A stretch of DNA of 64,000 nt from Legionella quateirensis. GTDB lineage: Bacteria > Pseudomonadota > Gammaproteobacteria > Legionellales > Legionellaceae. A program made the translations under genes and the position numbers. Location of the stretch: assembly GCF_001467955.1 (NCBI RefSeq), contig NZ_LNYR01000049.1, forward strand, positions 114,069 through 178,068, read 5' to 3'. This document shows positions 1 to 64,000 of this stretch, piece after piece. Position 1 is the stretch's first letter, and every line of letters starts with the position of its first letter. Below the pieces are notes generated by a model. The model was not told the DNA's origin, searched no databases, and saw nothing but the letters and a program-made list of their open reading frames with translations.

Positions 1-668
1 CTTCACTGCGTTCAGGATGACGAAACTTAACCGTCATCCCTAGTGTAATGACGGATCTCCTGAACGTGGTGCTGTGCCTGAATTGGGAGATCCTTCACTG
101 CGTTCAGGATGACGAAACTTAACCGTCATCCCGAATGTAACGAGGGATCTCCCGAACGTGGTGCGGTGCCTGAATTGGGAGATCTTTCACAGCGTTCAGG
201 TTGACGAAACTTAACTGTCATCCCGAATGCAATGAGGGATCTCCTGAACGTGGTGCTGTGCCTGAATTGGGAGATCCTTCACGCGTTCAGGATGACGAAA
301 CTTAACCGTCATCCCGAGTGTAACGAGGGATCTCCTGAATGTGGTGCGGTGCCTGAATTGGGAGATCCTTCACGGCGTTCAGGATGACGAAACTTAACCG
401 TCATCCCGAGTGTAACGAGGGATCTCCTGATTGTGGTGCTGTGCCTGAATTGGGAGATCATTCACGGCGTTCAGGATGACGAAACTTAACCGTCATCCTG
501 AGTGTAACGAGGGATCTCCTGAACGTGGTGCGGTGCCTGAATTGGGAGATCCTTCACTGCGTTCAGGATGACGAAACTTAACCGTCATCCCGAGTGTAAC
601 GAGGGATCTCCCGAACGTGGTGCGGTGCCTGAATTAGGAGATCCTTCACTGCGTTCAGGATGACGAAA
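1..668. repeat. Tandem array of a 92-bp palindromic unit
   Basis: Just over seven head-to-tail copies start at about 1, 93, 185, 277, 368, 460, 552 and 644, the last one partial. The period is 92 bases, except for one 91-base unit that has lost a base near 290. Each unit contains a roughly 81-base element running from CGTCATCC to GGATGACG, with an inner pair GGATCTCC and GGGAGATCC. Units are joined by a constant AAACTTAAC linker. Copies differ by a few substitutions. The array runs off the left edge, so its full length is unknown. Single or double copies recur at 25093-25264, 29716-29929, 48420-48530, 53931-54012 and 56285-56499. The linkers are not unique, so this is not a CRISPR array. Confidence 0.95.
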
Positions 669-711
669 TTTCAGTATTTATAGAGAAGTTAACTTGTTGT
701 TGGATGATAGA

Positions 712-1941
712 ATGAATCGAAAAGCATTACTGGTTGTCATTGCTCTGGTCTTCCTCGAATGGCTGGATTTCAGTTTGTATCTCTATCTGGCAAAATCAGT
801 GTTCGCCAAAAATTTTTTCCCGCCATCAGATTACAGCTTGATGCTTTCCTTTGCCTTGTTTGCTACAGCCTTTCTCGCCAGACCATTGGGTGGCTGGTTG
901 TTTGGTCGATCTGCCGACGGTTATGGTCGACGAACCCCACTTATATTTTCTGCTGCTTTAATGGGTATGGCGACTATAGGCATAGCCCTTCTTCCTGGCT
1001 ATGAAGTTATAGGTATCAGTGCAACTTGGGGATTGCTCCTGTTACGAATCGCCCAAGGCCTTGCTTTGGGTGGAGAAATCAACAATTCAGCCATGTTTCT
1101 GGTCGAACATCAATCCCATAGACCTTTGATTGCCGGTAGCTATGTCGCTGCCAGCGGTGCTGCAGGGATGTTTCTGGGTGGAGCAACCGCTGCTTTGGTT
1201 CAATCAACGCAAATTGATGACTTATGGCGCGTCATCTTTGTTTTAGTTGGGTTGCTCTCACTATGGGTATGTAGCTTACGGAAAAAATTAAAGGAATCTC
1301 CCGAATTTATTGCCAACAAATCACCGATAAGGCAGATAATCCGGGAAGAGTGGCCTGGAATTATTAATATCAGTATCATGGGAGCTTTTGTAAGCGTTAC
1401 GGTATATATCTGTAATGCATTCTGGGTCTCCTACGCTACCGATCAAGGTATAGGCTCTCCCGTTGCCTGTGCCTGGGCTGGGTCTATCGCTCAATTATTG
1501 TCTGCCCTGCTGGCATTACCTATCGCCCGCTATACACCTCCAGGCAAAGTTTTATTTTTATTACGAAGCAGTATGGTCGCCGCTTTTTTGGGAGCACCTG
1601 TGTTATTTATGTTTACTGCCTCGGGATCGGTAATCGGGGTATTACTTGGCCTTGTGTTATATGTAATGGCCAATGGACTGCTGTGCTCCGCACTCTACTA
1701 TTTTTTATACCTCCAACTTCCTGCTCAATACCGTTGTCGTGGTGTATCCACTGTCTGGGCAATTTCCGCAAGCCTTGGAGCAATCAGTTTACCAGCAGCA
1801 GAACAGGCTCATATCCACCACATGACCTGGCTTGCTCCCGTGTGGGTCAGCTTTATTGCTCTGATGGGTTATTTAATTCTATCCCGAGGCCGATTAAACA
1901 AGCATAACCCCGTTGCCTTAACCTCACTGCCATCAAGTTAA
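712..1941 (+). CDS. MFS transporter, metabolite:H+ symporter-like
   Basis: Inner-membrane major facilitator of about 410 residues with the alternating hydrophobic segments of a 12-TM carrier. The loop 2-3 signature GWLFGRSADGYGRR is clear. A later GLALGGEINNSAMFLVEH segment matches the metabolite:H+ symporter branch (ProP, KgtP and ShiA relatives). The substrate cannot be read from the sequence, although an organic acid, amino acid or osmolyte is usual for the branch. I place the start at ATG 712, after GGAT at 702-705. A TTG at 694 behind AGAGAAG would add six residues. The gene begins 44 bases after the 92-bp repeat array, so its promoter would have to lie within or next to that array. No operon partner is evident. 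Confidence 0.85.
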   Translation: MNRKALLVVIALVFLEWLDFSLYLYLAKSVFAKNFFPPSDYSLMLSFALFATAFLARPLGGWLFGRSADGYGRRTPLIFSAALMGMATIGIALLPGYEVIGISATWGLLLLRIAQGLALGGEINNSAMFLVEHQSHRPLIAGSYVAASGAAGMFLGGATAALVQSTQIDDLWRVIFVLVGLLSLWVCSLRKKLKESPEFIANKSPIRQIIREEWPGIINISIMGAFVSVTVYICNAFWVSYATDQGIGSPVACAWAGSIAQLLSALLALPIARYTPPGKVLFLLRSSMVAAFLGAPVLFMFTASGSVIGVLLGLVLYVMANGLLCSALYYFLYLQLPAQYRCRGVSTVWAISASLGAISLPAAEQAHIHHMTWLAPVWVSFIALMGYLILSRGRLNKHNPVALTSLPSS

Positions 1942-2089
1942 GAATTATTTATTGTAGATTGACTATTTTCGTAGCCCGTATTAGCGAAGCGTAATACGGG
2001 ATTGAAGTGACAAGAAACTCCATTATTTCCCCGTAATACGCTTCGCTATTACAGGCTACAATGGCTGCCATCAAGTTAATAATTATTTA
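1927..2089. repeat. Palindromic element flanked by 25-bp direct repeats
   Basis: A long imperfect inverted repeat spans 1971-2059. It starts GTAGCCCGTATTAGCGAAGC and its complement ends near GGCTAC. It is bracketed by direct repeats at 1927-1951 and 2065-2089 that match at 24 of 25 positions and begin CTGCCATCAAGTTAA. The left copy contains the last codons and stop of the MFS gene, so the end of that gene has been duplicated around the element. A relative of the palindrome lies at 63085-63167. The rest of the gap to 2324 shows a C-run at about 2091 and no gene. Confidence 0.85.
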
Positions 2090-2324
2090 GCCCCCCCCTG
2101 TTTCACGGCTTTGTCTTATACGGACTACTATGACTTAACTTAATGGCAGAGTGCCATGCTTCATCTGTAAATACGTGCAAAGTGCATTGGTTTCTAACAA
2201 AACTTGTATCCTGGGGAATTTCAAATTAGTATTGATCACATGGGAATCATTTGATGAATTGTCAACGCACCCCAAGTATTTTGTAAATCCTGAAGACATC
2301 AATATTTTACAGGAAGTTACGTTA

Positions 2325-3425
2325 ATGAAACCGATACTCTACCTCGCCTTTATAGTTCTGAATGTGATCCTGGCACAACCCGATGCAATGGCACAAAAAC
2401 CATATAATGAATTACAAATAAATCATGTAAATCTGAAAAAATATCCTGAACACATCACAGTACACGAACCTGGGGTTGAAGTGACGATTGGCGATTTACA
2501 TGGCAATGCACTTAAATTGCTCAATTTTCTTATTCGAAATGATGTCGTAAAAATTACTAAGGAAGATTATAACCTCTTTGTTTCTATTTATGAAAAAAGT
2601 CCAGATGATCTTACAGTGAAAGATCTGGCTTATTTTCAGGTCCTATTGAATGCTGCTAAAATTAACTCTCAACATAAAATCAGATTTCTGGGTGATGATT
2701 TATGTGATCGGGGTATGAATGATTATTACACCTTACAACTCTACAAAAAATTAGATATGGCCGGTGTTCCTTTTGATGTTGTTTTATCCAATCACGGTAA
2801 TTTTTTCCTCAGTGCCTATGAACGGCCAGAGCAATCATTCAGTTTTAATCCTTATGGAGAGGGAGAAAATGAGTCTACCGTTCAATCAATGCTCCATTTG
2901 GGGCGAATAATCGATCGCGGTATTATAGAACGTCAAGACGTACTGGATATAATTCAGAATCACTACCTGAAGCATCTCGTGTTTCCAGGTTATACCCATA
3001 ACAAACAAAAAAATGAACTGACTGTTTATAGTCATGCACCAATCGATCTCGGCATTCTTGCTGAGTTGGCAAAGGATCTCAAGACTCCTTATAACGATTC
3101 AAATCTGGCTGAGTTAACCAAGGGTTTCGATAGTATCAACCATCAGATACACCAGTGGATTATGAGTCGAACATTTACAGTTCATTACAATCAACTGAAT
3201 GAGGATCACAAAAAGTCGAACACTCAAAGCCCTATAAAGCAGGTGTTATGGAACAGGGATTACACCATATTACATCGTGATCACGAACCAACGGGCAAAC
3301 ACTTTTTTGTGAACTACGTCCACGGACATGATTCAATGCCCAATGTATTCAATCTGGATAATTTATTCGGTAAAGGGAATGATAACTATACGGGCCCTTA
3401 TGCGATTCATGTGACCCATTCTTAA
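2325..3425 (+). CDS. Secreted Ser/Thr-phosphatase-fold protein, WipA/WipB-like
   Basis: Predicted 366-residue calcineurin-like phosphoesterase. Metal-site motifs appear in the PPP-family order: GDLHGN near residue 56, GDDLCDRG near 123 and SNHG near 155. Later histidine segments YSHAP and VHGHD complete the usual metal-binding set. The arrangement resembles the Legionella Dot/Icm effectors WipA and WipB, which have a PPP fold. I choose ATG 2325 because AGGAAG lies 8 bases upstream and the N-terminus then reads as a Sec signal peptide, cut after about residue 23 (AMA). The frame stays open 58 codons upstream, but that segment has no good start. A signal peptide is unexpected for a Dot/Icm substrate, so a periplasmic or type II secreted phosphatase is the alternative. 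Phosphatase-like fold: fairly sure. Effector status: inference. Confidence 0.75.
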   Translation: MKPILYLAFIVLNVILAQPDAMAQKPYNELQINHVNLKKYPEHITVHEPGVEVTIGDLHGNALKLLNFLIRNDVVKITKEDYNLFVSIYEKSPDDLTVKDLAYFQVLLNAAKINSQHKIRFLGDDLCDRGMNDYYTLQLYKKLDMAGVPFDVVLSNHGNFFLSAYERPEQSFSFNPYGEGENESTVQSMLHLGRIIDRGIIERQDVLDIIQNHYLKHLVFPGYTHNKQKNELTVYSHAPIDLGILAELAKDLKTPYNDSNLAELTKGFDSINHQIHQWIMSRTFTVHYNQLNEDHKKSNTQSPIKQVLWNRDYTILHRDHEPTGKHFFVNYVHGHDSMPNVFNLDNLFGKGNDNYTGPYAIHVTHS

Positions 3426-3453
3426 TAATTCGGCACATAAAAGGGATCAGGTT

Positions 3454-4674
3454 ATGTTACATATTGCTGTAATTGGATGCGGGATTGCTGGCCCTGCTGC
3501 CGCCATTTTTTTAAAGCAATTAAATGCTGAAGTTACTGTATTTGATAAGGTCGAAAATTTAAAACCTGTTGGTGCTGGATTCTTGTTGCAACCAGCAGGT
3601 CTGGATGTGCTGAACCATTTAGGGATTGTTCAATCTCTAATTTCCAGAGGAGCTCCCATTTCGGGGCTGCATGGAACCAATCATAATAATAAAGTTGTTC
3701 TGGATTTGCATTACGCCGATTTGGTTTCACACCATAGTGGTTTAGGCATACATAGAGCCGTCCTCTATGAGGAACTCTATAAAAAGATGACTGAATTAAA
3801 CATCAAAATAATTAATCCCTGCGAAATTACGGGGATTGAAAACCTGGCAGAACAGGTTCATCTTAAAGATAATCAAGGGAATCGTTATGGCCCTTATGAT
3901 TGTGTCATTATTGCAGACGGATCACGATCCCAACTTCGGCATAGTATGAATTGCAAAATAAAAGTCACACCTTACGAATGGGGTGCATTATGGGCAATAT
4001 GCCAGGATACACAACATCAATTCAATACTGTTCTCGAACAGGTTTATAGGCATACCGAAATTATGGCTGGTATTTTGCCAATGGGGCATCAGGACAAAAA
4101 CCTGTTGATCAGCTTTTTCTGGAGTTTACATCGATCGAAACTGGCACAATGGAAGCATACTCCTTTCCCCACATGGAAAAATCAAGTCCTGAATGTTTGG
4201 CCCAAACTAAGGCCTTTATTTGATCATCTTCATTCGCACGATCAATTTGCATTTGCTTCTTATTCAGACGTGAACATCCATCCATGGCATGACAACAGAA
4301 TTGTGATCATTGGAGACGCAGCTCATGGCATGAGTCCCCAATTAGGTCAGGGTGCCAATCTGGGTTTAATTGATGCTCAAATTCTTTTTGAATGTTTGCG
4401 CCAATATCCTGTTCAAAAAGCTCTGACCCTTTATACCGAAAAAAGAACATCACAACTTAATTATTATCAGACCGCAAGCCGTTTTGTTACCCCTTGGTTC
4501 CAATCATCAAATCGTGTTATGGGTTTTTTAAGAGACAGGTTACACGGTACTTTTTGCAAAACGCCTCTAATCAAACACCAGATGCTTCTCACCTTGGCCT
4601 GTATGAAAACAGGATATTTCAAATCAATACCTTTAGATCAGTATCAACCCCTGTTTAGGCCAATACATGAATAA
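3454..4674 (+). CDS. FAD-dependent monooxygenase
   Basis: Flavoprotein hydroxylase of the UbiH/PHBH type, 406 residues. The N-terminal Rossmann motif GCGIAGPAAA begins near residue 8. The mid-chain DCVIIADGSRS and the C-terminal GDAAHGMSPQLGQGANLG bind FAD and are diagnostic. The family uses NAD(P)H and O2 to hydroxylate aromatic or conjugated substrates, but this substrate is unknown. AGGGATCAGG precedes ATG 3454. The last 8 bases overlap the next gene in an ATGAATAA arrangement, so translation of the two is probably coupled. The neighbours DUF2878 and DUF2177 are small membrane proteins, which suggests a lipid-linked or membrane substrate. That last point is inference. Confidence 0.88.
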   Translation: MLHIAVIGCGIAGPAAAIFLKQLNAEVTVFDKVENLKPVGAGFLLQPAGLDVLNHLGIVQSLISRGAPISGLHGTNHNNKVVLDLHYADLVSHHSGLGIHRAVLYEELYKKMTELNIKIINPCEITGIENLAEQVHLKDNQGNRYGPYDCVIIADGSRSQLRHSMNCKIKVTPYEWGALWAICQDTQHQFNTVLEQVYRHTEIMAGILPMGHQDKNLLISFFWSLHRSKLAQWKHTPFPTWKNQVLNVWPKLRPLFDHLHSHDQFAFASYSDVNIHPWHDNRIVIIGDAAHGMSPQLGQGANLGLIDAQILFECLRQYPVQKALTLYTEKRTSQLNYYQTASRFVTPWFQSSNRVMGFLRDRLHGTFCKTPLIKHQMLLTLACMKTGYFKSIPLDQYQPLFRPIHE

Positions 4675-5200
4675 AATATTAGTCATTTACACATATTACA
4701 TCGTCTGGTTTGGTTCTCTGATCCTGGCCGCGAACAATTTTGCCTGGCTCCCTCTCCTTTTATCCCTGTCCATCAGTTCTGTTCAATTATTTTTTTGGTG
4801 TGATTTATCCAAAGTCAAAAACTGGATGCTCTTTATGTTAAGTCTGTCGTGTTTGGGGTTCCTGATTGACAGTATTTTTACCGCAACATCGCTCATTCAT
4901 TTTCAACCCAATCCCTTTTATCCATATGTTGCTCCTCCATGGATGTTGGGTCTATGGATAAATTTTAGTGTGTTATGCATCAGTTTGGTAGAAATGCTGA
5001 GCCTGCTAAGTCGTTTTCTCTGGCTGCTTGCATTAATAGGTTTTCCCGCCGCATATCTTGGCGGAGTAGGATTTCATGTAGCTATTTTTCATTTAGGCAC
5101 TATCAGTTCAATTTTTCTTGGATTAATATGGATGTTACTTTTTCCCTTTCTATGTCAAAAATTTTTATTCCCGGCAACTCACCCAATGATTAAGGATTAA
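4667..5200 (+). CDS. DUF2878-type integral membrane protein
   Basis: Very hydrophobic 177-residue protein with about five or six predicted membrane spans and the look of the DUF2878 family (my recognition of the WCDLSK and PPWMLGLWINFS segments). It starts inside the end of the monooxygenase gene, with TTAGG 8 bases upstream of the ATG. It is followed after 3 bases by the DUF2177 gene. Families of this kind often travel with DUF2177 and lipid-modifying enzymes in gammaproteobacteria. No catalytic residues are evident and no function is assigned. Confidence 0.75.
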   Translation: MNKILVIYTYYIVWFGSLILAANNFAWLPLLLSLSISSVQLFFWCDLSKVKNWMLFMLSLSCLGFLIDSIFTATSLIHFQPNPFYPYVAPPWMLGLWINFSVLCISLVEMLSLLSRFLWLLALIGFPAAYLGGVGFHVAIFHLGTISSIFLGLIWMLLFPFLCQKFLFPATHPMIKD

Positions 5201-5203
5201 CTC

Positions 5204-5611
5204 ATGACGGCGCTTAAATGCATTATTCCTACAATGATTTTATTTTGTCTTCTGGATTTTCTATGGATAGGATGGATTGGAAAATCACTGTATTTTAATC
5301 AGCTTGGTCACTTCTTAAATATTGAAGGGAATCAATTAAAACCTAATCTACCCGCTGCTTTTATAGTCTACCTCCTGTTTGCGGTCATGATATGGTGCGT
5401 TGTCCTTCCTTTGGCACAGAACCAATTATCCCAGAGTGTACTCTACGGCGCATTATTAGGTCTGATAGTCTATGGAATTTATGATATGACCAATCTATCG
5501 GTACTAAAAAATTGGCCTCTTTATATTTCATTGATTGATTGGTTTTGGGGAATTATCCTGTGCGCTATAACCAGTGGTTTTTGCAGTTGGATTAAAAAGT
5601 TTTTTGTCTGA
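5204..5611 (+). CDS. DUF2177-family membrane protein
   Basis: 135-residue inner-membrane protein with four predicted helices. FLLDFLWIGWIGKSLY-like and YGIYDMTNLSVLKNWP segments are typical of DUF2177. AAGGAT lies 7 bases upstream of the ATG. It is the third gene of a tight plus-strand set with the FAD monooxygenase and the DUF2878 protein, and it is followed by a hairpin at 5629-5656. Biochemical role unknown. Family assignment is fairly secure from the YDMTN motif and size. Confidence 0.8.
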   Translation: MTALKCIIPTMILFCLLDFLWIGWIGKSLYFNQLGHFLNIEGNQLKPNLPAAFIVYLLFAVMIWCVVLPLAQNQLSQSVLYGALLGLIVYGIYDMTNLSVLKNWPLYISLIDWFWGIILCAITSGFCSWIKKFFV

Positions 5612-5628
5612 ACCTTAATAAACACAAA

Positions 5629-5656
5629 GTTGGCAAATCCTTTTTGATCTGCCAAC
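5629..5656. terminator. Hairpin between convergent genes
   Basis: GTTGGCA (5629-5635) pairs with TGCCAAC (5650-5656) around a loop containing five T residues. It lies between the end of the DUF2177 gene and the end of the minus-strand transpeptidase gene, so it may stop transcription from both sides. There is no long U-tract after the stem. Confidence 0.5.
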
Positions 5657-5670
5657 CGGCTACACCCTAA

Positions 5671-6900
5671 TTAAAGTCCCAACCAACGAATGAAGCGATT
5701 TGTAGTTTTTAAATTAAGCACTGGTTTGACATCAGTGTTCATAGTATAACTCTTTATTGCATCATCAAAATTATTTGAAGTATTAGCGTTTGAATGCACA
5801 CCATTGATTTTTCCCATATTGATTATTTTCATTTGTGTTTCATAATACCCACGAACCATAATAATGACCGGTATTACGAAATTAATAGAATCCAAGCCTT
5901 CTCTGTCATTTTGAACCACCAGCTTATTAAATTCATTACTGCTTAAAGCAATATACTCTTCATTATTTATTTGACGTCGCAGCATTCTTCCTAAAGGTGC
6001 CTGTGTATGAAACACGCGTTCATAGGCCGTAGCAGACATCACTATAATCGGTTCCTCTTCTTCACGTCTGTCGTTTTTATTGATGTCAGCAAACAACACG
6101 GGTTCACGAAGATCAACATCATTAGGTGCTGTATCTATCTTGGTCATCTGTACATCTGAATTCGCTGAATGATCTACAGCATTACACGTTAAAAATTTAG
6201 ATTTTCCAAACCATTCATCACTGGGATAATAAACGACCATCAGTGAATTATCTTTGATAGTATTGATAATAGGTTTGTACAGCTCCAGGGGCAGAGCAGG
6301 ACATCCCCAACTGCGACCGGGCCTACCGTAGCGTTTGATAAAATTTTCTTCTACATACCACCCACCATGCATCACTACTGACCGATTATAGGCATTGTCA
6401 TTAAAATTTTTATCGAGACCTGCCAATCTTAAAGACAATCCTTCTCGACCATAATAAGCCTGGTCAGTTCTATATACGCCGATACTGCTGGCTTTACTGT
6501 CATACTTATTAGAAAAATAATTGGTTAACAAGGTTCCTGATCTAATGCCATGAGAGACATACGTATGAAAAAGTAATTTCTTTTCATTGATATCAAATAC
6601 CCATAATCGCTTCTCGTTCGATGGTAAGGAATAATCAATAATGGTCAATATATTATTACGTTTTACATTATAAGCTGTTGCACATTTGATGGTTGTCAGA
6701 ACCTTATTAATGACCGGTTCACTTAACGTATTCCCTTCCTTTTGAAGCATTTCTTTTATTTCATTCAATTGGTAATTATAGGATGGAATCACGCTCTGAA
6801 CGTGTTCATTCATCGCGAATTGTTTTTCTATAACAGGTAAGGGTAGTAAAGCGAAATCAGATGATGTTACTGCTAATAGCAATAGCAGAATATTAATCAT
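5671..6900 (-). CDS. L,D-transpeptidase-like (YkuD_2) exported protein
   Basis: 409-residue exported protein with a short N-terminal signal segment rich in leucine. The catalytic-like block has a histidine in VVMHGGWYVEE (H178) and the nucleophile motif GRSWGCPALP (C200), matching the murein L,D-transpeptidase catalytic-domain family PF13645. The expected role is cross-linking or modifying peptidoglycan peptide stems in the periplasm. After the catalytic domain about 170 residues follow without a motif I recognise, including an acidic stretch NDRREEEEP. This tail is longer than in most family members. It is transcribed alone on the minus strand and converges with the DUF2177 gene. Confidence 0.82.
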   Translation of the reverse strand: MINILLLLLAVTSSDFALLPLPVIEKQFAMNEHVQSVIPSYNYQLNEIKEMLQKEGNTLSEPVINKVLTTIKCATAYNVKRNNILTIIDYSLPSNEKRLWVFDINEKKLLFHTYVSHGIRSGTLLTNYFSNKYDSKASSIGVYRTDQAYYGREGLSLRLAGLDKNFNDNAYNRSVVMHGGWYVEENFIKRYGRPGRSWGCPALPLELYKPIINTIKDNSLMVVYYPSDEWFGKSKFLTCNAVDHSANSDVQMTKIDTAPNDVDLREPVLFADINKNDRREEEEPIIVMSATAYERVFHTQAPLGRMLRRQINNEEYIALSSNEFNKLVVQNDREGLDSINFVIPVIIMVRGYYETQMKIINMGKINGVHSNANTSNNFDDAIKSYTMNTDVKPVLNLKTTNRFIRWLGL

Positions 6901-7028
6901 AGCATTTCCTTGATTGTATTGATCTTAAATTATTATTATTCCTGTACTAATTAATATAGATCACAAACAATCAAAGTGCACAAATTTTAAATTATAAAAT
7001 CTTAATTTGGTCATGATGCTGTTGCAAC

Positions 7029-7058
7029 GATCTGATTGGATCTTAATCCAATCAGATC
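7029..7058. terminator. 13-bp perfect hairpin downstream of the 45-aa ORF
   Basis: GATCTGATTGGAT (7029-7041) and its exact complement (7046-7058) enclose a CTTA loop. It lies 26 bases beyond the stop of the predicted minus-strand small gene at 7085-7222. A long T-run is absent on either strand, so it may act as an RNA 3' end stabiliser rather than a classical intrinsic terminator. Confidence 0.6.
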
Positions 7059-7084
7059 AGGTGCAGATTCATCATCAAGATAGC

Positions 7085-7222
7085 TCACAGTTTAGTGATT
7101 TTAACCAGATTCAAATCATTTAAATCTTGATTATGATCTTTAATTTTAAGAACCGAAATTAGCGTAACAAACAGCAAGCGAAATCCATTAAAACCGTTCT
7201 TTACAGCTATAGCGTGAGTCAT
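7085..7222 (-). CDS. Predicted 45-aa small protein
   Basis: Short frame with a strong ribosome binding site: AAGGAAG at 7237-7231 sits 8 bases before ATG 7222. It encodes MTHAIAVKNGFNG followed by a hydrophobic FRLLFVTLISVL stretch and a charged tail. The frame can be extended upstream to 7339, but that part lacks a good start. A perfect hairpin follows at 7029-7058, so the unit has the outline of a complete small transcription unit. No family recognised. It could be a small membrane peptide. Existence rests on the RBS and hairpin only. Confidence 0.45.
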   Translation of the reverse strand: MTHAIAVKNGFNGFRLLFVTLISVLKIKDHNQDLNDLNLVKITKL

Positions 7223-7323
7223 AGTATCTACTTCCTTAGCCTTATTAAAATCCATTTGTGTAGTGCTATTGCTTGTATATCCTCGGTTTATCTTAACATA
7301 GAACTCACAGGAGGGTCGGGAAG

Positions 7324-7350
7324 AAATCCTCTGAAACATCCAGAGGATTT
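7324..7350 (-). terminator. Hairpin downstream of the 126-aa protein gene
   Basis: AAATCCTCTG (7324-7333) pairs perfectly with CAGAGGATTT (7341-7350) around a 7-base loop. Read on the minus strand it lies 29 bases after the stop codon at 7379 and ends in TTTCTT, consistent with a weak intrinsic terminator. Confidence 0.65.
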
Positions 7351-7378
7351 AATAAGGAAAGGAATATATCGGTTGTCA

Positions 7379-7759
7379 TTAATTGAGCTTGCTTGCAGGC
7401 TTGGCTCCATCGTCTTCACTCTTATCATCAAATAAAAGAGTTCCCATATTTAATAAATTCCCGCAGGCACACATCGCTTGTAGTGCCCATGAAGCATTAG
7501 AGCAACCAGAGGTTATTCCGGCATAAATAGCACCCATCCTGAACAAATTTGCCCCTGCCCCCAGTATTCTGGTTCCAAATCCATTTGTCTCATTCAAGCT
7601 ATACATACTGTACGCATGAGTAACGAGAGCCAAACCCAGTTCAGCAACCTTTCCTTCTGGATTAGTCACCAGGGAATAGGCAGCCAAAGAAATAATTGTT
7701 ACATTATACAATTGCATCCCTTGTGTCCAGGATGAGCCTTTATCAAAAAAACCAAACAT
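7379..7759 (-). CDS. Orphan hydrophobic protein, tandem paralogue 1
   Basis: 126 residues beginning MFGFFDKGSSW. It aligns over most of its length with residues 30 onward of the protein encoded at 7956-8417. Shared features are an FG/F-F start, GMQLYNV versus GLQLFNV, and YSLVTNPEGK versus YKLLTDSDAKG. Both carry recurring short blocks of the form N-L-L-N-x-G-T-L or N-L-F-x-x-G-A. These are mildly hydrophobic and may insert in a membrane. An in-frame TAA lies 9 bases upstream of the ATG, so the start is fixed at or after 7759. GGGG at about -12 is the only RBS-like signal. Function unknown. The family looks Legionella-specific, but that needs a search. Confidence 0.6.
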   Translation of the reverse strand: MFGFFDKGSSWTQGMQLYNVTIISLAAYSLVTNPEGKVAELGLALVTHAYSMYSLNETNGFGTRILGAGANLFRMGAIYAGITSGCSNASWALQAMCACGNLLNMGTLLFDDKSEDDGAKPASKLN

Positions 7760-7955
7760 AATAAATTACCCCATAGTATTAAAATGTCAAAATTTTATCC
7801 ATTGCGCATATAATAAATCAAGCGTTTTCCAAATTAACACCCGATTACTCATTTAAAATAATACTGATAGAAAACTTTTAGATTAGTATGGGTTATGTTT
7901 TACCATTAGAGAACCTGATGATTTGTTGATTTTTAAGATAACGGAATAAGTAAAA

Positions 7956-8417
7956 TCAAGGAGTCCTTGTTATGGATGAGGGATTATCAGGATAGGCAGT
8001 TGTAGATCCGGATATTAAAGCCCCCGTATTCAATAAAGTGGAAACAACTCCCAATGCATCAGTTAATGGGGATGAGTGAGTTGTTTCTGAGGTCATCCGA
8101 CTATAAGACGCACCCAGACTAAAAAGATTCACACCTATCGTCATTATCTCACTAAGCGCATTGGAATTTTCTCTCAGGCTTAAAAAATTAATTGCATGAA
8201 CCGCAATTTCCAATCCTTCCACAGAGCCCTTTGCATCAGAATCCGTAAGCAACTTATAGGTTGCTGTGCTCAGTAGCAACACATTAAATAGTTGCAATCC
8301 CTTCTTCCATTGACTGTCCTGATTAAACATTCCAAACATACAACCCATCCTTATTAATGTTCCTGTGTTGAGTAACATTAGTGAATATCCAGATAATAAA
8401 TCAAGCAAATACTTCAT
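7956..8417 (-). CDS. Orphan hydrophobic protein, tandem paralogue 2
   Basis: 153 residues, paralogous to the protein encoded just downstream at 7379-7759. Three blocks resemble one another: LLNTGTLIRMG near residue 16, VNLFSLGASYS in the middle and LLNTGALISGS near the C-terminus. This suggests an internal roughly 60-residue repeat. The ATG at 8417 keeps the first block. An ATG at 8339 (MFGMFNQDS) has the better RBS-like GGATGGG upstream and would match the paralogue's start exactly. I keep the longer form because its extra block fits the repeat pattern. The gene is divergent from the 1762-aa gene. Function unknown. Confidence 0.6.
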   Translation of the reverse strand: MKYLLDLLSGYSLMLLNTGTLIRMGCMFGMFNQDSQWKKGLQLFNVLLLSTATYKLLTDSDAKGSVEGLEIAVHAINFLSLRENSNALSEIMTIGVNLFSLGASYSRMTSETTHSSPLTDALGVVSTLLNTGALISGSTTAYPDNPSSITRTP

Positions 8418-8476
8418 TTATTCTTAAAACAAATAAAGACATAACCTCTGAAAGTGATATTTTAAGGGCAATGTGT

Positions 8477-8482
8477 TATAAT
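8477..8482 (+). promoter_or_regulatory. Candidate -10 box for the 1762-aa gene
   Basis: TATAAT preceded by TGTGT, 50 bases before the start codon. The same 12-base context TGTGTTATAATT occurs at 22611-22622 upstream of another orphan gene. No convincing -35 box is present at the usual distance. Confidence 0.5.
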
Positions 8483-8531
8483 TTAACTCATTATTACTTA
8501 CACCATTGAATGATATTACCTAGAGGTTGAT

Positions 8532-11500
8532 ATGCCATTACAAGTTAAAATTATTGATTCAGTCAATAAGGTTCTAAGCAAAAACGATACCCCAGTAAAA
8601 CTTAACAAAGGTGGTGTATGTGGTGGTGTAGCAAGCTTATACGTCCGATACTCTCTGGAAGGAAAAAAAAGAGAGTTTTTCGAATTATCAAAACAACTGG
8701 CTAATCTACCTGAAGGGTATCAAATTGGTCAAAACAACGCCATTGATAAGTTTATTAGAGAAATTGAAATTGAATTTAATCGATTTAACTACACTAAAGG
8801 TCAATATTATCAAGGGGATATGGAACATACCGTTTTTATAAATGGTAAACCCATTAAAAAAGAATTCAGTATCGGACTGGTTGAAAGCGCTGCCAATTGG
8901 TCCAATCTTCTCAATCAAATCCGTAACGAAGGCAGAGCCTGTTATATTCGCTCCCATAATCATGCAATAGCGCTATCCTTTGTTGATAATGAATATGAAA
9001 TTTATGATCCCAATTACGATGAGGATAATGATGAAAACCCCAATGCCCAGGCAACCAATACACGGCGATTTTTAACGGCAGATGAAGCAATAAATGAGTT
9101 ATCGCAACAGTTTGGCTATCCGGATAACAGTGATGTGGGATTAGGAATAATCGTCTACGCGAATCCAGACGACCCAACCCCCGCCACTTATCCAGATAAA
9201 AATAAGCTGTTGAGTAAGTCCCTTAAAAGCAAACGGGATTATCAAAGAGATATAGGTATAAATGATAAGGACTGGAAGTATAACAGCTTGTTTTTTGCTA
9301 CGAACATCAATGACAGACAAACGGTTGAATATCATCTTCAGCAAGGTGAAATTGAAATAAAAGAATGTCCTTATTTGATGCAGATGGAAAGCAATAATGA
9401 ACTGGTTTTTCAGCTCTATTCCAAAACCTTGGATGAAAAAACCAAACAAACATTAATCTACTACGCAATCTGGTCAGGCAATATTGAACTGTTTCAACGC
9501 ATGTCTGAAGACTACCAAAAAAATCATGTAGTGACGCCTGCTGAACACATAGCATTTAAAGCCCTGGTACAAAATAACTTCAGCTTGCTTCGAGCAGCTC
9601 AATCAATAAATCCTGTGTGCATCATGGAAGTATTAAAACTGTATAAAAGTTATAATATTCCATTAAATTCAATTTCTGAATCGAACATAACAAAAATCAT
9701 CATCCAGCTCACAAAAAATGGGAATGCGGAACTATTAAAAGCCTTTACTCAAGAGCTGCCGGTTCTATCTGAATCCGTTATCCTCTCAGGAATCAGCACA
9801 GCGTCACACCATGATAAACGCGGTGCATTAAGCTTTTGGCTTGGAGTTCGCGAACGCCTTCCGAAAACTGAAAATAATACTTTAATTAGTAAAAAATTGA
9901 TTAGTAAAGTCTCTCCTTTAAATTTCCAACAATTGATTCAATCAGGCTTTACTGTAGCTCCCGTTCTGTTTGCTGAAACGTTAAAACGCAATCGTCATGA
10001 ATATTTTGAACTGAGTATTGCCAGTAACCCATCATCCGTATGGAACGAATTCTTGGCGAAATTAAAAAGTAACTCCCTGGAAGAACCAATTGATTTATTG
10101 AGTACAAATCAGAACTTAACTGTTCTGCAGGTATTAATCAGTTACAAGGAAAATAATTTAATTAAACGAAATTGGCCCGAAGCCGTTCCTGCCCAAACAG
10201 GCATTGAAGCACTTAAATTTGCCTATGAATGCGGTAACAAGGAACTGGTTCAATTTTTTACCCAGAAAAAATTTAAAGTACCCACTGATTTTCATGTAGA
10301 ACAACTCAAAAATGCTTTAAAGGAAAATGATCATCAACGACTTGAAGCGTTACTTTCCAGCTCTATAGATTACGTTCAATTTTTTACTCCTACCAACAAA
10401 CAATTAATTACAGAATTGATTCAGCTGGGCGCCTATGACTTTATCATCAGATCATGGAATAACTACAAAAATGATTCCCAAAATAAACAACCGTTGACGG
10501 CAAATAATCTGCAACTGCCTGATTTATTATGGATTGCTGTGACCCAAAACAATAAAAAGCTTTATGAGCATATTGTAAAAGAAGTTCCAAACGTGGCTTT
10601 GAAAATCATAAAAATGATCATTGATGGTGATAACGCCGTTTTCTACCCCTACGCAATAAAACTGGCTATGGCACTTCCTGCTTTCAGCGAAAATGTTCCA
10701 TCACCTCCATTGTATCAATTCATCCGCGATGAACTGAGTGAGTATGAACAAAAATTATTTGATCGAACAACAAAAGATGATGAGTATGCTGATAGAACAT
10801 TCCGTAAAGAAGCACGCACACTCATCCAACCCTTATGTAACATATTAGTTTATGCCATTGAAAATCACTATTTTTCTTTTGCCGAAGAGTTAAGTTCACA
10901 AGTTCATTTATCAATGGATGAAGTATATGATTTGTTTGTCACAGCAAATCACAATAAAAACTATAAATCCATTGAATTTCTCCTGAACCATTATCCCAAT
11001 CTATCAACCAATAAAGAGTTTTATCTAAAACTTGCGGAATCAAATGAATTTGATTTACTGGCATTATTATTAAAGAAAAATAGACCGATGGATCATACGA
11101 TTTTTATAAACCTGTTGAAAAAAGCGGTCAGAGCACATCATGAACCAGTGATTCAATTACTCGCCCCCTATATTAATTCCGCCTATAAAATAGAAGGTTC
11201 TCCCCTCTATGAGGCGATACAAGAGAAAAATGAAGAAGGGTATCTTCTCTTAATCAAATATGACGCGGAGATGCCACCCCGTCAATTGTTTTCACTTGCC
11301 ATAAAACAATCGAATGAGCGCTTGTTGGAAGCTGCGTTTCAAAAACCCCAATTTGCAGAGTTTTTTAGATCACATGCTAATGAACTTCTGCATACCTTGT
11401 TTCGCAATGGTAGCCCTGAAGCTGTTTTATATTTTTATAAAAAAATGAATCAGAGTACGGAACAAGATATAATCAACGAATATTTGGCAGCGTTTATCAA

Positions 11501-13820
11501 TTTTGCCATTACTAACAATGATCTTGTCCTGTTTAGACAGTTACAGAAACTGGAACAATTCACTACACACACAAAGGAGTTATTCAAACAAGCCTGTCTA
11601 GCTCAAGCTCCAGATATAGTGAATGAATTACTTAAATCCAATGTCGACTTTGATGATAAAGAAGAACTGTATGAGTTGCTTGATAAATTATTTGGTATGG
11701 ATTCAAAAGAATCAACAAACACAGCACATACTGCATACGATTTAATATATAAACGAGCACTCAATCGCCTGTATGAATTTGTTATTCATAACAAATACCG
11801 GCCATTTTCCAGCCTGTTTCACTCCATCGATGAACTGACTGATGATCCAGGTTTATCCAAACCTATGAAAAATAAACTGATATTCAGAGCATTGGAAGAA
11901 AATGATCAAACTATTCTTAGTTCATTACTTAAACAGGTACAAAGTAATTCGGAACGCGGCTCAGAAAACGAAGTTGAAATCAATGAGGAGATTCTTTCTC
12001 TCTTTAATACTCATTTTAATAAACCGTTAATTATTAGTGTACTTCTCGATCACTATAATATCGAACAAGTAGTATCTAAAGCCGTAAAATTAGAAATGTG
12101 GCCTTTCATTGTTCATTTTCTCAAAGGACGTTCTGTTGATGGATTAAGCCAGGACTTAATAACAACTCTTAAAAGCCATGACAGTAAGCTATTTCATGTT
12201 CTCGAAACTGAAGCACGACAGTCTCTTCACAACGATCCACGCCACGAACTAAATGCACTCCTAAGTTCTAAAAACGACCTGGCCTTAAACGTTGTTCTCA
12301 GAGAACAAAAAAAAGCGATACAAGAAAGCATCATGTCTCTACAAAAACAGATGGAAGAACAACACATCGATCTGAAAAGCCATTTTTATCGCTTTGATTT
12401 ATATTACGACATCAAAAAAGCCAATACTGCCATGGAAGCAATGATTCCTAAAATTGAACAGTTTTTTGATCGAAATAAAGGAGTTTCACCCATTGAACTG
12501 CTATCAAATGAAGTCAATCGGAATCAAATACGGGAATTCAAAGCCATTATGGATACTAATAATTTAGTACCTGCATATTTCGATGAGCGAGATGAATTGG
12601 AAAGCGCCTTTGATGCCCTGAATGCCTTTGATAAAAATCACGAAGAGCAACAACGCCAAAAAGCTCTGGAAGAACAACAACGTCAAAAGGATCTGGAAGA
12701 GCAGCAGCGCCAAAAAGATCTGGAAGAGCAACAACGCCAAAAAGATCTGGAAGAGCAACAACGTCAAAAGGATCTGGAAGAGCAGCAACGTCAAAAGGAT
12801 CTGGAAGAGCAACAACGCCAAAAGGATCTGGAAGAGCAGCAACGTCAAAAGGATCTGGAAGAGCAGCAGCGCCAAAAAGATCTGGAAGAGCAGCAACGTC
12901 CAAAGGATCTGGAAGAGCAGCAGCGCCAAAAAGATCTGGAAGAGCAACAACGCCAAAAAGATCTGGAAGAGCAACAACGCCAAAAAGATCTGGAAGAGCA
13001 ACAACGCCAAAAACATCTGGAAGAGCAACAACGCCAAAAAGCTCTGGAAGAACTGCAACAGAAAAAAGAGTTGAACAAACAGCATGATAAAACACCAGAT
13101 CAACAATCACCTGGCAATACACCCATTCCGAGTAAAGACCAACCTGCTTCACAAAAGCCAAACCCATTATCAGGATTAATCAAGATAGTGGAAGAATATG
13201 GTAAAATCAGGAAAAAAGAACACTACACTCATTATTGGATCCCTTTATTCCAATATACAAAAAAAGATAAATTGGATGCCACTCAGCATTTTATTAACGC
13301 TTTAAAAAATCCAGAGTCCCTGATCAATAATTTTGACAAAGCAGTTTTGAATGATGGGCGATTACACAAAACGATCAAAAACTATCTTGCAGAACATGAA
13401 CTGGCTATTCAATCGCATTTCAAATCAGATAAACCGATTAAAACAGTGAATCAATTAATTAATGCTCTGAATAAACAAAATCCCGTAGAAAAACTTATAT
13501 ATCAATTGGAACACTACCATAAGCAACGAGCAAAACAACCGGAGATGTATCATTTTTCCCTGTTTCCCCAATACACCGGAACAGAAAAACGTACCGCTGT
13601 CACTCACTTGCTGGATGTATTAAAAGGTGGAAACAATGCTTTGACGGCCAAAGATATAGGTGCTTTAAATCAAGGCAGCTTGGGATCAATGATTTCTGAA
13701 TTCATTCAGGAATTTAAAGCTCCTCTTAGAGAAGCTATGAACGTTAAACGGATTGATAATCTGACTGATTTAATCAATGCCTGTGAGCACAATAAAACGG
13801 GATTATCCTTAAGGAGCTAA
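8532..13820 (+). CDS. Giant multidomain protein with C58-like cysteine protease domain, probable effector
   Basis: 1762 residues. The first 230 look like a YopT/AvrPphB-type (C58) cysteine protease. C30 lies in KGGVCGGVASLY, H144 in SHNHAIALSF and D159 in YEIYDPNYDED. This reproduces the Cys, His, Asp order, the 15-residue His-Asp gap and the Asp-Pro-Asn following the Asp. Residues of roughly 230-1350 are helical, with many short blocks of the type E-L-x-x-x-F or A-L-x-x-N that resemble degenerate ankyrin or HEAT-like repeats. A 9-residue repeat LEEQQRQKD follows at about 1370-1513, encoded by 12639-13070. The C-terminus has two copies of one module, near 1550-1600 (YTHYWIPLFQYT) and 1655-1705 (YHFSLFPQYTGTEKRTA), of a type I associate with Legionella effector C-termini. 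AGAGGT precedes the ATG. No signal peptide, so Dot/Icm delivery is the likely route. Target unknown. Confidence 0.8.
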   Translation: MPLQVKIIDSVNKVLSKNDTPVKLNKGGVCGGVASLYVRYSLEGKKREFFELSKQLANLPEGYQIGQNNAIDKFIREIEIEFNRFNYTKGQYYQGDMEHTVFINGKPIKKEFSIGLVESAANWSNLLNQIRNEGRACYIRSHNHAIALSFVDNEYEIYDPNYDEDNDENPNAQATNTRRFLTADEAINELSQQFGYPDNSDVGLGIIVYANPDDPTPATYPDKNKLLSKSLKSKRDYQRDIGINDKDWKYNSLFFATNINDRQTVEYHLQQGEIEIKECPYLMQMESNNELVFQLYSKTLDEKTKQTLIYYAIWSGNIELFQRMSEDYQKNHVVTPAEHIAFKALVQNNFSLLRAAQSINPVCIMEVLKLYKSYNIPLNSISESNITKIIIQLTKNGNAELLKAFTQELPVLSESVILSGISTASHHDKRGALSFWLGVRERLPKTENNTLISKKLISKVSPLNFQQLIQSGFTVAPVLFAETLKRNRHEYFELSIASNPSSVWNEFLAKLKSNSLEEPIDLLSTNQNLTVLQVLISYKENNLIKRNWPEAVPAQTGIEALKFAYECGNKELVQFFTQKKFKVPTDFHVEQLKNALKENDHQRLEALLSSSIDYVQFFTPTNKQLITELIQLGAYDFIIRSWNNYKNDSQNKQPLTANNLQLPDLLWIAVTQNNKKLYEHIVKEVPNVALKIIKMIIDGDNAVFYPYAIKLAMALPAFSENVPSPPLYQFIRDELSEYEQKLFDRTTKDDEYADRTFRKEARTLIQPLCNILVYAIENHYFSFAEELSSQVHLSMDEVYDLFVTANHNKNYKSIEFLLNHYPNLSTNKEFYLKLAESNEFDLLALLLKKNRPMDHTIFINLLKKAVRAHHEPVIQLLAPYINSAYKIEGSPLYEAIQEKNEEGYLLLIKYDAEMPPRQLFSLAIKQSNERLLEAAFQKPQFAEFFRSHANELLHTLFRNGSPEAVLYFYKKMNQSTEQDIINEYLAAFINFAITNNDLVLFRQLQKLEQFTTHTKELFKQACLAQAPDIVNELLKSNVDFDDKEELYELLDKLFGMDSKESTNTAHTAYDLIYKRALNRLYEFVIHNKYRPFSSLFHSIDELTDDPGLSKPMKNKLIFRALEENDQTILSSLLKQVQSNSERGSENEVEINEEILSLFNTHFNKPLIISVLLDHYNIEQVVSKAVKLEMWPFIVHFLKGRSVDGLSQDLITTLKSHDSKLFHVLETEARQSLHNDPRHELNALLSSKNDLALNVVLREQKKAIQESIMSLQKQMEEQHIDLKSHFYRFDLYYDIKKANTAMEAMIPKIEQFFDRNKGVSPIELLSNEVNRNQIREFKAIMDTNNLVPAYFDERDELESAFDALNAFDKNHEEQQRQKALEEQQRQKDLEEQQRQKDLEEQQRQKDLEEQQRQKDLEEQQRQKDLEEQQRQKDLEEQQRQKDLEEQQRQKDLEEQQRPKDLEEQQRQKDLEEQQRQKDLEEQQRQKDLEEQQRQKHLEEQQRQKALEELQQKKELNKQHDKTPDQQSPGNTPIPSKDQPASQKPNPLSGLIKIVEEYGKIRKKEHYTHYWIPLFQYTKKDKLDATQHFINALKNPESLINNFDKAVLNDGRLHKTIKNYLAEHELAIQSHFKSDKPIKTVNQLINALNKQNPVEKLIYQLEHYHKQRAKQPEMYHFSLFPQYTGTEKRTAVTHLLDVLKGGNNALTAKDIGALNQGSLGSMISEFIQEFKAPLREAMNVKRIDNLTDLINACEHNKTGLSLRS
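12639..13070 (+). repeat. 27-bp coding minisatellite
   Basis: Fifteen near-identical 27-base units (12639-13043) plus one degenerate unit encode LEEQQRQKD-type nonapeptides inside the 1762-aa protein. Variation is mostly synonymous: caa/cag, cgc/cgt, aaa/aag. A few codons change the product: K-A at both ends, R-P at the tenth unit and K-H at the fourteenth. The product is expected to be a long charged helix or coiled coil. Because 27 is a multiple of three, all six frames stay open across it, and overlapping frames here are artefacts. Confidence 0.97.
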
Positions 13821-13883
13821 CACATTAAATCAGGTGACAATCAAAACAAAATAAATTCATTGCGCAACATCGCCTGATGTATT

Positions 13884-13918
13884 CTTTAAGGCCTCATACA
13901 CGGTATGTGGCCTTAAAG
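13884..13918 (+). terminator. Hairpin terminator after the 1762-aa gene
   Basis: CTTTAAGGCC and GGCCTTAAAG form the base of a 16-bp stem, with CATAC pairing GTATG above a single T-T mismatch and an ACG loop. It lies 64 bases after the stop codon. It is followed by ACTATTGAATTTTTG, a delayed T-run. It separates this gene from the convergent oxidoreductase. Confidence 0.65.
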
Positions 13919-13968
13919 ACTATTGAATTTTTGAAGCAAGCTCCTTCTGATAACTTGATAAAAATCAA

Positions 13969-14973
13969 CTAAAACCCACTTAACACAATTTTTCCTCTGG
14001 CCTTACCACTTTCAAGTAATGCATGAGCTTTTCTCAAATTGGCCGCATTAATAGCCCCCATACATTCAGCAACGGTAGTTTTTATCTGCCCTTCATCGAC
14101 CAATTGAGCCATTTTAGTCAGAATTTCATGCTGTTTGATCATGTCGGGGGTTTTAAACATCGATCGGGTGTACATCATTTCCCAATGAATGGAGATACTT
14201 TTCAGCTTAAAAATCTTAAAATCCAAATGCTGCGGATCATCAATTAAAGCAAATTTACCCTGAGGCTTTAATACATCAACCAAGGCTTTCGCATGCTCAT
14301 CACTGTGGGTCAGACTAATGACATAATCAACTTCAGGATAATTAATTGCCTGTAATTGAGCCTTCATGTCTTTACTGTGATCGATAACATGATGAGCGCC
14401 ATTACCAAGTATCCATTGGACAGACTCAGGACGTGAAGCAGTCCCTATTACGGTTAAATGAGTTAATTTTCTTGCCAATTGAACCAGCACAGAACCAACA
14501 CCTCCAGCAGCACCGGTAATCAATAAACTGCCATGTTCGGTTGGTGATAGTTCCAAACGATCAAATAGAAGCTCCCAGGCAGTCAAACTGGTTAATGGAA
14601 GAGCTGCCGCTTCCTCAAAACTAAGCGATTCAGGTTTTTTTGCAACAATTCGTTCATCGACCAGATGAAATTCACTGTTAGTTCCTGGTCTTGTTAAATC
14701 ACCGGCATACCACACTTCATCACCAGGCTTAAATAGAGTTACTTCTGGTCCCACTTCCAAGACCACACCAGCGGCATCCCAACCCAATACCTTGGGTTCA
14801 TCTCCTTGCGGTTGAACATTTCGTCTAATTTTAGTATCAATAGGATTAACTGCAATGGCTTTTACAGCAACCAAAATATCACGCCCGGAAACTTTAGGAG
14901 CGGGCAGATCCAAATCAACTAAAGCCTGATCATTATCAATGGGCAATGACTGTAAATAACCTATTGTTTTCAT
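13969..14973 (-). CDS. Zinc-type alcohol dehydrogenase/quinone oxidoreductase family protein
   Basis: 334-residue medium-chain dehydrogenase/reductase. The GroES-like half contains VLGWDAAGVVLEVG, and the nucleotide-binding half has GAAGGVGSVLVQLARKL (AAxGGVG type, NADPH preferred). The catalytic-zinc cysteine and the structural-zinc cysteine cluster of true alcohol dehydrogenases are not seen, so this is best regarded as a quinone or enone reductase. ATG 14973 is chosen because GAGGG lies 8 bases upstream. A 27-codon extension to 15054 has no RBS. Monocistronic, convergent with the giant gene and divergent from the next orphan. Likely role is cytosolic reduction of reactive carbonyls or quinones. 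Confidence 0.85.
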   Translation of the reverse strand: MKTIGYLQSLPIDNDQALVDLDLPAPKVSGRDILVAVKAIAVNPIDTKIRRNVQPQGDEPKVLGWDAAGVVLEVGPEVTLFKPGDEVWYAGDLTRPGTNSEFHLVDERIVAKKPESLSFEEAAALPLTSLTAWELLFDRLELSPTEHGSLLITGAAGGVGSVLVQLARKLTHLTVIGTASRPESVQWILGNGAHHVIDHSKDMKAQLQAINYPEVDYVISLTHSDEHAKALVDVLKPQGKFALIDDPQHLDFKIFKLKSISIHWEMMYTRSMFKTPDMIKQHEILTKMAQLVDEGQIKTTVAECMGAINAANLRKAHALLESGKARGKIVLSGF

Positions 14974-15158
14974 ATTTATTCCCTCAAAATAAAATCGCAG
15001 TACATGATAGTATTTTAAAATTACAAAAAATACATCATCAGGACGTAGAAACATGAGATTAAAAAAGATGAGAATAATTCAATTTACTTTAGAACGTTCA
15101 ATTAATGTTCTACAATCGGTCTTTGATTTTAAATATAGCCTATAAAAACGAGCAGCTT

Positions 15159-15956
15159 ATGAAGCCCATATCAGCAACATGTATTTCTAAATATTCCCAA
15201 CCTTATCCGAATCTTGAACATAGATATTACATACAATTCTGGTTAGTATTTACTGAACAGGAAGCAAATGGCACATTAACTATTGAAACAGATGAGAGTA
15301 ACCGAAACGCAATCAGGTCGAAATTTGAGCTACAAAACAGCAAATCTCATGGTGAATTTCAACCTTGGATAAAGGACTCATGGCAAGATGCTCTTTTAAA
15401 CGCCTGGTTACGTTATTTCAATGCCATCGGATATTGCGCAGCAACAACGAACGACATAATTTATCAATTAAAGGTTCAAACTGACGGCACTTATTTCTAT
15501 GATCTGTGTGATACAAGCAAAAAAGGTGTTACTGGAATGCTTCCTCATGGAGTGGTACACAATGATGATGGGACTCAAACAGCTGTAATCGTGGTACCTC
15601 AGGTACATGCTGATAGATTCATTGATTCAGAGAACAGCACAGCAAACAACGCAACAGATAAAACCACTGCCAGACAGTTACCTGCTACATCGTTCGATAG
15701 CTTTGACTTTCACATTATATCAGGCTTTATTTTTGCCACAGGAATAGCTGCAGTTGCTCTGGCCTTTACCATGTTACATGCAGTCTCGGGAGGAATCGCA
15801 GGACTGGTTGCAGGAGGACTTGGGGTCGCGGCCATGCTCACGGGTGGTATTGGACTGTTTAATCTTGGATCCGTTCCTGACAATAAAGTAATCGACCAAA
15901 CTCCTCAACCTGTAAACTCACCAACGGGATACATAGCTTCCAGTGGGCAGATTTAG
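15159..15956 (+). CDS. Orphan protein with C-terminal hydrophobic glycine-rich segment
   Basis: 265 residues from ATG 15159. An ATG at 15105 would add 18 residues but lacks an RBS, while GAGCAG precedes 15159 weakly. The first 180 residues are soluble-looking with several Tyr/Trp motifs such as NAWLRYFNAIGYCAAT. A Ser/Thr/Asn-rich linker leads to a strongly hydrophobic Gly/Ala-rich region of about 60 residues that could form a membrane hairpin. The tail is short and polar. No family recognised. A membrane hairpin near the C-terminus is common in Legionella orphan and effector proteins, so host-membrane targeting is possible but unproven. Confidence 0.6.
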   Translation: MKPISATCISKYSQPYPNLEHRYYIQFWLVFTEQEANGTLTIETDESNRNAIRSKFELQNSKSHGEFQPWIKDSWQDALLNAWLRYFNAIGYCAATTNDIIYQLKVQTDGTYFYDLCDTSKKGVTGMLPHGVVHNDDGTQTAVIVVPQVHADRFIDSENSTANNATDKTTARQLPATSFDSFDFHIISGFIFATGIAAVALAFTMLHAVSGGIAGLVAGGLGVAAMLTGGIGLFNLGSVPDNKVIDQTPQPVNSPTGYIASSGQI

Positions 15957-15962
15957 CCCACT
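15942..15962. terminator. Possible hairpin overlapping the stop of the orphan gene
   Basis: AGTGGGC (15942-15948) pairs with GCCCACT (15956-15962) around AGATTTA. The stop codon TAG (15954-15956) lies at the base of the right arm. A further AGTGGG at about 16000 could pair alternatively. It lies between convergent genes. No U-tract. Confidence 0.35.
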
Positions 15963-16021
15963 ACTGTACAACCGGTACTTTATTTAATAAACAGTGGGAA
16001 TATGAAGTATTCTCCATCCAA

Positions 16022-17077
16022 TTAATGTACCTGACTAATGAACGAAATTAATTTTTTATCTTCTTCGGTTAACATGCTGTCTGAATAAGTCGGATTAGGC
16101 TCATACCACCATTGATTATTAAAATAACTGTGCAAATCAGGAGATTTGAATTGTCTTCCATATTGAGCAAATACGGTGTTACGCAAGATTCGTAGTTGCG
16201 AGGGAGTCAATTTGGATAACTCATTTACAGGATTTTCAGCATTTAAAACAGGATAAATCATTTTATAACGTACAAAACTTTTAGGAGTAAATAAACACAG
16301 TGAAAGATCCTCTGCAGGATGAAAATGTGGCAAATCCCAAATATATTTTCTACTTGCCCCGCTGCCCTGAATGGTCATACCAGCAGGTGTCGGCTTCAGA
16401 TAATCCGCACTACCATCAATTTCAGAGCATAATCGAGTTGGGGTATTCGGAATGACTTCCAGTTGGGTATGCCCTATGGTTTCATTATGCCAAAGCGCTC
16501 CGGTCTTGAGAACATAGGCAACCCAGTGATATCCCATTACATCAAAGGTTGCGCCTGTTTCATAATCATGCTGGATATGTACCGATGCCAAGGGCGGAAA
16601 AGTAGTGGTCCATAAATACGCTTCATCATAGTACAAACCTTTATCCCGGTTTGGAGCAATTTTTTCTTTATGAGCAGATACTGAATTACCATCAACCAGT
16701 ACCTGAAAATCATAAACCAAAGGTTTTCCCTGTCCCGTCTTCTGCCCTTCAGGTAGAGCAATATTGCTTGACTCTTCGTTATATACTGGAAAGGGGAACC
16801 CCATAGATACGTTCAATGTTTCATTCAAGGTATTTTTAAAATTAAAATCGCATCTGTAATGCCAGGAACCATTCATCAGTGAGTTATTTAAATTCGTTCC
16901 GGTGATGATAATGACTTCATTAACCATTTTTATATCCGGTTGTGAAATAGGTATAGGTAAAGAACCCTCACCGCCAAAAGCAGTATCGTTTGCCACTACT
17001 CCCTCAGAAAAGAACACAAAAATCAATGCGGTCAACAGTTCTAAATTTTTAAATTGCTGATTAGCTGCTCGTAGCAT
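16022..17077 (-). CDS. Exported DUF4424-YARHG domain protein
   Basis: 351 residues with an N-terminal hydrophobic segment ending near EGVVAND, a likely signal peptide. The body, about residues 30-265, looks like DUF4424, with beta-rich segments such as SWHYRCDFNFKN and SVHIQHDYETGA. The C-terminal 65 residues fit the YARHG domain: LRILRNTVFAQYGRQF followed by YFNNQWWYEPNPTYSDS. YARHG domains occur in extracellular bacterial proteins. This pairing points to an envelope or secreted protein of unknown function. AGGACG precedes the ATG. Monocistronic and divergent from a methyltransferase gene. Confidence 0.75.
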   Translation of the reverse strand: MLRAANQQFKNLELLTALIFVFFSEGVVANDTAFGGEGSLPIPISQPDIKMVNEVIIITGTNLNNSLMNGSWHYRCDFNFKNTLNETLNVSMGFPFPVYNEESSNIALPEGQKTGQGKPLVYDFQVLVDGNSVSAHKEKIAPNRDKGLYYDEAYLWTTTFPPLASVHIQHDYETGATFDVMGYHWVAYVLKTGALWHNETIGHTQLEVIPNTPTRLCSEIDGSADYLKPTPAGMTIQGSGASRKYIWDLPHFHPAEDLSLCLFTPKSFVRYKMIYPVLNAENPVNELSKLTPSQLRILRNTVFAQYGRQFKSPDLHSYFNNQWWYEPNPTYSDSMLTEEDKKLISFISQVH

Positions 17078-17178
17078 AAGATCGTCCTGAATACAAAATA
17101 ATATATAGTATAGTTAATATTTCCAGCTCTGGATTAGCTGTAAAGAGAAGTTATATACTAAGCTCCTCTTGAATCAAT

Positions 17179-18063
17179 ATGGAATTGAACGTGCTTATTT
17201 CACATAACAACAGCATTAACATTAATTTATCTGAACACCAAAACAGACTTAAAAATGCGGATAACTTAATACTTCCTCTGAGTGAAGAACTCAAATTACT
17301 TGATGGTTTGTCACAATTTGAGTTGGGACGGTTTTTGTTATCCAATAGAGGGCTCAATGGTTATTGGACTGCCTATGTCATTCTTTACAGCATGAAAAAA
17401 GAATCCATGCACCCTTTGGAACATTGGCTGTTAAATAAAGCACCTGGATTCAAGGCAACTAAAGAACGCTTCAAAATATTTCAGGAACAACTGCAATTGC
17501 ATGTACAGGATAACTGGACACTGGCTTCAATTCCCTGTGGATTAATGGATGATCTCCTCAGTCTGGATTATTCAAACAAAACCAACATCAATCTGGTTGG
17601 AATCGATTTGGATAATGCATCTATAGAACTTGCCGCACAGAATGCTGTTAAATATGATTTTAAAAATATCTCATTTTTGATAAAAGATGCGTGGAACCTG
17701 GGAATTGAATCACAATTTAACCTGATAACCAGTAATGGTCTGAATATTTACGAACCTGATGATAAACAAGTCACTTTACTGTACAAACAATTTTATAACG
17801 CATTAAAAAATAAAGGTATATTAATAACCAGTTTCATTACACCTCCTCCCAAATTGACCAGTGAATCCACCTGGACAAATATCAACAGCGACGATGCACT
17901 GAAACAACATGCTCTTTTTAACGACATCATACAAGCCAACTGGCAAACCTACAGAACCGAGGGTCAAACCCGGGATCAGTTAAATCACGCGGGCTTTGAA
18001 GTGTTGGACGTTATTTATGACAGTCAGGGAATATTTCCGACAGTAATTGCCAGAAAAAATTAA
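17179..18063 (+). CDS. Class I SAM-dependent methyltransferase
   Basis: 294 residues. Motif I is atypical: the glycine-rich loop reads SIPCGLMDDLLSLDY, and then LVGIDLDNASIELAAQNA supplies the acidic ribose-binding residue. A post-motif segment SFLIKDAWNL and a motif IV-like FNLITSNGLNIY follow, with a C-terminal GILITSFITPPP. This is the usual order of the fold. The substrate is unknown. The ATG at 17179 lacks a clear Shine-Dalgarno, so the exact start is uncertain. The gene stands alone between divergent and convergent neighbours. Confidence 0.75.
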   Translation: MELNVLISHNNSININLSEHQNRLKNADNLILPLSEELKLLDGLSQFELGRFLLSNRGLNGYWTAYVILYSMKKESMHPLEHWLLNKAPGFKATKERFKIFQEQLQLHVQDNWTLASIPCGLMDDLLSLDYSNKTNINLVGIDLDNASIELAAQNAVKYDFKNISFLIKDAWNLGIESQFNLITSNGLNIYEPDDKQVTLLYKQFYNALKNKGILITSFITPPPKLTSESTWTNINSDDALKQHALFNDIIQANWQTYRTEGQTRDQLNHAGFEVLDVIYDSQGIFPTVIARKN

Positions 18064-18097
18064 CGCAGTGCACCAGTACCTTCCATTGCGCCAGGGA

Positions 18098-18502
18098 TTA
18101 ACTCAGCAGGCTCAAGACTATATTCCTTGCGCCTGCGTTCCTCCTGAATTCCATTAAGTAAATTCCTTGCCAAACACCTAATAATAAAGTGTTATTCAGA
18201 AAAGGGATACTTAAGGAAGCGCCGCAAATTATGGATTTAATATGAGCTGGCATATCATCAGGACCTTCTTCCTTATGTCGGTATTGCCTGTTTTCAGGAA
18301 CAAAATCACAAAAAAAATGATGTACATCCATTAACACATCAGGTGAGGCATTTTCATTTAATGCCAAAGCAGCAGAAGTATGTTGAATAAACAAATGCAG
18401 GATTCCTGATCCACATAGTTCAGCCTTATTTAATATCTCATTGGAAATAAGATGTACGCCATAAGGTTTAGGTGATAATTGAACTATTTTATGAGTTATC
18501 AT
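18098..18502 (-). CDS. yjbQ: YjbQ family (UPF0047) protein
   Basis: 134-residue protein of the conserved UPF0047/YjbQ family. Diagnostic segments are HTSAALALNEN, DMPAHIKS and LLGVWQGIYLMEFRR near the C-terminus. Family members have weak thiamine-phosphate synthase activity in vitro, but the physiological role is unsettled. The start at 18502 is set by GGGAG about 9 bases upstream. The frame is open a further 18 codons without an RBS. Length is normal for the family. It converges on the methyltransferase gene. Confidence 0.92.
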   Translation of the reverse strand: MITHKIVQLSPKPYGVHLISNEILNKAELCGSGILHLFIQHTSAALALNENASPDVLMDVHHFFCDFVPENRQYRHKEEGPDDMPAHIKSIICGASLSIPFLNNTLLLGVWQGIYLMEFRRNAGARNIVLSLLS

Positions 18503-18659
18503 TGATACATACTCCCAATTATATATCGTCAGGATTATCCAGGGTGTCATGTCCATTGATCACATTATTTTCCACGTCCTGACCCTATAGCCTACACCAG
18601 CTAAACTTTATAGACTAGAATATTAATTATAAGCTGAACAGAATTTCTCAGGATAATAT

Positions 18660-20144
18660 ATGCCAAGAATGTTTTTTAATAAGCAATCACCGGGTAGTCT
18701 TAGAACTGAGTTACTGTCTCTTAATCGATTATTTAAAAACAAAAAATTCCTGGAGATGCAAACCATTGAACGCTTAATTGAATATAAAGAATTAATGACC
18801 TCTTATATTCAAAACCCTCATTTGGCCAGTCTTAAACACGATATAAAAATAATACCGGAACGCATCTTCCGCCAAATTGATGAACGTATACGTTTTTTAA
18901 ATTCAGTTCAGGATGACATCCCGGATTTTGATCTATCTGAGTGTTACGTTCAAATTCCCTCCCACGATGAGATAGATCAGATGCATCACATGCCCGCCGG
19001 TGGTACGGAAGATCAACAGACTCGCATTATGCATATGACTCAAGCACTGGATAATTACCATTCATTACCGATCATTACCAACAATCAGGACACTGTACCC
19101 GAGCACTGGTCTCGGTTATTTGGAGAAATCACCATAGGAGATCGCCTATCAGCTTTTCATCTACTAGATGAAATTCCTGAAACCGACATCATTCTCCAAT
19201 CCCTGCTCGCAGTACATCCAAAAGAATACTTGAAGAAATTAATTGATTATTCCATTCAGGCATCAAAAAGAGGAGTGAAAGAATTAAATTCAGACATCGT
19301 GATCACTCCAGAAACTTTTAGAGTACTGATCACCGATCTCGCAACTACATTATTAAATCCTTCAAAAGTAATTTTCTCCTTTGGTTTACCCACTCATCAT
19401 GCGTTTAGTGATGAAGGCAGTGGTTTTTGTCTTATCAACAAGACGGCTGTACTCATGAGGTTTTGGGAGACTCTTCATGAAGAACCGGTGCACTACATTA
19501 TCGTTGGAAGTGATGTGAACAGAGATAATGGTTTATGTCAGATTTTGTACCAAACAGCATCCCATATGAATATATGCCATATTGATATCTTTGACTCAAG
19601 AGTGTATCCAGGCCAGGATCATTCCTATATTGCTCAGGAGTTCAATTCAGCAGGTACCGCGGTTGGCGAAAAAATTAAATGTTGGAAGCACAATAATCTA
19701 GAATATTATGCTGTAGATTTAAGTTTGACGTCCCGTAAAAAAATTGATCTCCATCCGGCGCTTCGATTTGCACTCACCCAGGTAAAAGATCAAATTGCAC
19801 AGGCAAAAATTCATCATCATAAAATTGCGCTCTTATTACCAACAGGCTGGGATTCCCACGAAGATGAAACCGCTCCCTGCGGAAAATGGGTCAATGATCG
19901 GATGATGTCCCAATCAGAAGCAAGCAAAACCCGTTTTAATGATGGGGATTTAACTTTTTTTTATGAACAAATATTCCAGTTATATAATGAAAACAAAGAA
20001 CTTATAGCAGGCATATATTGGGGTTTGGAAGGCGGTTACGATCGTGCAATGTATGAACGACAAATCACTATAATGGCGGAGCTTATCGGAACTCATTTAG
20101 TTCACCAGACATCAAAGGCCAGCTCTTCAAGTATGAGTTATTAG
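18660..20144 (+). CDS. Histone-deacetylase-fold protein, candidate effector
   Basis: 494 residues with no signal peptide. Residues of roughly 230-470 follow the HDAC order. GLPTHHAFSDEGSGFCLIN carries the paired active-site His (H246, H247). IIVGSDVNRDNG aligns with the D-x-D-x-H-H-G-x-G zinc segment. VYPGQDHS follows, then LPTGWDSHED with the second zinc Asp (D398). EGGYD carries the catalytic Tyr (Y460). The zinc ligand D285 is kept, but the next ligand, normally His, is Asn287 and the following His is Arg288. The N-terminal 220 residues are helical and unassigned. Legionella pneumophila has an HDAC-type Dot/Icm effector, LphD. This protein is longer and I cannot say it is the orthologue. 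Activity could be normal, altered or lost. Confidence 0.72.
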   Translation: MPRMFFNKQSPGSLRTELLSLNRLFKNKKFLEMQTIERLIEYKELMTSYIQNPHLASLKHDIKIIPERIFRQIDERIRFLNSVQDDIPDFDLSECYVQIPSHDEIDQMHHMPAGGTEDQQTRIMHMTQALDNYHSLPIITNNQDTVPEHWSRLFGEITIGDRLSAFHLLDEIPETDIILQSLLAVHPKEYLKKLIDYSIQASKRGVKELNSDIVITPETFRVLITDLATTLLNPSKVIFSFGLPTHHAFSDEGSGFCLINKTAVLMRFWETLHEEPVHYIIVGSDVNRDNGLCQILYQTASHMNICHIDIFDSRVYPGQDHSYIAQEFNSAGTAVGEKIKCWKHNNLEYYAVDLSLTSRKKIDLHPALRFALTQVKDQIAQAKIHHHKIALLLPTGWDSHEDETAPCGKWVNDRMMSQSEASKTRFNDGDLTFFYEQIFQLYNENKELIAGIYWGLEGGYDRAMYERQITIMAELIGTHLVHQTSKASSSSMSY

Positions 20145-20371
20145 GTACAAATAAGGATAAGAAGCAGTGGCAGAAAGAGTAATGTTCAATAGCATAGAAA
20201 ATTCCATAACTAATTGAATTAAAATACTATTAGATAATTCACCGTGCTAAAAATAAAAATCCATGATTTATTTTTAACCCTCGATTCCAAAAAAATACTC
20301 TGTTGTAAATCTTATAAGCAAGTGGTACTCTTTTGCTGATTTTTTTAATAAACAAGTCAGGAGTACAGAAC

Positions 20372-20788
20372 ATGATGTTGAAATCGAAATTAGCTGCTTT
20401 TGCTGGTGCATTACTTCTCGCTGGATCTGCTTTTGCTGGACAAGAAAGCATATGCCCCAACATAGATGATATAAAAGCCGAAGGCATATCTATGGCTGAA
20501 GAAATTGGGCCTAATATTTATATCAGCTATAATATCAGCAACTACAATACTGAATCTACCTGGGGATTTCTTATTGCTCCAGTAGAAGCAGACTCAACTG
20601 AAGTTGCTATTGAAGGCGCTAATGAAATTTTAAGTACTATGAGTGCTCCTGGTGTTCCTGAGCAACATGGCGGCGCTGTTATTTGCGATTACGATACAGG
20701 TCGTCAGGATGTATTCGCAGCAGCAATCAATGATAATCAACAAATTACCCCAATGAGACTAAAATACTTCTTCAAAAGAGCTCATTAA
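20372..20788 (+). CDS. Small secreted protein, possibly DUF4949 family
   Basis: 138 residues. AGGAG (20359-20363) sits 8 bases before ATG 20372. The N-terminus MMLKSKLAAFAGALLLAGSA is a textbook Sec signal peptide, cleaved after AFA. The mature protein is about 117 residues with two cysteines (SICPN and VICDY), probably a disulfide. I think it belongs to DUF4949, a small Legionella family that includes a haemin-binding protein, but this is memory of pattern rather than a match. The transcript ends in a perfect hairpin. Likely periplasmic or secreted. Confidence 0.75.
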   Translation: MMLKSKLAAFAGALLLAGSAFAGQESICPNIDDIKAEGISMAEEIGPNIYISYNISNYNTESTWGFLIAPVEADSTEVAIEGANEILSTMSAPGVPEQHGGAVICDYDTGRQDVFAAAINDNQQITPMRLKYFFKRAH

Positions 20789-20805
20789 TAGTCTATTGAA
20801 TGATC

Positions 20806-20830
20806 CCGCAAAACGCATCGCGTTTTGCGG
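20806..20830. terminator. 11-bp perfect GC-rich hairpin
   Basis: CCGCAAAACGC, loop ATC, GCGTTTTGCGG. It lies 18 bases after the stop of the small secreted protein, between convergent genes. There is no poly-T, so it could serve both directions or protect 3' ends. Confidence 0.55.
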
Positions 20831-20885
20831 ATTATAAAGAGTCACCGCATCACAATACTTTTGCTCACCACCTGAAATTGATCCG

Positions 20886-21242
20886 TTATTGATCCCTGCT
20901 TGTTCCACTTTCCATATGAATTTTACGAAAAAACCGATGTATTACTGGCGACAACATAATGACAACAATGGCAATAAAAGCAAGCCCACTGAATAATGCA
21001 TAAGTTCCAGCGAATAGTTTACCCGATGAAGTGGTTAAAGTAGCTGCAGGCCCCATTCCGGAAAGAATCATTGATGCATTTAAAAAAGAATCGACCCATG
21101 ACATTCCTTCAAATACATGATAACCCAGCATACCGGCAGATAATGCGGCGACAATAAGGAAGATGCCAATAAACCAATTACGGATTAAATGCAGATACAT
21201 GTTTGCTGGTGGCGCTAAACGTCCTTTTCGAAATACTTTCAT
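20886..21242 (-). CDS. Two-helix channel-like membrane protein with degenerate selectivity filter
   Basis: 118 residues. The layout is that of a two-TM potassium channel subunit: an outer helix NWFIGIFLIVAALSAGMLGY, a pore-helix-like SWVDSFLNASMIL, then LSGMGP where T-x-G-Y-G-D would be expected. TSSGKLFAGTYALFSGLAFI and a further hydrophobic run form the inner helix. The P-loop positions are recognisable, but the selectivity-filter residues are replaced. ATG 21242 has AGGA 7 bases upstream. An ATG 12 codons earlier lacks an RBS. It follows the TIGR01777 gene on the same strand after 48 bases, so co-transcription is likely. It may be a non-selective channel or merely a membrane scaffold. Confidence 0.65.
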   Translation of the reverse strand: MKVFRKGRLAPPANMYLHLIRNWFIGIFLIVAALSAGMLGYHVFEGMSWVDSFLNASMILSGMGPAATLTTSSGKLFAGTYALFSGLAFIAIVVIMLSPVIHRFFRKIHMESGTSRDQ

Positions 21243-21290
21243 ATTCTGTCCTGCAATAAATTGATTGACCAATCTCAATCACCATCAAAT

Positions 21291-22223
21291 TCAAATCCTA
21301 TCCGAAACTGTTGCTTCATGCTCCAATGCCATGTCTATTGTAGGGAATTGAAAGGTAAATCCTTCATCCAATAATCGTTTGGGAATTACCTTTTGACCAT
21401 GATTGATTAAACAATCGCCCATTTCACCGAATAAAAGATGAATCACAAAAGCTGGTGTCATTAACAATAACGGACGATGCAGGGATTTAGCATAGGCTTT
21501 GGCAAAATCCTTTTGCATGCATGGATTAGGAGAAGTAAGATTCACTGCTCCTGTAATTTCGGGTCGATTAAGCAAAAATCGATAAGCATTAACGACATCC
21601 TTACTGTCCACCCAGGATATAAATTGTTTTCCGTTTCCTATAACGCTTCCAAATCCGCTGATAAAACTGGGATATAATTTCCCCAACATTCCTTTCCCTT
21701 TCTTTAAAACCACACCAAATCGAGTTGAAGTCACAGCGAGTCCAGCTGTTTCCGCTTCATTTAAGGCTTGTTGCCAACGGATCCCTACCTCACTTAAATA
21801 ATCTTTAGGACGGGAAAAATCAATTACCGTATCTTCACTCAACAGTGCAGGATCATCATTATCCTGCATGCCATAAATTCCGACTGCATTGGCACAGTAA
21901 AAATGAGGATTGGCCTTCTGTTTTATAATCCAGCGCACCAAACGCTCAGTAGTCTCTACACGTGACGTGATTATTTCTTCTTTTACTTTTGTTGTCCAAC
22001 GTGATGCCGAAATATTTAATCCACACAAATTAATTACCGCGTCAAATTCGCTGGCATCCAATTTATCCAATTCATCCCAAGAAACAGAAACAAATTGTCC
22101 TGAAAATACCTGACGCAATAAATCTTTATGTCTGCCAAGTACAGTAAAATGATGTTCCTGAGATAAACCATGAATCAGTTCCTGACCAATTAAACCCGAA
22201 GCTCCAGCTATTAAAATATTCAC
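21291..22223 (-). CDS. TIGR01777-family NAD(P)-dependent epimerase/nucleotide-sugar-like protein
   Basis: 310 residues. N-terminal Rossmann motif MNILIAGASGLIGQELI; INLCGLNIS and FYCANAVGIYG follow in the extended SDR order. C-terminal DUF1731-like end: ITGAVNLTSPNPCMQKDFAKA and QKVIPKRLLDEGFTF. The family includes E. coli YfcH and human SDR39U1; the substrate is unknown. AAAGGAG precedes the ATG at slightly long spacing. It is first in a likely two-gene unit with the channel-like protein. Confidence 0.9.
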   Translation of the reverse strand: MNILIAGASGLIGQELIHGLSQEHHFTVLGRHKDLLRQVFSGQFVSVSWDELDKLDASEFDAVINLCGLNISASRWTTKVKEEIITSRVETTERLVRWIIKQKANPHFYCANAVGIYGMQDNDDPALLSEDTVIDFSRPKDYLSEVGIRWQQALNEAETAGLAVTSTRFGVVLKKGKGMLGKLYPSFISGFGSVIGNGKQFISWVDSKDVVNAYRFLLNRPEITGAVNLTSPNPCMQKDFAKAYAKSLHRPLLLMTPAFVIHLLFGEMGDCLINHGQKVIPKRLLDEGFTFQFPTIDMALEHEATVSDRI

Positions 22224-22615
22224 GTTGAACTAAACTCCTTTTAGTACATTTCTGATTAATCAGGGTTTGTTGGCAATTAAACTAAGGATCTCACGAGGCT
22301 AGCCCGGGACATCTATGAGATCGCTGGCTACTTTCTGGCTATAAGGCTACGCCAAAGCTTTAATATGATTGCTAATAAACCCTACTATATTTGCAGATAA
22401 TTATCAAATAACACAGAGCGAATCAGTTCCCAATTCAATCTCTTTGTTTACTGAATCAGCATTGCCGCCATCAGCCGCAGAAGATTCCTTTCCAGTTCGC
22501 TTACTTCGTTCTGATTCTTGCTCCCATCCCCAAAAAGATTCTGAGGAACGTCGATGGAATCCTATCATTTTGGAAAAAAACACACTCAACGTGTTTAAAT
22601 TTTATCAATTTGTGT
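22224..22615. other. Intergenic region with no secure gene
   Basis: A plus-strand frame at 22369-22620 (TTG start, 83 codons) and a minus-strand frame at 22404-22589 are open, but neither has an ATG start with an RBS or a recognisable product. The segment around 22480-22570 is less AT-rich than its surroundings, which keeps frames open. Near the right end a probable promoter for the next gene appears. Confidence 0.4.
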
Positions 22616-22621
22616 TATAAT
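22616..22621 (+). promoter_or_regulatory. Candidate -10 box for the 146-aa orphan
   Basis: TATAAT in the context TGTGTTATAATT, identical over 12 bases to the site at 8472-8483 upstream of the 1762-aa gene. It lies 32 bases before the proposed TTG start. A weak GTTTAA sits 17 bases upstream. Confidence 0.5.
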
Positions 22622-22652
22622 TCGGCTTCATTTATATATTTTGGAGCATCTT

Positions 22653-23093
22653 TTGAGAGACAGTAGAAGTGTTAAAGAAAAATTAGTTGGAGCAACTTTT
22701 TATCCTCTTATCGACGATACTGACAGACCGAGCTTTTTTGCGAAGTATAAATCTGCCAGTGATTTTGGTTTTCGAACAGCATCTGTAGCTACAGCACCTG
22801 TTGTGTTTTCATCAGCAAGTCTTGCTCTGCTTTTAGAGGCTGGCAGCGAGTTATTAAAGGCTTTTTCAAATATCCTCCAATTCGAGATGTCCGCAGCTAT
22901 AGGTAATTTAAAAGAATGTGGTAAATCACTACTTGGCTCTCCCATATTTTTAGTTGCAGCTATTTTAAGTCCTTTAGTTAATTTAATTGATTTAATTGGT
23001 GGTGCGGTTAATTCTCTGTTTAGTTCTTCAAAAGCAGATCATTCATACAACATTGAACAAGAGTATCCTTCTCAGTACGAACGCAGCTATTAG
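22653..23093 (+). CDS. Orphan hydrophobic protein with TTG start
   Basis: 146 residues. No ATG is available near the beginning of the frame. TTGGAG at 22641-22646 acts as a Shine-Dalgarno 6 bases before TTG 22653, so translation probably starts there with LRDSRSVKEK. The centre is Ala/Leu/Ser-rich, ending in a helix-helix stretch LLGSPIFLVAAILSPLVNLI that should be membrane-associated, followed by a polar tail with several Tyr. No family recognised. A strong hairpin follows. A candidate for expression testing because of its own promoter-like box. Confidence 0.6.
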   Translation: MRDSRSVKEKLVGATFYPLIDDTDRPSFFAKYKSASDFGFRTASVATAPVVFSSASLALLLEAGSELLKAFSNILQFEMSAAIGNLKECGKSLLGSPIFLVAAILSPLVNLIDLIGGAVNSLFSSSKADHSYNIEQEYPSQYERSY

Positions 23094-23118
23094 TAGTTGT
23101 TCTACGCTGCATTGTACC

Positions 23119-23155
23119 CATTGAGTCTGATGATACTTAATAGTCAGACTCAATG
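23119..23155. terminator. 12-bp perfect hairpin between convergent genes
   Basis: CATTGAGTCTGA (23119-23130) is exactly complementary to TCAGACTCAATG (23144-23155). It lies 25 bases after the plus-strand orphan and 47 bases from the end of the minus-strand 610-aa gene. Confidence 0.65.
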
Positions 23156-23202
23156 CATTTCAATCTGACACAGATGTTGATTGTATCAAATGCCTCATTG
23201 AG

Positions 23203-25035
23203 CTAAAAAGAAAATACCGCCCCATCAGTTGCGGTAGCTTCATTTCTTATTCCCTTATTCTGTGAACGATGCCTCCTGCCCCGATTAAAAAATAGTGACG
23301 TGTTATCAATCAGGATATCGAGCTCTTCGTTACTGATCGCAGGACGAATTACCCTGTCTGATTCCAGGGATTTGACGATACCGAACTCCCTAACAAATTT
23401 ATCTTTAACCTCTTTGGTTAAATCAGGATTATTTTGAATGGCAATCACACCGTTGTTAACCTCTTTTCTATATTCCGTTTCAAAACTCACTAAATTGTGC
23501 TTCAGAGCGCGGGCACGATCGATCAAAAGTGCTGTTTCTGATTTAAAAAATGTAAAAAATTGAGCAAGGAAATTGGATAATTTCACCATCCACCCGTCAT
23601 GCTGCTGAATAAAATCACATAACTGGCTGTGCGTTTCTTTAAATGAATTCAAAAAATGCTTGTTTTGTACTAATGAAAATGAAATTCGTCTGTAATCACT
23701 AAATGCTTTACCTACAGCGTGATTTGCAGTCAGAACATCGGATAATGTTTCATTAGAAGCATGATTTATCATTTTTTTTAAATCCGCATCGCCCCTGGAC
23801 AACTGTTCTTCAAGAGCCGTAATTTGATTTTGAACGTCTCTGGATTGTCGCTTCAAATCAGCTAAATAGTTCGTAGCCAGTACTTTAAGTTCCGCTTTAC
23901 ATTGAGCATCAAGGGTTGATGGGATTTTTTTTGCTATGGAATCCTGAAGTGAATTGGAAGTCACCAATCGGTAACCAACAGTAAGGAAACTGGTTGCCCA
24001 GCTCATACCGTATAAGAATTTAGAAGATAGATTTCGCAGAATTCCAGGATCTTTCAGTTGATTAATTTTTTCAATTAACTGATTTTTTTTTATCCCTTTA
24101 GTATGTTCCATCAAGACATTAAATGAATCCTGTGAGTTCTTCATTAATTCCAGAAAATACTGCCTGCCGGTCACTCTCTGATCATTCTCCAACAGTGTAC
24201 TTAATAACGATTGGATCTTGGGCATGTTCACAGAAATTTCATGTTGGGTGTTACGTGCCACGATTAATGAACTGATCCCATCGCTCAGTTCATCCAGAGA
24301 AGAACGCAAATTCAGAAATTTTTTATCTTCTCGCTCTTCTGCCATAAAAAGTGCTACGAATCGTTCATTAAAATAATCTTGCAGTGTTTTTTCTGCATCA
24401 ATTTTTTTAGCTTCTTCACTCTTTAATTGTTCCAGTGCCACATCAATTTGCGCGATTTTTTTTTCGGTAAGGTCAGCAAGATCAGTAGTATCCTGAATTA
24501 TTTTTCCCAGATCGATAAAAGCGCTTAGCGCAATTTTTTTCCAATCACTTAAATTATCAATACCAACTTTAAGAAGTTTAAGAATATAATAAAGAGAGAA
24601 ACACAATGATTTGGTTTGTTTTAATTGAGTAACGTCCTCTATTGTTCTTGCTAATAGTTTTTGGATATGACCAATTAAACGATTCGCGTTATTCACGGTA
24701 TTTTTTCGGGGGTTATCGTAAAGCTCGCCCAGGATGTTACTTAAATCCCTTAAAATGTGTATGTCGTCGGATTCTGTATCAGGCATTAAATCTATTGTCT
24801 CTTCAATGACGAATCGGCAAAAAGCCACAGCACCAAAGGAACGTCCACCGTATACGTTCAATTTCACAAAATGATCTGTTTTATGATCGGCAAGATCTTG
24901 TTTTATTGGAGAAAGACTGTCCAGAGTAGTAAAATAATCTTCTATTATGATGACGGTATCTATAATACCTTGTTCGTTACGTGCTTCTGTCCCTCGCCAT
25001 TGTTCAAAACGTTCCCTTTTAGTCAACATCATCAT
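23203..25035 (-). CDS. 610-aa helical orphan, candidate Dot/Icm substrate
   Basis: No signal peptide and no recognised domain. Composition and spacing indicate long helices, with coiled-coil stretches near residues 190-235 (EKKIAQIDVALEQLKSEEAK) and about 400-425. A short hydrophobic segment FLYGMSWATSFLTVGYRLV lies near residue 345. The C-terminus is basic (RGRRHRSQNKGIRN), then ends GAVFSF. Large, soluble, coiled-coil and lacking relatives that I recognise is the profile of many Legionella effectors, but this is inference. Three ATG codons in a row start the gene, with AGG immediately before, so the second or third codon may be used. The upstream gap contains two copies of the 92-bp repeat. 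Confidence 0.65.
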   Translation of the reverse strand: MMMLTKRERFEQWRGTEARNEQGIIDTVIIIEDYFTTLDSLSPIKQDLADHKTDHFVKLNVYGGRSFGAVAFCRFVIEETIDLMPDTESDDIHILRDLSNILGELYDNPRKNTVNNANRLIGHIQKLLARTIEDVTQLKQTKSLCFSLYYILKLLKVGIDNLSDWKKIALSAFIDLGKIIQDTTDLADLTEKKIAQIDVALEQLKSEEAKKIDAEKTLQDYFNERFVALFMAEEREDKKFLNLRSSLDELSDGISSLIVARNTQHEISVNMPKIQSLLSTLLENDQRVTGRQYFLELMKNSQDSFNVLMEHTKGIKKNQLIEKINQLKDPGILRNLSSKFLYGMSWATSFLTVGYRLVTSNSLQDSIAKKIPSTLDAQCKAELKVLATNYLADLKRQSRDVQNQITALEEQLSRGDADLKKMINHASNETLSDVLTANHAVGKAFSDYRRISFSLVQNKHFLNSFKETHSQLCDFIQQHDGWMVKLSNFLAQFFTFFKSETALLIDRARALKHNLVSFETEYRKEVNNGVIAIQNNPDLTKEVKDKFVREFGIVKSLESDRVIRPAISNEELDILIDNTSLFFNRGRRHRSQNKGIRNEATATDGAVFSF

Positions 25036-25092
25036 CCTAAATCCGTTAATTGGCCGTTAATAAGTACTTCTATCAAAACTCCGAGAATACAT

Positions 25093-25264
25093 CATCCTGA
25101 ACGTAGTGAAGGATCTCCCAACAAAAACACCTCACCACATTCAGGAGATCCCTCATTGCATTCGGGATGACGGTTGATTTTCGTCATCCTGAATGCAGTG
25201 AAGGATCTCCCAACAAAAACACCGCACCACATTCAGGAGATCCCTCATTGCATTTGGGATGACG
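25093..25264. repeat. Two tandem copies of the 92-bp palindromic unit, inverted
   Basis: Copies begin at 25093 and 25185, again exactly 92 bases apart, in the opposite orientation to the array at 1-668. The linker differs (GTTGATTTT). The rest of the gap from 25036 to 25430 holds a solitary CAGGACTTAC half-site at 25401-25410, belonging to another repeat family, and no supported gene. Confidence 0.9.
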
Positions 25265-25430
25265 ACTCTCGAACTTATGGAGCAGTTACCTGTTGCGTCC
25301 TGCCTGACTTCAATTGATATTAATTGATTATTTCGAGAATATTAAGCTTAATTTTAGAATCTTATATAATCAACAGGTGCTCTTTGTGAGAAAACACTCC
25401 CAGGACTTACGAAGAAGGTCACATCCTCAA

Positions 25431-26408
25431 TTACTTAAAATGAGCGATGTATTCATAATCTCTGCTTTGCAGATTATTTCCGCTGCATACAGGACTGGCC
25501 CACTGATCGGAACAAGGCTTGTCTCGGGTAAAAGACCACATGGATAACCCGCCTAATTGATTCTCATAAGCAAAGCGCTTTAAATGATCTGCATCGCTCA
25601 AGGTAAACTGTTCAGTGTTCACATCATTTACACCTATCATGGGAGTAACTTCAATAAGGTTCCATAAAGAAGCAGACATTCTTTCAGGATAAATGTCTTT
25701 TAAAAACGACTGAACATTGGTTGCAGCCTGAATGGCGTAAAGCCCCATATCACCGTTATAAGCTGGACCGTAATCCATAGCCATAATATTCACATGAAAA
25801 CGAAGACCCGCATTTTTCGCTTGATGAATCACGTTTTTGCCATCACCTGTTAATCCTTCAGGCATCACTGGAAGTGTAAAACTTAATTTAAGTTCGGGGT
25901 ATTGTTGTTGTATGTTCTGCAATGCATCAATTAATTTGGAAACATCAGCGCTTCCATTTTCAATATCAAAATCCAGACCAGTTGCGTGATAAATTTTTAT
26001 CACCTGCTGAAAAATAGTGTTCAACTGATTTTTATCACAGTTTTGTGATATATCAGTGCCATTAGCTCCACCAAAAGAGACGGTCAGCCGCACTCCGGCG
26101 TTCGCCAACGCATCTGCCTCTTGCTTACCCCATTGCTTTTCCAGACTGTATGCCTGTTGACCTCCCCAAGCGGGTTGACACCGGCCACTGTCAGTTATAA
26201 AAGCCAAATGATAGGCGCCTATTCCTTCAGTTTGTGCTGGTGTGGTCAAATCCATAGGCACTATATCCTGAGATTGAGAATCCCAATGAGTATTCAAGGT
26301 GAGATCGACGTAAGGGCTGAATGTAGGTATTGCGGGAAGCGTTAGTGCAATTACATTACCCGACATCATTAACCCATTGATGAACGATATAATTCTGGAA
26401 TAGCGCAT
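25431..26408 (-). CDS. GH18-family chitinase-like secreted protein
   Basis: 325 residues. N-terminal signal-like segment FINGLMMSGNVIALTLPA. The GH18 barrel is recognisable from LTVSFGGANG (strand 3) and the catalytic strand 4 motif GLDFDIENG, containing the D-x-D-x-E core with the catalytic Glu. VNIMAMDYGPAYN and GGLSMWSFTRDKP are the later barrel strands. It cleaves or binds N-acetylglucosamine polymers outside the cell. It is a single-domain enzyme without an evident chitin-binding module. AAGGATCAG precedes the ATG. Legionella secretes chitinases by type II secretion. This is likely such a substrate, although it is not the large ChiA. Confidence 0.85.
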   Translation of the reverse strand: MRYSRIISFINGLMMSGNVIALTLPAIPTFSPYVDLTLNTHWDSQSQDIVPMDLTTPAQTEGIGAYHLAFITDSGRCQPAWGGQQAYSLEKQWGKQEADALANAGVRLTVSFGGANGTDISQNCDKNQLNTIFQQVIKIYHATGLDFDIENGSADVSKLIDALQNIQQQYPELKLSFTLPVMPEGLTGDGKNVIHQAKNAGLRFHVNIMAMDYGPAYNGDMGLYAIQAATNVQSFLKDIYPERMSASLWNLIEVTPMIGVNDVNTEQFTLSDADHLKRFAYENQLGGLSMWSFTRDKPCSDQWASPVCSGNNLQSRDYEYIAHFK

Positions 26409-26595
26409 TAGCTGATCCTTTATTTCAATAAATGCACAATTTTACATCATTAGGGCAATTAATCAACCATTATGTTGGCGAATTACTATTTAATCCTTCA
26501 CTTACACATTAAATTATTGACAGTATGTGGTGAGTTACTCTAGTTTTTACACCCTTAAAGGAATTTTGGATTGGTATTATAATAAGGATGTCTCT

Positions 26596-27684
26596 ATGAA
26601 AACCCTGTTTGTTGATCCGGATATTGCAAAAGCATCAACCATTAGCTCGCAATTTTATACTTCATTGGATTGGTTTGAATGCAGCAAAGAGAAAATATTC
26701 AGCAAAACCTGGCAATTCTGTCTTGGCACCGATACGTTGAATAGCAAAGGATCCCTTGTACCGCATACCCTACTTCCTGACTTTCTGAACGAACCTTTGC
26801 TTTTTACCAAAGATGAGCAGGGAATTATTCGCTGCTTAAGTAATATTTGCACGCATAGAGGAAAAATTCTGGTTGATCGACCCTGTACCTCTCAAAAAAT
26901 AAAATGCCCCTACCATGGACGTCGATTTAATTATTGCGGTGAATTCATCTCTATGCCCGAGTTTGAACAAACCCTCGATTTTCCGTCAGCCCGGGAACAC
27001 CTCACCCCAATCCCTTTCAATATATTGGAACCCTTCATTTTTGCATCTTTGGCACCAACAGTACCCTTTCATGAAGTATTTGCTGATATTAAAGAAAGGC
27101 TGTCCTGGCTTCCTATGGAACAAATGCATCTTGATATGCAACGTTCCAGAGATTATATGGTCAAAGCACACTGGGCTTTATATTGTGAAAATTATCTGGA
27201 AGCCTTACACATTCCCTTTGTACATCCTGGATTAAGACAGGTTATCGATTGCACTACGTATACCACTGAGCTGTACCGATACAGTAATTTACAACTCGCA
27301 CTGGCTCGTGAAGATGAAGAATGTTTCGATTTGCCAAGAGAGTCACAAGATTATGGAAGACGAGTTGCGGCATATTATTATTGGATTTTCCCTAATACCA
27401 TGCTGAATTTCTATCCATGGGGTTGCTCAGTCAATGTAGTTCAACCCATTAGTCCTGAGTTAACTAAAGTTTCATTTTTGACCTATGTTCTGGATAAAAC
27501 AAAATTGGGCAAAGGCGCAGGAGGCGCGCTGGATCAAGTGGAACTTGAAGATGAGGCCGTTGTAGAATCAGTACAACAAGGCATTAAATCACGTTATTAC
27601 GATACCGGACGATTTTCGCCAACAAAAGAACAGGGTACTCATCATTTTCAACGATTACTTTGTGAATTTCTAAATGATTCATGA
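26596..27684 (+). CDS. Rieske aromatic ring-hydroxylating oxygenase alpha subunit
   Basis: 362 residues. Rieske [2Fe-2S] ligands: C85-T-H87 and C104-P-Y-H107. Mononuclear iron motif ENYLEALHIPFVH supplies H205 and H210. Overall size and the CxH/CxxH spacing fit the branch that includes carnitine, choline and glycine-betaine oxygenases as well as true ring hydroxylases. The substrate is not known. ATG 26596 has AAGGA 7 bases upstream. The frame runs 23 codons further up without an RBS. No ferredoxin or reductase gene is adjacent, so electrons must come from a partner encoded elsewhere. Confidence 0.88.
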   Translation: MKTLFVDPDIAKASTISSQFYTSLDWFECSKEKIFSKTWQFCLGTDTLNSKGSLVPHTLLPDFLNEPLLFTKDEQGIIRCLSNICTHRGKILVDRPCTSQKIKCPYHGRRFNYCGEFISMPEFEQTLDFPSAREHLTPIPFNILEPFIFASLAPTVPFHEVFADIKERLSWLPMEQMHLDMQRSRDYMVKAHWALYCENYLEALHIPFVHPGLRQVIDCTTYTTELYRYSNLQLALAREDEECFDLPRESQDYGRRVAAYYYWIFPNTMLNFYPWGCSVNVVQPISPELTKVSFLTYVLDKTKLGKGAGGALDQVELEDEAVVESVQQGIKSRYYDTGRFSPTKEQGTHHFQRLLCEFLNDS

Positions 27685-27690
27685 CATAAT

Positions 27691-27765
27691 CAGGACTTAC
27701 AAAACCCAAAGGTCGAGGCAAAAGGAATTTTTAACGAAGAGACTGGGCGTTTTTCCAATGTCCTG
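27691..27765. repeat. MITE-like element, short form
   Basis: Begins CAGGACTTAC and ends with a degenerate complement TCCTG. The interior carries AAAGGTCGAGGCAAAAGG and TTTTTAACGAAGAGA blocks that recur in the longer copies at 29716-29929 and 56285-56499. It starts 7 bases after the stop of the oxygenase gene. Confidence 0.75.
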
Positions 27766-27844
27766 ATAGAGTAAGGCATTGAGCCATACCAGTACTTTAT
27801 TGATTAATAATGCGATTATTTATTGTCCCCTTTCAGGAGAACAT

Positions 27845-28981
27845 ATGACAGCAAAAAAAGGGACCTATATTTTGACTACTATTGGTCTCCTTCTTGGGAT
27901 TACCCTGGATCTATTGATTCGTAACTCAAGTACCACTGTCTTTTATTACAGTTTAATAACCCTGTTTTGTCTATTATATGCATTCGCCTACAATGGCAAA
28001 AATCAAATACGTTTAGCAGGAACCAGTTTATTAGTTGCTCTGTTTTTATCGCTTCCACTAATTCCGTTTAAAATAGATTTATCCAGTAATCATTACCTGC
28101 ATTTATTTACCTTTCTTCTCGGATTTCCATTTTTTGTCTATGTTGCTCATTCATTCCACTATGCTTACCATCATGACAATACCTGGCGTATCAAGTACAG
28201 CAGTTTATTTGCTGCTGTATGGAATACTCTTCCATTAATATTTGTTGCAAGCATTTTTTGCTCACTGACCAATATGATCATTATGCTTGGCGCAGTCCTG
28301 TTCAAAACAGTTGGCAGCGATTTTTTATGGAAATTATATTTTCATAACCACCATTTCAATTTAATCAGCAGCAGTACTGTATTTTTTATTGGATTAAGTA
28401 TCGGACAGGAACAAATTAAACTGATATACAATTTACGTTTTTTGCTGTTACGTATCATGTATTATCTATTCCCTTTTTTAGCCTTACACAGCATCATCTA
28501 TTTCGTGATGTACAACATCCATAGCTTCTACGGCGAAAAAGTCTTTATTAGTTCAATTATTGTTTTAATACCATTAACCTCTCTGGGCATTATCTTTTTT
28601 AATGCGTGCTATCAAGATGGTACTGTTGAGCTTAAGTACCCGGCCTGGATTCAATTCTTTTTGCGCGTTTATAGAGTCGTTTTATTTATTCTCTTCCTGA
28701 TTTTGACCTACAAAATTTCTAATGAATACTCATTAGATAGTAATCTCTGTGTTTATTTGCTAGTTGGATTATTATTTAGTATCAATTACGCCATCACAGC
28801 ATGGTTTAGCGCTGAAAAAGAAAAAAAATGGATTTATATTGGAAACATTGGAACTGCGATACTTTTTATTATCAGTGTGTTCCTCTTTAATATTCCTTAT
28901 TTGCCATTAGATTTTACACTTGGTGTTAACCATCCCCCCGTTGAACCGATATTATCAGTGTTTGGAGTCAGGAATTCTTAA
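27845..28981 (+). CDS. DUF4153-like polytopic membrane protein
   Basis: 378 residues, around ten hydrophobic helices with very short loops. An YAYHHDNTWRIKYSSLFAA-like segment and the HSIIYFVMYNIHSFYG region suggest the DUF4153 family. ATG 27845 is set by AGGAGA 5 bases upstream; an upstream extension to 27779 has no RBS and crosses into the MITE flank. Function unknown. The family is broadly distributed and sometimes near regulators, but here it stands alone. Confidence 0.72.
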   Translation: MTAKKGTYILTTIGLLLGITLDLLIRNSSTTVFYYSLITLFCLLYAFAYNGKNQIRLAGTSLLVALFLSLPLIPFKIDLSSNHYLHLFTFLLGFPFFVYVAHSFHYAYHHDNTWRIKYSSLFAAVWNTLPLIFVASIFCSLTNMIIMLGAVLFKTVGSDFLWKLYFHNHHFNLISSSTVFFIGLSIGQEQIKLIYNLRFLLLRIMYYLFPFLALHSIIYFVMYNIHSFYGEKVFISSIIVLIPLTSLGIIFFNACYQDGTVELKYPAWIQFFLRVYRVVLFILFLILTYKISNEYSLDSNLCVYLLVGLLFSINYAITAWFSAEKEKKWIYIGNIGTAILFIISVFLFNIPYLPLDFTLGVNHPPVEPILSVFGVRNS

Positions 28982-29235
28982 CCCTTTAAAAAAAAACCAC
29001 AGCATAAAGCAAAAGATATTTGGCTGAATCAGGACTATAATTTACATGATTGTGATGTAAAACAGTACTCGAACTGATTTTTGCGACTATTAGCGAAGTA
29101 ATCCAGAGTGATGTACTGGCAGAATCGCTTACCTGGATAGCTTCACCATATAAGCAAAATAGACATTGGTTTTTGATAGTTACACGTGTCAAAGTCCAGT
29201 GTGAACAAGTTAATTCTTTATTATATGGAGAAAAT

Positions 29236-29487
29236 ATGAAGCCTGAATTATTAAGTACTCTGATGATTTTGTTCGCTTTTTCTTCCAATACCGGAGCCAG
29301 TTCAACTCAATGGTGCTCGTTACAACAATCTCAAAATAAACTTTTGATTCACTCATTACAACTTTCAGAAGATGATGGAGCTCGTTGCTCCGATGGAACT
29401 CGCTGTTCAACAGGATATGATTATTGTTGTTATATCAACGGTACTGAAACCTGTGTTAAAAGTTTGTCAGAGTGTCAAGAAGAATAA
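29236..29487 (+). CDS. Cysteine-rich small secreted protein
   Basis: 83 residues. ATGGAG lies 5 bases before ATG 29236. N-terminal MKPELLSTLMILFAFSSNTG resembles a Sec signal. The mature part has seven cysteines, clustered in RCSDGTRCSTGYDYCCYING and TCVKSLSEC. The C...C...CC...C spacing is reminiscent of small disulfide-knotted eukaryotic domains. It would have to fold in the periplasm or outside the cell. No family recognised. The 250-base gap upstream contains no gene. The following 113 bases lead to a second, even smaller cysteine-rich peptide. Confidence 0.7.
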   Translation: MKPELLSTLMILFAFSSNTGASSTQWCSLQQSQNKLLIHSLQLSEDDGARCSDGTRCSTGYDYCCYINGTETCVKSLSECQEE

Positions 29488-29600
29488 TTCAACAATTAAA
29501 GATATAACAAAACGTAATCATCATCATAACACATTCCTAATGGTTGAATGGGTTCGTTCTTTTTATACTTAATTCGTCATTTAACTAAAAGGAACCCAAA

Positions 29601-29690
29601 ATGAGACAGCAAATAATCGACACCATCATCAAAGCAAAATTAGCAAAAGGCATCATCCATTGTAAATGTTGCCGTGGAATGCATGGTTAA
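29601..29690 (+). CDS. 29-residue cysteine-rich peptide
   Basis: A complete tiny frame: AAAAGGA at 29586-29592 lies 8 bases before the ATG, and translation ends at TAA 29690. The product starts MRQQIIDTIIKAKLAKG and ends HCKCCRGMHG. The first two thirds would form an amphipathic basic helix. The last nine residues contain three cysteines and two histidines, a metal- or disulfide-prone cluster. There is no signal peptide. It lies between a cysteine-rich secreted protein and a GRDP-like gene, with a MITE starting 25 bases downstream. Existence rests on the RBS and the composition; no homologue is known to me. Confidence 0.5.
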   Translation: MRQQIIDTIIKAKLAKGIIHCKCCRGMHG

Positions 29691-29715
29691 TTAATTTAAG
29701 TTTTTATCTCAAGGT

Positions 29716-29929
29716 CAGGACTTACGAACCACCAAAGGTCGAGGCACAGGGAATTGGTGTAACGTCTCAATTACCTCTGAAAATTCGACATCCTGAACGC
29801 AGTGAAGGATCTCCAAAAGCAGGCTCCATACCCGTTTCAGGGGATCTCTCACTTCGTTCGAGATGACTTCTCCCGAACGAATTACCAATACCTTTTAACG
29901 AAGAGATTGGGAGTTGTTCTTAAGACCTG
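29716..29929. repeat. MITE-like element carrying the 81-bp palindrome inside
   Basis: The outer ends are CAGGACTTACGAACC and a degenerate complement ending AAGACCTG. The interior contains the same AAAGGTCGAGGCA and CCTTTTAACGAAGAGATTGG blocks as the short copy at 27691-27765. A whole CATCCTGAAC...GAGATGAC palindrome (about 29791-29867) sits in the centre. The same nesting appears at 56285-56499. Confidence 0.8.
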
Positions 29930-29961
29930 ACTGTTTCGCTAAAAACCAATACAGGTACTAT

Positions 29962-30420
29962 ATGATGAATCATCTACCGCAATTAAATGACGTACTGGAA
30001 TACAAGAATCCAGCCGTAATAAAACGCTTTGCAGCTAATTTTCCCAAAGAAGCTCCGCGGGCCGAGCACCTGTTTACAGAGATGCTGCGTTATTTATGGT
30101 TATGTGAGAAACATTCATGGGATTCAGAGCGCTCCCCTGAAAATCCGGCTCTGCATTTTATTCCGGTGATGCATGAGGAAATGCGCGCCATAGATAATAT
30201 GTGGCATGAATTTATATTAATAACCCGAGATTATCATGACTTTTGTCACCACTATTTCGGTCGCTTTCTTCACCACGAACCGAATATGAGAGAAACTCTG
30301 GACTATTCTGAATCCCAATTCGTTGAGTCTCTCACGTTATTCCTTAATTACGTTTATGAAGTATTGGGTGAAGAAGTGCTCAGGAACTGGTTTGCAGATC
30401 ATCTGCATGAAGCAGCTTGA
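29962..30420 (+). CDS. GRDP-like (glycine-rich domain-containing protein type) small protein
   Basis: 152 residues. The motif EEMRAIDNMWHEFILITRDY followed by CHHYFGRFLHHEP matches the conserved I-D-x-x-W-H-x-H-I/L...Y...C...F-G-x-x-x-H-H-P signature of the DUF1399/GRDP family, here reduced to one unit. The many His, Asp and Cys positions suggest metal binding, but none is proven. Two adjacent ATG codons (29962, 29965) follow AGG. The last 41 bases overlap, in convergent orientation, the end of the LysR gene. Function unknown. Confidence 0.65.
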   Translation: MMNHLPQLNDVLEYKNPAVIKRFAANFPKEAPRAEHLFTEMLRYLWLCEKHSWDSERSPENPALHFIPVMHEEMRAIDNMWHEFILITRDYHDFCHHYFGRFLHHEPNMRETLDYSESQFVESLTLFLNYVYEVLGEEVLRNWFADHLHEAA

Positions 30421-31267
30421 CGGTATTTTTAATGGCTTTTATTAATTCTTTTAAAGCCATAATATCTCGTTGCTCCGGACGATAAGCCAGGTATATTTCA
30501 TCCTGATAACTTGGCATTTCCGGTACAGCCTTTAAAGCTGATCGTACTGTTTTAACAACACTATAGGGTAAAATCCCGATACCAGTTCCGTTTGCAACCA
30601 AACTGGCGATTACGTCCAGATTACTGCTGGTCAATAATCGATAATTGCTTCGCCCCTGTTCACGAAGAGTACTCAGGACTTGTTGTGTTTGCATTAACTC
30701 AGGATCACAAATAATTGTTCCTCCTTGCTCAAAGGACCACTGATAGTCATTTGCCTGCCAAAAACCAACTTCATCCCGATATAATTTTTTTAAAACAATT
30801 CCCGGATGCTGTATGGGATTCACTACTATCCCTACATCTATTGACATATTAATGACCCCCTCAACTATTTTTCTTGATAGATCATGGATCAAGGCAATTT
30901 CCAGATGGGGATAATCCGCTACAAAATCAGGTAATAAAGAGGGAAGAATATGACGCGCCACCGTGGAATGGCACCCCAGAGTAATACTGCCCTGTACTTC
31001 CTGGCAGGAGGCAAGGCTTTCAGATTTAACCCGTTCCCATAACGTTAACAATTCTTTGGTATGACTATGCAACTGGCAACCGGCTTTCGTTAATTTGACC
31101 CCGGTTTTTACTCTCAGGAACAGTGGTGTTCCTATAAAAGTTTCCAAACGTTTGATGGCCTGACTTAATGAAGGTTGACTGATTCCAAGTCGTTCCGAGG
31201 CTCTGGAAAAATTAAGTGTATGACAGACTTCATTGAAATAATATAATTCAGTTGGCGATGCTAACAT
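30380..31267 (-). CDS. LysR-family transcriptional regulator
   Basis: 295 residues with the N-terminal winged helix-turn-helix LNFSRASERLGISQPSLSQA, followed by the type 2 periplasmic-binding-like effector domain (GSITLGCHSTVARHILPSLL onward). The start ATG overlaps the stop of the upstream haem-motif protein as TAATG, so the two are one operon with coupled translation. It probably regulates that operon or a nearby target. The stop lies inside the 3' end of the convergent GRDP-like gene. Confidence 0.92.
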   Translation of the reverse strand: MLASPTELYYFNEVCHTLNFSRASERLGISQPSLSQAIKRLETFIGTPLFLRVKTGVKLTKAGCQLHSHTKELLTLWERVKSESLASCQEVQGSITLGCHSTVARHILPSLLPDFVADYPHLEIALIHDLSRKIVEGVINMSIDVGIVVNPIQHPGIVLKKLYRDEVGFWQANDYQWSFEQGGTIICDPELMQTQQVLSTLREQGRSNYRLLTSSNLDVIASLVANGTGIGILPYSVVKTVRSALKAVPEMPSYQDEIYLAYRPEQRDIMALKELIKAIKNTVKLLHADDLQTSS

Positions 31268-32775
31268 TAACTGTACCCCTCATTGAAAGTCCTGCTTACA
31301 GGAAAAATAACTCTAAATCCAGGCTCCATAATCTGTCCCATAGGATTTTGCGACAGTTCGCTGACCAATACCAATGTACGTAATTCTATCAGGTATTGAT
31401 AGCTGGCTCTTAAGCCAGCAGCAGTAACGATTAACTGACTCAGATCTTGGCTGTATTGTTTGATGTGATCCATGAATACCTGATGAGTATAGACATCACT
31501 TTCTAGATAATCTGCCAACAATGCGGCTCCTTTAAGCTGAGCGCTGTTCTTCCTTAGATTGTTTAAAAACTGGGGCATCCAATCTCCCGTACCTAGTTCA
31601 GGTAATAGCTTTAATAAATCACAACGTTGCGATGAAAACACTGGGTGCATAAAATCAACCATCAAAACTGACTCAGCAAAATGTTTATTGATTACGTTTT
31701 GATGAATCAATTGACGAATCATCCGGATGTCCACCTGTCCTTTAACCGGAGTGAGCCATGCATGATCGGCATCCCTTAATGAAGTTTCAGGAAAGTGCAT
31801 ATCAAAGTCTCGAAGCACATGCTGATAATCCTGGTAAGATACCGATAAATTGATTTGCCCCAGTAAGGGATTAAGCCAAAAAGTTGAAGGAATAGCAACA
31901 CGATGTTCTGAAAGTTCAGTACTGGACTCAAGATTGATTTCATTAGTACAGAATAATGGACGTAATTGTTCCTGTAAGGATAATTTCTTTTGAAACCGTG
32001 TCATACGCCTGCTTCTGGCTAATTTTTCCATTCCAGCTTTTACATCATCGGCGAATAACCCTGCATCGCTTACTTCCTGTATTAGAGCTTTAACCGCACG
32101 ATCTGGAATATTAGGGGTCAGAATTAACGGACGATGTTCCGTCCACCAGTCATTATGCGGTTTGCTCAACTCTTTCAGGATGGGACCGCCTGAGTTATGA
32201 CAGGCTGAGCAACGCATGCGATTGCCAAAATGATGTTCATCCTTAGGATTATCCCGGTACAACCACTTATTGTCTTTATAGGCATCCTCCGAGTCGCCTC
32301 GATAAAACCAACGAACAGAGCTATGATCTATACCTCTGAGCTCATAAAAATTATATAAGCCTTTTTGTTTATCCCAGGCAATAGCCTCTATTAATAATTT
32401 ACGTGGTTCGGGCTGTTGATCCAGGATAATTTCAGAATCGTGTAAATCGGTGAAATAACCCAAAAATAAGTCGCCCCGAGCAATCCAATCGCCTGTAGGT
32501 AATCCTCCATAAACAGATTCAAAAAAACTGAAACTCCCTTGGTGAGGGTTGTTTCTTCCTCGATTAGCAACCATGCTGATCTGCTCTTTCATTCCATGTT
32601 CTTTAACTATTTTTTTAAGCTCATGAATATCCACAGGACAGGATGAAACTTTTGATAGCAATAAAAACAAAGGATCGTTCATACGGGATTCTAAAGGCTG
32701 TTCATTCATATAAACCATACATTGAGCATGAGCCAACGAAGAAACTAACATTAAGCCAACAAAATATGTGTTCAT
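31267..32775 (-). CDS. Exported protein with CxxCH haem motif
   Basis: 502 residues. The signal peptide MNTYFVGLMLVSSLAHAQC ends at an AHA-Q site. A single haem c binding motif CSACH (C189, C192, H193) is followed by NSGGPIL, resembling the haem site of peroxidase-like or photosynthetic-reaction-centre-type cytochromes in which GGP follows. The rest is unassigned, with regularly spaced helices. Predicted periplasmic electron-transfer or peroxidase-like protein. It is the first gene of an operon with a LysR gene and is divergent from a second LysR gene after 92 bases. Haem attachment would need the cytochrome c maturation system elsewhere in the genome. Confidence 0.75.
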   Translation of the reverse strand: MNTYFVGLMLVSSLAHAQCMVYMNEQPLESRMNDPLFLLLSKVSSCPVDIHELKKIVKEHGMKEQISMVANRGRNNPHQGSFSFFESVYGGLPTGDWIARGDLFLGYFTDLHDSEIILDQQPEPRKLLIEAIAWDKQKGLYNFYELRGIDHSSVRWFYRGDSEDAYKDNKWLYRDNPKDEHHFGNRMRCSACHNSGGPILKELSKPHNDWWTEHRPLILTPNIPDRAVKALIQEVSDAGLFADDVKAGMEKLARSRRMTRFQKKLSLQEQLRPLFCTNEINLESSTELSEHRVAIPSTFWLNPLLGQINLSVSYQDYQHVLRDFDMHFPETSLRDADHAWLTPVKGQVDIRMIRQLIHQNVINKHFAESVLMVDFMHPVFSSQRCDLLKLLPELGTGDWMPQFLNNLRKNSAQLKGAALLADYLESDVYTHQVFMDHIKQYSQDLSQLIVTAAGLRASYQYLIELRTLVLVSELSQNPMGQIMEPGFRVIFPVSRTFNEGYS

Positions 32776-32867
32776 TCTGTTCCATCCTCTTATTTAATGA
32801 AAACACTGTATTTGTAACCTTCTTATAAGTAAAATTAATTATTCTTATTGATTCATTAATTTTATTT

Positions 32868-33725
32868 ATGAAACTCTCATCACAGCAATTAGAGGCTTTT
32901 GCAGTGACTGCCAGGACACTAAATTTTTCCAGGGCAGCACAACAGTTGCATATTACTCAATCCGCATTATCGCAACGAATTCAAAAACTGGAGGAACGAC
33001 TGAAGAGTACTTTATTTCTAAGAGGAGCAGGAGGAATAAAATTAACCAGTAGCGGGGAGCATCTGCTTCGCTATTGTACGACTCAAGACGCTCTGGAGCA
33101 GGAATTTCTTATTCATACTGCATTAGCTGATTTTGATAAACTGGTTGGCACCATACGAATCGCCGGATTCTCTACAGTAATGGAGTCCCTCATCATTCCT
33201 GAACTCTCATTGATGCTTCAGGATTTTCCCCAGCTAAATCTTGAACTCCATTCAATGGAAATCAGAGAATTAATACCTGCATTGGAGACCGGCAGAGTAG
33301 ATTTTATCATTACAAGCTATGAAGTTCCGCGTCCAGCAATTAACTATGAATTGCTGGGGTACGAGCAGAATGTACTCATCAAATCAGCAACACGATCAAC
33401 TCCTGATGATGTTTTTCTGGACCATGATAATGAAGACACGATAACTTCAAATTTCTGGCGTATTCAACACTCTGCGCCATCAACATGGCGAACATTTTAT
33501 CTGGATAATATTCATATGATTCTTGCCGGAGTAAAGATGGGGTTGGGAAAAGCTATTGTCCCGATACATCTGGTGCAAGAAGACAAGGCATACTTGATTA
33601 TGGATGAATTCACTCCCTTACGTTCGCCTGTTTATCTCGCCTGTTATAAAGGGAACTCACAACCACAATTGCATCAAGTGCTAAAAAAAAACCTGGGTTG
33701 CATTGCAAAAAAACTCTCATCCTGA
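32868..33725 (+). CDS. LysR-family regulator, ArgP-like
   Basis: 285 residues. LNFSRAAQQLHITQSALSQR is the DNA-binding helix-turn-helix, and ALSQRIQKLEERL is characteristic of the ArgP/IciA branch. The effector domain starts around residue 90 (TIRIAGFSTVMESLIIPEL). Divergent from the haem-protein/LysR operon and convergent with the hexapeptide-repeat gene, which ends only 4 bases beyond. ArgP members regulate lysine/arginine export, but there is no exporter here, so its target is unknown. Confidence 0.88.
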   Translation: MKLSSQQLEAFAVTARTLNFSRAAQQLHITQSALSQRIQKLEERLKSTLFLRGAGGIKLTSSGEHLLRYCTTQDALEQEFLIHTALADFDKLVGTIRIAGFSTVMESLIIPELSLMLQDFPQLNLELHSMEIRELIPALETGRVDFIITSYEVPRPAINYELLGYEQNVLIKSATRSTPDDVFLDHDNEDTITSNFWRIQHSAPSTWRTFYLDNIHMILAGVKMGLGKAIVPIHLVQEDKAYLIMDEFTPLRSPVYLACYKGNSQPQLHQVLKKNLGCIAKKLSS

Positions 33726-33729
33726 AGAT

Positions 33730-34437
33730 TTATTCTGATACTGCTCGAATACTTCCAAGTTTGGCATGTGCTTCCACTGTTTGATTGACCAAAGTATTTC
33801 CATATCCTATCCATGCGCCTTTTTTAATCGTAGTACCGGGGCCTATTTTTGTTGCCATACCAATAAATACATCATCCTCAATGATAACAGGAGACATAAA
33901 AACAAGGCTGCCCACATCGGAATGACAGCTGATGGTTACGTCGCTACCAATAGTGACATTTTTTCCTATTGTAATCAGAGGAGTATCTACCAAATCGATA
34001 TCAAAAGAATTCATAATTTGAAAAGAAACCTTGGCTCCCAAAGCTCGCCAATACAAATATTTCAATACATTGAACGATTGAATGATAAAAATAAACCCAG
34101 TGATTTTTGCAGCTCGGGACAAGGCAAAATGACAAAACCAGGCTATCATCATTCGATTCAATTCCCGTTTATAACGCCCAGGTTTTAATCGGGGTAAACT
34201 GATTCTGATTAAGAAGAGAATCGCAATTAAGGTAAAAAAAAGGATAAATGGTGCCAACGGCAAAACCAACCAGGTTTTTGAGTAGCCGTGATATAGAAAC
34301 AAACCAGTCACACTCATGGCACAAACTGCCGGCATCAAGCTTAAGAATACAGAGATTAAATCAATAAAAAGAAGAGACGAAACGGTTAACTGATTCTTTT
34401 TTTTGGAGGCTTTTTTATTTTTGGCTTTCTCTGTCAT
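33730..34437 (-). CDS. Membrane-anchored left-handed beta-helix (hexapeptide) acyltransferase-like protein
   Basis: 235 residues. The basic N-terminus KNKKASKKKN is followed by two hydrophobic helices within the first 75 residues. The C-terminal half consists of hexapeptide repeats, for example ITIGKNVTIGSDVTISCHSD and VIIEDDVFIGMATKIGPGTT, with further I-G-x-x-x-x repeats. These fold as a left-handed beta helix, as in many O- or N-acetyltransferases and in the C-terminal domain of PglD- or Pls/peptide-synthetase-associated proteins. No substrate can be inferred. Convergent with the ArgP-like gene. Confidence 0.75.
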   Translation of the reverse strand: MTEKAKNKKASKKKNQLTVSSLLFIDLISVFLSLMPAVCAMSVTGLFLYHGYSKTWLVLPLAPFILFFTLIAILFLIRISLPRLKPGRYKRELNRMMIAWFCHFALSRAAKITGFIFIIQSFNVLKYLYWRALGAKVSFQIMNSFDIDLVDTPLITIGKNVTIGSDVTISCHSDVGSLVFMSPVIIEDDVFIGMATKIGPGTTIKKGAWIGYGNTLVNQTVEAHAKLGSIRAVSE

Positions 34438-34527
34438 GACACTGCATTCCTTAAAAACTTATACCCTATTCACTGAGTAACAGGTAATGACATCCATAAT
34501 ACAATCAATAAGAGGAATCTAAAAGTG

Positions 34528-34558
34528 CTCCGGGTGAATGCTATCACTCACCCGGGAG
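34528..34558 (-). terminator. Intrinsic terminator of the Sel1-repeat gene
   Basis: On the minus strand CTCCCGGGTGA pairs with TCACCCGGAG around a 10-base loop, followed by CACTTTTAG. It lies 6 bases beyond the stop codon at 34564. Confidence 0.75.
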
Positions 34559-34563
34559 GTGCG

Positions 34564-35694
34564 TTATTCTGTTTTGGCTTTATAATCATCACTGTATTGC
34601 TGACCTAACATCTTGGCTTTAACCAAATCATCAGCAGTTAGTGATTTTTCAAGATCACTCAGGTTTGCTGATGCTTTATCGTAGCCATGATTTACGGCAG
34701 CACTGAACCAAGCGTAGGCCATTACGGGATCTGCTGTTAATCCAATCCCATCTCGATAATAGATACCCAATTGATTTTGAGCTTTACCGTATCCTTGTTC
34801 CGCAGCCTTACGCATCCACAATACAGATTGCTCCAGATTTTTACCTACTCCATCACCATAGAAGTACATATCACCCAGATTATATTGCGCATTAGCATTA
34901 CCTAAATCGGCACTTTTTTGATACCAATAAGCTGCTTTTTGCAAATCAGACTTGCCCAGTTTTCCTGCATCGTATAAATAACCCAGCTCCAACTGAGATT
35001 TGGCGTGATTTTGGTCTGCTGCTTTTTCAAAATATTGAGACGCTTTATTATAATCTACAGGAACACCATCACCCTGCTCATACATTAAACCAAGATTATA
35101 CTGTGCACTGGCATTACCCATATCTGCTGCCTTGGAATACCATACTATAGCTTCAGCTTTATCTTTTTTCACACCCGTTCCAGTATCGTAATCATAACCA
35201 ATAGCTAAAGCGGCGTTTGAATTTCCCAGTTCAGCAGCTTTTTTATACCAGATCATGGCTGTTTCAGCGCTTTGTGGGACTCCTGAGCCGGTATCATACA
35301 TATAGCCCAGACCATATTGTCCGTCTGGATTATTCTGATCTGCGGCTTTTTGGTACCAGGACAGAGCCTTTTTAAATCCTTCCGGGGTATTCATGTACCA
35401 GTAAAATCCTGCGAGAAGTACCTGGGCGTCGACATTACCCTGGTTTGCTGAGGCTAGCAATAATTGCTCTGTTTTATCCGCATTATAGGCTACACCCTGA
35501 GCATTGTAATACATTTTACCTAACAAATATTGTGCCTTGGCATCCCCTTTTTCCGCTTCAGGACTAAGCAAAATAAATGCCTTTTCATAACGTTTCTGAT
35601 TATAAGCTTCTTCGCCTTCCTGTGTCGTAGCAAAAACATGAGAACTCATTAAAGTAACCAACGAAAGCGATAAAATATATTTCTTCATGTCCAT
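34564..35694 (-). CDS. Exported Sel1-repeat protein, LpnE/EnhC-like
   Basis: 376 residues. Signal peptide KKYILSLSLVTLMSSHVFA. Then eight or nine Sel1/TPR-like repeats of about 36 residues with the A-x-x-x-L-G-x-x-Y-x-x-G pattern, for example AQYLLGKMYYNAQGV, GQYGLGYMYDTGSGV and AQYNLGLMYEQGDGV, running to the C-terminus. Length and layout match Legionella LpnE, a Sel1 protein involved in host-cell entry and vacuole traffic, but several Sel1 paralogues exist and I cannot say which this is. AAGG lies 8 bases before ATG 35694. Probable protein-protein scaffold outside the cytoplasm. Confidence 0.82.
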   Translation of the reverse strand: MDMKKYILSLSLVTLMSSHVFATTQEGEEAYNQKRYEKAFILLSPEAEKGDAKAQYLLGKMYYNAQGVAYNADKTEQLLLASANQGNVDAQVLLAGFYWYMNTPEGFKKALSWYQKAADQNNPDGQYGLGYMYDTGSGVPQSAETAMIWYKKAAELGNSNAALAIGYDYDTGTGVKKDKAEAIVWYSKAADMGNASAQYNLGLMYEQGDGVPVDYNKASQYFEKAADQNHAKSQLELGYLYDAGKLGKSDLQKAAYWYQKSADLGNANAQYNLGDMYFYGDGVGKNLEQSVLWMRKAAEQGYGKAQNQLGIYYRDGIGLTADPVMAYAWFSAAVNHGYDKASANLSDLEKSLTADDLVKAKMLGQQYSDDYKAKTE

Positions 35695-35864
35695 GATATA
35701 AACCTTATTTTAATTAGCTATCGAGTTTAAGTATATTACAAAAAATAAACATTGCACAAAATTAATAATCAAATTGACTCAAGGTTGAATATAAAGGATT
35801 ATTTTTACTTAAAAATATGGAGTATTGTTACTAGGGTGGGTTAACAATTCATCAATTTATTCCC

Positions 35865-36188
35865 ACGTCCCGCGACTCGTTCCTGAGAGATCCTCACAAA
35901 ATTTAACCAGGCCAAAACCGCCTACATACCGCGCTTTATGCGCGGTATCCAGTGCCATGTCACATTTTAATTTGAGCTTTGATGCATTGATTAAGCATCT
36001 CTGGATACCGCGCATAAAGCGCGGTACGTGGGTACTTTAGCATTTGTTATTTAAAAACATGATCTTACATTTAAATTTTGTGACCATCTCTCAGTACTCG
36101 TTCGCAGGATCCAGGGATTCGGTATCATTAACGAACATTATGTATCCACCAAGATCGAACTGGATCCCGCGAACGAGTCGCGGGACGT
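35865..36188. repeat. Nested palindromic elements with an 8-bp duplication
   Basis: Outer arms CGTCCCGCGACTCGTTC (35866-35882) and its complement (about 36172-36188) belong to one element. Inside it a second element runs from CTGAGAGATCC (35883) to ATCTCTCAG (36094), bordered by ACTCGTTC on both sides (35875-35882 and 36096-36103), as expected for a target-site duplication. In its centre a third palindrome has arms at 35922-35951 and 36001-36032, with TACCGCGC...GCGCGGTA in each arm. The whole gap from 35695 to 36335 holds only these repeats and no supported gene. Confidence 0.8.
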
Positions 36189-36335
36189 CGAAATCGGAAT
36201 TGTCAACACCCCCTAATTCACGTAGGATAAAAATAGAAGTAAGGAATGAAGATAGCTTATTTAGATGCCCAATTTCAGGATTCATTTGAAATGGCGCGAG
36301 TAGCTCAATGAAACGAGCATAGGGATGGCTAAATT

Positions 36336-36992
36336 ATGGGAACATTCTTCAAAACTAAAAAAAATTCTTCTGTACACTCTAAAACCGGACCAAATAATCG
36401 GCTGCCAATTAACACGCCAGATCAACCGAAAATTAAAATACCTTTATCAAGCATTGAAGCTCATAACATTCTAAAAGAGTTAAACGCTGAAAGGGACATA
36501 CCACAATATATCTATAATTTTATCCAGTTAGTTGACTTGAACAACAGTCAGCTGATTGATCTGAGTCAAGGTTCGAATCAACCACTCAATAATCAACAGT
36601 TTATTGATACCATGATAACTACTGCCAACCGCTTGTTATTCGCACTGATGAACGATAGTCCATATCCCACTTTATATGGGGATTTGATGAAACTTAAAAC
36701 TCATTTTCAGGTCATCCTGTTGTATTACCAGGAAGAGTGTCAACAGGGGCAACCAATCGCCAATGCTTACATCCAAAGATTCACCAATCGGATTAACAGT
36801 AACCCCGATGAGATTGGTGGCGATCAAGGCTTATTAAATATCGAAGAATCGAAAAGACTCACTAAATACACCATACACTATTGTGCTGAAAACATCATGA
36901 GAAAAGATATACCCTTGCTGTCCTCCTTCATAGTTCAACCCTTTCTCAAAAATCACAATTCAGAAAAAAACTTCAGCTACTTAACACCATAA
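36336..36992 (+). CDS. Orphan 218-aa soluble protein
   Basis: The N-terminal 40 residues are basic and Pro/Asn-rich (KTKKNSSVHSKTGPNNRLP). The remainder is a helical domain without recognised motifs (ILKELNAERDIPQYIYNFIQ, LMKLKTHFQVILLYYQEECQ). No signal peptide or membrane span. AGGGAT lies about 10 bases before the ATG. Isolated between repeat-filled gaps, as is typical for horizontally acquired or effector genes, though that is only context. Function unknown. Confidence 0.6.
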   Translation: MGTFFKTKKNSSVHSKTGPNNRLPINTPDQPKIKIPLSSIEAHNILKELNAERDIPQYIYNFIQLVDLNNSQLIDLSQGSNQPLNNQQFIDTMITTANRLLFALMNDSPYPTLYGDLMKLKTHFQVILLYYQEECQQGQPIANAYIQRFTNRINSNPDEIGGDQGLLNIEESKRLTKYTIHYCAENIMRKDIPLLSSFIVQPFLKNHNSEKNFSYLTP

Positions 36993-37045
36993 AGTCATCT
37001 CTATTAGTCAGTAACAACTGTTAGATTTTAAAAAACCAACATGTT

Positions 37046-37079
37046 CCCCTCTCCACCTGGCGCAGCGTGAGGGAGAGGG
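37046..37079. repeat. CCCTCTCC-type dispersed hairpin
   Basis: CCCTCTCC and GGGAGAGGG are complementary arms around a GCGCAGCGTGA core. A relative lies at 56183-56215. It is between the orphan gene and the convergent GH3 gene and could serve as a transcription end. Confidence 0.65.
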
Positions 37080-37170
37080 ATCAAGGATGTACTATTCATG
37101 CAGTTACTCTTTAAATCGCAACGAAAGCTTACTGAGTTACCGCGCGCTCAAGAATCAATGTACCAACTTA

Positions 37171-38703
37171 TCATCTCTCCGCGATAACCTGCTGTGAAAT
37201 TAATTTTGGTTTTGTCTGAGCATGAACACCTGCCAATAATTCGTCTTCAGGTAGTTGAAGCAAGGTCATAGGAATCACTTCGCCGGTTTCCATACTATGA
37301 GCATAGGTTGGACTGATTTGCATTAAATGATGATGCAAATCTGCCAGGATTGCTTCGGGTAGTTCCATCTTATTATCCGTTACCAAAACGATTCGATTCC
37401 CAATACTGTTTCGCGCAAAAAACCAGTGTGGTGCCATTTTAAAATCAGCTTCCTGCAACATGGACTGCAACTCCTGCCCGGTTACAGCGCAACTTTCCAA
37501 TTTCAGTAATTGGGTTTTATAACAAAACTCCAATCTGGGTGCCTTATTCAAATAACCAGTACATCGTACTACGTCTTTTAGCCGATAACGCACAAACCCC
37601 ATAGCTGTAGTCAAAAACACTTCATAATTCACCCCTACTTCCAACTCCCAGCTCTGCAAAAGATTATTTTTATCCAGCTCCTTACCTTCTTCAATAAACT
37701 CGACAATATGAGCCCCCGGATGCAATACTCCTCCCAACACCCCCTCTTCCAGTGGCACAGTCAGCCAACCTTCCGTAGCGGAATAGGTTCCATCAACCAG
37801 ACTTATCTTATCCCCCATGCGTTTTTGCAATTGCTGAGCAGGGAATTCACAAAGTCCCGAAGTCCAGCACCCTGCAAGTTCCAAAGATGGCCATAACTCA
37901 TTAAAACTCAGAGGAGATTTATTGACTGCCAATTTCTTTAAATAATCTTGGCGAACCTGGGTTACTTGAACTGGAGGCAATCCAGCTGGAACTGCTTTCT
38001 CGCCCACCAAATAGGGAAGATAAAGATGAAAACCTTCAACACATCGATCGTAAAAGGTATCAATAACCATGGGAGTTACCGCAAACATGGCACTTAAATC
38101 ACAAGCCAGCGCATACAAGGGAGCCCATTGTTCATAGACTTCATCATTAGCAAAGACTTCGTCCGGCATCGCATAAAATCGCTTTATAAACGAAGGAAGA
38201 TGACGGTAGTTAAAATTACTTATCCATCCAGAAGGAGTACCTGCAGGAGTTGTTTTGTTCGTATTTACAGCAACCAGATACACCAATTTTTCCTTGAACA
38301 AATTCTTGAATCGCTGCGTCAGGCTGTATATATAAGGTGGCATGGTTCGTTGAAACTGTTTTTGAAATGAAGCGGTAATCGGAAAAAATTTCCTGGCGCC
38401 AGCTGTGCCTGAAGTCTCTGACCAAAAAATTAATTCTTCACCATTGAAAGGCTGAATATGCATGTTCTGAGCGGCTAATAGACCTTCCTCATAATCCTCA
38501 TAATGAGTTAGTGCAAACTCATCTAGATCCAATGATTTCTTATGTTCAAGAACAGGAGGCCAATAAGTCGATTGGCGCAGTAAAGGAATAATTTCTTTTG
38601 TCCATAATCGGTCTCTTGCCTGCTCAGGGAACTTGGTATCTTTAAGAAACGCTTTGTACTTATTTTTAGTCATTGCAGCAATTAACATCTTTTTCCAATT
38701 CAT
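37171..38703 (-). CDS. GH3-family acyl-acid amido synthetase-like protein
   Basis: 510 residues of the GH3 (JAR1-type) fold. Adenylation motif FWSETSGTAGARKFFP near residue 90. SLVDGTYSATEGWLTVP and VNYEVFLTTAMGFVRYRLKD match the conserved Tyr-containing and YRxGD-like blocks. In plants GH3 enzymes adenylate an acid and join it to an amino acid; bacterial members are widespread but mostly untested. ATG 38703 has GGAG 8 bases upstream. A longer frame to 38769 would overlap the preceding gene. It is the last gene of the minus-strand arm of the acyl cluster, 5 bases after the dehydrogenase. Its presence suggests an amide or ester-forming last step. Confidence 0.85.
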   Translation of the reverse strand: MNWKKMLIAAMTKNKYKAFLKDTKFPEQARDRLWTKEIIPLLRQSTYWPPVLEHKKSLDLDEFALTHYEDYEEGLLAAQNMHIQPFNGEELIFWSETSGTAGARKFFPITASFQKQFQRTMPPYIYSLTQRFKNLFKEKLVYLVAVNTNKTTPAGTPSGWISNFNYRHLPSFIKRFYAMPDEVFANDEVYEQWAPLYALACDLSAMFAVTPMVIDTFYDRCVEGFHLYLPYLVGEKAVPAGLPPVQVTQVRQDYLKKLAVNKSPLSFNELWPSLELAGCWTSGLCEFPAQQLQKRMGDKISLVDGTYSATEGWLTVPLEEGVLGGVLHPGAHIVEFIEEGKELDKNNLLQSWELEVGVNYEVFLTTAMGFVRYRLKDVVRCTGYLNKAPRLEFCYKTQLLKLESCAVTGQELQSMLQEADFKMAPHWFFARNSIGNRIVLVTDNKMELPEAILADLHHHLMQISPTYAHSMETGEVIPMTLLQLPEDELLAGVHAQTKPKLISQQVIAER

Positions 38704-38708
38704 CCACA

Positions 38709-40400
38709 CTACTCCGCTATCTTCGTTGATATTACAGCAAATAATTTTTTTTGCTGATAATAAGCACATAAATGATCAGCCATCTTTTCTTGTAAACCAC
38801 GTTCTATCAGGCGAGATGAGTCCAGCTTATTCATGATGAATTGTATTGCTAAATTGAGCCAGTTTATATCTTTTAATTCATCACTCAGTACATTGTGATT
38901 GTGATACCAAAACTGCAGGCAACAACAGGCAGCATATATCCAGCAATAATGTTCTGCCAAACGAAAGGCGGGCAGGCTTCGTGCGTCAAATACCTTTTGT
39001 TCTCTAAGTTGGCTAATCTGTTGATCCAAGTTCTTAATTTCATCTCGAACAGCAGCAATAAGATGATTGATGGGCTCACAATCCAGTTGCATTAATCCGG
39101 CAAACACATCGTCTTCTTCATGGGTAAAAAGACTCAGATTATCCCCTTCAAATGGAGGACAGGGGGATTCCAGATGAAACATCCGTTTCAGTTGTTCCGA
39201 GTCAACCAGCGCATTGGTACCACGCATCCGTACCTGAGGTAATAAATTACCTGCAATCAGGGATAAATTGACTTGAGTACTTCCATCAAATAAGCCCACA
39301 ACCTGAATATCACGCCTGATTTTTTGAAATATAGCCCACGGAGTCGTTCTTAAAAAACCTCTGGCTCCCAAAATAATCCCGCATTGTTCGACGAGATCCT
39401 CGCACAGTTGAGGAATCAAAAACTTGATAATCGCCGACCAAAAACTTAACTTTTCAGGAAACACAGTGCATGCTCTAAGGACACAAAGAGAAGTACAATC
39501 TGCGATTAACAATTGGGTAAACAATTCCCCTAATCGTTGTTTCACCGCAGGGATTTCATAAGCGGGCTTACCGTATAATTGTCTGTCCAAACTAAAAGAA
39601 AGAGCCAACCGCAATGCAGTATCGGCTCCGCCTACCGATAAACCGGCACATAAAGTTCTCGAAATTTGAAAAGTTTTATAGGTAAGTTCCAAACCGCTTT
39701 GTGTGGTACCTATTAATGAGTCTTTAGGCAATCGGAGCTTATCCAGGACAAAACCACTGATATCCAAGCCTCTGACTCCATGCGTAGGGAGTTTCGGTAT
39801 TGGTGTAAACCCTGTGTCAATTAAGGATTTATCAATAAAAAACAGACCAAAACCTAAAAGCCCGCCCTTTTCATGAGTTCGACACAAGACTGAAACCAAA
39901 TCTCCCTCAGTAGCAAAATTAATGCACCATTTTTGGCCTGAAAGCTCCCAACCGTCTTGCACTGGTTGAGCAATAACTTCATTTGAGGTCAAATCTGATC
40001 CATGAGTTTCTTCAGTTAAAGCCAGAGCTGCAATGCTCCCCTTTTTAATGAGCCCTGCCAAAGATTTTTTCTGATCTGCGGTACCGGAAATCCAAAAAGG
40101 CAAAGCACCAAAAAAAGATAATCCCAGAGCAATAGCGACAGTAATATCTCTTCTGGCAATTAATTTGCTCAGCAAATAAACCTCATCCAGACCATTCAAT
40201 GCTCCGTCACAATTCTGCGGGATAATGTAATTCATAAAGCCCCAGTCTCGAATGTAATTTAAATGCTTCCAGTCAAGCGTTTCCTGCTCATCATGTAGTA
40301 CTATCTGTTTAAAATTAATGGGGGTTTGGGGTTGTTCAGGATTCCCCAGATAGACTTCGAAGGACTCTAATAATTGAACCAAATCATCAAGGGAAGACAT
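38709..40400 (-). CDS. Acyl-CoA dehydrogenase family protein
   Basis: 563 residues. The first 390 or so are an acyl-CoA dehydrogenase: ALTEETHGSDLTSNEV and LSGQKWCINFATEGDLVSVL in the flavin-binding beta domain, then the C-terminal helical domain. Where medium-chain enzymes have YEGTSQ with the catalytic Glu, this protein has LFDGSTQ, an Asp-Gly-Ser. Either Asp is the base or the base lies elsewhere. About 170 additional residues with no motif I recognise extend the C-terminus. AAGGAA lies upstream of the ATG. Nine bases after the carboxyltransferase gene, so the same operon. Probably desaturates an acyl chain bound to CoA or ACP. Confidence 0.85.
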   Translation of the reverse strand: MSSLDDLVQLLESFEVYLGNPEQPQTPINFKQIVLHDEQETLDWKHLNYIRDWGFMNYIIPQNCDGALNGLDEVYLLSKLIARRDITVAIALGLSFFGALPFWISGTADQKKSLAGLIKKGSIAALALTEETHGSDLTSNEVIAQPVQDGWELSGQKWCINFATEGDLVSVLCRTHEKGGLLGFGLFFIDKSLIDTGFTPIPKLPTHGVRGLDISGFVLDKLRLPKDSLIGTTQSGLELTYKTFQISRTLCAGLSVGGADTALRLALSFSLDRQLYGKPAYEIPAVKQRLGELFTQLLIADCTSLCVLRACTVFPEKLSFWSAIIKFLIPQLCEDLVEQCGIILGARGFLRTTPWAIFQKIRRDIQVVGLFDGSTQVNLSLIAGNLLPQVRMRGTNALVDSEQLKRMFHLESPCPPFEGDNLSLFTHEEDDVFAGLMQLDCEPINHLIAAVRDEIKNLDQQISQLREQKVFDARSLPAFRLAEHYCWIYAACCCLQFWYHNHNVLSDELKDINWLNLAIQFIMNKLDSSRLIERGLQEKMADHLCAYYQQKKLFAVISTKIAE

Positions 40401-40409
40401 AAATGTTCC

Positions 40410-41825
40410 TTATACAATTGAATGACGAGCATCAGGCATTTGGTGCATTTTTCTATATAAAAACTCCAGATGTTGTGCCAATCGCGCACGTATCTGCATG
40501 GGTTTAATGATTTCATCAATTATTCCCAAAGAGTAGGCTTCGGCGAGTGATTCATCGATTGATGATGCATGTTCTGATGTCGGATCCATTTTGTGATCCT
40601 GAGCCTGACCATCCGTAGTGTGCACTTTTTTGGTTGTTTCTTTACCCATTACTCCTAAACTTGCGGTTTCCAATGCCAGGACCAAATCTCCATTCTGAGA
40701 TTTGGTTTGCATCATCAAAAAGGCTGCAGCGCCATAGCATTTCCGAACAACAACACTAACTCTCGGCACTCTGGTCTGCATGGCCACGCACAGCCTGGCT
40801 CCATGTTGGAGCAATCCCTTATGCTCTTCCCTTTTACCCGGCATAAAGCCCGGCACATCGATTAGGGTCAATATAGGAATCGAATAGGCATCGCAGATTC
40901 GGATGAATTTAGACGTTTTTTGTGCAGCGTCAGAATCAATCGCTCCACTAAAACGTATGCTTTGATTGGCAACCAAGCCAACGGCATAGCCATTAATATG
41001 AACAAAAGCACATATCATTGCCTGACCATAAGATCGTTTGTATTGAATGACTTCAGAATTATCAACAACAGCGTGAATCAAATCCAGAATATTAAACGGT
41101 AAGCGTGGATTGGCTGGGATCACAGGCATTGGATGTACCGGTTCATGAGCTGAATGCAGAGGTGGGAGTTCATTGGCATGTGAAGGTAAAAAATTCAACA
41201 GCAATTTCACATGATTGATTTGAGCAGCCGTGCTGTCATCCACAAAATCCGCTATGCCTGTAGTCGTAGCATGCATTCCAGTACCGCCTAATTCACTCAT
41301 CGATACTTTTTCACCTATGGCCTGCTGGACTACCATTGGACTTGTAACCATCAGATAACTGCGATGTTTATTAAAAAACAATAAATCCATTAATACCGCA
41401 GAGTAAGCGGGAGCTCCAAGAGTAGGCGCAGATATGACGGCAAGCTGAGGAACCAAACCGGATAATGAGATGTTTCTACTGATGATTTGGGTGTATTCGT
41501 CGCCACTTAACAAATCCAGAGAGATACCTGGAGAGGCCAGAAAAGCAATTACAGGAATCTTTAAGTCTCTTGCCTTGTCCATCAATCGAACAATTTTTAT
41601 CGCGCCTTCACGAGTCACATAACCTCGATTCTCTCCAGTATTGTGCGCGTATACAGCAACGGGCCGATGATTTACCTTTGCCAATCCGGTAATCACTTCA
41701 GCACCCACTTTCAAATGAGTCTGATGTTCAGGAGTATATTCTGATCCCAGTGGGAGAAAACTATGGGCATCAATCAAACTTTCTATCCATTTCATGGAAG
41801 CTTTCTCAGAAGACTGTAAAGACAT
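40410..41825 (-). CDS. Acyl-CoA carboxylase carboxyltransferase (beta) subunit
   Basis: 471 residues, two crotonase-like halves. The N-half has RPVAVYAHNTGENRGYVTRE and the C-half LTLIDVPGFMPGKREEHKG, VRKCYGAAAFLMM and LALETASLGVMGKE, typical of propionyl-/methylcrotonyl-/acyl-CoA carboxylase beta subunits. At 471 residues it is slightly short, with a reduced N-terminus. Such enzymes make malonyl- or branched malonyl-CoA extender units, or carboxylate enoyl-CoAs. No biotin carboxylase or biotin carrier gene is in the window, so these must be supplied from elsewhere. AGGGGG precedes the ATG. First gene of the minus-strand arm. Confidence 0.88.
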   Translation of the reverse strand: MSLQSSEKASMKWIESLIDAHSFLPLGSEYTPEHQTHLKVGAEVITGLAKVNHRPVAVYAHNTGENRGYVTREGAIKIVRLMDKARDLKIPVIAFLASPGISLDLLSGDEYTQIISRNISLSGLVPQLAVISAPTLGAPAYSAVLMDLLFFNKHRSYLMVTSPMVVQQAIGEKVSMSELGGTGMHATTTGIADFVDDSTAAQINHVKLLLNFLPSHANELPPLHSAHEPVHPMPVIPANPRLPFNILDLIHAVVDNSEVIQYKRSYGQAMICAFVHINGYAVGLVANQSIRFSGAIDSDAAQKTSKFIRICDAYSIPILTLIDVPGFMPGKREEHKGLLQHGARLCVAMQTRVPRVSVVVRKCYGAAAFLMMQTKSQNGDLVLALETASLGVMGKETTKKVHTTDGQAQDHKMDPTSEHASSIDESLAEAYSLGIIDEIIKPMQIRARLAQHLEFLYRKMHQMPDARHSIV

Positions 41826-42003
41826 CTAACCCCCTAAATTGATCAAATATGTATCAACCAGTAAAATATAGACTAATCTTAATTAAATTATGACATACTA
41901 ATTTTGAATACAGTGAAAAAAATAAACTTGATCTAGTCCTACAAAAAAGTGTAGTTTCAATAACATCACATCACCCAAATACGTTCAGAGGTGAACACAA
42001 GTC
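41826..42003. promoter_or_regulatory. Divergent promoter region of the acyl cluster
   Basis: 178 bases between the carboxyltransferase and KASIII starts must carry both promoters. It contains TTGATCAAATATGTATCAA near 41839-41857 (TTGAT-N9-ATCAA) and CTACAAAAAAGTGTAG at 41939-41954, two inverted repeats that could be operators. AGAGGTG precedes the KASIII ATG. I see no clear -35/-10 pair. Confidence 0.5.
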
Positions 42004-43053
42004 ATGGATATTTTAAAACCTAATATTCGATTTAATATTTCCGCTGCTTCAAGAATCTTACCTGAATCTGACCCAATTACCAATTTGGAAATTCTGCAGA
42101 ATTTTCCGAGGACGGCAAAACAATCTCCCGCCTTTCTTGAAAAATTCGCTGAAAAAATAGGTGAAGAATTTGGTTTTTATACCCGCTACTGGTGTCACAA
42201 ACCCTGGGAATCCCTGGATGCGTCACGAAATCTGACCGCTGAATCGCTGGCAGCGGGGGCAGTAAAAAAGTTAATTGAGACTTATAAACCCGAACATATT
42301 GCCTCATTCCTTTTAGGTTCTACGACCAATAAACGGTTTACTGGATCTCAAGCAGCAGCTGTATTAGGTGAGCTGGGTTTAAACGCACCCGCTTATGATT
42401 TGAAAACTGGATGTTCTACTTCATTATCCACCTTGCATTTAGCTTATGCGTTAATGGCATTAGGCTATAAAAATGTTTTAGTGAGTTGTGCTGAGACCTT
42501 ATCAAAAGTAATCGATCCCGAAAATGAAAAAACCTGGATCGGTCTGGCTGATGGCGCCGCAGCATTATTTCTTGAACAATCAGACCAGGGTTCATTTACA
42601 GTAGAACAAAGTTTTTTTTCAACAGATGGGGCCTATGTTGAGGCATTCACCACTCAAGGAGTCTTCCCACCAACTCAGGAGCAATTAGATAATATAGGAT
42701 ATCATTTGCTCGGCGATGAAGCGTTGTTAAAGGAGCTGGCTTATAAACGATATACCGAAATGATTACCCATATTCTCCCTACAGAACAGGAACGAAATGA
42801 AATTACCTGGGTAATTCCACATCAGGTTAATCGTAAATTAATCGATCTGCTTCTGGATGAAAATCAATTCAAAAATACAACAGTACTATGGGATTCCGAT
42901 ACCATTGGAAACATCGGAGGAGCTTCCATAGCCTATACCCTTGCACGGGCTGTAGAAGAAAATAAATTTGATAGATCAGGAAAAATTCTATTAATGAGTG
43001 TCGGTGGCGGATTGTCCTATGCTGCACAAGTACTGCAATACGTCAAAACGTAA
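42004..43053 (+). CDS. 3-oxoacyl-ACP synthase III (FabH-like), first copy
   Basis: 349 residues of the thiolase fold. The triad is readable: Cys in YDLKTGCSTSLSTLH, His in WVIPHQVNRKLIDLL, and Asn in IGNIGGASIAYTLA. This is a decarboxylating KASIII or a related acyltransferase. It differs from housekeeping FabH in its first 60 residues and its KTGCST nucleophile context (FabH usually has AACAGF), so a specialised condensation or acyl transfer is likely. First gene of the plus-strand operon. It is followed by a 33-aa frame with a strong RBS and the fatty acyl-AMP ligase. Confidence 0.88.
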   Translation: MDILKPNIRFNISAASRILPESDPITNLEILQNFPRTAKQSPAFLEKFAEKIGEEFGFYTRYWCHKPWESLDASRNLTAESLAAGAVKKLIETYKPEHIASFLLGSTTNKRFTGSQAAAVLGELGLNAPAYDLKTGCSTSLSTLHLAYALMALGYKNVLVSCAETLSKVIDPENEKTWIGLADGAAALFLEQSDQGSFTVEQSFFSTDGAYVEAFTTQGVFPPTQEQLDNIGYHLLGDEALLKELAYKRYTEMITHILPTEQERNEITWVIPHQVNRKLIDLLLDENQFKNTTVLWDSDTIGNIGGASIAYTLARAVEENKFDRSGKILLMSVGGGLSYAAQVLQYVKT

Positions 43054-43086
43054 CAAACCAAAACCCTGTTTAACAAGGATCGTTAA

Positions 43087-43188
43087 ATGAAAAAATATAA
43101 CACGCTACCCAACATTGCCATATGGCAATTACACCAAATCAGAGAACTGAAGCACGGCGAATCTATAAACTTTAGATGTACCATTTGA
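43087..43188 (+). CDS. Predicted 33-aa peptide inside the acyl cluster
   Basis: Between the first KASIII gene and the acyl-AMP ligase lie ATG 43087 and stop 43188, preceded by AAGGA at the ideal 7-base spacing. The product is MKKYNTLPNIAIWQLHQIRE followed by LKHGESINFRCTI. No recognisable domain. It may be a real small protein of the pathway or a leader that tunes translation of the ligase, whose ATG lies 14 bases after the stop. The RBS is the main evidence. Confidence 0.4.
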   Translation: MKKYNTLPNIAIWQLHQIRELKHGESINFRCTI

Positions 43189-43201
43189 ACACTAAGGACT
43201 T

Positions 43202-44950
43202 ATGATGAGTATAGAATTGAAACAATGTCAGTCTTTGGTTGAGGTTTTGAGATTTAGAGCCTTAAGCAGTCCTCAGAAAAGCATCTGTACCTTTCTCAAT
43301 AAAGGGATAGAGCACACGATGAATTATGCTGAATTGGATGGGCACGCAAGAGCCATAGCCGCCGCATTACAAGCGCGAGGAGTAAACAAGGGTGACCGGG
43401 TGCTGTTATTATTCTCTCCGGGACTCCCTTTGATCCATGCCTTTTTTGGATGCCTTTATGCCGGTTGCATAGCGGTTCCAATCTACCCTCCGGCACAGGA
43501 AAAACTACTCGAAAAAACGCAACGTATTATTAAAAATTCCAAACCGCGTTTCGTATTACTGACAGCGGCACACTTGAAACAATTCTCTGATGCAGGATCG
43601 GATTCAAACGGACATTTTGCTCAAATTCCCTGTATTACTGTCGACTCCATCAATTCAGATAAAGGCGCTGATTGGGATCCTCCGGTACTAAATAAAAACG
43701 ATATTGCCTTTCTTCAGTATACTTCGGGTTCAACCATGCATCCCAAGGGCGTGATGGTCAGTCACGGTAATTTAATCCATAATCTTGAACTGATGTGCAC
43801 TCACTTTCAAGTCAATGACGAGAGTGTCTTGTTCAGCTGGCTGCCACCGCATCATGATATGGGCTTAATCGGCTATATTTTAACGCCCATATATAGAATG
43901 CTCCCGATCATTATGATGTCGCCATTTTCATTTTTAGAAAGTCCTCTTTCATGGTTAACCAATATTACCAAATATAAAGTGACCATTAGCGGAAGTCCTA
44001 ATTTTGCTTACGATTACTGCGTTAAACGAATAAAGGAAGAAAAAAAACAAGGATTGGATTTAAGCTCGTGGAAAATCGCTTCAAATGCCGCAGAACCAGT
44101 CAGTAAAGTAACCATGGAACATTTTTATCAAGCCTTTAAAGACTATGGTTTTCGTATGGAATCCTTTTATCCCTGCTACGGCTTGGCAGAAGCAACCTTA
44201 GTGGTTACTTGTGGAACACCTGGACAACATTTCAAGACACTTACTCTGGATAAAGAACACTACCGCGATCATCGTGTCCATTTTGCACCAGAGAATAGCC
44301 CTGGCAGCCATGTTCTGGTTGGTTGTGGCGCAATGGCTCAAACCGTTAAAATTGTTGATCCGGATACTTTAGTACTCTGTGACCGTGATCAAGTAGGAGA
44401 AATCTGGGTTCATGGCGACAGCGTCACCCTCGGTTACTGGGATCAAAAAGAAGAAACGGAGCATGCCTTTAACGGTAAAATCAAAGGCGACGAAACAGGC
44501 CTGTCCTATTTAAGGACTGGTGATCTGGGCTTCATCCACGATGATGATCTCTATGTTACTGGAAGGATCAAAGATTTAATTATTCTTTATGGTAAAAACC
44601 ATTATCCTCAAGATATAGAGTACAGTCTGCTTCATTCGCCCTTACGTTCACTATTGAGGAAATGTGCGGCATTTGTGATTCAAAATGAACAGGAATATGA
44701 ACTCACCGTAGTATGTGAGCTCAGAGAGGAACACATGGATGCTGCTGCCCAGGATGAATTATTTAACGCCATATTCAAACTCACCTATCAAATACATCAA
44801 CTGGAAATCAATAGAATCGTGTTCATTTCACCTGATGCAATACCTCATACTACCAGCGGAAAAATACGTAGAAACTTCTGTCGTAAGTATTTATTGGATA
44901 ATTCTTTGCCAGTCATAGCTTCCTGGCAATTAAATAAGAATAAGGATTGA
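43202..44950 (+). CDS. Fatty acyl-AMP ligase (FAAL)
   Basis: 582 residues of the adenylate-forming superfamily. The P-loop QYTSGSTMHPKGVMVSHGN lies at 172-190, YPCYGLAEATLVVTC is A5-like, and YLRTGDLGFIHDDDL is A7-like. TTSGKIRRN near the end provides the C-terminal Lys. Length and the SWLPPHHDMGLIG, PLSWLTNI and ISGSPNFAYDYCVKR segments are those of FAALs rather than acyl-CoA ligases. FAALs activate a fatty acid as acyl-AMP and pass it to an ACP, here most plausibly the ACP at 46324. Two ATG codons (43202, 43205) start it. Ends 4 bases before the next ligase. Confidence 0.93.
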   Translation: MMSIELKQCQSLVEVLRFRALSSPQKSICTFLNKGIEHTMNYAELDGHARAIAAALQARGVNKGDRVLLLFSPGLPLIHAFFGCLYAGCIAVPIYPPAQEKLLEKTQRIIKNSKPRFVLLTAAHLKQFSDAGSDSNGHFAQIPCITVDSINSDKGADWDPPVLNKNDIAFLQYTSGSTMHPKGVMVSHGNLIHNLELMCTHFQVNDESVLFSWLPPHHDMGLIGYILTPIYRMLPIIMMSPFSFLESPLSWLTNITKYKVTISGSPNFAYDYCVKRIKEEKKQGLDLSSWKIASNAAEPVSKVTMEHFYQAFKDYGFRMESFYPCYGLAEATLVVTCGTPGQHFKTLTLDKEHYRDHRVHFAPENSPGSHVLVGCGAMAQTVKIVDPDTLVLCDRDQVGEIWVHGDSVTLGYWDQKEETEHAFNGKIKGDETGLSYLRTGDLGFIHDDDLYVTGRIKDLIILYGKNHYPQDIEYSLLHSPLRSLLRKCAAFVIQNEQEYELTVVCELREEHMDAAAQDELFNAIFKLTYQIHQLEINRIVFISPDAIPHTTSGKIRRNFCRKYLLDNSLPVIASWQLNKNKD

Positions 44951-44954
44951 GCAC

Positions 44955-46337
44955 ATGCATCTTATATCCAATAAATTTCTTGAAAAAACAGCGCTTGTAG
45001 AAGGAGAGTTACACCTTTCTTATGCACAATTGCACGAGGAAGTAACGCGTCTGGCCAATCAAGTACACAAGTTACCAGAAGGCATACTCCTGCTTACAGC
45101 GACCCACAGCATCCAGTTTGTGATTCAACTCCTGGCTGCTTTGCAGTGTGATAAACCAGTGGCCCTTTGTCCCACTACTTTATCAGAACAGGAATTGCAA
45201 AACAGACTGTCCATTCTGGACACAGCGATGACCGTGGACAGCAATGGAAATTTATTGGAACTTTATGAAAAGAAAACTACCAGACATCATCCACTGCTCG
45301 CGTTGATCCTGTTCACGTCCGGCACAACCGGACAAGTAAAGGCAGTCCAGTTATCCGCTAAAAATATTGAATCCAATTGTCTGGCAGTGATTAAGGCCCT
45401 GAATTTTCCAAACGTTAAGAGTCAATTGCTCTTTTTACCACTGTCCTATTCCTATGGATTATTAGGGCAATTACTGCCCGGTTTAATGTGCGGCCATACA
45501 ACCAAACTGGTCTCACAATTTACTGATCTCAAGAACATTCTTGAACATGGACCCATTCCTCAAATGTGGAGTGGAGTACCGTCTCATTGGGTAGCCATCA
45601 GTAGGATGGCAGCTGCTTATCCAGAACATGCCAAACAAATTACAGCTATAGTTTCTGCGGGCGCCCCCCTGCCTACTACTTTACGAACAGAATTAAATGC
45701 ACTGTTTACCCAGGCCATAATTTATAACAATTACGGTTTGACTGAGGCATCACCACGTGTACTGACCTATTCGAGTCGGGATCCTCTTTTTTATGAACAA
45801 TATGCCGGTTACCCCGTAGGGGACTGGCAAGTAAAACTGTCCGAAGACCAGGAATTATTGCTACAGGGCAGTCAGATGATGTTAGGCTATCTGGGGGATG
45901 ACGAGAATGAAAAGATACACAATGGCTGGCTGCATACAGGCGACATTGCCGAGATACTCCCCAGTGGATTAGTCGCGATCAAAGGGCGGCGAGATAATCA
46001 GGTGAACATTGGCGGCGAAAAAGTAAACCTGGCTGAAATTGAACAAAAACTGTGTCAAATGAAGGAGATTAAAGAAGTCATTGTGGTACCTGTAGAGGAT
46101 GAACTTTATGGCACCCGATTAATCGCCTGTTTCGAGCGAGGCACTCTATCCTCCAGTCTGACTGAGCAGCAGTTAACGGAACACATTCAACAGCATCTAC
46201 TCCCCAGAAAAATACCCATTAGCGCACGTATTCTGGATTCATTACCACGAAATCAACACGGTAAACTGGACAGAAAAACGTTGCAGGCAAACACTATGAA
46301 TTTTGATCAGAAGGAATCACACCATGTTGAGCGATAG
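44955..46337 (+). CDS. Second AMP-dependent acyl/aryl adenylating enzyme
   Basis: 460 residues, shorter than typical CoA ligases (500-550), because the N-terminal subdomain is trimmed. P-loop LILFTSGTTGQVKAVQL near residue 117, A5 NNYGLTEASPRVLTY, A7 WLHTGDIAE, A8 IKGRRDNQVNIGGEKVN and terminal QHGKLDRKT with the catalytic Lys. It resembles stand-alone adenylation or o-succinylbenzoate-CoA-ligase-like enzymes. It probably activates a second, smaller acid for the pathway, though loading onto CoA versus the ACP is open. The last 14 bases overlap the ACP gene. Confidence 0.88.
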   Translation: MHLISNKFLEKTALVEGELHLSYAQLHEEVTRLANQVHKLPEGILLLTATHSIQFVIQLLAALQCDKPVALCPTTLSEQELQNRLSILDTAMTVDSNGNLLELYEKKTTRHHPLLALILFTSGTTGQVKAVQLSAKNIESNCLAVIKALNFPNVKSQLLFLPLSYSYGLLGQLLPGLMCGHTTKLVSQFTDLKNILEHGPIPQMWSGVPSHWVAISRMAAAYPEHAKQITAIVSAGAPLPTTLRTELNALFTQAIIYNNYGLTEASPRVLTYSSRDPLFYEQYAGYPVGDWQVKLSEDQELLLQGSQMMLGYLGDDENEKIHNGWLHTGDIAEILPSGLVAIKGRRDNQVNIGGEKVNLAEIEQKLCQMKEIKEVIVVPVEDELYGTRLIACFERGTLSSSLTEQQLTEHIQQHLLPRKIPISARILDSLPRNQHGKLDRKTLQANTMNFDQKESHHVER

Positions 46338-46557
46338 AATTCAAAACGCTTTTGAACGAATTGGGCTGGGAAATCTTCCTCAAGACAAGCATGCACCACT
46401 CGAACAGGGAGGACTGGATAGTTTAATGTTGGCCTTGTTAATTCTGGAACTTGAGCATGAGTTTCAAATTAAAATCCCCGTCATCCCCTTGATCAAAGAG
46501 CATTATGAAACCAGAGCAAGTATAGAACAACACCTTAAAGATTTGGGGGCAAAATGA
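46324..46557 (+). CDS. Acyl carrier protein, first copy
   Basis: 77 residues. The phosphopantetheine site is GGLDSLMLALLILELEHEF, with the Ser of Asp-Ser-Leu. It has a long hydrophobic helix II and a shortened N-terminus. AAGGAA precedes ATG 46324, inside the end of the ligase gene. Its TGA overlaps the SDR start as ATGA. Dedicated carrier for the FAAL product, inferred from the tight coupling. Confidence 0.9.
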   Translation: MLSDRIQNAFERIGLGNLPQDKHAPLEQGGLDSLMLALLILELEHEFQIKIPVIPLIKEHYETRASIEQHLKDLGAK

Positions 46558-47306
46558 ATCTGTTAATTACCGGAGGTTCCTCAGATATTGCCCAGGCCAT
46601 AGCCAAAAGACGCATTCAAATGGGCGATACGATTATTATCACCTGTTCTAATGAGCAGAGTCTCAATCAGACTTTGGAACACTATAAGCTTCAAAAAATG
46701 AAGGTAACGGGTTTTGTCTATGACTTTGCTCAGCCTGAACGTTGTGAAAAAGAATTAGAACAGATAATACAGCAACCACTGGATGGGTTAGTACTTAATG
46801 CCTTCACCAGAGTACCTCAATTACGCAAATTGCATGCCTTGCCTTACAATGCAGTACGAACGTACATCGATATTAATATTAATGGCAATATATGGCTGAT
46901 TCAAAAGGTCATTGCGTCCATGCTTCTTAATAAATTGGGACGACTGGTTCTTATTTCAAGTCTATCCTCTGTAACAGGAACAAGCCGATATCCGGCTTAT
47001 TGCGCGGCAAAAGCTGCTCTGGAAGGACTGTTTCTTAATTTAGCCGTAGATTACAGCGCAAAAAATATATTATCCAATATATTGCGAGTGGGTTTGATTA
47101 AAACGTCCCGAACAGAACAGTTCTGGAACAACCCGGTCTATCAGGAAAAAGTATCAAAAATTATTCCACAAGGAACCATGGGAGAGCCTGCTCAAGTTGC
47201 TGAAGCGATGGATCCCCTTCTTTCCCTGACGTCATTCATGACCGGTTCAGTAGTGACTGTAAGCGGGGGTTTGCCTTTAATGAGCTCTGAAGGAGTATTA
47301 TCCTGA
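46554..47306 (+). CDS. Short-chain dehydrogenase/reductase, 3-oxoacyl reductase-like
   Basis: 250 residues. NADP-binding ITGGSSDIAQAIAKR, with the NNAG block replaced by LNAFTR. Catalytic Ser in VLISSLSSVTG and Tyr/Lys in YPAYCAAKAALEG are intact. C-terminal SVVTVSGGLPL is FabG-like. Expected to reduce a beta-keto group on an ACP- or CoA-bound chain. Coupled by a 4-base overlap to the ACP gene. NNAG to LNAF is unusual, since that Asn is part of the proton relay. The Asn appears retained but shifted by context. Confidence 0.87.
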   Translation: MNLLITGGSSDIAQAIAKRRIQMGDTIIITCSNEQSLNQTLEHYKLQKMKVTGFVYDFAQPERCEKELEQIIQQPLDGLVLNAFTRVPQLRKLHALPYNAVRTYIDININGNIWLIQKVIASMLLNKLGRLVLISSLSSVTGTSRYPAYCAAKAALEGLFLNLAVDYSAKNILSNILRVGLIKTSRTEQFWNNPVYQEKVSKIIPQGTMGEPAQVAEAMDPLLSLTSFMTGSVVTVSGGLPLMSSEGVLS

Positions 47307-47364
47307 GTTCAGCAGTTGCATCCACGAGTATACACGATTCCATTGATTTTTAAGGATTGGCATA

Positions 47365-48375
47365 ATGAATTTCTTACGCGCAGAAAAACCAATTTATCTT
47401 AAAGGCCCTTATATTGCCCTGCCTGAAAGAGTAATGAGCAATCAGGACGTCCTGAATTGGATGAACAGCAGCCAAAACCCTGCCTTGATTGGATTTTCTA
47501 CCGGGATTAGAAACCGACGCTGGGTCAATGAAGATCAAGCCTGCAGTGATCTCGCGGTGAGCGCTGCTGAACGATTGTTTTCTGAAAAACCTGACGAAAA
47601 AAATAAAATAACCCAGGTTATTCTCGCAACCATCTCTGGAGATTATATAGCGCCTCCTACAAGCCCCCTGATTCAATATAGGTTGGGATTAGACCGTGCA
47701 GGCGCTTTTGATGTGGGCGCCGCCTGCGCGGGTTTTGTAGTAGGTTTGCATACCAGTGCTGCTATTGCACAAGCTGGTTTAGGAGCGATATTACTGATAG
47801 CCAGTGAAATTCGCTCCAAATTTTTAAATAAGAATAATTTTGCCACCAGCGTTCTGTTTGGAGATGGAGCCGCTGCGTGTATTGTTTCCCAGGATACGGC
47901 AGAAGCTGAATTTCGCTTTATTGCCTCCGCATTATTTGCTGATGGTGAAGTCAGTGATACCGTTTCAACACCCGCAGGTGGGTCACGGTTACCGGCGTCT
48001 TTATGTACCAATCCGGATCAATTTTATATCACCATACGTGAAAGTACCGCTCTGTTTGTGAAAGCAGTTCATGGAATGGTTGACAGTGCCAAAATGTTTC
48101 TTAAAGAACTGAATATGAGCCCAACAGATATCGATTGGCTAGTTCCTCATCAAGGAAATAAAAATCTGGTTCTGTCGGTTGCAAAACAATTGGGTTTTCC
48201 TGATGAACGAGTAATCAAGACTGTTGAAGAAACAGGTAATACTTCCGGGGCCAGCGTAGGAATAGCTCTTGAGGATTTAAGAGTGAATTCACCGATTAAA
48301 TCTGGAGATAAGGTACTTCTGGTCGCTGCCGGAGGCGGAGGAATAGCTGCTTGCGCATTACTGGAAGTTGTTTAA
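47365..48375 (+). CDS. 3-oxoacyl-ACP synthase III (FabH-like), second copy
   Basis: 336 residues. Nucleophile in DVGAACAGFVVGLH, His in LVPHQGNKNLVLS, Asn in ETGNTSGASVGIAL, and the final DKVLLVAAGGGG block all fit FabH closely. Closer to canonical FabH than the first copy. With two KASIII enzymes and no KASI/II, chain building seems limited to one or a few condensations. AAGGATTGGCATA precedes the ATG. Last gene of the plus-strand operon. Ends before a palindromic repeat. Confidence 0.92.
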   Translation: MNFLRAEKPIYLKGPYIALPERVMSNQDVLNWMNSSQNPALIGFSTGIRNRRWVNEDQACSDLAVSAAERLFSEKPDEKNKITQVILATISGDYIAPPTSPLIQYRLGLDRAGAFDVGAACAGFVVGLHTSAAIAQAGLGAILLIASEIRSKFLNKNNFATSVLFGDGAAACIVSQDTAEAEFRFIASALFADGEVSDTVSTPAGGSRLPASLCTNPDQFYITIRESTALFVKAVHGMVDSAKMFLKELNMSPTDIDWLVPHQGNKNLVLSVAKQLGFPDERVIKTVEETGNTSGASVGIALEDLRVNSPIKSGDKVLLVAAGGGGIAACALLEVV

Positions 48376-48419
48376 ACCATAGCGCACATTCTATTCTATT
48401 ATGCACTCACAACAGGACA

Positions 48420-48530
48420 TCATCCTGAACACAACGTCATACCGAACATCGTGAGGGATCCCCTGAAAATGGCACGAAACATACCTTCCTGCCACATTCA
48501 GGAGATCCCTCGTTACACTCGGGATGACGT
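48420..48530. repeat. Expanded copy of the 81-bp palindrome
   Basis: CATCCTGAAC and GGATGACG ends are present, but an extra CGTCATACCGAACATCGTGA stretch has been inserted or duplicated near the left arm. It lies between the convergent KASIII and ACP genes; nothing else is seen from 48376 to 48664. Confidence 0.75.
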
Positions 48531-48664
48531 GTTTTTTATACGACAGTGATGACGATAAAACACAAATGCTTGAAAACTATTAGCATCCTCATACAGTTTA
48601 CTTTTGTATTACATAATCACTGAAATAATCTTTGGAGCAGTATTTCATCTACCATAAGATCATT

Positions 48665-48892
48665 TTATTGTTGCGTAAAATCAAATAAATTTTTATACGT
48701 GTGAAATTTCATCGCGTCCTCTTCAGAGACGGGAATCTGGTAATCCTCACTCAATATCGCCAGTAATTCTACAATTTTCAAAGAATCCAGTTGCAAATCT
48801 TCTATTAATGCGGTGTCATCATTAATTTCATCAGCTTTAGCACCCGATAATTTACAAACAATTTCTTTTAATTGTGCGTCAGTTATTTTCAT
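48665..48892 (-). CDS. Acyl carrier protein, second copy
   Basis: 75 residues. LIEDLQLDSLKIVELLAILS holds the pantetheinylated Ser. Acidic overall and closer to housekeeping ACP than the first copy. It lies 9 bases behind the MFS exporter gene on the minus strand, so it belongs to a two-gene unit converging on the acyl operon. A second ACP beside an exporter is unusual. Confidence 0.9.
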   Translation of the reverse strand: MKITDAQLKEIVCKLSGAKADEINDDTALIEDLQLDSLKIVELLAILSEDYQIPVSEEDAMKFHTYKNLFDFTQQ

Positions 48893-48901
48893 AATGTCCT
48901 C

Positions 48902-50116
48902 TTAATTTGAAGGCGTCTCGTCTCGAATCGCTAAATAATACCATGCGGCTAATGAACATAAACCCAATGTCAGTAATATTATAGCCAAAGAAATTTGCCC
49001 GTACCCTTTAAACACAGCGATGCAGCCACTGGTAACGGCTGCGCTCAAATCCTGCATACTGGCATACAATGCCCCCGCTGTTCCAGCCATTTGTGGAAAA
49101 GGATGAAAAGCACCAGCAAAAGCGTTAATGAAGGTAAAGCCTGCTCCCATGCTAAACAGTGCAACAGGAATCATGACACTCAAAACATGCGTTACTCCAG
49201 CTACCGCAAGAAGCAACAGACTGAGTCCGCCGATAATCATAAAGAGCACTCCGGTAAATACCATATAGGAGATACCTTTAAGCATGACTAATTGACTGTT
49301 TATAATACCACTGACACAAATTGCTCCCGCGATGAAAAAAGTTAATTGACCAAATTCGAGCGGGCTTAACCCTAAACTATTCTGAAATAAAAACGGAGCA
49401 ATTGTGAGATAGGCAACCAGGCCAGCACAAGCAAAACAGGCACATAGTGTATAACCTAAAAAAACTTTATTACTGATTAATGTACAATAATTAGTACCCA
49501 TAACCCTTAATTTGGTTGCATCAGGATTAAGATGTTTGTTGGTTTCTGGAAGAATAATGAGTGCCATGCTCCACACTACGATGCCAAACACAATTAAAAA
49601 TAAAAAATTAGCCCGCCACCCGGCATGCTCTTGTATGTATCCACCCAATGTGGGAGAAGCAGCCATTATAAAAATGCTTACTATCCCGACATAAGAACCA
49701 ATTTTCGCCAGCAATCGGTCAGTAAACAGATCGCGAACCAATGATCGTCCAACTGAATTACAGCACCCAATACCAAAACCCTGTAAAAAACGACCCCAAA
49801 TTAATAGCGTCGTCGAAGGTGCCATAAAACAAAAAATACTGCCAATAATACTCAAACCGACTCCGAACATCAGTGGCGGCTTGCGTCCGATCCGATCAGA
49901 TAAAGGCCCATAGAACACATGAGAAATACTCAAACCCAACATAAAAAAAGTCAGCGTTAATTGAATGGTTGCTTCATTACTCTTAAAAAACTGAGTCATG
50001 GCTGGTAAGGAAGGGACATACTGATCCGTAGTCATTTGCATCAATGCCATCATCAATAAGATGATAAAAATCAAGACTGGATTTATGTTTGGAGAATTCT
50101 GTTCCTGGTGCATCAA
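48902..50116 (-). CDS. Bcr/CflA-type MFS exporter
   Basis: 404 residues, 12 hydrophobic segments. The motif GPLSDRIGRKPPLMFGVGLS in loop 2-3 and FMLGLSISHVFYGPLSDR identify the drug:H+ antiporter family 1 branch (Bcr/CflA). Expected to export the product of the neighbouring cluster or provide resistance to it. It has two ATG codons at the start. Upstream on the other strand is the sterol-desaturase gene, with repeats in between. Confidence 0.88.
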   Translation of the reverse strand: MMHQEQNSPNINPVLIFIILLMMALMQMTTDQYVPSLPAMTQFFKSNEATIQLTLTFFMLGLSISHVFYGPLSDRIGRKPPLMFGVGLSIIGSIFCFMAPSTTLLIWGRFLQGFGIGCCNSVGRSLVRDLFTDRLLAKIGSYVGIVSIFIMAASPTLGGYIQEHAGWRANFLFLIVFGIVVWSMALIILPETNKHLNPDATKLRVMGTNYCTLISNKVFLGYTLCACFACAGLVAYLTIAPFLFQNSLGLSPLEFGQLTFFIAGAICVSGIINSQLVMLKGISYMVFTGVLFMIIGGLSLLLLAVAGVTHVLSVMIPVALFSMGAGFTFINAFAGAFHPFPQMAGTAGALYASMQDLSAAVTSGCIAVFKGYGQISLAIILLTLGLCSLAAWYYLAIRDETPSN

Positions 50117-50320
50117 TTATCCTTTAAATGGTATTCCATTATTAATACTAGAAAAAGCAGTTCAATCTACTGTGAGCCATTATTGCAGGTACTTTAAACA
50201 AAAAAAATGGATAAATATCAATATCATCATTTACATTCACTAAAAAATTAGATAGAAATTAAAAACAGCCGTATTAGAATCTGTTGACATTTCAATGTGT
50301 TAATTCTCCTTAAAGGTCCA

Positions 50321-50345
50321 CGTACCGCGGCTTGTCCGCGGTACG
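50321..50345. repeat. CGTACCGCGG palindrome
   Basis: CGTACCGCGG, CTTGT, CCGCGGTACG: a perfect 10-bp stem. The same family is seen at 59826-60044 and, in altered form, at 35922-36032. It lies in the 288-base gap before the desaturase, which holds no other feature. Confidence 0.85.
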
Positions 50346-50404
50346 TAGGGGTTATAAAACAATTGTTAACAGACCCTAATTTCATGGATACACAAGGGGT
50401 ATTT

Positions 50405-51616
50405 ATGGATATCAATTTCATGGTTTATGCAACACCTATGTTCCTGGTTCTAATAGGGCTGGAATGTTTGATTTCCTTTTATAAAAAAAAATCCCTGTAT
50501 CACTTAAATGATTCGGTGAATAATTTCTGTAGCGGGATTCTTGAAGAAACAGGTGCTCTGCCCGTCAGAGGCTTAATCATTTACAGTTATTATTACTTAT
50601 ACGAACATTATGCGTTTTTTAATATTAACACACACTCCGTCATTTCATGGTTTTTACTATGGATAGGCGTGGATTTCTTCTATTACTGGTTTCACAGAGT
50701 CAGCCATAGAAATAACTTTTTTTGGATAGGCCATTCCGTTCATCACCAAAGTGAGCATTATAATTTATCAGTTGCCTTAAGACAGGGTTTTTTTCAGACT
50801 TTGACTTCCTGGGTATTTTACTTGCCATTAGCTTTGATTGGTTTTCCAACCTGGATGTTTGCCGTGGTTGCCAGTATCAATACGATATACCAATTCTGGA
50901 TTCACACCCAAACGATCAATAAAATGGGCTGGTTTGAAAAGATATTTAATTCCCCCTCTCATCACCGTGTTCATCATGGTAGAAACCCTCAATACATCGA
51001 TAAAAATTATGCGGGCAGTTTAATTATCTGGGACAAATTATTTGGGACTTTTGAGCCTGAAGGTGCTCCGGTCGAATATGGGGTCACAGAACCTCTTGAC
51101 TCATGGAATCCCTTTTACGCCAATATAAAAGTAATAAAAGATCTTTTTTATTACGGTAAAAATCTTAATAATAAATTCACACTTCTGCGTGCCTTTTTTA
51201 TGCCCCCGGAATGGATCATAAAACAACTGGAAAAGGAGCATTCTCCTACAGTCAAAAGACCTCATATGCCTCTGAATACCAAGTCGCCTATGCTTTATAT
51301 GCTATTAAATACAACAGTCGCAGTGATTATATTTACTTATTTATCGTTAACTTATGATCCTTACTCGATACACTCCTGGATCATTGGCGCAATAGTATTA
51401 TTGACCCTTTTAATTCTGGGAATTGTCGCAAACGGCAAACGTACATTCCAATGGCTGGAAATTATACGCTCTGTATTAATATGTATAAGTCTCAGTTTAA
51501 CAACCAATAATCTGATTCTGCCACTGAGTATTGGATTACTGTTTTTTGTTATCAACCACCTGCTCTGCCAGTATCCATTTTTTAAAGCTTTTACCTATAG
51601 ACAAAATACAATCTGA
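50405..51616 (+). CDS. Sterol desaturase/fatty acid hydroxylase superfamily protein
   Basis: 403 residues. Di-iron His motifs, numbered from ATG 50405: H97-x3-H101 (FHRVSHR), H110-x2-H113-H114 (GHSVHHQ) and H186-H187-x2-H190-H191 (SHHRVHH). These are the three boxes of the family. Several membrane helices surround them, plus a C-terminal membrane region of about 110 residues. It uses O2 and an electron donor to oxidise a lipid C-H bond. AAGGGG precedes 50405. The frame extends to 50297 through a repeat, so that extension is artefactual. It ends where a 128-bp tandem repeat begins. Confidence 0.87.
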   Translation: MDINFMVYATPMFLVLIGLECLISFYKKKSLYHLNDSVNNFCSGILEETGALPVRGLIIYSYYYLYEHYAFFNINTHSVISWFLLWIGVDFFYYWFHRVSHRNNFFWIGHSVHHQSEHYNLSVALRQGFFQTLTSWVFYLPLALIGFPTWMFAVVASINTIYQFWIHTQTINKMGWFEKIFNSPSHHRVHHGRNPQYIDKNYAGSLIIWDKLFGTFEPEGAPVEYGVTEPLDSWNPFYANIKVIKDLFYYGKNLNNKFTLLRAFFMPPEWIIKQLEKEHSPTVKRPHMPLNTKSPMLYMLLNTTVAVIIFTYLSLTYDPYSIHSWIIGAIVLLTLLILGIVANGKRTFQWLEIIRSVLICISLSLTTNNLILPLSIGLLFFVINHLLCQYPFFKAFTYRQNTI

Positions 51617-51926
51617 CTCTTTTGAACGGTCGGATTTGAGTGCAGGTTGGGCTTTATCAAAGTTCAAGATGCGCCAAAAACTTTCAGACTCATTTGAACG
51701 GTCGGATTTGAGTGCAGGTTGTACTTTCTTAATGACAAAAAAAGCGGAGTGTACATATAGTACATGAGCATTTTTTTGACGTTAAGAAAGTTCAAGATGC
51801 GCCAAAAACTTTCAGACTCATTTGAACGGTCGGATTTGAGTGCAGGTTGGACTTTCTTAAAGTCAAAAAAAGCGGAGTGTACATATAGTACATGAGCATT
51901 TTTTTGACTTTATGAAAGTTCAAGAT
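51617..51926. repeat. Tandem repeat of about 128 bp
   Basis: A partial copy and two fuller copies. TTTGAACGGTCGGATTTGAG occurs at about 51622, 51693 and 51821, and AAAGCGGAGTGTACATATAG at about 51741 and 51869. The latter block contains the palindrome GTACATATAGTAC. The first partial copy directly follows the desaturase stop. The last one runs into the 3' end of the ABC transporter gene, providing part of its final codons. Confidence 0.85.
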
Positions 51927-53754
51927 GCGCCAAATACGGCCGTTCAAACTCGTTGCGGACGATGCCCTCTTTCAACTCTTCCGGCAAGAACCCAGCCGTC
52001 TGCGCATCCCACATTGATTTATATAGACCATTTTGCTCGATTAATTCTTCATGCGTTCCGTCTTCTACTATTACTCCTTTATCGAAAACGAGGATTCTAT
52101 CCATGTTGAGGAGCGTTGATAATCTGTGGGCTACTACTATGGTGGTTTTATCTTCACAGAGCGGTTTTAATGATTCTTGGATGTATTCTTCTGTTAGTGA
52201 GTCGAGTTGGGATGTTGCTTCGTCGAGAACGAGGATTGAGGTATGATGCAGGAATGCTCGAGCTATGGCTATCCTTTGTCTTTGTCCTCCGGATAGCTTG
52301 GTACCTCGTTCGCCTACCATGGTATCGAAGCCTTTGGACAGATTTTGAATGAAATCAATGCAATTGGCCATATATGAGGCGGTGAATACCTCTTCTTTTG
52401 TTGAGTCTTCTTTACCGTATTTGATGTTTTCTAGTAAGGTACGATGAAATAGATGAGTATCCTGCGGGATCATACTTATTGCTTTTCTGAGTGAATATTG
52501 GGTGACTTGGCTAATGTCTTGATTATCGATTAGTATTTTCCCGCTTTGTATATCGAAATAGCGCAGCAGTAAATTAATAAAAGTGGTTTTGCCGCTACCT
52601 GAATAACCTACCAGCCCTACCTTTTGTTTTGCTGGAATAATCAATGATTTGTTATTGAATAACTTGAGCCCTTCTTTATGATGAAAGGTTACGTCCTCAA
52701 ATCTGATTTCTCCCTGGGTAATCTTTAATTCTTTTGCATCTGGTTTATCTTTAACTTCTATAGGTAATGATAAAAGTGCTAAAGCTTGCTTCACTATTCC
52801 GATTTCAATGAAGAGATCGGACAGGGCATTGCTGAGATTCCACATTTGATTCATGATGGCAAATGAGGTTGTGAAGATAAAGACCAAATCACCAGTACTG
52901 ATTAATTGTCTTTGCCAAAAACTGACTACTGAATAAATCATGAGAACGAGCATGATACTTACTGGTATATCTACCAGAAGTCGAAATAAATTAATGAACA
53001 GAACCAATCGTTTATTACTCTGAATTTCCTTGTTTTGAGTATTCCAGATGTACTTTTTTTCATATTCGTTTTGGGCAAAGAGTTTCACGGTATTTATATT
53101 GCTTAAAGAATCAACTATTTTTCCGTTCAATTCACTTTTATCTTCTGAATTACGCTTGGCTAAAGTGTTGATATGCTTTGCGGAATATAAACTGATTGTT
53201 AATTGAACTACGATCCAGGTTAATAAAATCAATGCGAACCATTTATTTATTGTTAACATAAAAATCATCGACACGATTATCGCTGCAAAGGTAGTCAGTA
53301 CATTCCAGGAAATGATTTTACGTATCGCTTCTATTGACCGTGGCAAGTCACTAATTTTATTTGCCAGGTTCCCTGCTAGCTGATTTGAAAAAAAATGATG
53401 TGAATGTTGAATCAAATAGCCATATACCGTCATACGTATATTGGCTTGTAATTGTGGAACAATATAAGCCTGCCACCAATTCTGTAGGCGCAAAATAAGT
53501 ATAAAACCAAACCAGGCGCCTCCCCCTAACCATAAGGCAGGGGCAATCTCCTGAAATATGGTTGTTCGACCACCTTGATGATTTGAGATCCCATCGACAA
53601 TCATTTTTAAGGAGTATGGAATAACATTACTTTCCAGGATCATTGCCACGGGCGCTATAAAAAAGAGAACGTAAGTCAAGGGGCTTTGTTTGATGAAATG
53701 CCAAACAAAGTGATGAAGTTTATTAGGTAATCGTTGTAAGTCAGACATATTCAC
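51910..53754 (-). CDS. ABC exporter, fused membrane and ATPase domains
   Basis: 614 residues. Residues 20-330 are six membrane helices. The nucleotide-binding domain has Walker A GYSGSGKTTFINLLL, the signature LSGGQRQRIAIARA, Walker B ILVLDEATSQLDS and the H-loop VVAHRLST. A homodimeric lipid, peptide or drug exporter; the substrate is unknown. The C-terminal residues are encoded in sequence shared with the 128-bp repeat family, so the tail may be repeat-derived. Monocistronic. Confidence 0.93.
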   Translation of the reverse strand: MNMSDLQRLPNKLHHFVWHFIKQSPLTYVLFFIAPVAMILESNVIPYSLKMIVDGISNHQGGRTTIFQEIAPALWLGGGAWFGFILILRLQNWWQAYIVPQLQANIRMTVYGYLIQHSHHFFSNQLAGNLANKISDLPRSIEAIRKIISWNVLTTFAAIIVSMIFMLTINKWFALILLTWIVVQLTISLYSAKHINTLAKRNSEDKSELNGKIVDSLSNINTVKLFAQNEYEKKYIWNTQNKEIQSNKRLVLFINLFRLLVDIPVSIMLVLMIYSVVSFWQRQLISTGDLVFIFTTSFAIMNQMWNLSNALSDLFIEIGIVKQALALLSLPIEVKDKPDAKELKITQGEIRFEDVTFHHKEGLKLFNNKSLIIPAKQKVGLVGYSGSGKTTFINLLLRYFDIQSGKILIDNQDISQVTQYSLRKAISMIPQDTHLFHRTLLENIKYGKEDSTKEEVFTASYMANCIDFIQNLSKGFDTMVGERGTKLSGGQRQRIAIARAFLHHTSILVLDEATSQLDSLTEEYIQESLKPLCEDKTTIVVAHRLSTLLNMDRILVFDKGVIVEDGTHEELIEQNGLYKSMWDAQTAGFLPEELKEGIVRNEFERPYLAHLELS

Positions 53755-53930
53755 ATCCTTGTAAAAAATCTGGAACTTCTTTTAATACCATACCAAAGGC
53801 TGACTGAAAGAGTAAGCTTTTCCTGCCTAGAATTGCATAAAAAAACCATAAAATGACACAATAAAAACTAACTGTACTATCATTAAACTATGTGATTGAT
53901 TTGTAATTTCACCATGAGTCTGGAGCTTTC

Positions 53931-54012
53931 GTCATCCTGAACGCAGTGAAGGATCTCCAAATGCTGGCACAGCACCACGTTAAGGAGAACTCTCATTACA
54001 TTTGCGATGAAG
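53931..54012. repeat. Single copy of the 81-bp palindrome
   Basis: CGTCATCCTGAACGCAGTGA to GCGATGAAG, a diverged right arm. Located 176 bases upstream of the ABC transporter and 36 bases before the next gene on the other strand. The rest of the 293-base gap shows no feature. Confidence 0.85.
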
Positions 54013-54047
54013 TTTCCCTGGATTATTGAGAAATTACATTATGTTGG

Positions 54048-54305
54048 ATGATGAACATGTTCGTAATAAAACATCTGATGGTTCAGATACTTCTGCTAGT
54101 CTCCATGCTGAGTTATGCGGATGATTTGACAAATCCCTATATGATTCCTGTAAAAATCAACATGCAGGATTGTATTAATGAAAATATGGACGACTGCCTC
54201 AAATCCATATGTTTGGCTTCCCCTGCATCATGTCGTGCACAATGTACAATGAACTCAGCAGATAAATGCAAAAAAATGGCCGGTCAAACTATTTATCAGG
54301 ATTAA
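54048..54305 (+). CDS. Small cysteine-rich exported protein
   Basis: 85 residues. MVQILLLVSMLSYA forms a signal peptide, cut before DDLTNPY. The mature part has six cysteines in DCINENMDDCLKSICL, SCRAQC and DKCKKM. Likely a small disulfide-bonded periplasmic or secreted protein. Start choice is open among several ATG codons (54048, 54051, 54057). It converges with and overlaps the MAPEG gene by four bases. No family recognised. Confidence 0.65.
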   Translation: MMNMFVIKHLMVQILLLVSMLSYADDLTNPYMIPVKINMQDCINENMDDCLKSICLASPASCRAQCTMNSADKCKKMAGQTIYQD

Positions 54306-54709
54306 GGAATGCATAACCACAAGATGGAAACACATGAAACCAGACTTATAAACCATACTGTTGATCTTAAAGCAGCTAAATCCATTAAGTAGAGAATGTT
54401 ATAAATTACTCGGCAAATTATATACACTACAGCTAAAAGTTGAATGCTTGAAGTAACATGGTTGGTTGCGATGGCCGTCAGGGCAGCTGTTGAAAATACT
54501 GCTAATGATTCAAAACAATTTTGATGAGCCGCCAATGCCCGGGCACCAAAGCCCTCCAATTTTGCCTGCTGCTCTCTAGGGTAATTATTATTATAACCAC
54601 CTGCTTTTTGCATCGCATAACCCACAGGGATTTTAGCCAGATAAGGCAGTATAACGGCAATAAGCAAACAGATAATCAAGGTAGTCATAATGATATTCAT
54701 CCAGAACAA
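54302..54709 (-). CDS. MAPEG-family membrane protein
   Basis: 135 residues with four membrane helices. The YPREQQAKLEGFGARALAAHQNCFESL segment (given here in part: EGFGARALAAHQN) carries the E-R/N/F residues of the MAPEG family, which includes membrane glutathione S-transferases and leukotriene synthases. Bacterial members are glutathione transferases/peroxidases or orphan. Overlaps the preceding convergent gene by four bases. Confidence 0.88.
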   Translation of the reverse strand: MFWMNIIMTTLIICLLIAVILPYLAKIPVGYAMQKAGGYNNNYPREQQAKLEGFGARALAAHQNCFESLAVFSTAALTAIATNHVTSSIQLLAVVYIICRVIYNILYLMDLAALRSTVWFISLVSCVSILWLCIP

Positions 54710-54857
54710 TAACGGATTTCAAAAAGAGGAATATCATAACGACTTTAAGGTTCTTGTTCAATTTATCAATTATGGCCTAGAATAAAGAAAAATCGAAACA
54801 CCTGAATTGTTTTAATTGTGTACAACTCAGATTTTCAGGGATGAATGGAGAACTAAA

Positions 54858-56069
54858 GTGAGTGATATTAGCCGTGGTGCGATCAGGGTCAAGGGATTTA
54901 GTGATGCTGAAATGGATTTTCAGCTTATCCGGCAGTTAGGATCCAGTACGTACAGAGCATCATCTGTAGGTGAATGCCTGACCATAGCTCATCAGATACC
55001 GGATGGAACACCTGAAGATTGGGTACGAGAATTTGAGCGGCTGGCGGAATGGCAAAAAAAAGACGGGATGGAACGGCTGGTAAAAAATCATGTTATCAGT
55101 GGCAGAGAGCAACTGTTCAGAGCCTCTAACTCTTATCGTGCAGCGGAATATTTTTCACCTTGCTCTACAGAACATCACCGACGTTTGGGATTAAACTCAG
55201 CAGATTGTTTTTGTACGGCGATTTCCAACATGGATCTTCATTTTGAAAATCATTCCATTCCCTACAAGGGGATTAACCTTCCTGCCTATTTTATCTCTCC
55301 TGCTAACGATGGAGTAAAACGCAATACCCTACTGATAGTCAGTGGGTTTGATGGGACGCTGGAAGAGGAATTTCTAATGCGTGGTTTAGCTGCTGTAGAG
55401 AGAGGATACAACGTCATTCATTTCGCTGGGCCAGGTCAAATGGACGTTTTTAGAAAATATCCAGCGACTTGTTTTGAGCCCGATTTTGAGCAGGTCGTGA
55501 AACGAGTCATTGATTATTTTGAGTCTCGGTACGAAATTAACATGAACAGCCTTGCTTTAATGGGTATCAGTTTCGGTGGTTATTTTGCTACCCGTGCGGC
55601 CTGCCATGAGCCTCGAGTAAAAGCGCTCATCGCCAATTCACCAATTCTGGATTTGCACGCATACATGTGTTCCTTTGTTACTATGGATCCATGCAAAATG
55701 CCGGATTCAGATGATTTTGGAATCAATGATCTTCCGTTAATTCCCGATGAAGTAATGCCCCCGCAGCTTAAAGCACAATCGGAACAGCTCATCAGAAGAT
55801 TTGGCCAAAATACTTTTAAAGCAACGTTCGAATATTTAAAAAAGTTTACCGTAGGAAATTCATTAACTCAGCTGAGTATTCCATGTCTGGCTCTTCTTGG
55901 AATGAGCGAAGGGAATGAACCAGAAAAACAATTCAAGGAATTTTGTTCCCAGACTGGAGCTGACAAGCATGTATTCAGTGATTTTGAAGGAGCTGGAGGT
56001 CATTGTCAGGTTGGAAATATTTCGTACGCTAATGCCGTGGTTTATGATTGGCTGGACGATTTCGTATAA
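54858..56069 (+). CDS. Alpha/beta hydrolase, FrsA/DUF1100-like
   Basis: 403 residues from GTG 54858, chosen because TGGAG lies 7 bases upstream. A longer TTG frame from 54816 has no RBS. SGFDGTLEEEF is the oxyanion region and LMGISFGGYFATRA holds the nucleophile Ser (GxSxGG). The last GGHCQVG holds the His. A helical N-terminal part of about 130 residues precedes the hydrolase core, as in FrsA and 2,6-dihydropseudooxynicotine hydrolase relatives. Probably cleaves C-C or ester bonds; the substrate is unknown. The gap after it is filled by repeats. Confidence 0.8.
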   Translation: MSDISRGAIRVKGFSDAEMDFQLIRQLGSSTYRASSVGECLTIAHQIPDGTPEDWVREFERLAEWQKKDGMERLVKNHVISGREQLFRASNSYRAAEYFSPCSTEHHRRLGLNSADCFCTAISNMDLHFENHSIPYKGINLPAYFISPANDGVKRNTLLIVSGFDGTLEEEFLMRGLAAVERGYNVIHFAGPGQMDVFRKYPATCFEPDFEQVVKRVIDYFESRYEINMNSLALMGISFGGYFATRAACHEPRVKALIANSPILDLHAYMCSFVTMDPCKMPDSDDFGINDLPLIPDEVMPPQLKAQSEQLIRRFGQNTFKATFEYLKKFTVGNSLTQLSIPCLALLGMSEGNEPEKQFKEFCSQTGADKHVFSDFEGAGGHCQVGNISYANAVVYDWLDDFV

Positions 56070-56089
56070 GACGCCAATTCTCACCAATT

Positions 56090-56499
56090 CAAGACTTACG
56101 AAAAACCCCATTGTCGAAGCAAAAGGATTTTTTAATGGAGGAATCACTAGCGTGATAAATTTTTTAACCCCCTCACCTTAACCCTCTCCCCCACGCTGCG
56201 CGCAGTGGAGAGGGGATAAAATGGTTTCTTTGCCTGACAACATTGGGCTTCTACCTGACAATCTCTTCTGCTATGATAATTTTTCAGGAATTACGAAAAA
56301 CACTCAATCTCTTCGTTAAATGGAATTTTTAATCAATTCGAGAGACGTCATCTCGAACGAAGTGAGAGATCTCCTGAAACAGGCATGGAGCCTGGTTTTG
56401 GAGATCTCTCACTTCGTTCAGGATGACAAAATTTTCGAGGTAATGGAGAGGTAACACACAGTTCTATTTCCTCGATCTTGGAGTTTTTCGTAAGTCCTG
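56090..56499. repeat. Repeat block: MITE with nested palindrome and hairpin
   Basis: 56090-56135 is the left end of one MITE (CAAGACTTACGAAAAACC). 56183-56215 is a CCCTCTCC hairpin similar to 37046-37079. 56285-56499 is a complete MITE with ends CAGGAATTACGAAAAAC and GTTTTTCGTAAGTCCTG. Its centre carries a copy of the 81-bp palindrome (about 56345-56428). This fills most of the 570-base gap before the URC operon, with no supported gene. Confidence 0.85.
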
Positions 56500-56639
56500 T
56501 TTTTACTGAACCAGGAATCAGCCTTTTCTCAGTTCATTGAACCTGAAGCAGGCAATTAAATCGTAATAAAGGGCATGAATAGAGTGTCTCGTAGCGGTTT
56601 AATTGCCAGATTCAGGTTAAAACTAAAGGAATTAGTACC

Positions 56640-57908
56640 ATGATACCCGATGAGATTAAGAAAAAAACCAAAGGTCATATCGTTTTATCGTCACACCCTT
56701 CTGGACATACTGCTGCACCATTAAAAATCAAATGGGGTGAAGCAAATCCTAAAGAAAGAGGACCCGTTGTAGCATCATTGACCAACATCAAAAACAGAAA
56801 CGTTATAGGAACTCATTCAGGATCTTATTCTGTTTACAGAGCGCTTGCTGTAGCCGCTGGAGTACTCGATCCGGAACATGTACCGGACCTAACCGACACG
56901 ACTCCACCAGTAGGAATAGGACCTCATAAACAATGGAGTGAGCCCGGAAAAATAATCTCTCTCGACCCTTGGGGTCATATGGTAGCTACTGTTTTTGAGG
57001 ATGAAATCAAAGCGGGTTACGACATCAGACCTACTATTGCAGTAACCAAAGCCCATATCAATATACCGGAACTACATACCGCCATTCAAAAAGGCCGACT
57101 TAAACCCGATGGAAAAATTTTAAGTGAATCAGGTGATGTAGTGGTGACTAAAGCTGCTATAGAACCAGTCTGGTATTTACCTGGAATTGCCGAACGCTTC
57201 CAGATTTCAGAATCCTTATTACGCCGAACTTTATTTGAACAAACTGCAGGTATGTTCCCAGAATTAATCACGCGTAGTGATCTGGATGTCTTTCTGCCCC
57301 CAATTGGCGGTTTAACTGCTTATTTTTTTGGGGATGTAACCACCATTCATGATCCCAAAATTGAATTAACCTGCCGTATTCATGACGAGTGTAACGGCTC
57401 TGATGTATTCGGATCAGACATATGCACCTGCCGACCTTATCTGGCACATGGTATCGAATTATGCATCGAATCGGCCCAACGAGGCGGTGCTGGACTCATT
57501 GTGTATAATCGCAAAGAAGGAAGAGCATTAGGTGAAGTCACCAAATTTCTGGTTTATAACGCACGTAAAAGACAAAAAGGTGGCGATACGGCTGCTAAAT
57601 ACTTTGAACGAACTGAATGCGTAGCAGGCGCACAGGACATGCGTTTTCAGGAATTAATGTCCGATATAATTCACTGGCTGGGAATTACCAAAATTCACCG
57701 CTTTGTTTCCATGTCCAATATGAAGTATGAAGCCTTACAAAAGTCGGGAATAGAAATTGTTGAACGCGTTAAAATACCTAATGATCTAATACCACCGGAT
57801 GCCAATGTTGAAATGGATGCAAAAAGAGCTGCTGGCTATTACTCACCAGATGGCATCATTGATATTAATGAATTAGCTCTACCTAAGGGGCGTGGTCTTC
57901 ATGAATAA
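56640..57908 (+). CDS. URC1-like GTP cyclohydrolase II family protein
   Basis: 422 residues. The C-terminal half is GTP cyclohydrolase II-like: CRIHDEC, then C262-T-C264. C251, C262 and C264 match the three zinc Cys (C-x10-C-x-C). GAGLIVYNRKEGRALG and the FQELMSDIIHWLGI segment complete it. The N-terminal 220 residues are characteristic of the longer URC1 form rather than RibA. In yeast and bacteria URC1 acts with URC4 and a uracil phosphoribosyltransferase in uracil catabolism. The next two genes are exactly these, which supports URC1 over a riboflavin role. A TAAAGG block lies close before the ATG. Confidence 0.88.
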   Translation: MIPDEIKKKTKGHIVLSSHPSGHTAAPLKIKWGEANPKERGPVVASLTNIKNRNVIGTHSGSYSVYRALAVAAGVLDPEHVPDLTDTTPPVGIGPHKQWSEPGKIISLDPWGHMVATVFEDEIKAGYDIRPTIAVTKAHINIPELHTAIQKGRLKPDGKILSESGDVVVTKAAIEPVWYLPGIAERFQISESLLRRTLFEQTAGMFPELITRSDLDVFLPPIGGLTAYFFGDVTTIHDPKIELTCRIHDECNGSDVFGSDICTCRPYLAHGIELCIESAQRGGAGLIVYNRKEGRALGEVTKFLVYNARKRQKGGDTAAKYFERTECVAGAQDMRFQELMSDIIHWLGITKIHRFVSMSNMKYEALQKSGIEIVERVKIPNDLIPPDANVEMDAKRAAGYYSPDGIIDINELALPKGRGLHE

Positions 57909-59142
57909 CGAAGAACAACAAATATATAAAATTCTGCAAACACTGAAAGATCCGGCAACCATTCGCAGTCAGGCTCATCGTTTATTAGCTTTGGCAAAAC
58001 AGGATCAATTGGATTTTTTTGCAGTAAATCCTGAAAAAATGATGCCTACCGCGTCTTACATCATTGATGTCATTATGCAGAATTACCCCGATCTTAATGT
58101 GCCCTATCACAGCAGATGGCGTCATTTTGAGGCAGGAGGCATAGATCGCGTTAAGGCTTTGCAAGACAATTTAAGCCATATATCTTCAGATGAACAGGGC
58201 AAAATACTCTTTGAACTGGTCATTATCAGTGTTTTTCTGGATGCTGGTGCTGGTTCATTATGGCGTTATAAAGATAAACTGACTGGTGAAGAATACGCAC
58301 GTTCTGAAGGACTTGCGCTGGCGAGTTTAGCCCTGTATCAAAGTGGAGTGTTCAGCAATAATTCAGAAACACCCTATCGCGTAGACGCAGACCGTTTAAT
58401 AGCCTTTGAAGAAAAGGATTTACTGGATTGTTTTCAAGTTTCAGCAACGAATCCACTTGAGGGAGTATCAGGTAGAGTAGCATTACTCAATAGACTGGGA
58501 GAACTATTGAAAAAAAATCCCAGATATTTTGATAAAAATGGCAGGCTTGGTGATTTTTATGCATATGTTATCTCACTAAAAACTGCACAGACCCTTTCTG
58601 CACCAACAATATTTCAAGCGGTATTAAATGCCTTCAATGATGTGTGGCCCATCAGATTATCGTTCCATGGTATTTCCCTGGGCGATGTTTGGACCCATAA
58701 AGCATTAAAGACAAATAAACCCGGCTCTGAATACGTACCATTTCATAAATTATCTCAATGGTTAACCTACTCTCTTATTGAACCGCTGGAAACAGCCGGT
58801 ATTAAAGTAACTGATTTAGATCATCTTACTGGTCTACCTGAGTACAGAAATGGGGGATTACTCATTGATACGGAACTTTTGCGTGTTAAAAATAAAGAAT
58901 TATTGATAAAACCACAAGATCCGGGGTCAGAAGCAATAGTCGAATGGAGGGCTCTCACTGTAGCTCTGTTGGATGAATTGGCCGACCTTATCAGAAAGCA
59001 ATTACATAAAGATGTAAATTCTCTACCTCTGGCAAAAATTCTTCAGGGAGGTACATGGGAGGCTGGTCGACGTATTGCTAAAGAAAAACGCATTCATGGA
59101 GCCCCCCCCATACAAATCATCAGTGATGGCACCGTTTTTTAA
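57901..59142 (+). CDS. URC4/DUF1688-family protein
   Basis: 413 residues. DUF1688 throughout: YHSRWRHFEAGGIDRV, DAGAGSLWRYKD (a conserved block), SEGLALASLALYQSGVFS and FHGISLGDVWTHK. Required for uracil catabolism in Saccharomyces kluyveri, but its biochemical reaction is not settled. ATG 57901 overlaps the previous stop by 8 bases. A GTG at 57892 has no usable RBS spacing, while AAGGGG lies about 10 bases before the ATG. Middle gene of the operon. Confidence 0.9.
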   Translation: MNNEEQQIYKILQTLKDPATIRSQAHRLLALAKQDQLDFFAVNPEKMMPTASYIIDVIMQNYPDLNVPYHSRWRHFEAGGIDRVKALQDNLSHISSDEQGKILFELVIISVFLDAGAGSLWRYKDKLTGEEYARSEGLALASLALYQSGVFSNNSETPYRVDADRLIAFEEKDLLDCFQVSATNPLEGVSGRVALLNRLGELLKKNPRYFDKNGRLGDFYAYVISLKTAQTLSAPTIFQAVLNAFNDVWPIRLSFHGISLGDVWTHKALKTNKPGSEYVPFHKLSQWLTYSLIEPLETAGIKVTDLDHLTGLPEYRNGGLLIDTELLRVKNKELLIKPQDPGSEAIVEWRALTVALLDELADLIRKQLHKDVNSLPLAKILQGGTWEAGRRIAKEKRIHGAPPIQIISDGTVF

Positions 59143-59154
59143 CAAGGAATTTTA

Positions 59155-59799
59155 ATGAACACAAAACAAGTAGTTGTAATAAATCACCCGCTGGTTCAAC
59201 ACAAACTCACGATTATGCGAAAATTGGAGACCAGTACTGTCAAGTTTCGCACTCTAATGCATGAAATCAGTATGCTTCTGGCTTATGAAGTAACTCGTGA
59301 TCTGGAAGTAGAGTATGAAGAAATTGAAACGCCATTGGCAACAATGCAATCCCCTGTTTTAAAAGGGAAAAAAATGGTTTTTGTTTCCATATTGCGTGCA
59401 GGAAATGGACTTCTTGATGGCATGTTGCAACTTGTTCCTACAGCCAGAATTGGCCATATCGGCCTCTATAGAGACCCTAAGACGCTTGAACCCATAGAAT
59501 ATTATTTTAAACTACCCGAACATACTCAGGATCGTGACGTCATTATCGTGGATCCCATGCTCGCCACTGGAAATTCTGCCATTGCAGCAGTTCGAGAAAT
59601 AAAGGCCATAAATCCAAAATCCATAAAATTCCTTTGTTTACTTGCTTCACCAGAGGGAATAGCGTCATTCCATGAGGAACACCCTGATGTTCCTGTATTT
59701 ACAGCATCTATAGATAAACAATTAAATGAAAAAGGATATATAGTACCTGGTTTGGGTGATGCCGGTGACAGGCTCTATGGAACCAAGCTTTCTGACTAG
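59155..59799 (+). CDS. upp: Uracil phosphoribosyltransferase
   Basis: 214 residues, usual length. [16 protein letters not shown] and the PRPP loop [17 protein letters not shown] are diagnostic. The C-terminal [16 protein letters not shown] is the uracil-binding flexible loop. Converts uracil and PRPP to UMP. Here it corresponds to URC6 and would feed the URC pathway by forming UMP or a related ribotide. AAGGAATTTTA precedes the ATG, 12 bases after the DUF1688 gene. Confidence 0.95.
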
Positions 59800-59825
59800 G
59801 GGCTGTTGACAAGTGCTCTAGAATC

Positions 59826-60044
59826 CTTACGTGGTGCGGCTTGTCCTCAATAAATCCGCACTTATATAAGGTTGTCATCCTCGCGAAAGCGGGGATCCAT
59901 CCTAAACATTAGTACAATGCCACATTCTCGCATGGATCCCCGCTTTCGCGAGGATGACGTATAAAAAAAGAGGAGCACTCAGTGCTTGTCCGCGCCATCC
60001 AGAAGATCTATGGATACCGCGGACAAGCCGCGGTACGTAGACAT
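59826..60044. repeat. Nested palindromes after the URC operon
   Basis: 59874-59900 and 59932-59958 are an exact 27-base inverted repeat (GTCATCCTCGCGAAAGCGGG...). It is enclosed by the CGTACCGCGG/GCGGCTTGTCC family, with arms near 59828-59846 and 60016-60044, suggesting insertion of one element into the other. The gap from 59800 to 60172 has no other feature. The hairpin may also end the operon transcript. Confidence 0.85.
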
Positions 60045-60172
60045 TTGTGGGTAATTGAACTAACTATCCCTATTAATCGTACCGATACATCAATCTAAAA
60101 ACTCTTCCCTGGCCGTTTCAAAAGAGATCCAATTAAAACGCTGTATGTAAGAACTCGATACAGGAGCACACT

Positions 60173-63088
60173 ATGTCAGATTTGGATTCCAGAGAACTTA
60201 GCATCATTAAAGCAATTCAGCGCAATTATCAACAGCAATTACACAATCAGATGCTCACTCATTACGGCGTCTATCTGGAACAATCAGAATATCCTGAAAA
60301 AATATATTCATGGATAGAACTGATCGGTGATACACGTTTATTAGCCGAACATTACCTGGATACCCTTATCCATAAACAGGCTCCACTGACCACAGCGTCA
60401 TTAACCAATGAATCTTCAGGATTCTGGTATTATATCAATAAAGCCAAACTACTCATTCCAGAACAGCTCAGGAATTTTGTCTCTGATTTAAGTTTTGGAA
60501 CAAGCGACTACTCTCTGTTTAATTCAGTTACCGCAGAATTATTTTCTGTAACTCTGGGAAACTCCATTACCGAGGTATTATACGATTATTTCAAAACCCA
60601 ATTTAGCGGCAATCAGGAGGATACTCAAAAACAATTTGCTAGTACTCTGGACAAACAAAAGGAATTATCTGAATTAATTAAATACGAATGCAAACAAATT
60701 TCTGTTGAACTCATTAAACTCTTTCATTTCAGAGAAATGTTACTTCTGGGAAAAATAAGTCGAACAGCGATTGAGCCTGATGTACGAACTGAATTTATCA
60801 GAAGAGCGCGACTTAAGGATAAATCACCCGATACTATTAATTTTGCGATAGAACTGTATTTTGCTCGAGAATTAAGCAAAATTTTTAACAAGGGTTTTCA
60901 ATCGCTTTATCAAGTTCATGACATTGAAATACAATCAGAGCTTCAATCTCCATTTATTAAATGGATCAATCAATTATCCGAATCAGATAAGGTCAGACAG
61001 GCTTTTACACAAGAAATTCAATTAAAATTCATGCTCATCTCTCGCGATTTTTTACTTGAACAAATGAATCAACCGGGTTTTTTAGCAAAGCATGCTCTGG
61101 TTTTCTCTCTAATAGCCGGGCTTATTGTTGCTACTGTTCTCGCAATAACCGTCACGCTAACTCTTGGGGCAGCATTTTTATGGAGTATCGGTTCCCTTAC
61201 CTCAGTAGGGTTTCTTCTTGCCAGTATGGGGGCATACTTTCTTGTTAATAATATCGATTTCATTACTTATAAACGTAATACAGAGAACAGAAATCAGATT
61301 CAGCATGCGATAACCATGATCAATAATGAGTATTTGCGTTTAAAAAAAGAATTGATTCAAAGTAAGGAAACCTCATCGGAAGATATTGAAAATACTCGCG
61401 ATTTCAAACACATCAATCAAAAATTCCTCTACGCCTTTGAGGGCGATAAAGTAGCCAGAGGATCAGTTTCAGGCTGGTTAAGAGAATATGCGTCACGTTA
61501 CCGACACAGTAAAGCCGTGGAAATAGATCTGGGACATGAATACAAAGATTTGATTATTCAAAGTAAAAAACAAACGGAACATCTGATTAACTCTATCAAT
61601 AAGAAAGAACCCGGTTTATTAAATCACTGGATTGCTGGAACTCAATCGTATTTAAGCAAAACCCAGCATGCTGATGTGATAAAAGAATTTGAATTAATTC
61701 AAAAAATTAAAGAGCAGGTATTGGAGGTAATTAGTGGTTCTCATTATACGCCACCCAAATTACTTGATTTTTATTGTGCCCCTGTTTCCAAAGGTGGATT
61801 AGGAGGAAATGAATCGGATTTTGACCATATCAAGCGATTTGCTCCAATAAATTCAAACAATAACGACCACACTAATCCCTATAATTATTTATGTTCGACC
61901 GCTCTTAATTTATTTAAAAAATACGAACCTCGTTACTCTTCCGAGCTTATCTTTTTAGGAGATCCGGAATATCGCCAAATGTTAGGGATTTCCCGAGGAG
62001 ATTACGGGGTATCAGTAACTGCCGATAACATAGACGCTTATCTCAATAATTCTTATGCGTTTTTACTGTCCTTATGCAATAAAATATCACCAGGGTTAGG
62101 TCTTGATCCCTTACAACAATCCGCCAGAGTTAAAGATGAATTTATCCTCTATCGAATGTTATTATTAAAACAGCTGTCTACTCTTTCCTTATCTGAAAAT
62201 AAAGAGGTTAATACAGAGATAAAATTGAAAATAAAACGATTTATTAAAAATCGATTTAATCAGGATACTGAGGTCATTTTTGATGACCTTGCCAATCAGC
62301 GCTTTTTATTGAATAAAGAAGTCCAAAATTCCAAGACGTACAAAAACAGCGATCAGTTTATAGTTACAGACCTTGAATTGGAAAATATTACCCAGGCTAT
62401 CACTCTGGACGTGGCCTATAACTCCTATAATTTCAAATTAATCGATATTTTAGATTATTATCTTGACGAATTTTTACAAAATCCCGGCGCTCGTCCGGCT
62501 AAAATATTCGCCTATGGCAGTTCAGAGCAAGAATTAAACCCTCAAGGAAGCAGGCAATTTTCCAAAATGATTTCCCAATACTGTGATAATACCAGTGCCT
62601 TCTTGCACCAATCACGTACAAATAAAGCATTAACAGCGACTCGTATTCTGGATTGTTATAAATACAATGTCACTCTTCAGGTTTATAAAACCCAATTACG
62701 CATTATTAAATGCATCAAAGAATTGAATAAACCAAGCGACAATACAGAAAATACAGAACAACAAATGGAATTGCTGCTTAATACGTTCGGTGAATTACAT
62801 CGCTTCGCTGAAGGGCATTGTTGCAAACTAAAAAATAATTCGTCCTGTAATCAACTCTTTAATCTCATGCTGAACCACATCAATAATCGGGGCAACTCCA
62901 AAGAATGGATTAAACATTTGGATTCAAATGAAGCACTCATCTACCTGATGAATACGCTACCTGAACAAATACAGCTTGCTGATTGTAAATCCACGGTCTC
63001 TCGAGGTTTCTTTAATCAGCAAAGTTCAATTAAAATCACTAAGATGGATCAACAAGCTGAAGCATTGTCGATTAAGTGTACAATGTAG
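60173..63088 (+). CDS. 971-aa orphan with two central membrane helices
   Basis: Residues 1-300 and 365-971 are helical and soluble-looking. Residues of about 305-362 form two membrane helices (LVFSLIAGLIVATVLAI... and VGFLLASMGAYFLV), suggesting a membrane hairpin with both large domains on the same side. No signal peptide and no recognised motif. A perfect AGGAG sits 6 bases before the ATG. The stop TAG lies within the first bases of a palindromic repeat (63085 onward), so the C-terminus may have been altered by the insertion. Size, architecture and lack of family fit a Legionella effector or large envelope protein. Confidence 0.65.
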   Translation: MSDLDSRELSIIKAIQRNYQQQLHNQMLTHYGVYLEQSEYPEKIYSWIELIGDTRLLAEHYLDTLIHKQAPLTTASLTNESSGFWYYINKAKLLIPEQLRNFVSDLSFGTSDYSLFNSVTAELFSVTLGNSITEVLYDYFKTQFSGNQEDTQKQFASTLDKQKELSELIKYECKQISVELIKLFHFREMLLLGKISRTAIEPDVRTEFIRRARLKDKSPDTINFAIELYFARELSKIFNKGFQSLYQVHDIEIQSELQSPFIKWINQLSESDKVRQAFTQEIQLKFMLISRDFLLEQMNQPGFLAKHALVFSLIAGLIVATVLAITVTLTLGAAFLWSIGSLTSVGFLLASMGAYFLVNNIDFITYKRNTENRNQIQHAITMINNEYLRLKKELIQSKETSSEDIENTRDFKHINQKFLYAFEGDKVARGSVSGWLREYASRYRHSKAVEIDLGHEYKDLIIQSKKQTEHLINSINKKEPGLLNHWIAGTQSYLSKTQHADVIKEFELIQKIKEQVLEVISGSHYTPPKLLDFYCAPVSKGGLGGNESDFDHIKRFAPINSNNNDHTNPYNYLCSTALNLFKKYEPRYSSELIFLGDPEYRQMLGISRGDYGVSVTADNIDAYLNNSYAFLLSLCNKISPGLGLDPLQQSARVKDEFILYRMLLLKQLSTLSLSENKEVNTEIKLKIKRFIKNRFNQDTEVIFDDLANQRFLLNKEVQNSKTYKNSDQFIVTDLELENITQAITLDVAYNSYNFKLIDILDYYLDEFLQNPGARPAKIFAYGSSEQELNPQGSRQFSKMISQYCDNTSAFLHQSRTNKALTATRILDCYKYNVTLQVYKTQLRIIKCIKELNKPSDNTENTEQQMELLLNTFGELHRFAEGHCCKLKNNSSCNQLFNLMLNHINNRGNSKEWIKHLDSNEALIYLMNTLPEQIQLADCKSTVSRGFFNQQSSIKITKMDQQAEALSIKCTM

Positions 63089-63167
63089 CCCGTATTAGGC
63101 GAAGCCGTAATACGGGAGCCGGAGCTTCATCAATCCCGTATTACAGCAGCTCCTCATACGGGGATTG
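63085..63167. repeat. Palindromic repeat, GTAGCCCGTATTA family
   Basis: Left arm 63085-63116 (GTAGCCCGTATTAGGCGAAG...), right part CCCGTATTACAGCAGC at about 63133. It belongs to the same family as 1971-2059. It overlaps the stop codon of the 971-aa gene and lies between convergent genes. Confidence 0.85.
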
Positions 63168-63194
63168 GTGGGACTTCGAAATTACAGCAACTAA

Positions 63195-63965
63195 TTAAAC
63201 CGAACCTGGCCTTGGTGATTTCGCTGGTGATTTCGGCTCTTCTGGAGCGTTGATTTGAGTACCCAGGTTACCCCCAAAAAAGCCGGGTCTTGCGGGACGT
63301 TTTGCTACAAAATCTTCCATATGAGTCACTACATCCACTGGACAATCTTTTTCTTTAACATGATCGGTCGCTAAAGGATCAAGCATATTCACTCTTTTGG
63401 AAAAATCAAAAGCTGTATCATTAAAATCGCTACTGTCAGGATTTTGGGAAGTCAACTTGAAATAATGACTGTTAGTCACCCAATTAAGCGCCGACTTAAC
63501 CCCATTAACCGTGCTATACCATGCTGATTTCATACTTTGCAACAGATTTCGGCATCCCATTATAAAACCGTGGGATAATTGAGAAACGTTAGTACTCCAC
63601 CAGATTGGACGTAAAATATGAGATTTTACTTGCTGTAAAATCTTCGCTATATGCTTATTCGAATCAGCGCTTATTTCCCCACCAGCACTCAACCCTTGAG
63701 TTATGCCGTGTATGTAAAATCCTTTTCTGGAGAATCCACTAAAAAAGGAATAATCATCAGGGATCTGCATACCCGCTAATTCATCTGATATTTTGGATAC
63801 CAGTTTAGGTGTTTCATTAATTCCAATAGAACCCTTTCTATCGTGATCATTATAATAACAATGACAATCCAATACTTCTTCAATTAGAGAAGAAACGGTA
63901 TCCAGCATTTTTTTTGCGGGTAATTGATCAAAATCAAATTCTTTGCTATCAATAGGCATGGACAT
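63195..63965 (-). CDS. Orphan 257-aa protein
   Basis: No signal peptide. The N-terminal half contains Cys/His-rich EVLDCHCYYNDHDRKG and the middle is helical with tryptophans (RPIWWSTNVSQL). The C-terminus is Pro/Lys-rich (EEPKSPAKSPRPGSV) and probably disordered. The frame stays open to the window edge, but AGGA lies 4-5 bases before ATG 63965 (10 bases before ATG 63959), so the start is probably inside the window. No family recognised. Convergent with the 971-aa gene. Confidence 0.6.
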   Translation of the reverse strand: MSMPIDSKEFDFDQLPAKKMLDTVSSLIEEVLDCHCYYNDHDRKGSIGINETPKLVSKISDELAGMQIPDDYSFFSGFSRKGFYIHGITQGLSAGGEISADSNKHIAKILQQVKSHILRPIWWSTNVSQLSHGFIMGCRNLLQSMKSAWYSTVNGVKSALNWVTNSHYFKLTSQNPDSSDFNDTAFDFSKRVNMLDPLATDHVKEKDCPVDVVTHMEDFVAKRPARPGFFGGNLGTQINAPEEPKSPAKSPRPGSV

Positions 63966-64000
63966 GAATTCCTGAATCAATCCGCTCTTATTTTGATTTC

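What the first reader, a model, noticed from the sequence alone, without database searches (positions are those of the whole stretch)
37171..50116. Possible undescribed acyl-amide or beta-keto/hydroxy-acyl biosynthetic cluster
Carboxyltransferase, acyl-CoA dehydrogenase and GH3 on one strand, then KASIII, FAAL, a second adenylating enzyme, ACP, SDR and KASIII on the other, with an ACP and a Bcr/CflA exporter beyond. Each enzyme is recognisable from motifs. Together they suggest FAAL loading of a fatty acid onto a dedicated ACP, one or two KASIII condensations, reduction, possible GH3 joining to an amino acid or amine, and export. There are no multidomain PKS/NRPS modules, so common cluster rules could miss it. 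The product is unknown and the ordering of steps is inference.
Basis: partly seen in the sequence, partly recalled or inferred. Interest (0 to 1): 0.8.

Follow-up and report, generated by a model that had tools for sequence, protein, structure and literature searches.

The report
Legionella surfactant biosynthesis gene cluster
A conserved block of separate lipid-making enzymes in a Legionella species that matches the already described genes for the surfactant Legionella pneumophila uses to slide over surfaces, so the cluster is known although several of its chemical steps are not.

Summary
In detail: GH3, dehydrogenase-like and carboxyltransferase genes on one strand, KASIII-FAAL-AMP ligase-ACP-SDR-KASIII on the other, then an ACP and a Bcr/CflA exporter. 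It is no chance grouping: GH3 is in 31 of 45 same-genus genomes and FAAL and KASIII-1 track it; nine core genes keep order and strand in 28 of 28 fetched loci.

It is not undescribed. It is very probably the orthologue of the L. pneumophila surfactant locus: a held paper ascribes the polyketide legionellol to lpg2223-41; lpg2228 is a KASIII, lpg2233 an ACP; bbcB and bbcF (a KASIII) mutants lack surfactant. The primary papers are not held.

Best reading: FAAL loads a fatty acid onto an ACP; discrete KASIII, SDR and dehydrogenase-like enzymes extend and modify it; ligases finish it; the lipid is exported. New here: conservation over most of the genus sampled, near-restriction to it in the samples searched, and GH3 and membrane hexapeptide proteins without assigned roles. 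The acyl-amide idea is untested.

The parts
33730..34437 (-). LbetaH: membrane protein with bacterial hexapeptide repeats, weak partial match to the terminal domain of Pls/PosA-type NRPS (TIGR02353)
   Evidence: found near GH3 in 23 of 28 fetched loci; in L043 it lies directly after GH3
37171..38703 (-). GH3-type adenylating (acyl acid amido synthetase-like) enzyme, 510 aa
   Evidence: Pfam GH3_M 70.4 bits and GH3 52.3 bits, both above cut-off; profile finds plant GH3 structures; SETSGT, SATEG and RY.LKD motifs conserved in 29 rows with single exceptions
38709..40400 (-). acyl-CoA dehydrogenase-like flavoenzyme, 563 aa with a C-terminal extension; Asp at the catalytic-base position
   Evidence: Pfam; solved homologues cover about residues 34-406; LFDGS(S/T) in 27 of 27 rows; that the usual base is Glu is recalled
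40410..41825 (-). acyl-CoA carboxylase carboxyltransferase (propionyl-CoA carboxylase beta-like), 471 aa
   Evidence: Pfam 295.5 bits; nearest solved: propionyl-CoA carboxylase beta 3n6r_B, 1e-77
41826..42003 (.). 178-bp intergenic region between the two divergent gene sets, possible shared promoter region
   Evidence: inference: the consensus scan found no more promoter-like sites than shuffles (24 against mean 32.0 over 36900-50400)
42004..43053 (+). KAS1: divergent KASIII, candidate orthologue of lpg2228
   Evidence: Pfam; Cys137/His273/Asn303 in 29 of 29 rows; lpg2228 = KASIII from PMC4273665, PMC5928044; 22% identity to KAS2
43202..44950 (+). FAAL: fatty acyl-AMP ligase
   Evidence: 3kxw/3lnv match 2.6e-279, residues 5-580 against 6-581; motifs conserved in 29 rows
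44955..46337 (+). second AMP-forming ligase (MenE/acyl-CoA synthetase-like), substrate unknown
   Evidence: Pfam AMP-binding and AMP-binding_C; best NCBIfam menE 198.8 bits, under its 330 cut-off
46324..46557 (+). ACP1: dedicated acyl carrier protein
   Evidence: PP-binding 28.8 bits, cut-off 20.8 (on the longer reading from 46303); LDSL serine in 29 of 29 rows
46554..47306 (+). SDR, FabG-like ketoacyl reductase
   Evidence: best NCBIfam TIGR01830, below its cut-off; Ser/Tyr/Lys conserved in 29 of 29 rows
47365..48375 (+). KAS2: FabH/BioZ-like KASIII
   Evidence: (PRK09352 249.4 bits, cut-off 249); Cys/His/Asn in 27 of 27 rows
48665..48892 (-). ACP2: acyl carrier protein; candidate lpg2233 orthologue (inference)
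   Evidence: PP-binding 44.1 bits; DSL serine in 26 of 26 rows; lpg2233 called a putative ACP in PMC13200437
48902..50116 (-). Bcr/CflA-family MFS efflux transporter
   Evidence: TIGR00710 235.9 bits, above cut-off 200.9; found in 24 of 28 fetched loci
50297..51616 (+). fatty acid hydroxylase-family membrane protein, possible accessory
   Evidence: PF04116 105.9 bits; found in 4 of 28 fetched loci, with limited flank, so not core

Best explanation
This is the Legionella surfactant (bbc / legionellol) biosynthesis locus in another Legionella species. Shown here: a syntenic, intact gene set under purifying selection, conserved over most of the genus sampled. Shown by others in L. pneumophila: mutants in the surfactant genes bbcB and bbcF (bbcF being a KASIII) lack surfactant, the bbcF mutant does not spread, and the polyketide legionellol is ascribed to lpg2223-41. 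Inferred route: FAAL adenylates a free fatty acid and loads it on ACP1; the carboxyltransferase supplies a malonyl-type extender; KAS2 condenses the two; the SDR reduces the 3-keto group; the dehydrogenase-like enzyme introduces or modifies unsaturation; KAS1 makes a second condensation or joins chains; the second ligase and GH3 activate a carboxylate for a finishing amide or ester step, possibly with the membrane hexapeptide protein; the lipid leaves by the MFS pump and the envelope and acts as a sliding surfactant.
For: Legionellol cluster = lpg2223-41, and legionellol A described as a polyketide in sliding motility (PMC5126622 passages). bbcF mutant lacks a KASIII for surfactant production and shows no spreading (PMC12952804 passages). 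bbcB mutants are surfactant-null (PMC3503961 passages; PMC6598767 passages). lpg2228 = KASIII; lpg2233 = putative ACP. FAAL closest to 3kxw/3lnv; the G033 orthologue, nearly identical to 3kxw by the printed alignment, sits in the same cluster. G000, G033 and G016 each hold four KASIIIs, two of them here. Genus-wide synteny and co-occurrence. dN/dS 0.03-0.22 for the nine core genes against L034.
Against: The primary papers (Stewart 2011, Johnston 2016) are not held, so which bbc letter is which gene, and the legionellol structure, were not seen; no genome carrying lpg numbers was on hand. Two further KASIIIs lie elsewhere in the genome, one in another lipid-like cluster, so bbcF is not tied to this cluster by sequence. 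A 2023 paper says L. pneumophila surfactants 'remain to be identified' (PMC10719263 passage). Surfactant secretion is TolC-dependent by the title of Stewart 2011 (seen in reference lists), which does not speak for the MFS pump, and that pump was not found in 4 of 28 fetched loci. The dehydrogenase lacks the usual Glu base. No surfactant phenotype is known to me for the window species. The order of steps is inference.
Confidence: 0.88

Rival explanations
1. A distinct lipid pathway (N-acyl amide or acyloxyacyl aminolipid) unrelated to the surfactant, with GH3 as the amide-forming enzyme.
For: GH3-family enzyme with adenylation motifs; the solved relatives in plants are named amido synthetases or ligases.
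Against: GH3 sits in the same conserved block as genes in the range ascribed to legionellol. Its match to the bacterial GH3 enzyme OlsH is only 24.1 bits against a cut-off of 620. The described product is called a polyketide.
Confidence: 0.08
2. Same ancestral surfactant locus, but in the window species it makes a different congener or has a signalling or antimicrobial rather than a surfactant role.
For: The second ligase and the dehydrogenase are the most divergent core genes (mostly 56-67% and 57-64% identity outside the four nearest relatives), which could reflect changed substrates.
Against: Most catalytic residues checked are invariant; the nine-gene content is the same in 28 of 28 fetched loci.
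Confidence: 0.2
3. Chance grouping of ordinary fatty-acid metabolism genes.
For: None found.
Against: Co-occurrence and synteny. Flanking genes are found less often in the same loci: LysR 1, hyp36k 2, ABC 2, FAH 4 and Sel1 6 of 28, although limited flank was fetched.
Confidence: 0.01

Closest known systems
Legionella pneumophila surfactant locus (bbc genes; legionellol cluster lpg2223-41)
   Same: Gene set with KASIII, FAAL, ACP and discrete lipid enzymes; same genus; lpg2228 KASIII and lpg2233 ACP fit the order here to within one gene
   Different: Different species; the gene-by-gene letter mapping and the product in this species were not seen
Plant GH3 acyl acid amido synthetases (JAR1, GH3.5, GH3.12) and bacterial OlsH
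   Same: Family and adenylation motifs
   Different: Remote: 30-51 bits to plant structures, 24 bits to OlsH; acceptor unknown
BioZ (3-oxopimeloyl-ACP synthase; the name BioZ is recalled) and FabH KASIII enzymes
   Same: KAS2 matches both kinds of structure at about 1e-42 to 1e-44 and keeps Cys-His-Asn
   Different: Sits in a surfactant cluster, not among biotin or primary fatty acid genes
Lipstatin (lst) type clusters with two FabH-like enzymes, an acyl ligase and a reductase (recalled, not searched)
   Same: Paired KASIIIs, ligase and reductase as discrete enzymes
   Different: Lipstatin has an NRPS and no GH3, carboxyltransferase or FAAL-ACP pair (recalled)

Membership tests
Legionella surfactant/legionellol (bbc, lpg2223-41) locus | Orthologous gene set in the lpg2223-41 position | tested here: met
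   Indirect: anchors lpg2228 KASIII and lpg2233 ACP from papers; FAAL to 3kxw; same order in G033, fitting the numbers to within one gene. No lpg-numbered genome was on hand; 3kxw = lpg2229 and LpnE = lpg2222 are recalled.
Legionella surfactant/legionellol (bbc, lpg2223-41) locus | Contains the KASIII (bbcF) and bbcB needed for surfactant | tested here: inconclusive
   Two KASIIIs here, but the genome has four; letter mapping not seen because the primary paper is not held
Legionella surfactant/legionellol (bbc, lpg2223-41) locus | Strain makes a sliding surfactant / legionellol | not testable with these tools
   Phenotype and metabolite data needed; bench step referred
GH3 family | GH3 domains above Pfam cut-off and adenylation motifs | tested here: met
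GH3 family | Full GH3 fold including the C-terminal domain | not tested
   Structure prediction was busy at all four attempts; sequence match ends near residue 425
OlsH lyso-ornithine lipid synthetase | NCBIfam NF052613 cut-off | tested here: not met
   24.1 bits against 620
FAAL | Full-length match to solved FAALs with adenylation motifs | tested here: met
   no NCBIfam FAAL-type model listed reaches its curated cut-off
KASIII | Cys-His-Asn triad | tested here: met
   KAS1 29 of 29 rows, KAS2 27 of 27 rows
Acyl-CoA dehydrogenase | Catalytic Glu base | tested here: not met
   Asp at the LFDGS position in 27 of 27 rows; the usual Glu and its place are recalled; the Pfam middle and C-terminal domains are met, so it is called dehydrogenase-like

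The most novel reading that the evidence does not exclude
A GH3-type adenylating enzyme and a membrane hexapeptide protein finish a wholly non-modular, FAAL-primed, two-KASIII polyketide pathway by joining the chain to an amine or alcohol, giving a class of bacterial surfactant made by an assembly logic not described in anything I could read, and conserved across most of the genus sampled.
Probability: 0.25. Interest if true: 0.5.

Novelty: already known. Interest (0 to 1): 0.25.

Why it matters
It ties a widely conserved gene block to the Legionella surfactant. A held survey shows the legionellol cluster in its supplementary file of unique clusters (PMC5126622, file legend); here the block is in 31 of 45 same-genus genomes. 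That makes sliding and inter-species effects comparable across species, and points to GH3, the Asp-type dehydrogenase and the hexapeptide protein as steps still without a role.

Tried and rejected
Chance grouping: rejected by co-occurrence and synteny. GH3 as the OlsH aminolipid enzyme: rejected, 24.1 bits against 620. A homologous cluster outside the genus: the GH3 profile at E 1e-20 hit 13 of 112 family genomes, 12 in genus g1 and broken pieces in G122 of another genus, and 3 of 369 class genomes, two in g1 and one remote match, G457 at 93.5 bits, whose 20-kb neighbourhood has no FAAL, KASIII or carboxyltransferase match; the KAS1 profile at E 1e-60 hit 30 of 143 order genomes, all g1. These are samples with strict thresholds, not exhaustive. 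The named-genome scan with KAS1, which needs short conserved peptides, gave 21 loci from 60 matched stretches, all Legionella or Fluoribacter; 20 of 21 carry all nine core genes, and L094, a 3.8-kb contig, carries KAS1, FAAL and the ligase. Promoter and terminator scan: no excess over shuffles. ORFs between KAS2 and ACP2 in L043, L051 and L061: those of L043 were scanned and gave a TPR protein and a protein with no family, no biosynthetic match. Paper searches with no useful result; 'legionellol' is held in one paper only. A FAAL review names Legionella once and has none of the terms GH3, FabH or KASIII. Passages of PMC7867332 and PMC11631085 had nothing on this cluster.

Full report
What is there. 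The window lies at G000:C49:114069-178068 of a 4.2-Mb genome. Its closest cluster relative is Legionella bononiensis (92-98% identity for the nine core proteins), then L. moravica, so it is a Legionella species. Pfam and NCBIfam support the families: GH3, acyl-CoA dehydrogenase-like and carboxyltransferase on the minus strand; KASIII, FAAL, AMP ligase, ACP, SDR, KASIII on the plus strand; ACP and Bcr/CflA MFS on the minus strand. GH3 most likely starts at 38703, which removes the apparent overlap with the dehydrogenase gene.

It is a unit. Among 45 same-genus genomes GH3 is in 31, KASIII-1 in 30 and FAAL in 31 after setting aside one 47%-identity match inside a 2039-aa frame. The same 14 genomes lack GH3 and FAAL; the one genome with GH3 and FAAL but no KASIII-1 is G012, an 81%-complete draft in 320 contigs. 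I fetched 28 of the 30 other GH3-positive genomes. All nine core genes occur in the same order and strand in 28 of 28, with partial matches in a few: L040 carboxyltransferase and ligase, L048 and L052 dehydrogenase, L054 and L060 KAS2. ACP2 was found in 25, MFS in 24 and the hexapeptide membrane protein in 23 of 28; L034, L046 and L049 show no ACP2 within the fetched stretch. dN/dS against L034 is 0.03-0.22 for the nine core genes. KASIII triads, both ACP serines, the ligase motifs and the GH3 motifs are conserved in 26-29 rows, with minor exceptions listed; only full-length rows were aligned there.

It is known. [quoted passage not shown] lpg2228 is a KASIII, raised in post-replicative forms in amoebae (PMC4273665 passage) and listed in a LetS regulon table (PMC5928044 passage). 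lpg2233 is one of three putative ACPs (PMC13200437 passage). PMC12952804 reports that a bbcF mutant, lacking a KASIII for surfactant production, does not spread; PMC3503961 and PMC6598767 report that bbcB mutants lack surfactant, and the latter, citing Stewart 2009, that L. micdadei makes none. The FAAL's best solved match is 3kxw/3lnv; the orthologue in G033 aligns to 3kxw over its full length, nearly identical by the printed alignment, and lies in the same cluster. Gene order in G033 fits, to within one gene, a count from a chitinase-like ORF (identified by eye; Lpg2217 is called a putative chitinase in PMC6617341) to lpg2228. That 3kxw is the L. pneumophila protein lpg2229, that LpnE is lpg2222, and that Stewart 2011 named two adjacent operons bbcABCDEF and bbcGHIJK are recalled, not seen.

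Limits of that identification. The two primary papers are not held. Each of three genomes searched has four KASIIIs, two of them here; of the other two in the window genome, one sits beside matches to SDR and ACP like a primary fab operon and one in another lipid-like cluster. So bbcF is not proved by sequence to be KAS1 or KAS2. A 2023 paper states that surfactants remain to be identified in L. pneumophila (PMC10719263 passage), against PMC5126622. Surfactant secretion is TolC-dependent by the title of Stewart 2011 (reference lists); a part for the MFS pump here is inference.

How it likely works. Shown: genes, motifs, synteny. Inferred: FAAL primes ACP1 with a fatty acid; the carboxyltransferase (nearest solved relatives are propionyl-CoA carboxylase beta subunits) supplies an extender together with a biotin carboxylase encoded elsewhere, which I did not search for; KAS2 (FabH/BioZ-like) condenses; SDR reduces; the dehydrogenase-like enzyme, with Asp in place of the usual Glu (usual residue recalled), modifies the chain; KAS1 (22% identical to KAS2) adds or joins a second unit; the second ligase and GH3 activate a carboxylate at the end. 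A link between GH3 and the hexapeptide protein is suggested by their closeness in other species and by the protein's partial match to the terminal domain of Pls/PosA NRPSs (49.3 bits against a cut-off of 423), which is weak.

Beyond the genus. Profile searches found no second lineage with the cluster in the samples taken: 112 family genomes with GH3 (broken GH3 pieces in one genome of another genus), 369 class genomes with GH3 (one remote GH3 without cluster partners), 143 order genomes with KAS1, and a named-genome scan with KAS1 that returned 21 loci, all Legionella or Fluoribacter.

Verdict. Real and conserved, and very probably the locus already described in L. pneumophila for the surfactant/legionellol.

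Noticed in passing
window 33730-34437: Membrane hexapeptide-repeat protein weakly resembling part of the Pls/PosA NRPS terminal domain; near GH3 in 23 of 28 fetched relatives, so perhaps part of the locus.
   Followed up: partly
L112 (G000:C12:371000-384000): Another KASIII beside ORFs that look by eye like an NAD-dependent epimerase, a metallo-beta-lactamase-fold protein and an adenylating ligase: a second lipid-type cluster.
   Followed up: no
L043:14265-16685, L051:14295-16700, L061:3440-5851: A TPR protein and an unassigned 317-333-aa protein lie between KAS2 and ACP2 in the three relatives looked at, and not in the window.
   Followed up: partly
   Followed up: no
L048, between 4453 and 6391: Dehydrogenase match is partial and only 46% identical although the other core genes of that locus are 62-80% identical.
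   Followed up: no
L108:8353-10958 (G457): In a distant genome of the same class a GH3 gene directly follows a fatty acid hydroxylase-like gene, with no KASIII or FAAL match in the 20 kb fetched.
   Followed up: partly
L109 (G122:C250): Broken GH3 pieces with a TAG inside, 44-58% identical, in another genus of the family.
   Followed up: partly
L041:7820-8683: An ORF that looks by eye like an outer membrane protein sits between the carboxyltransferase and KAS1 in G033.
   Followed up: no
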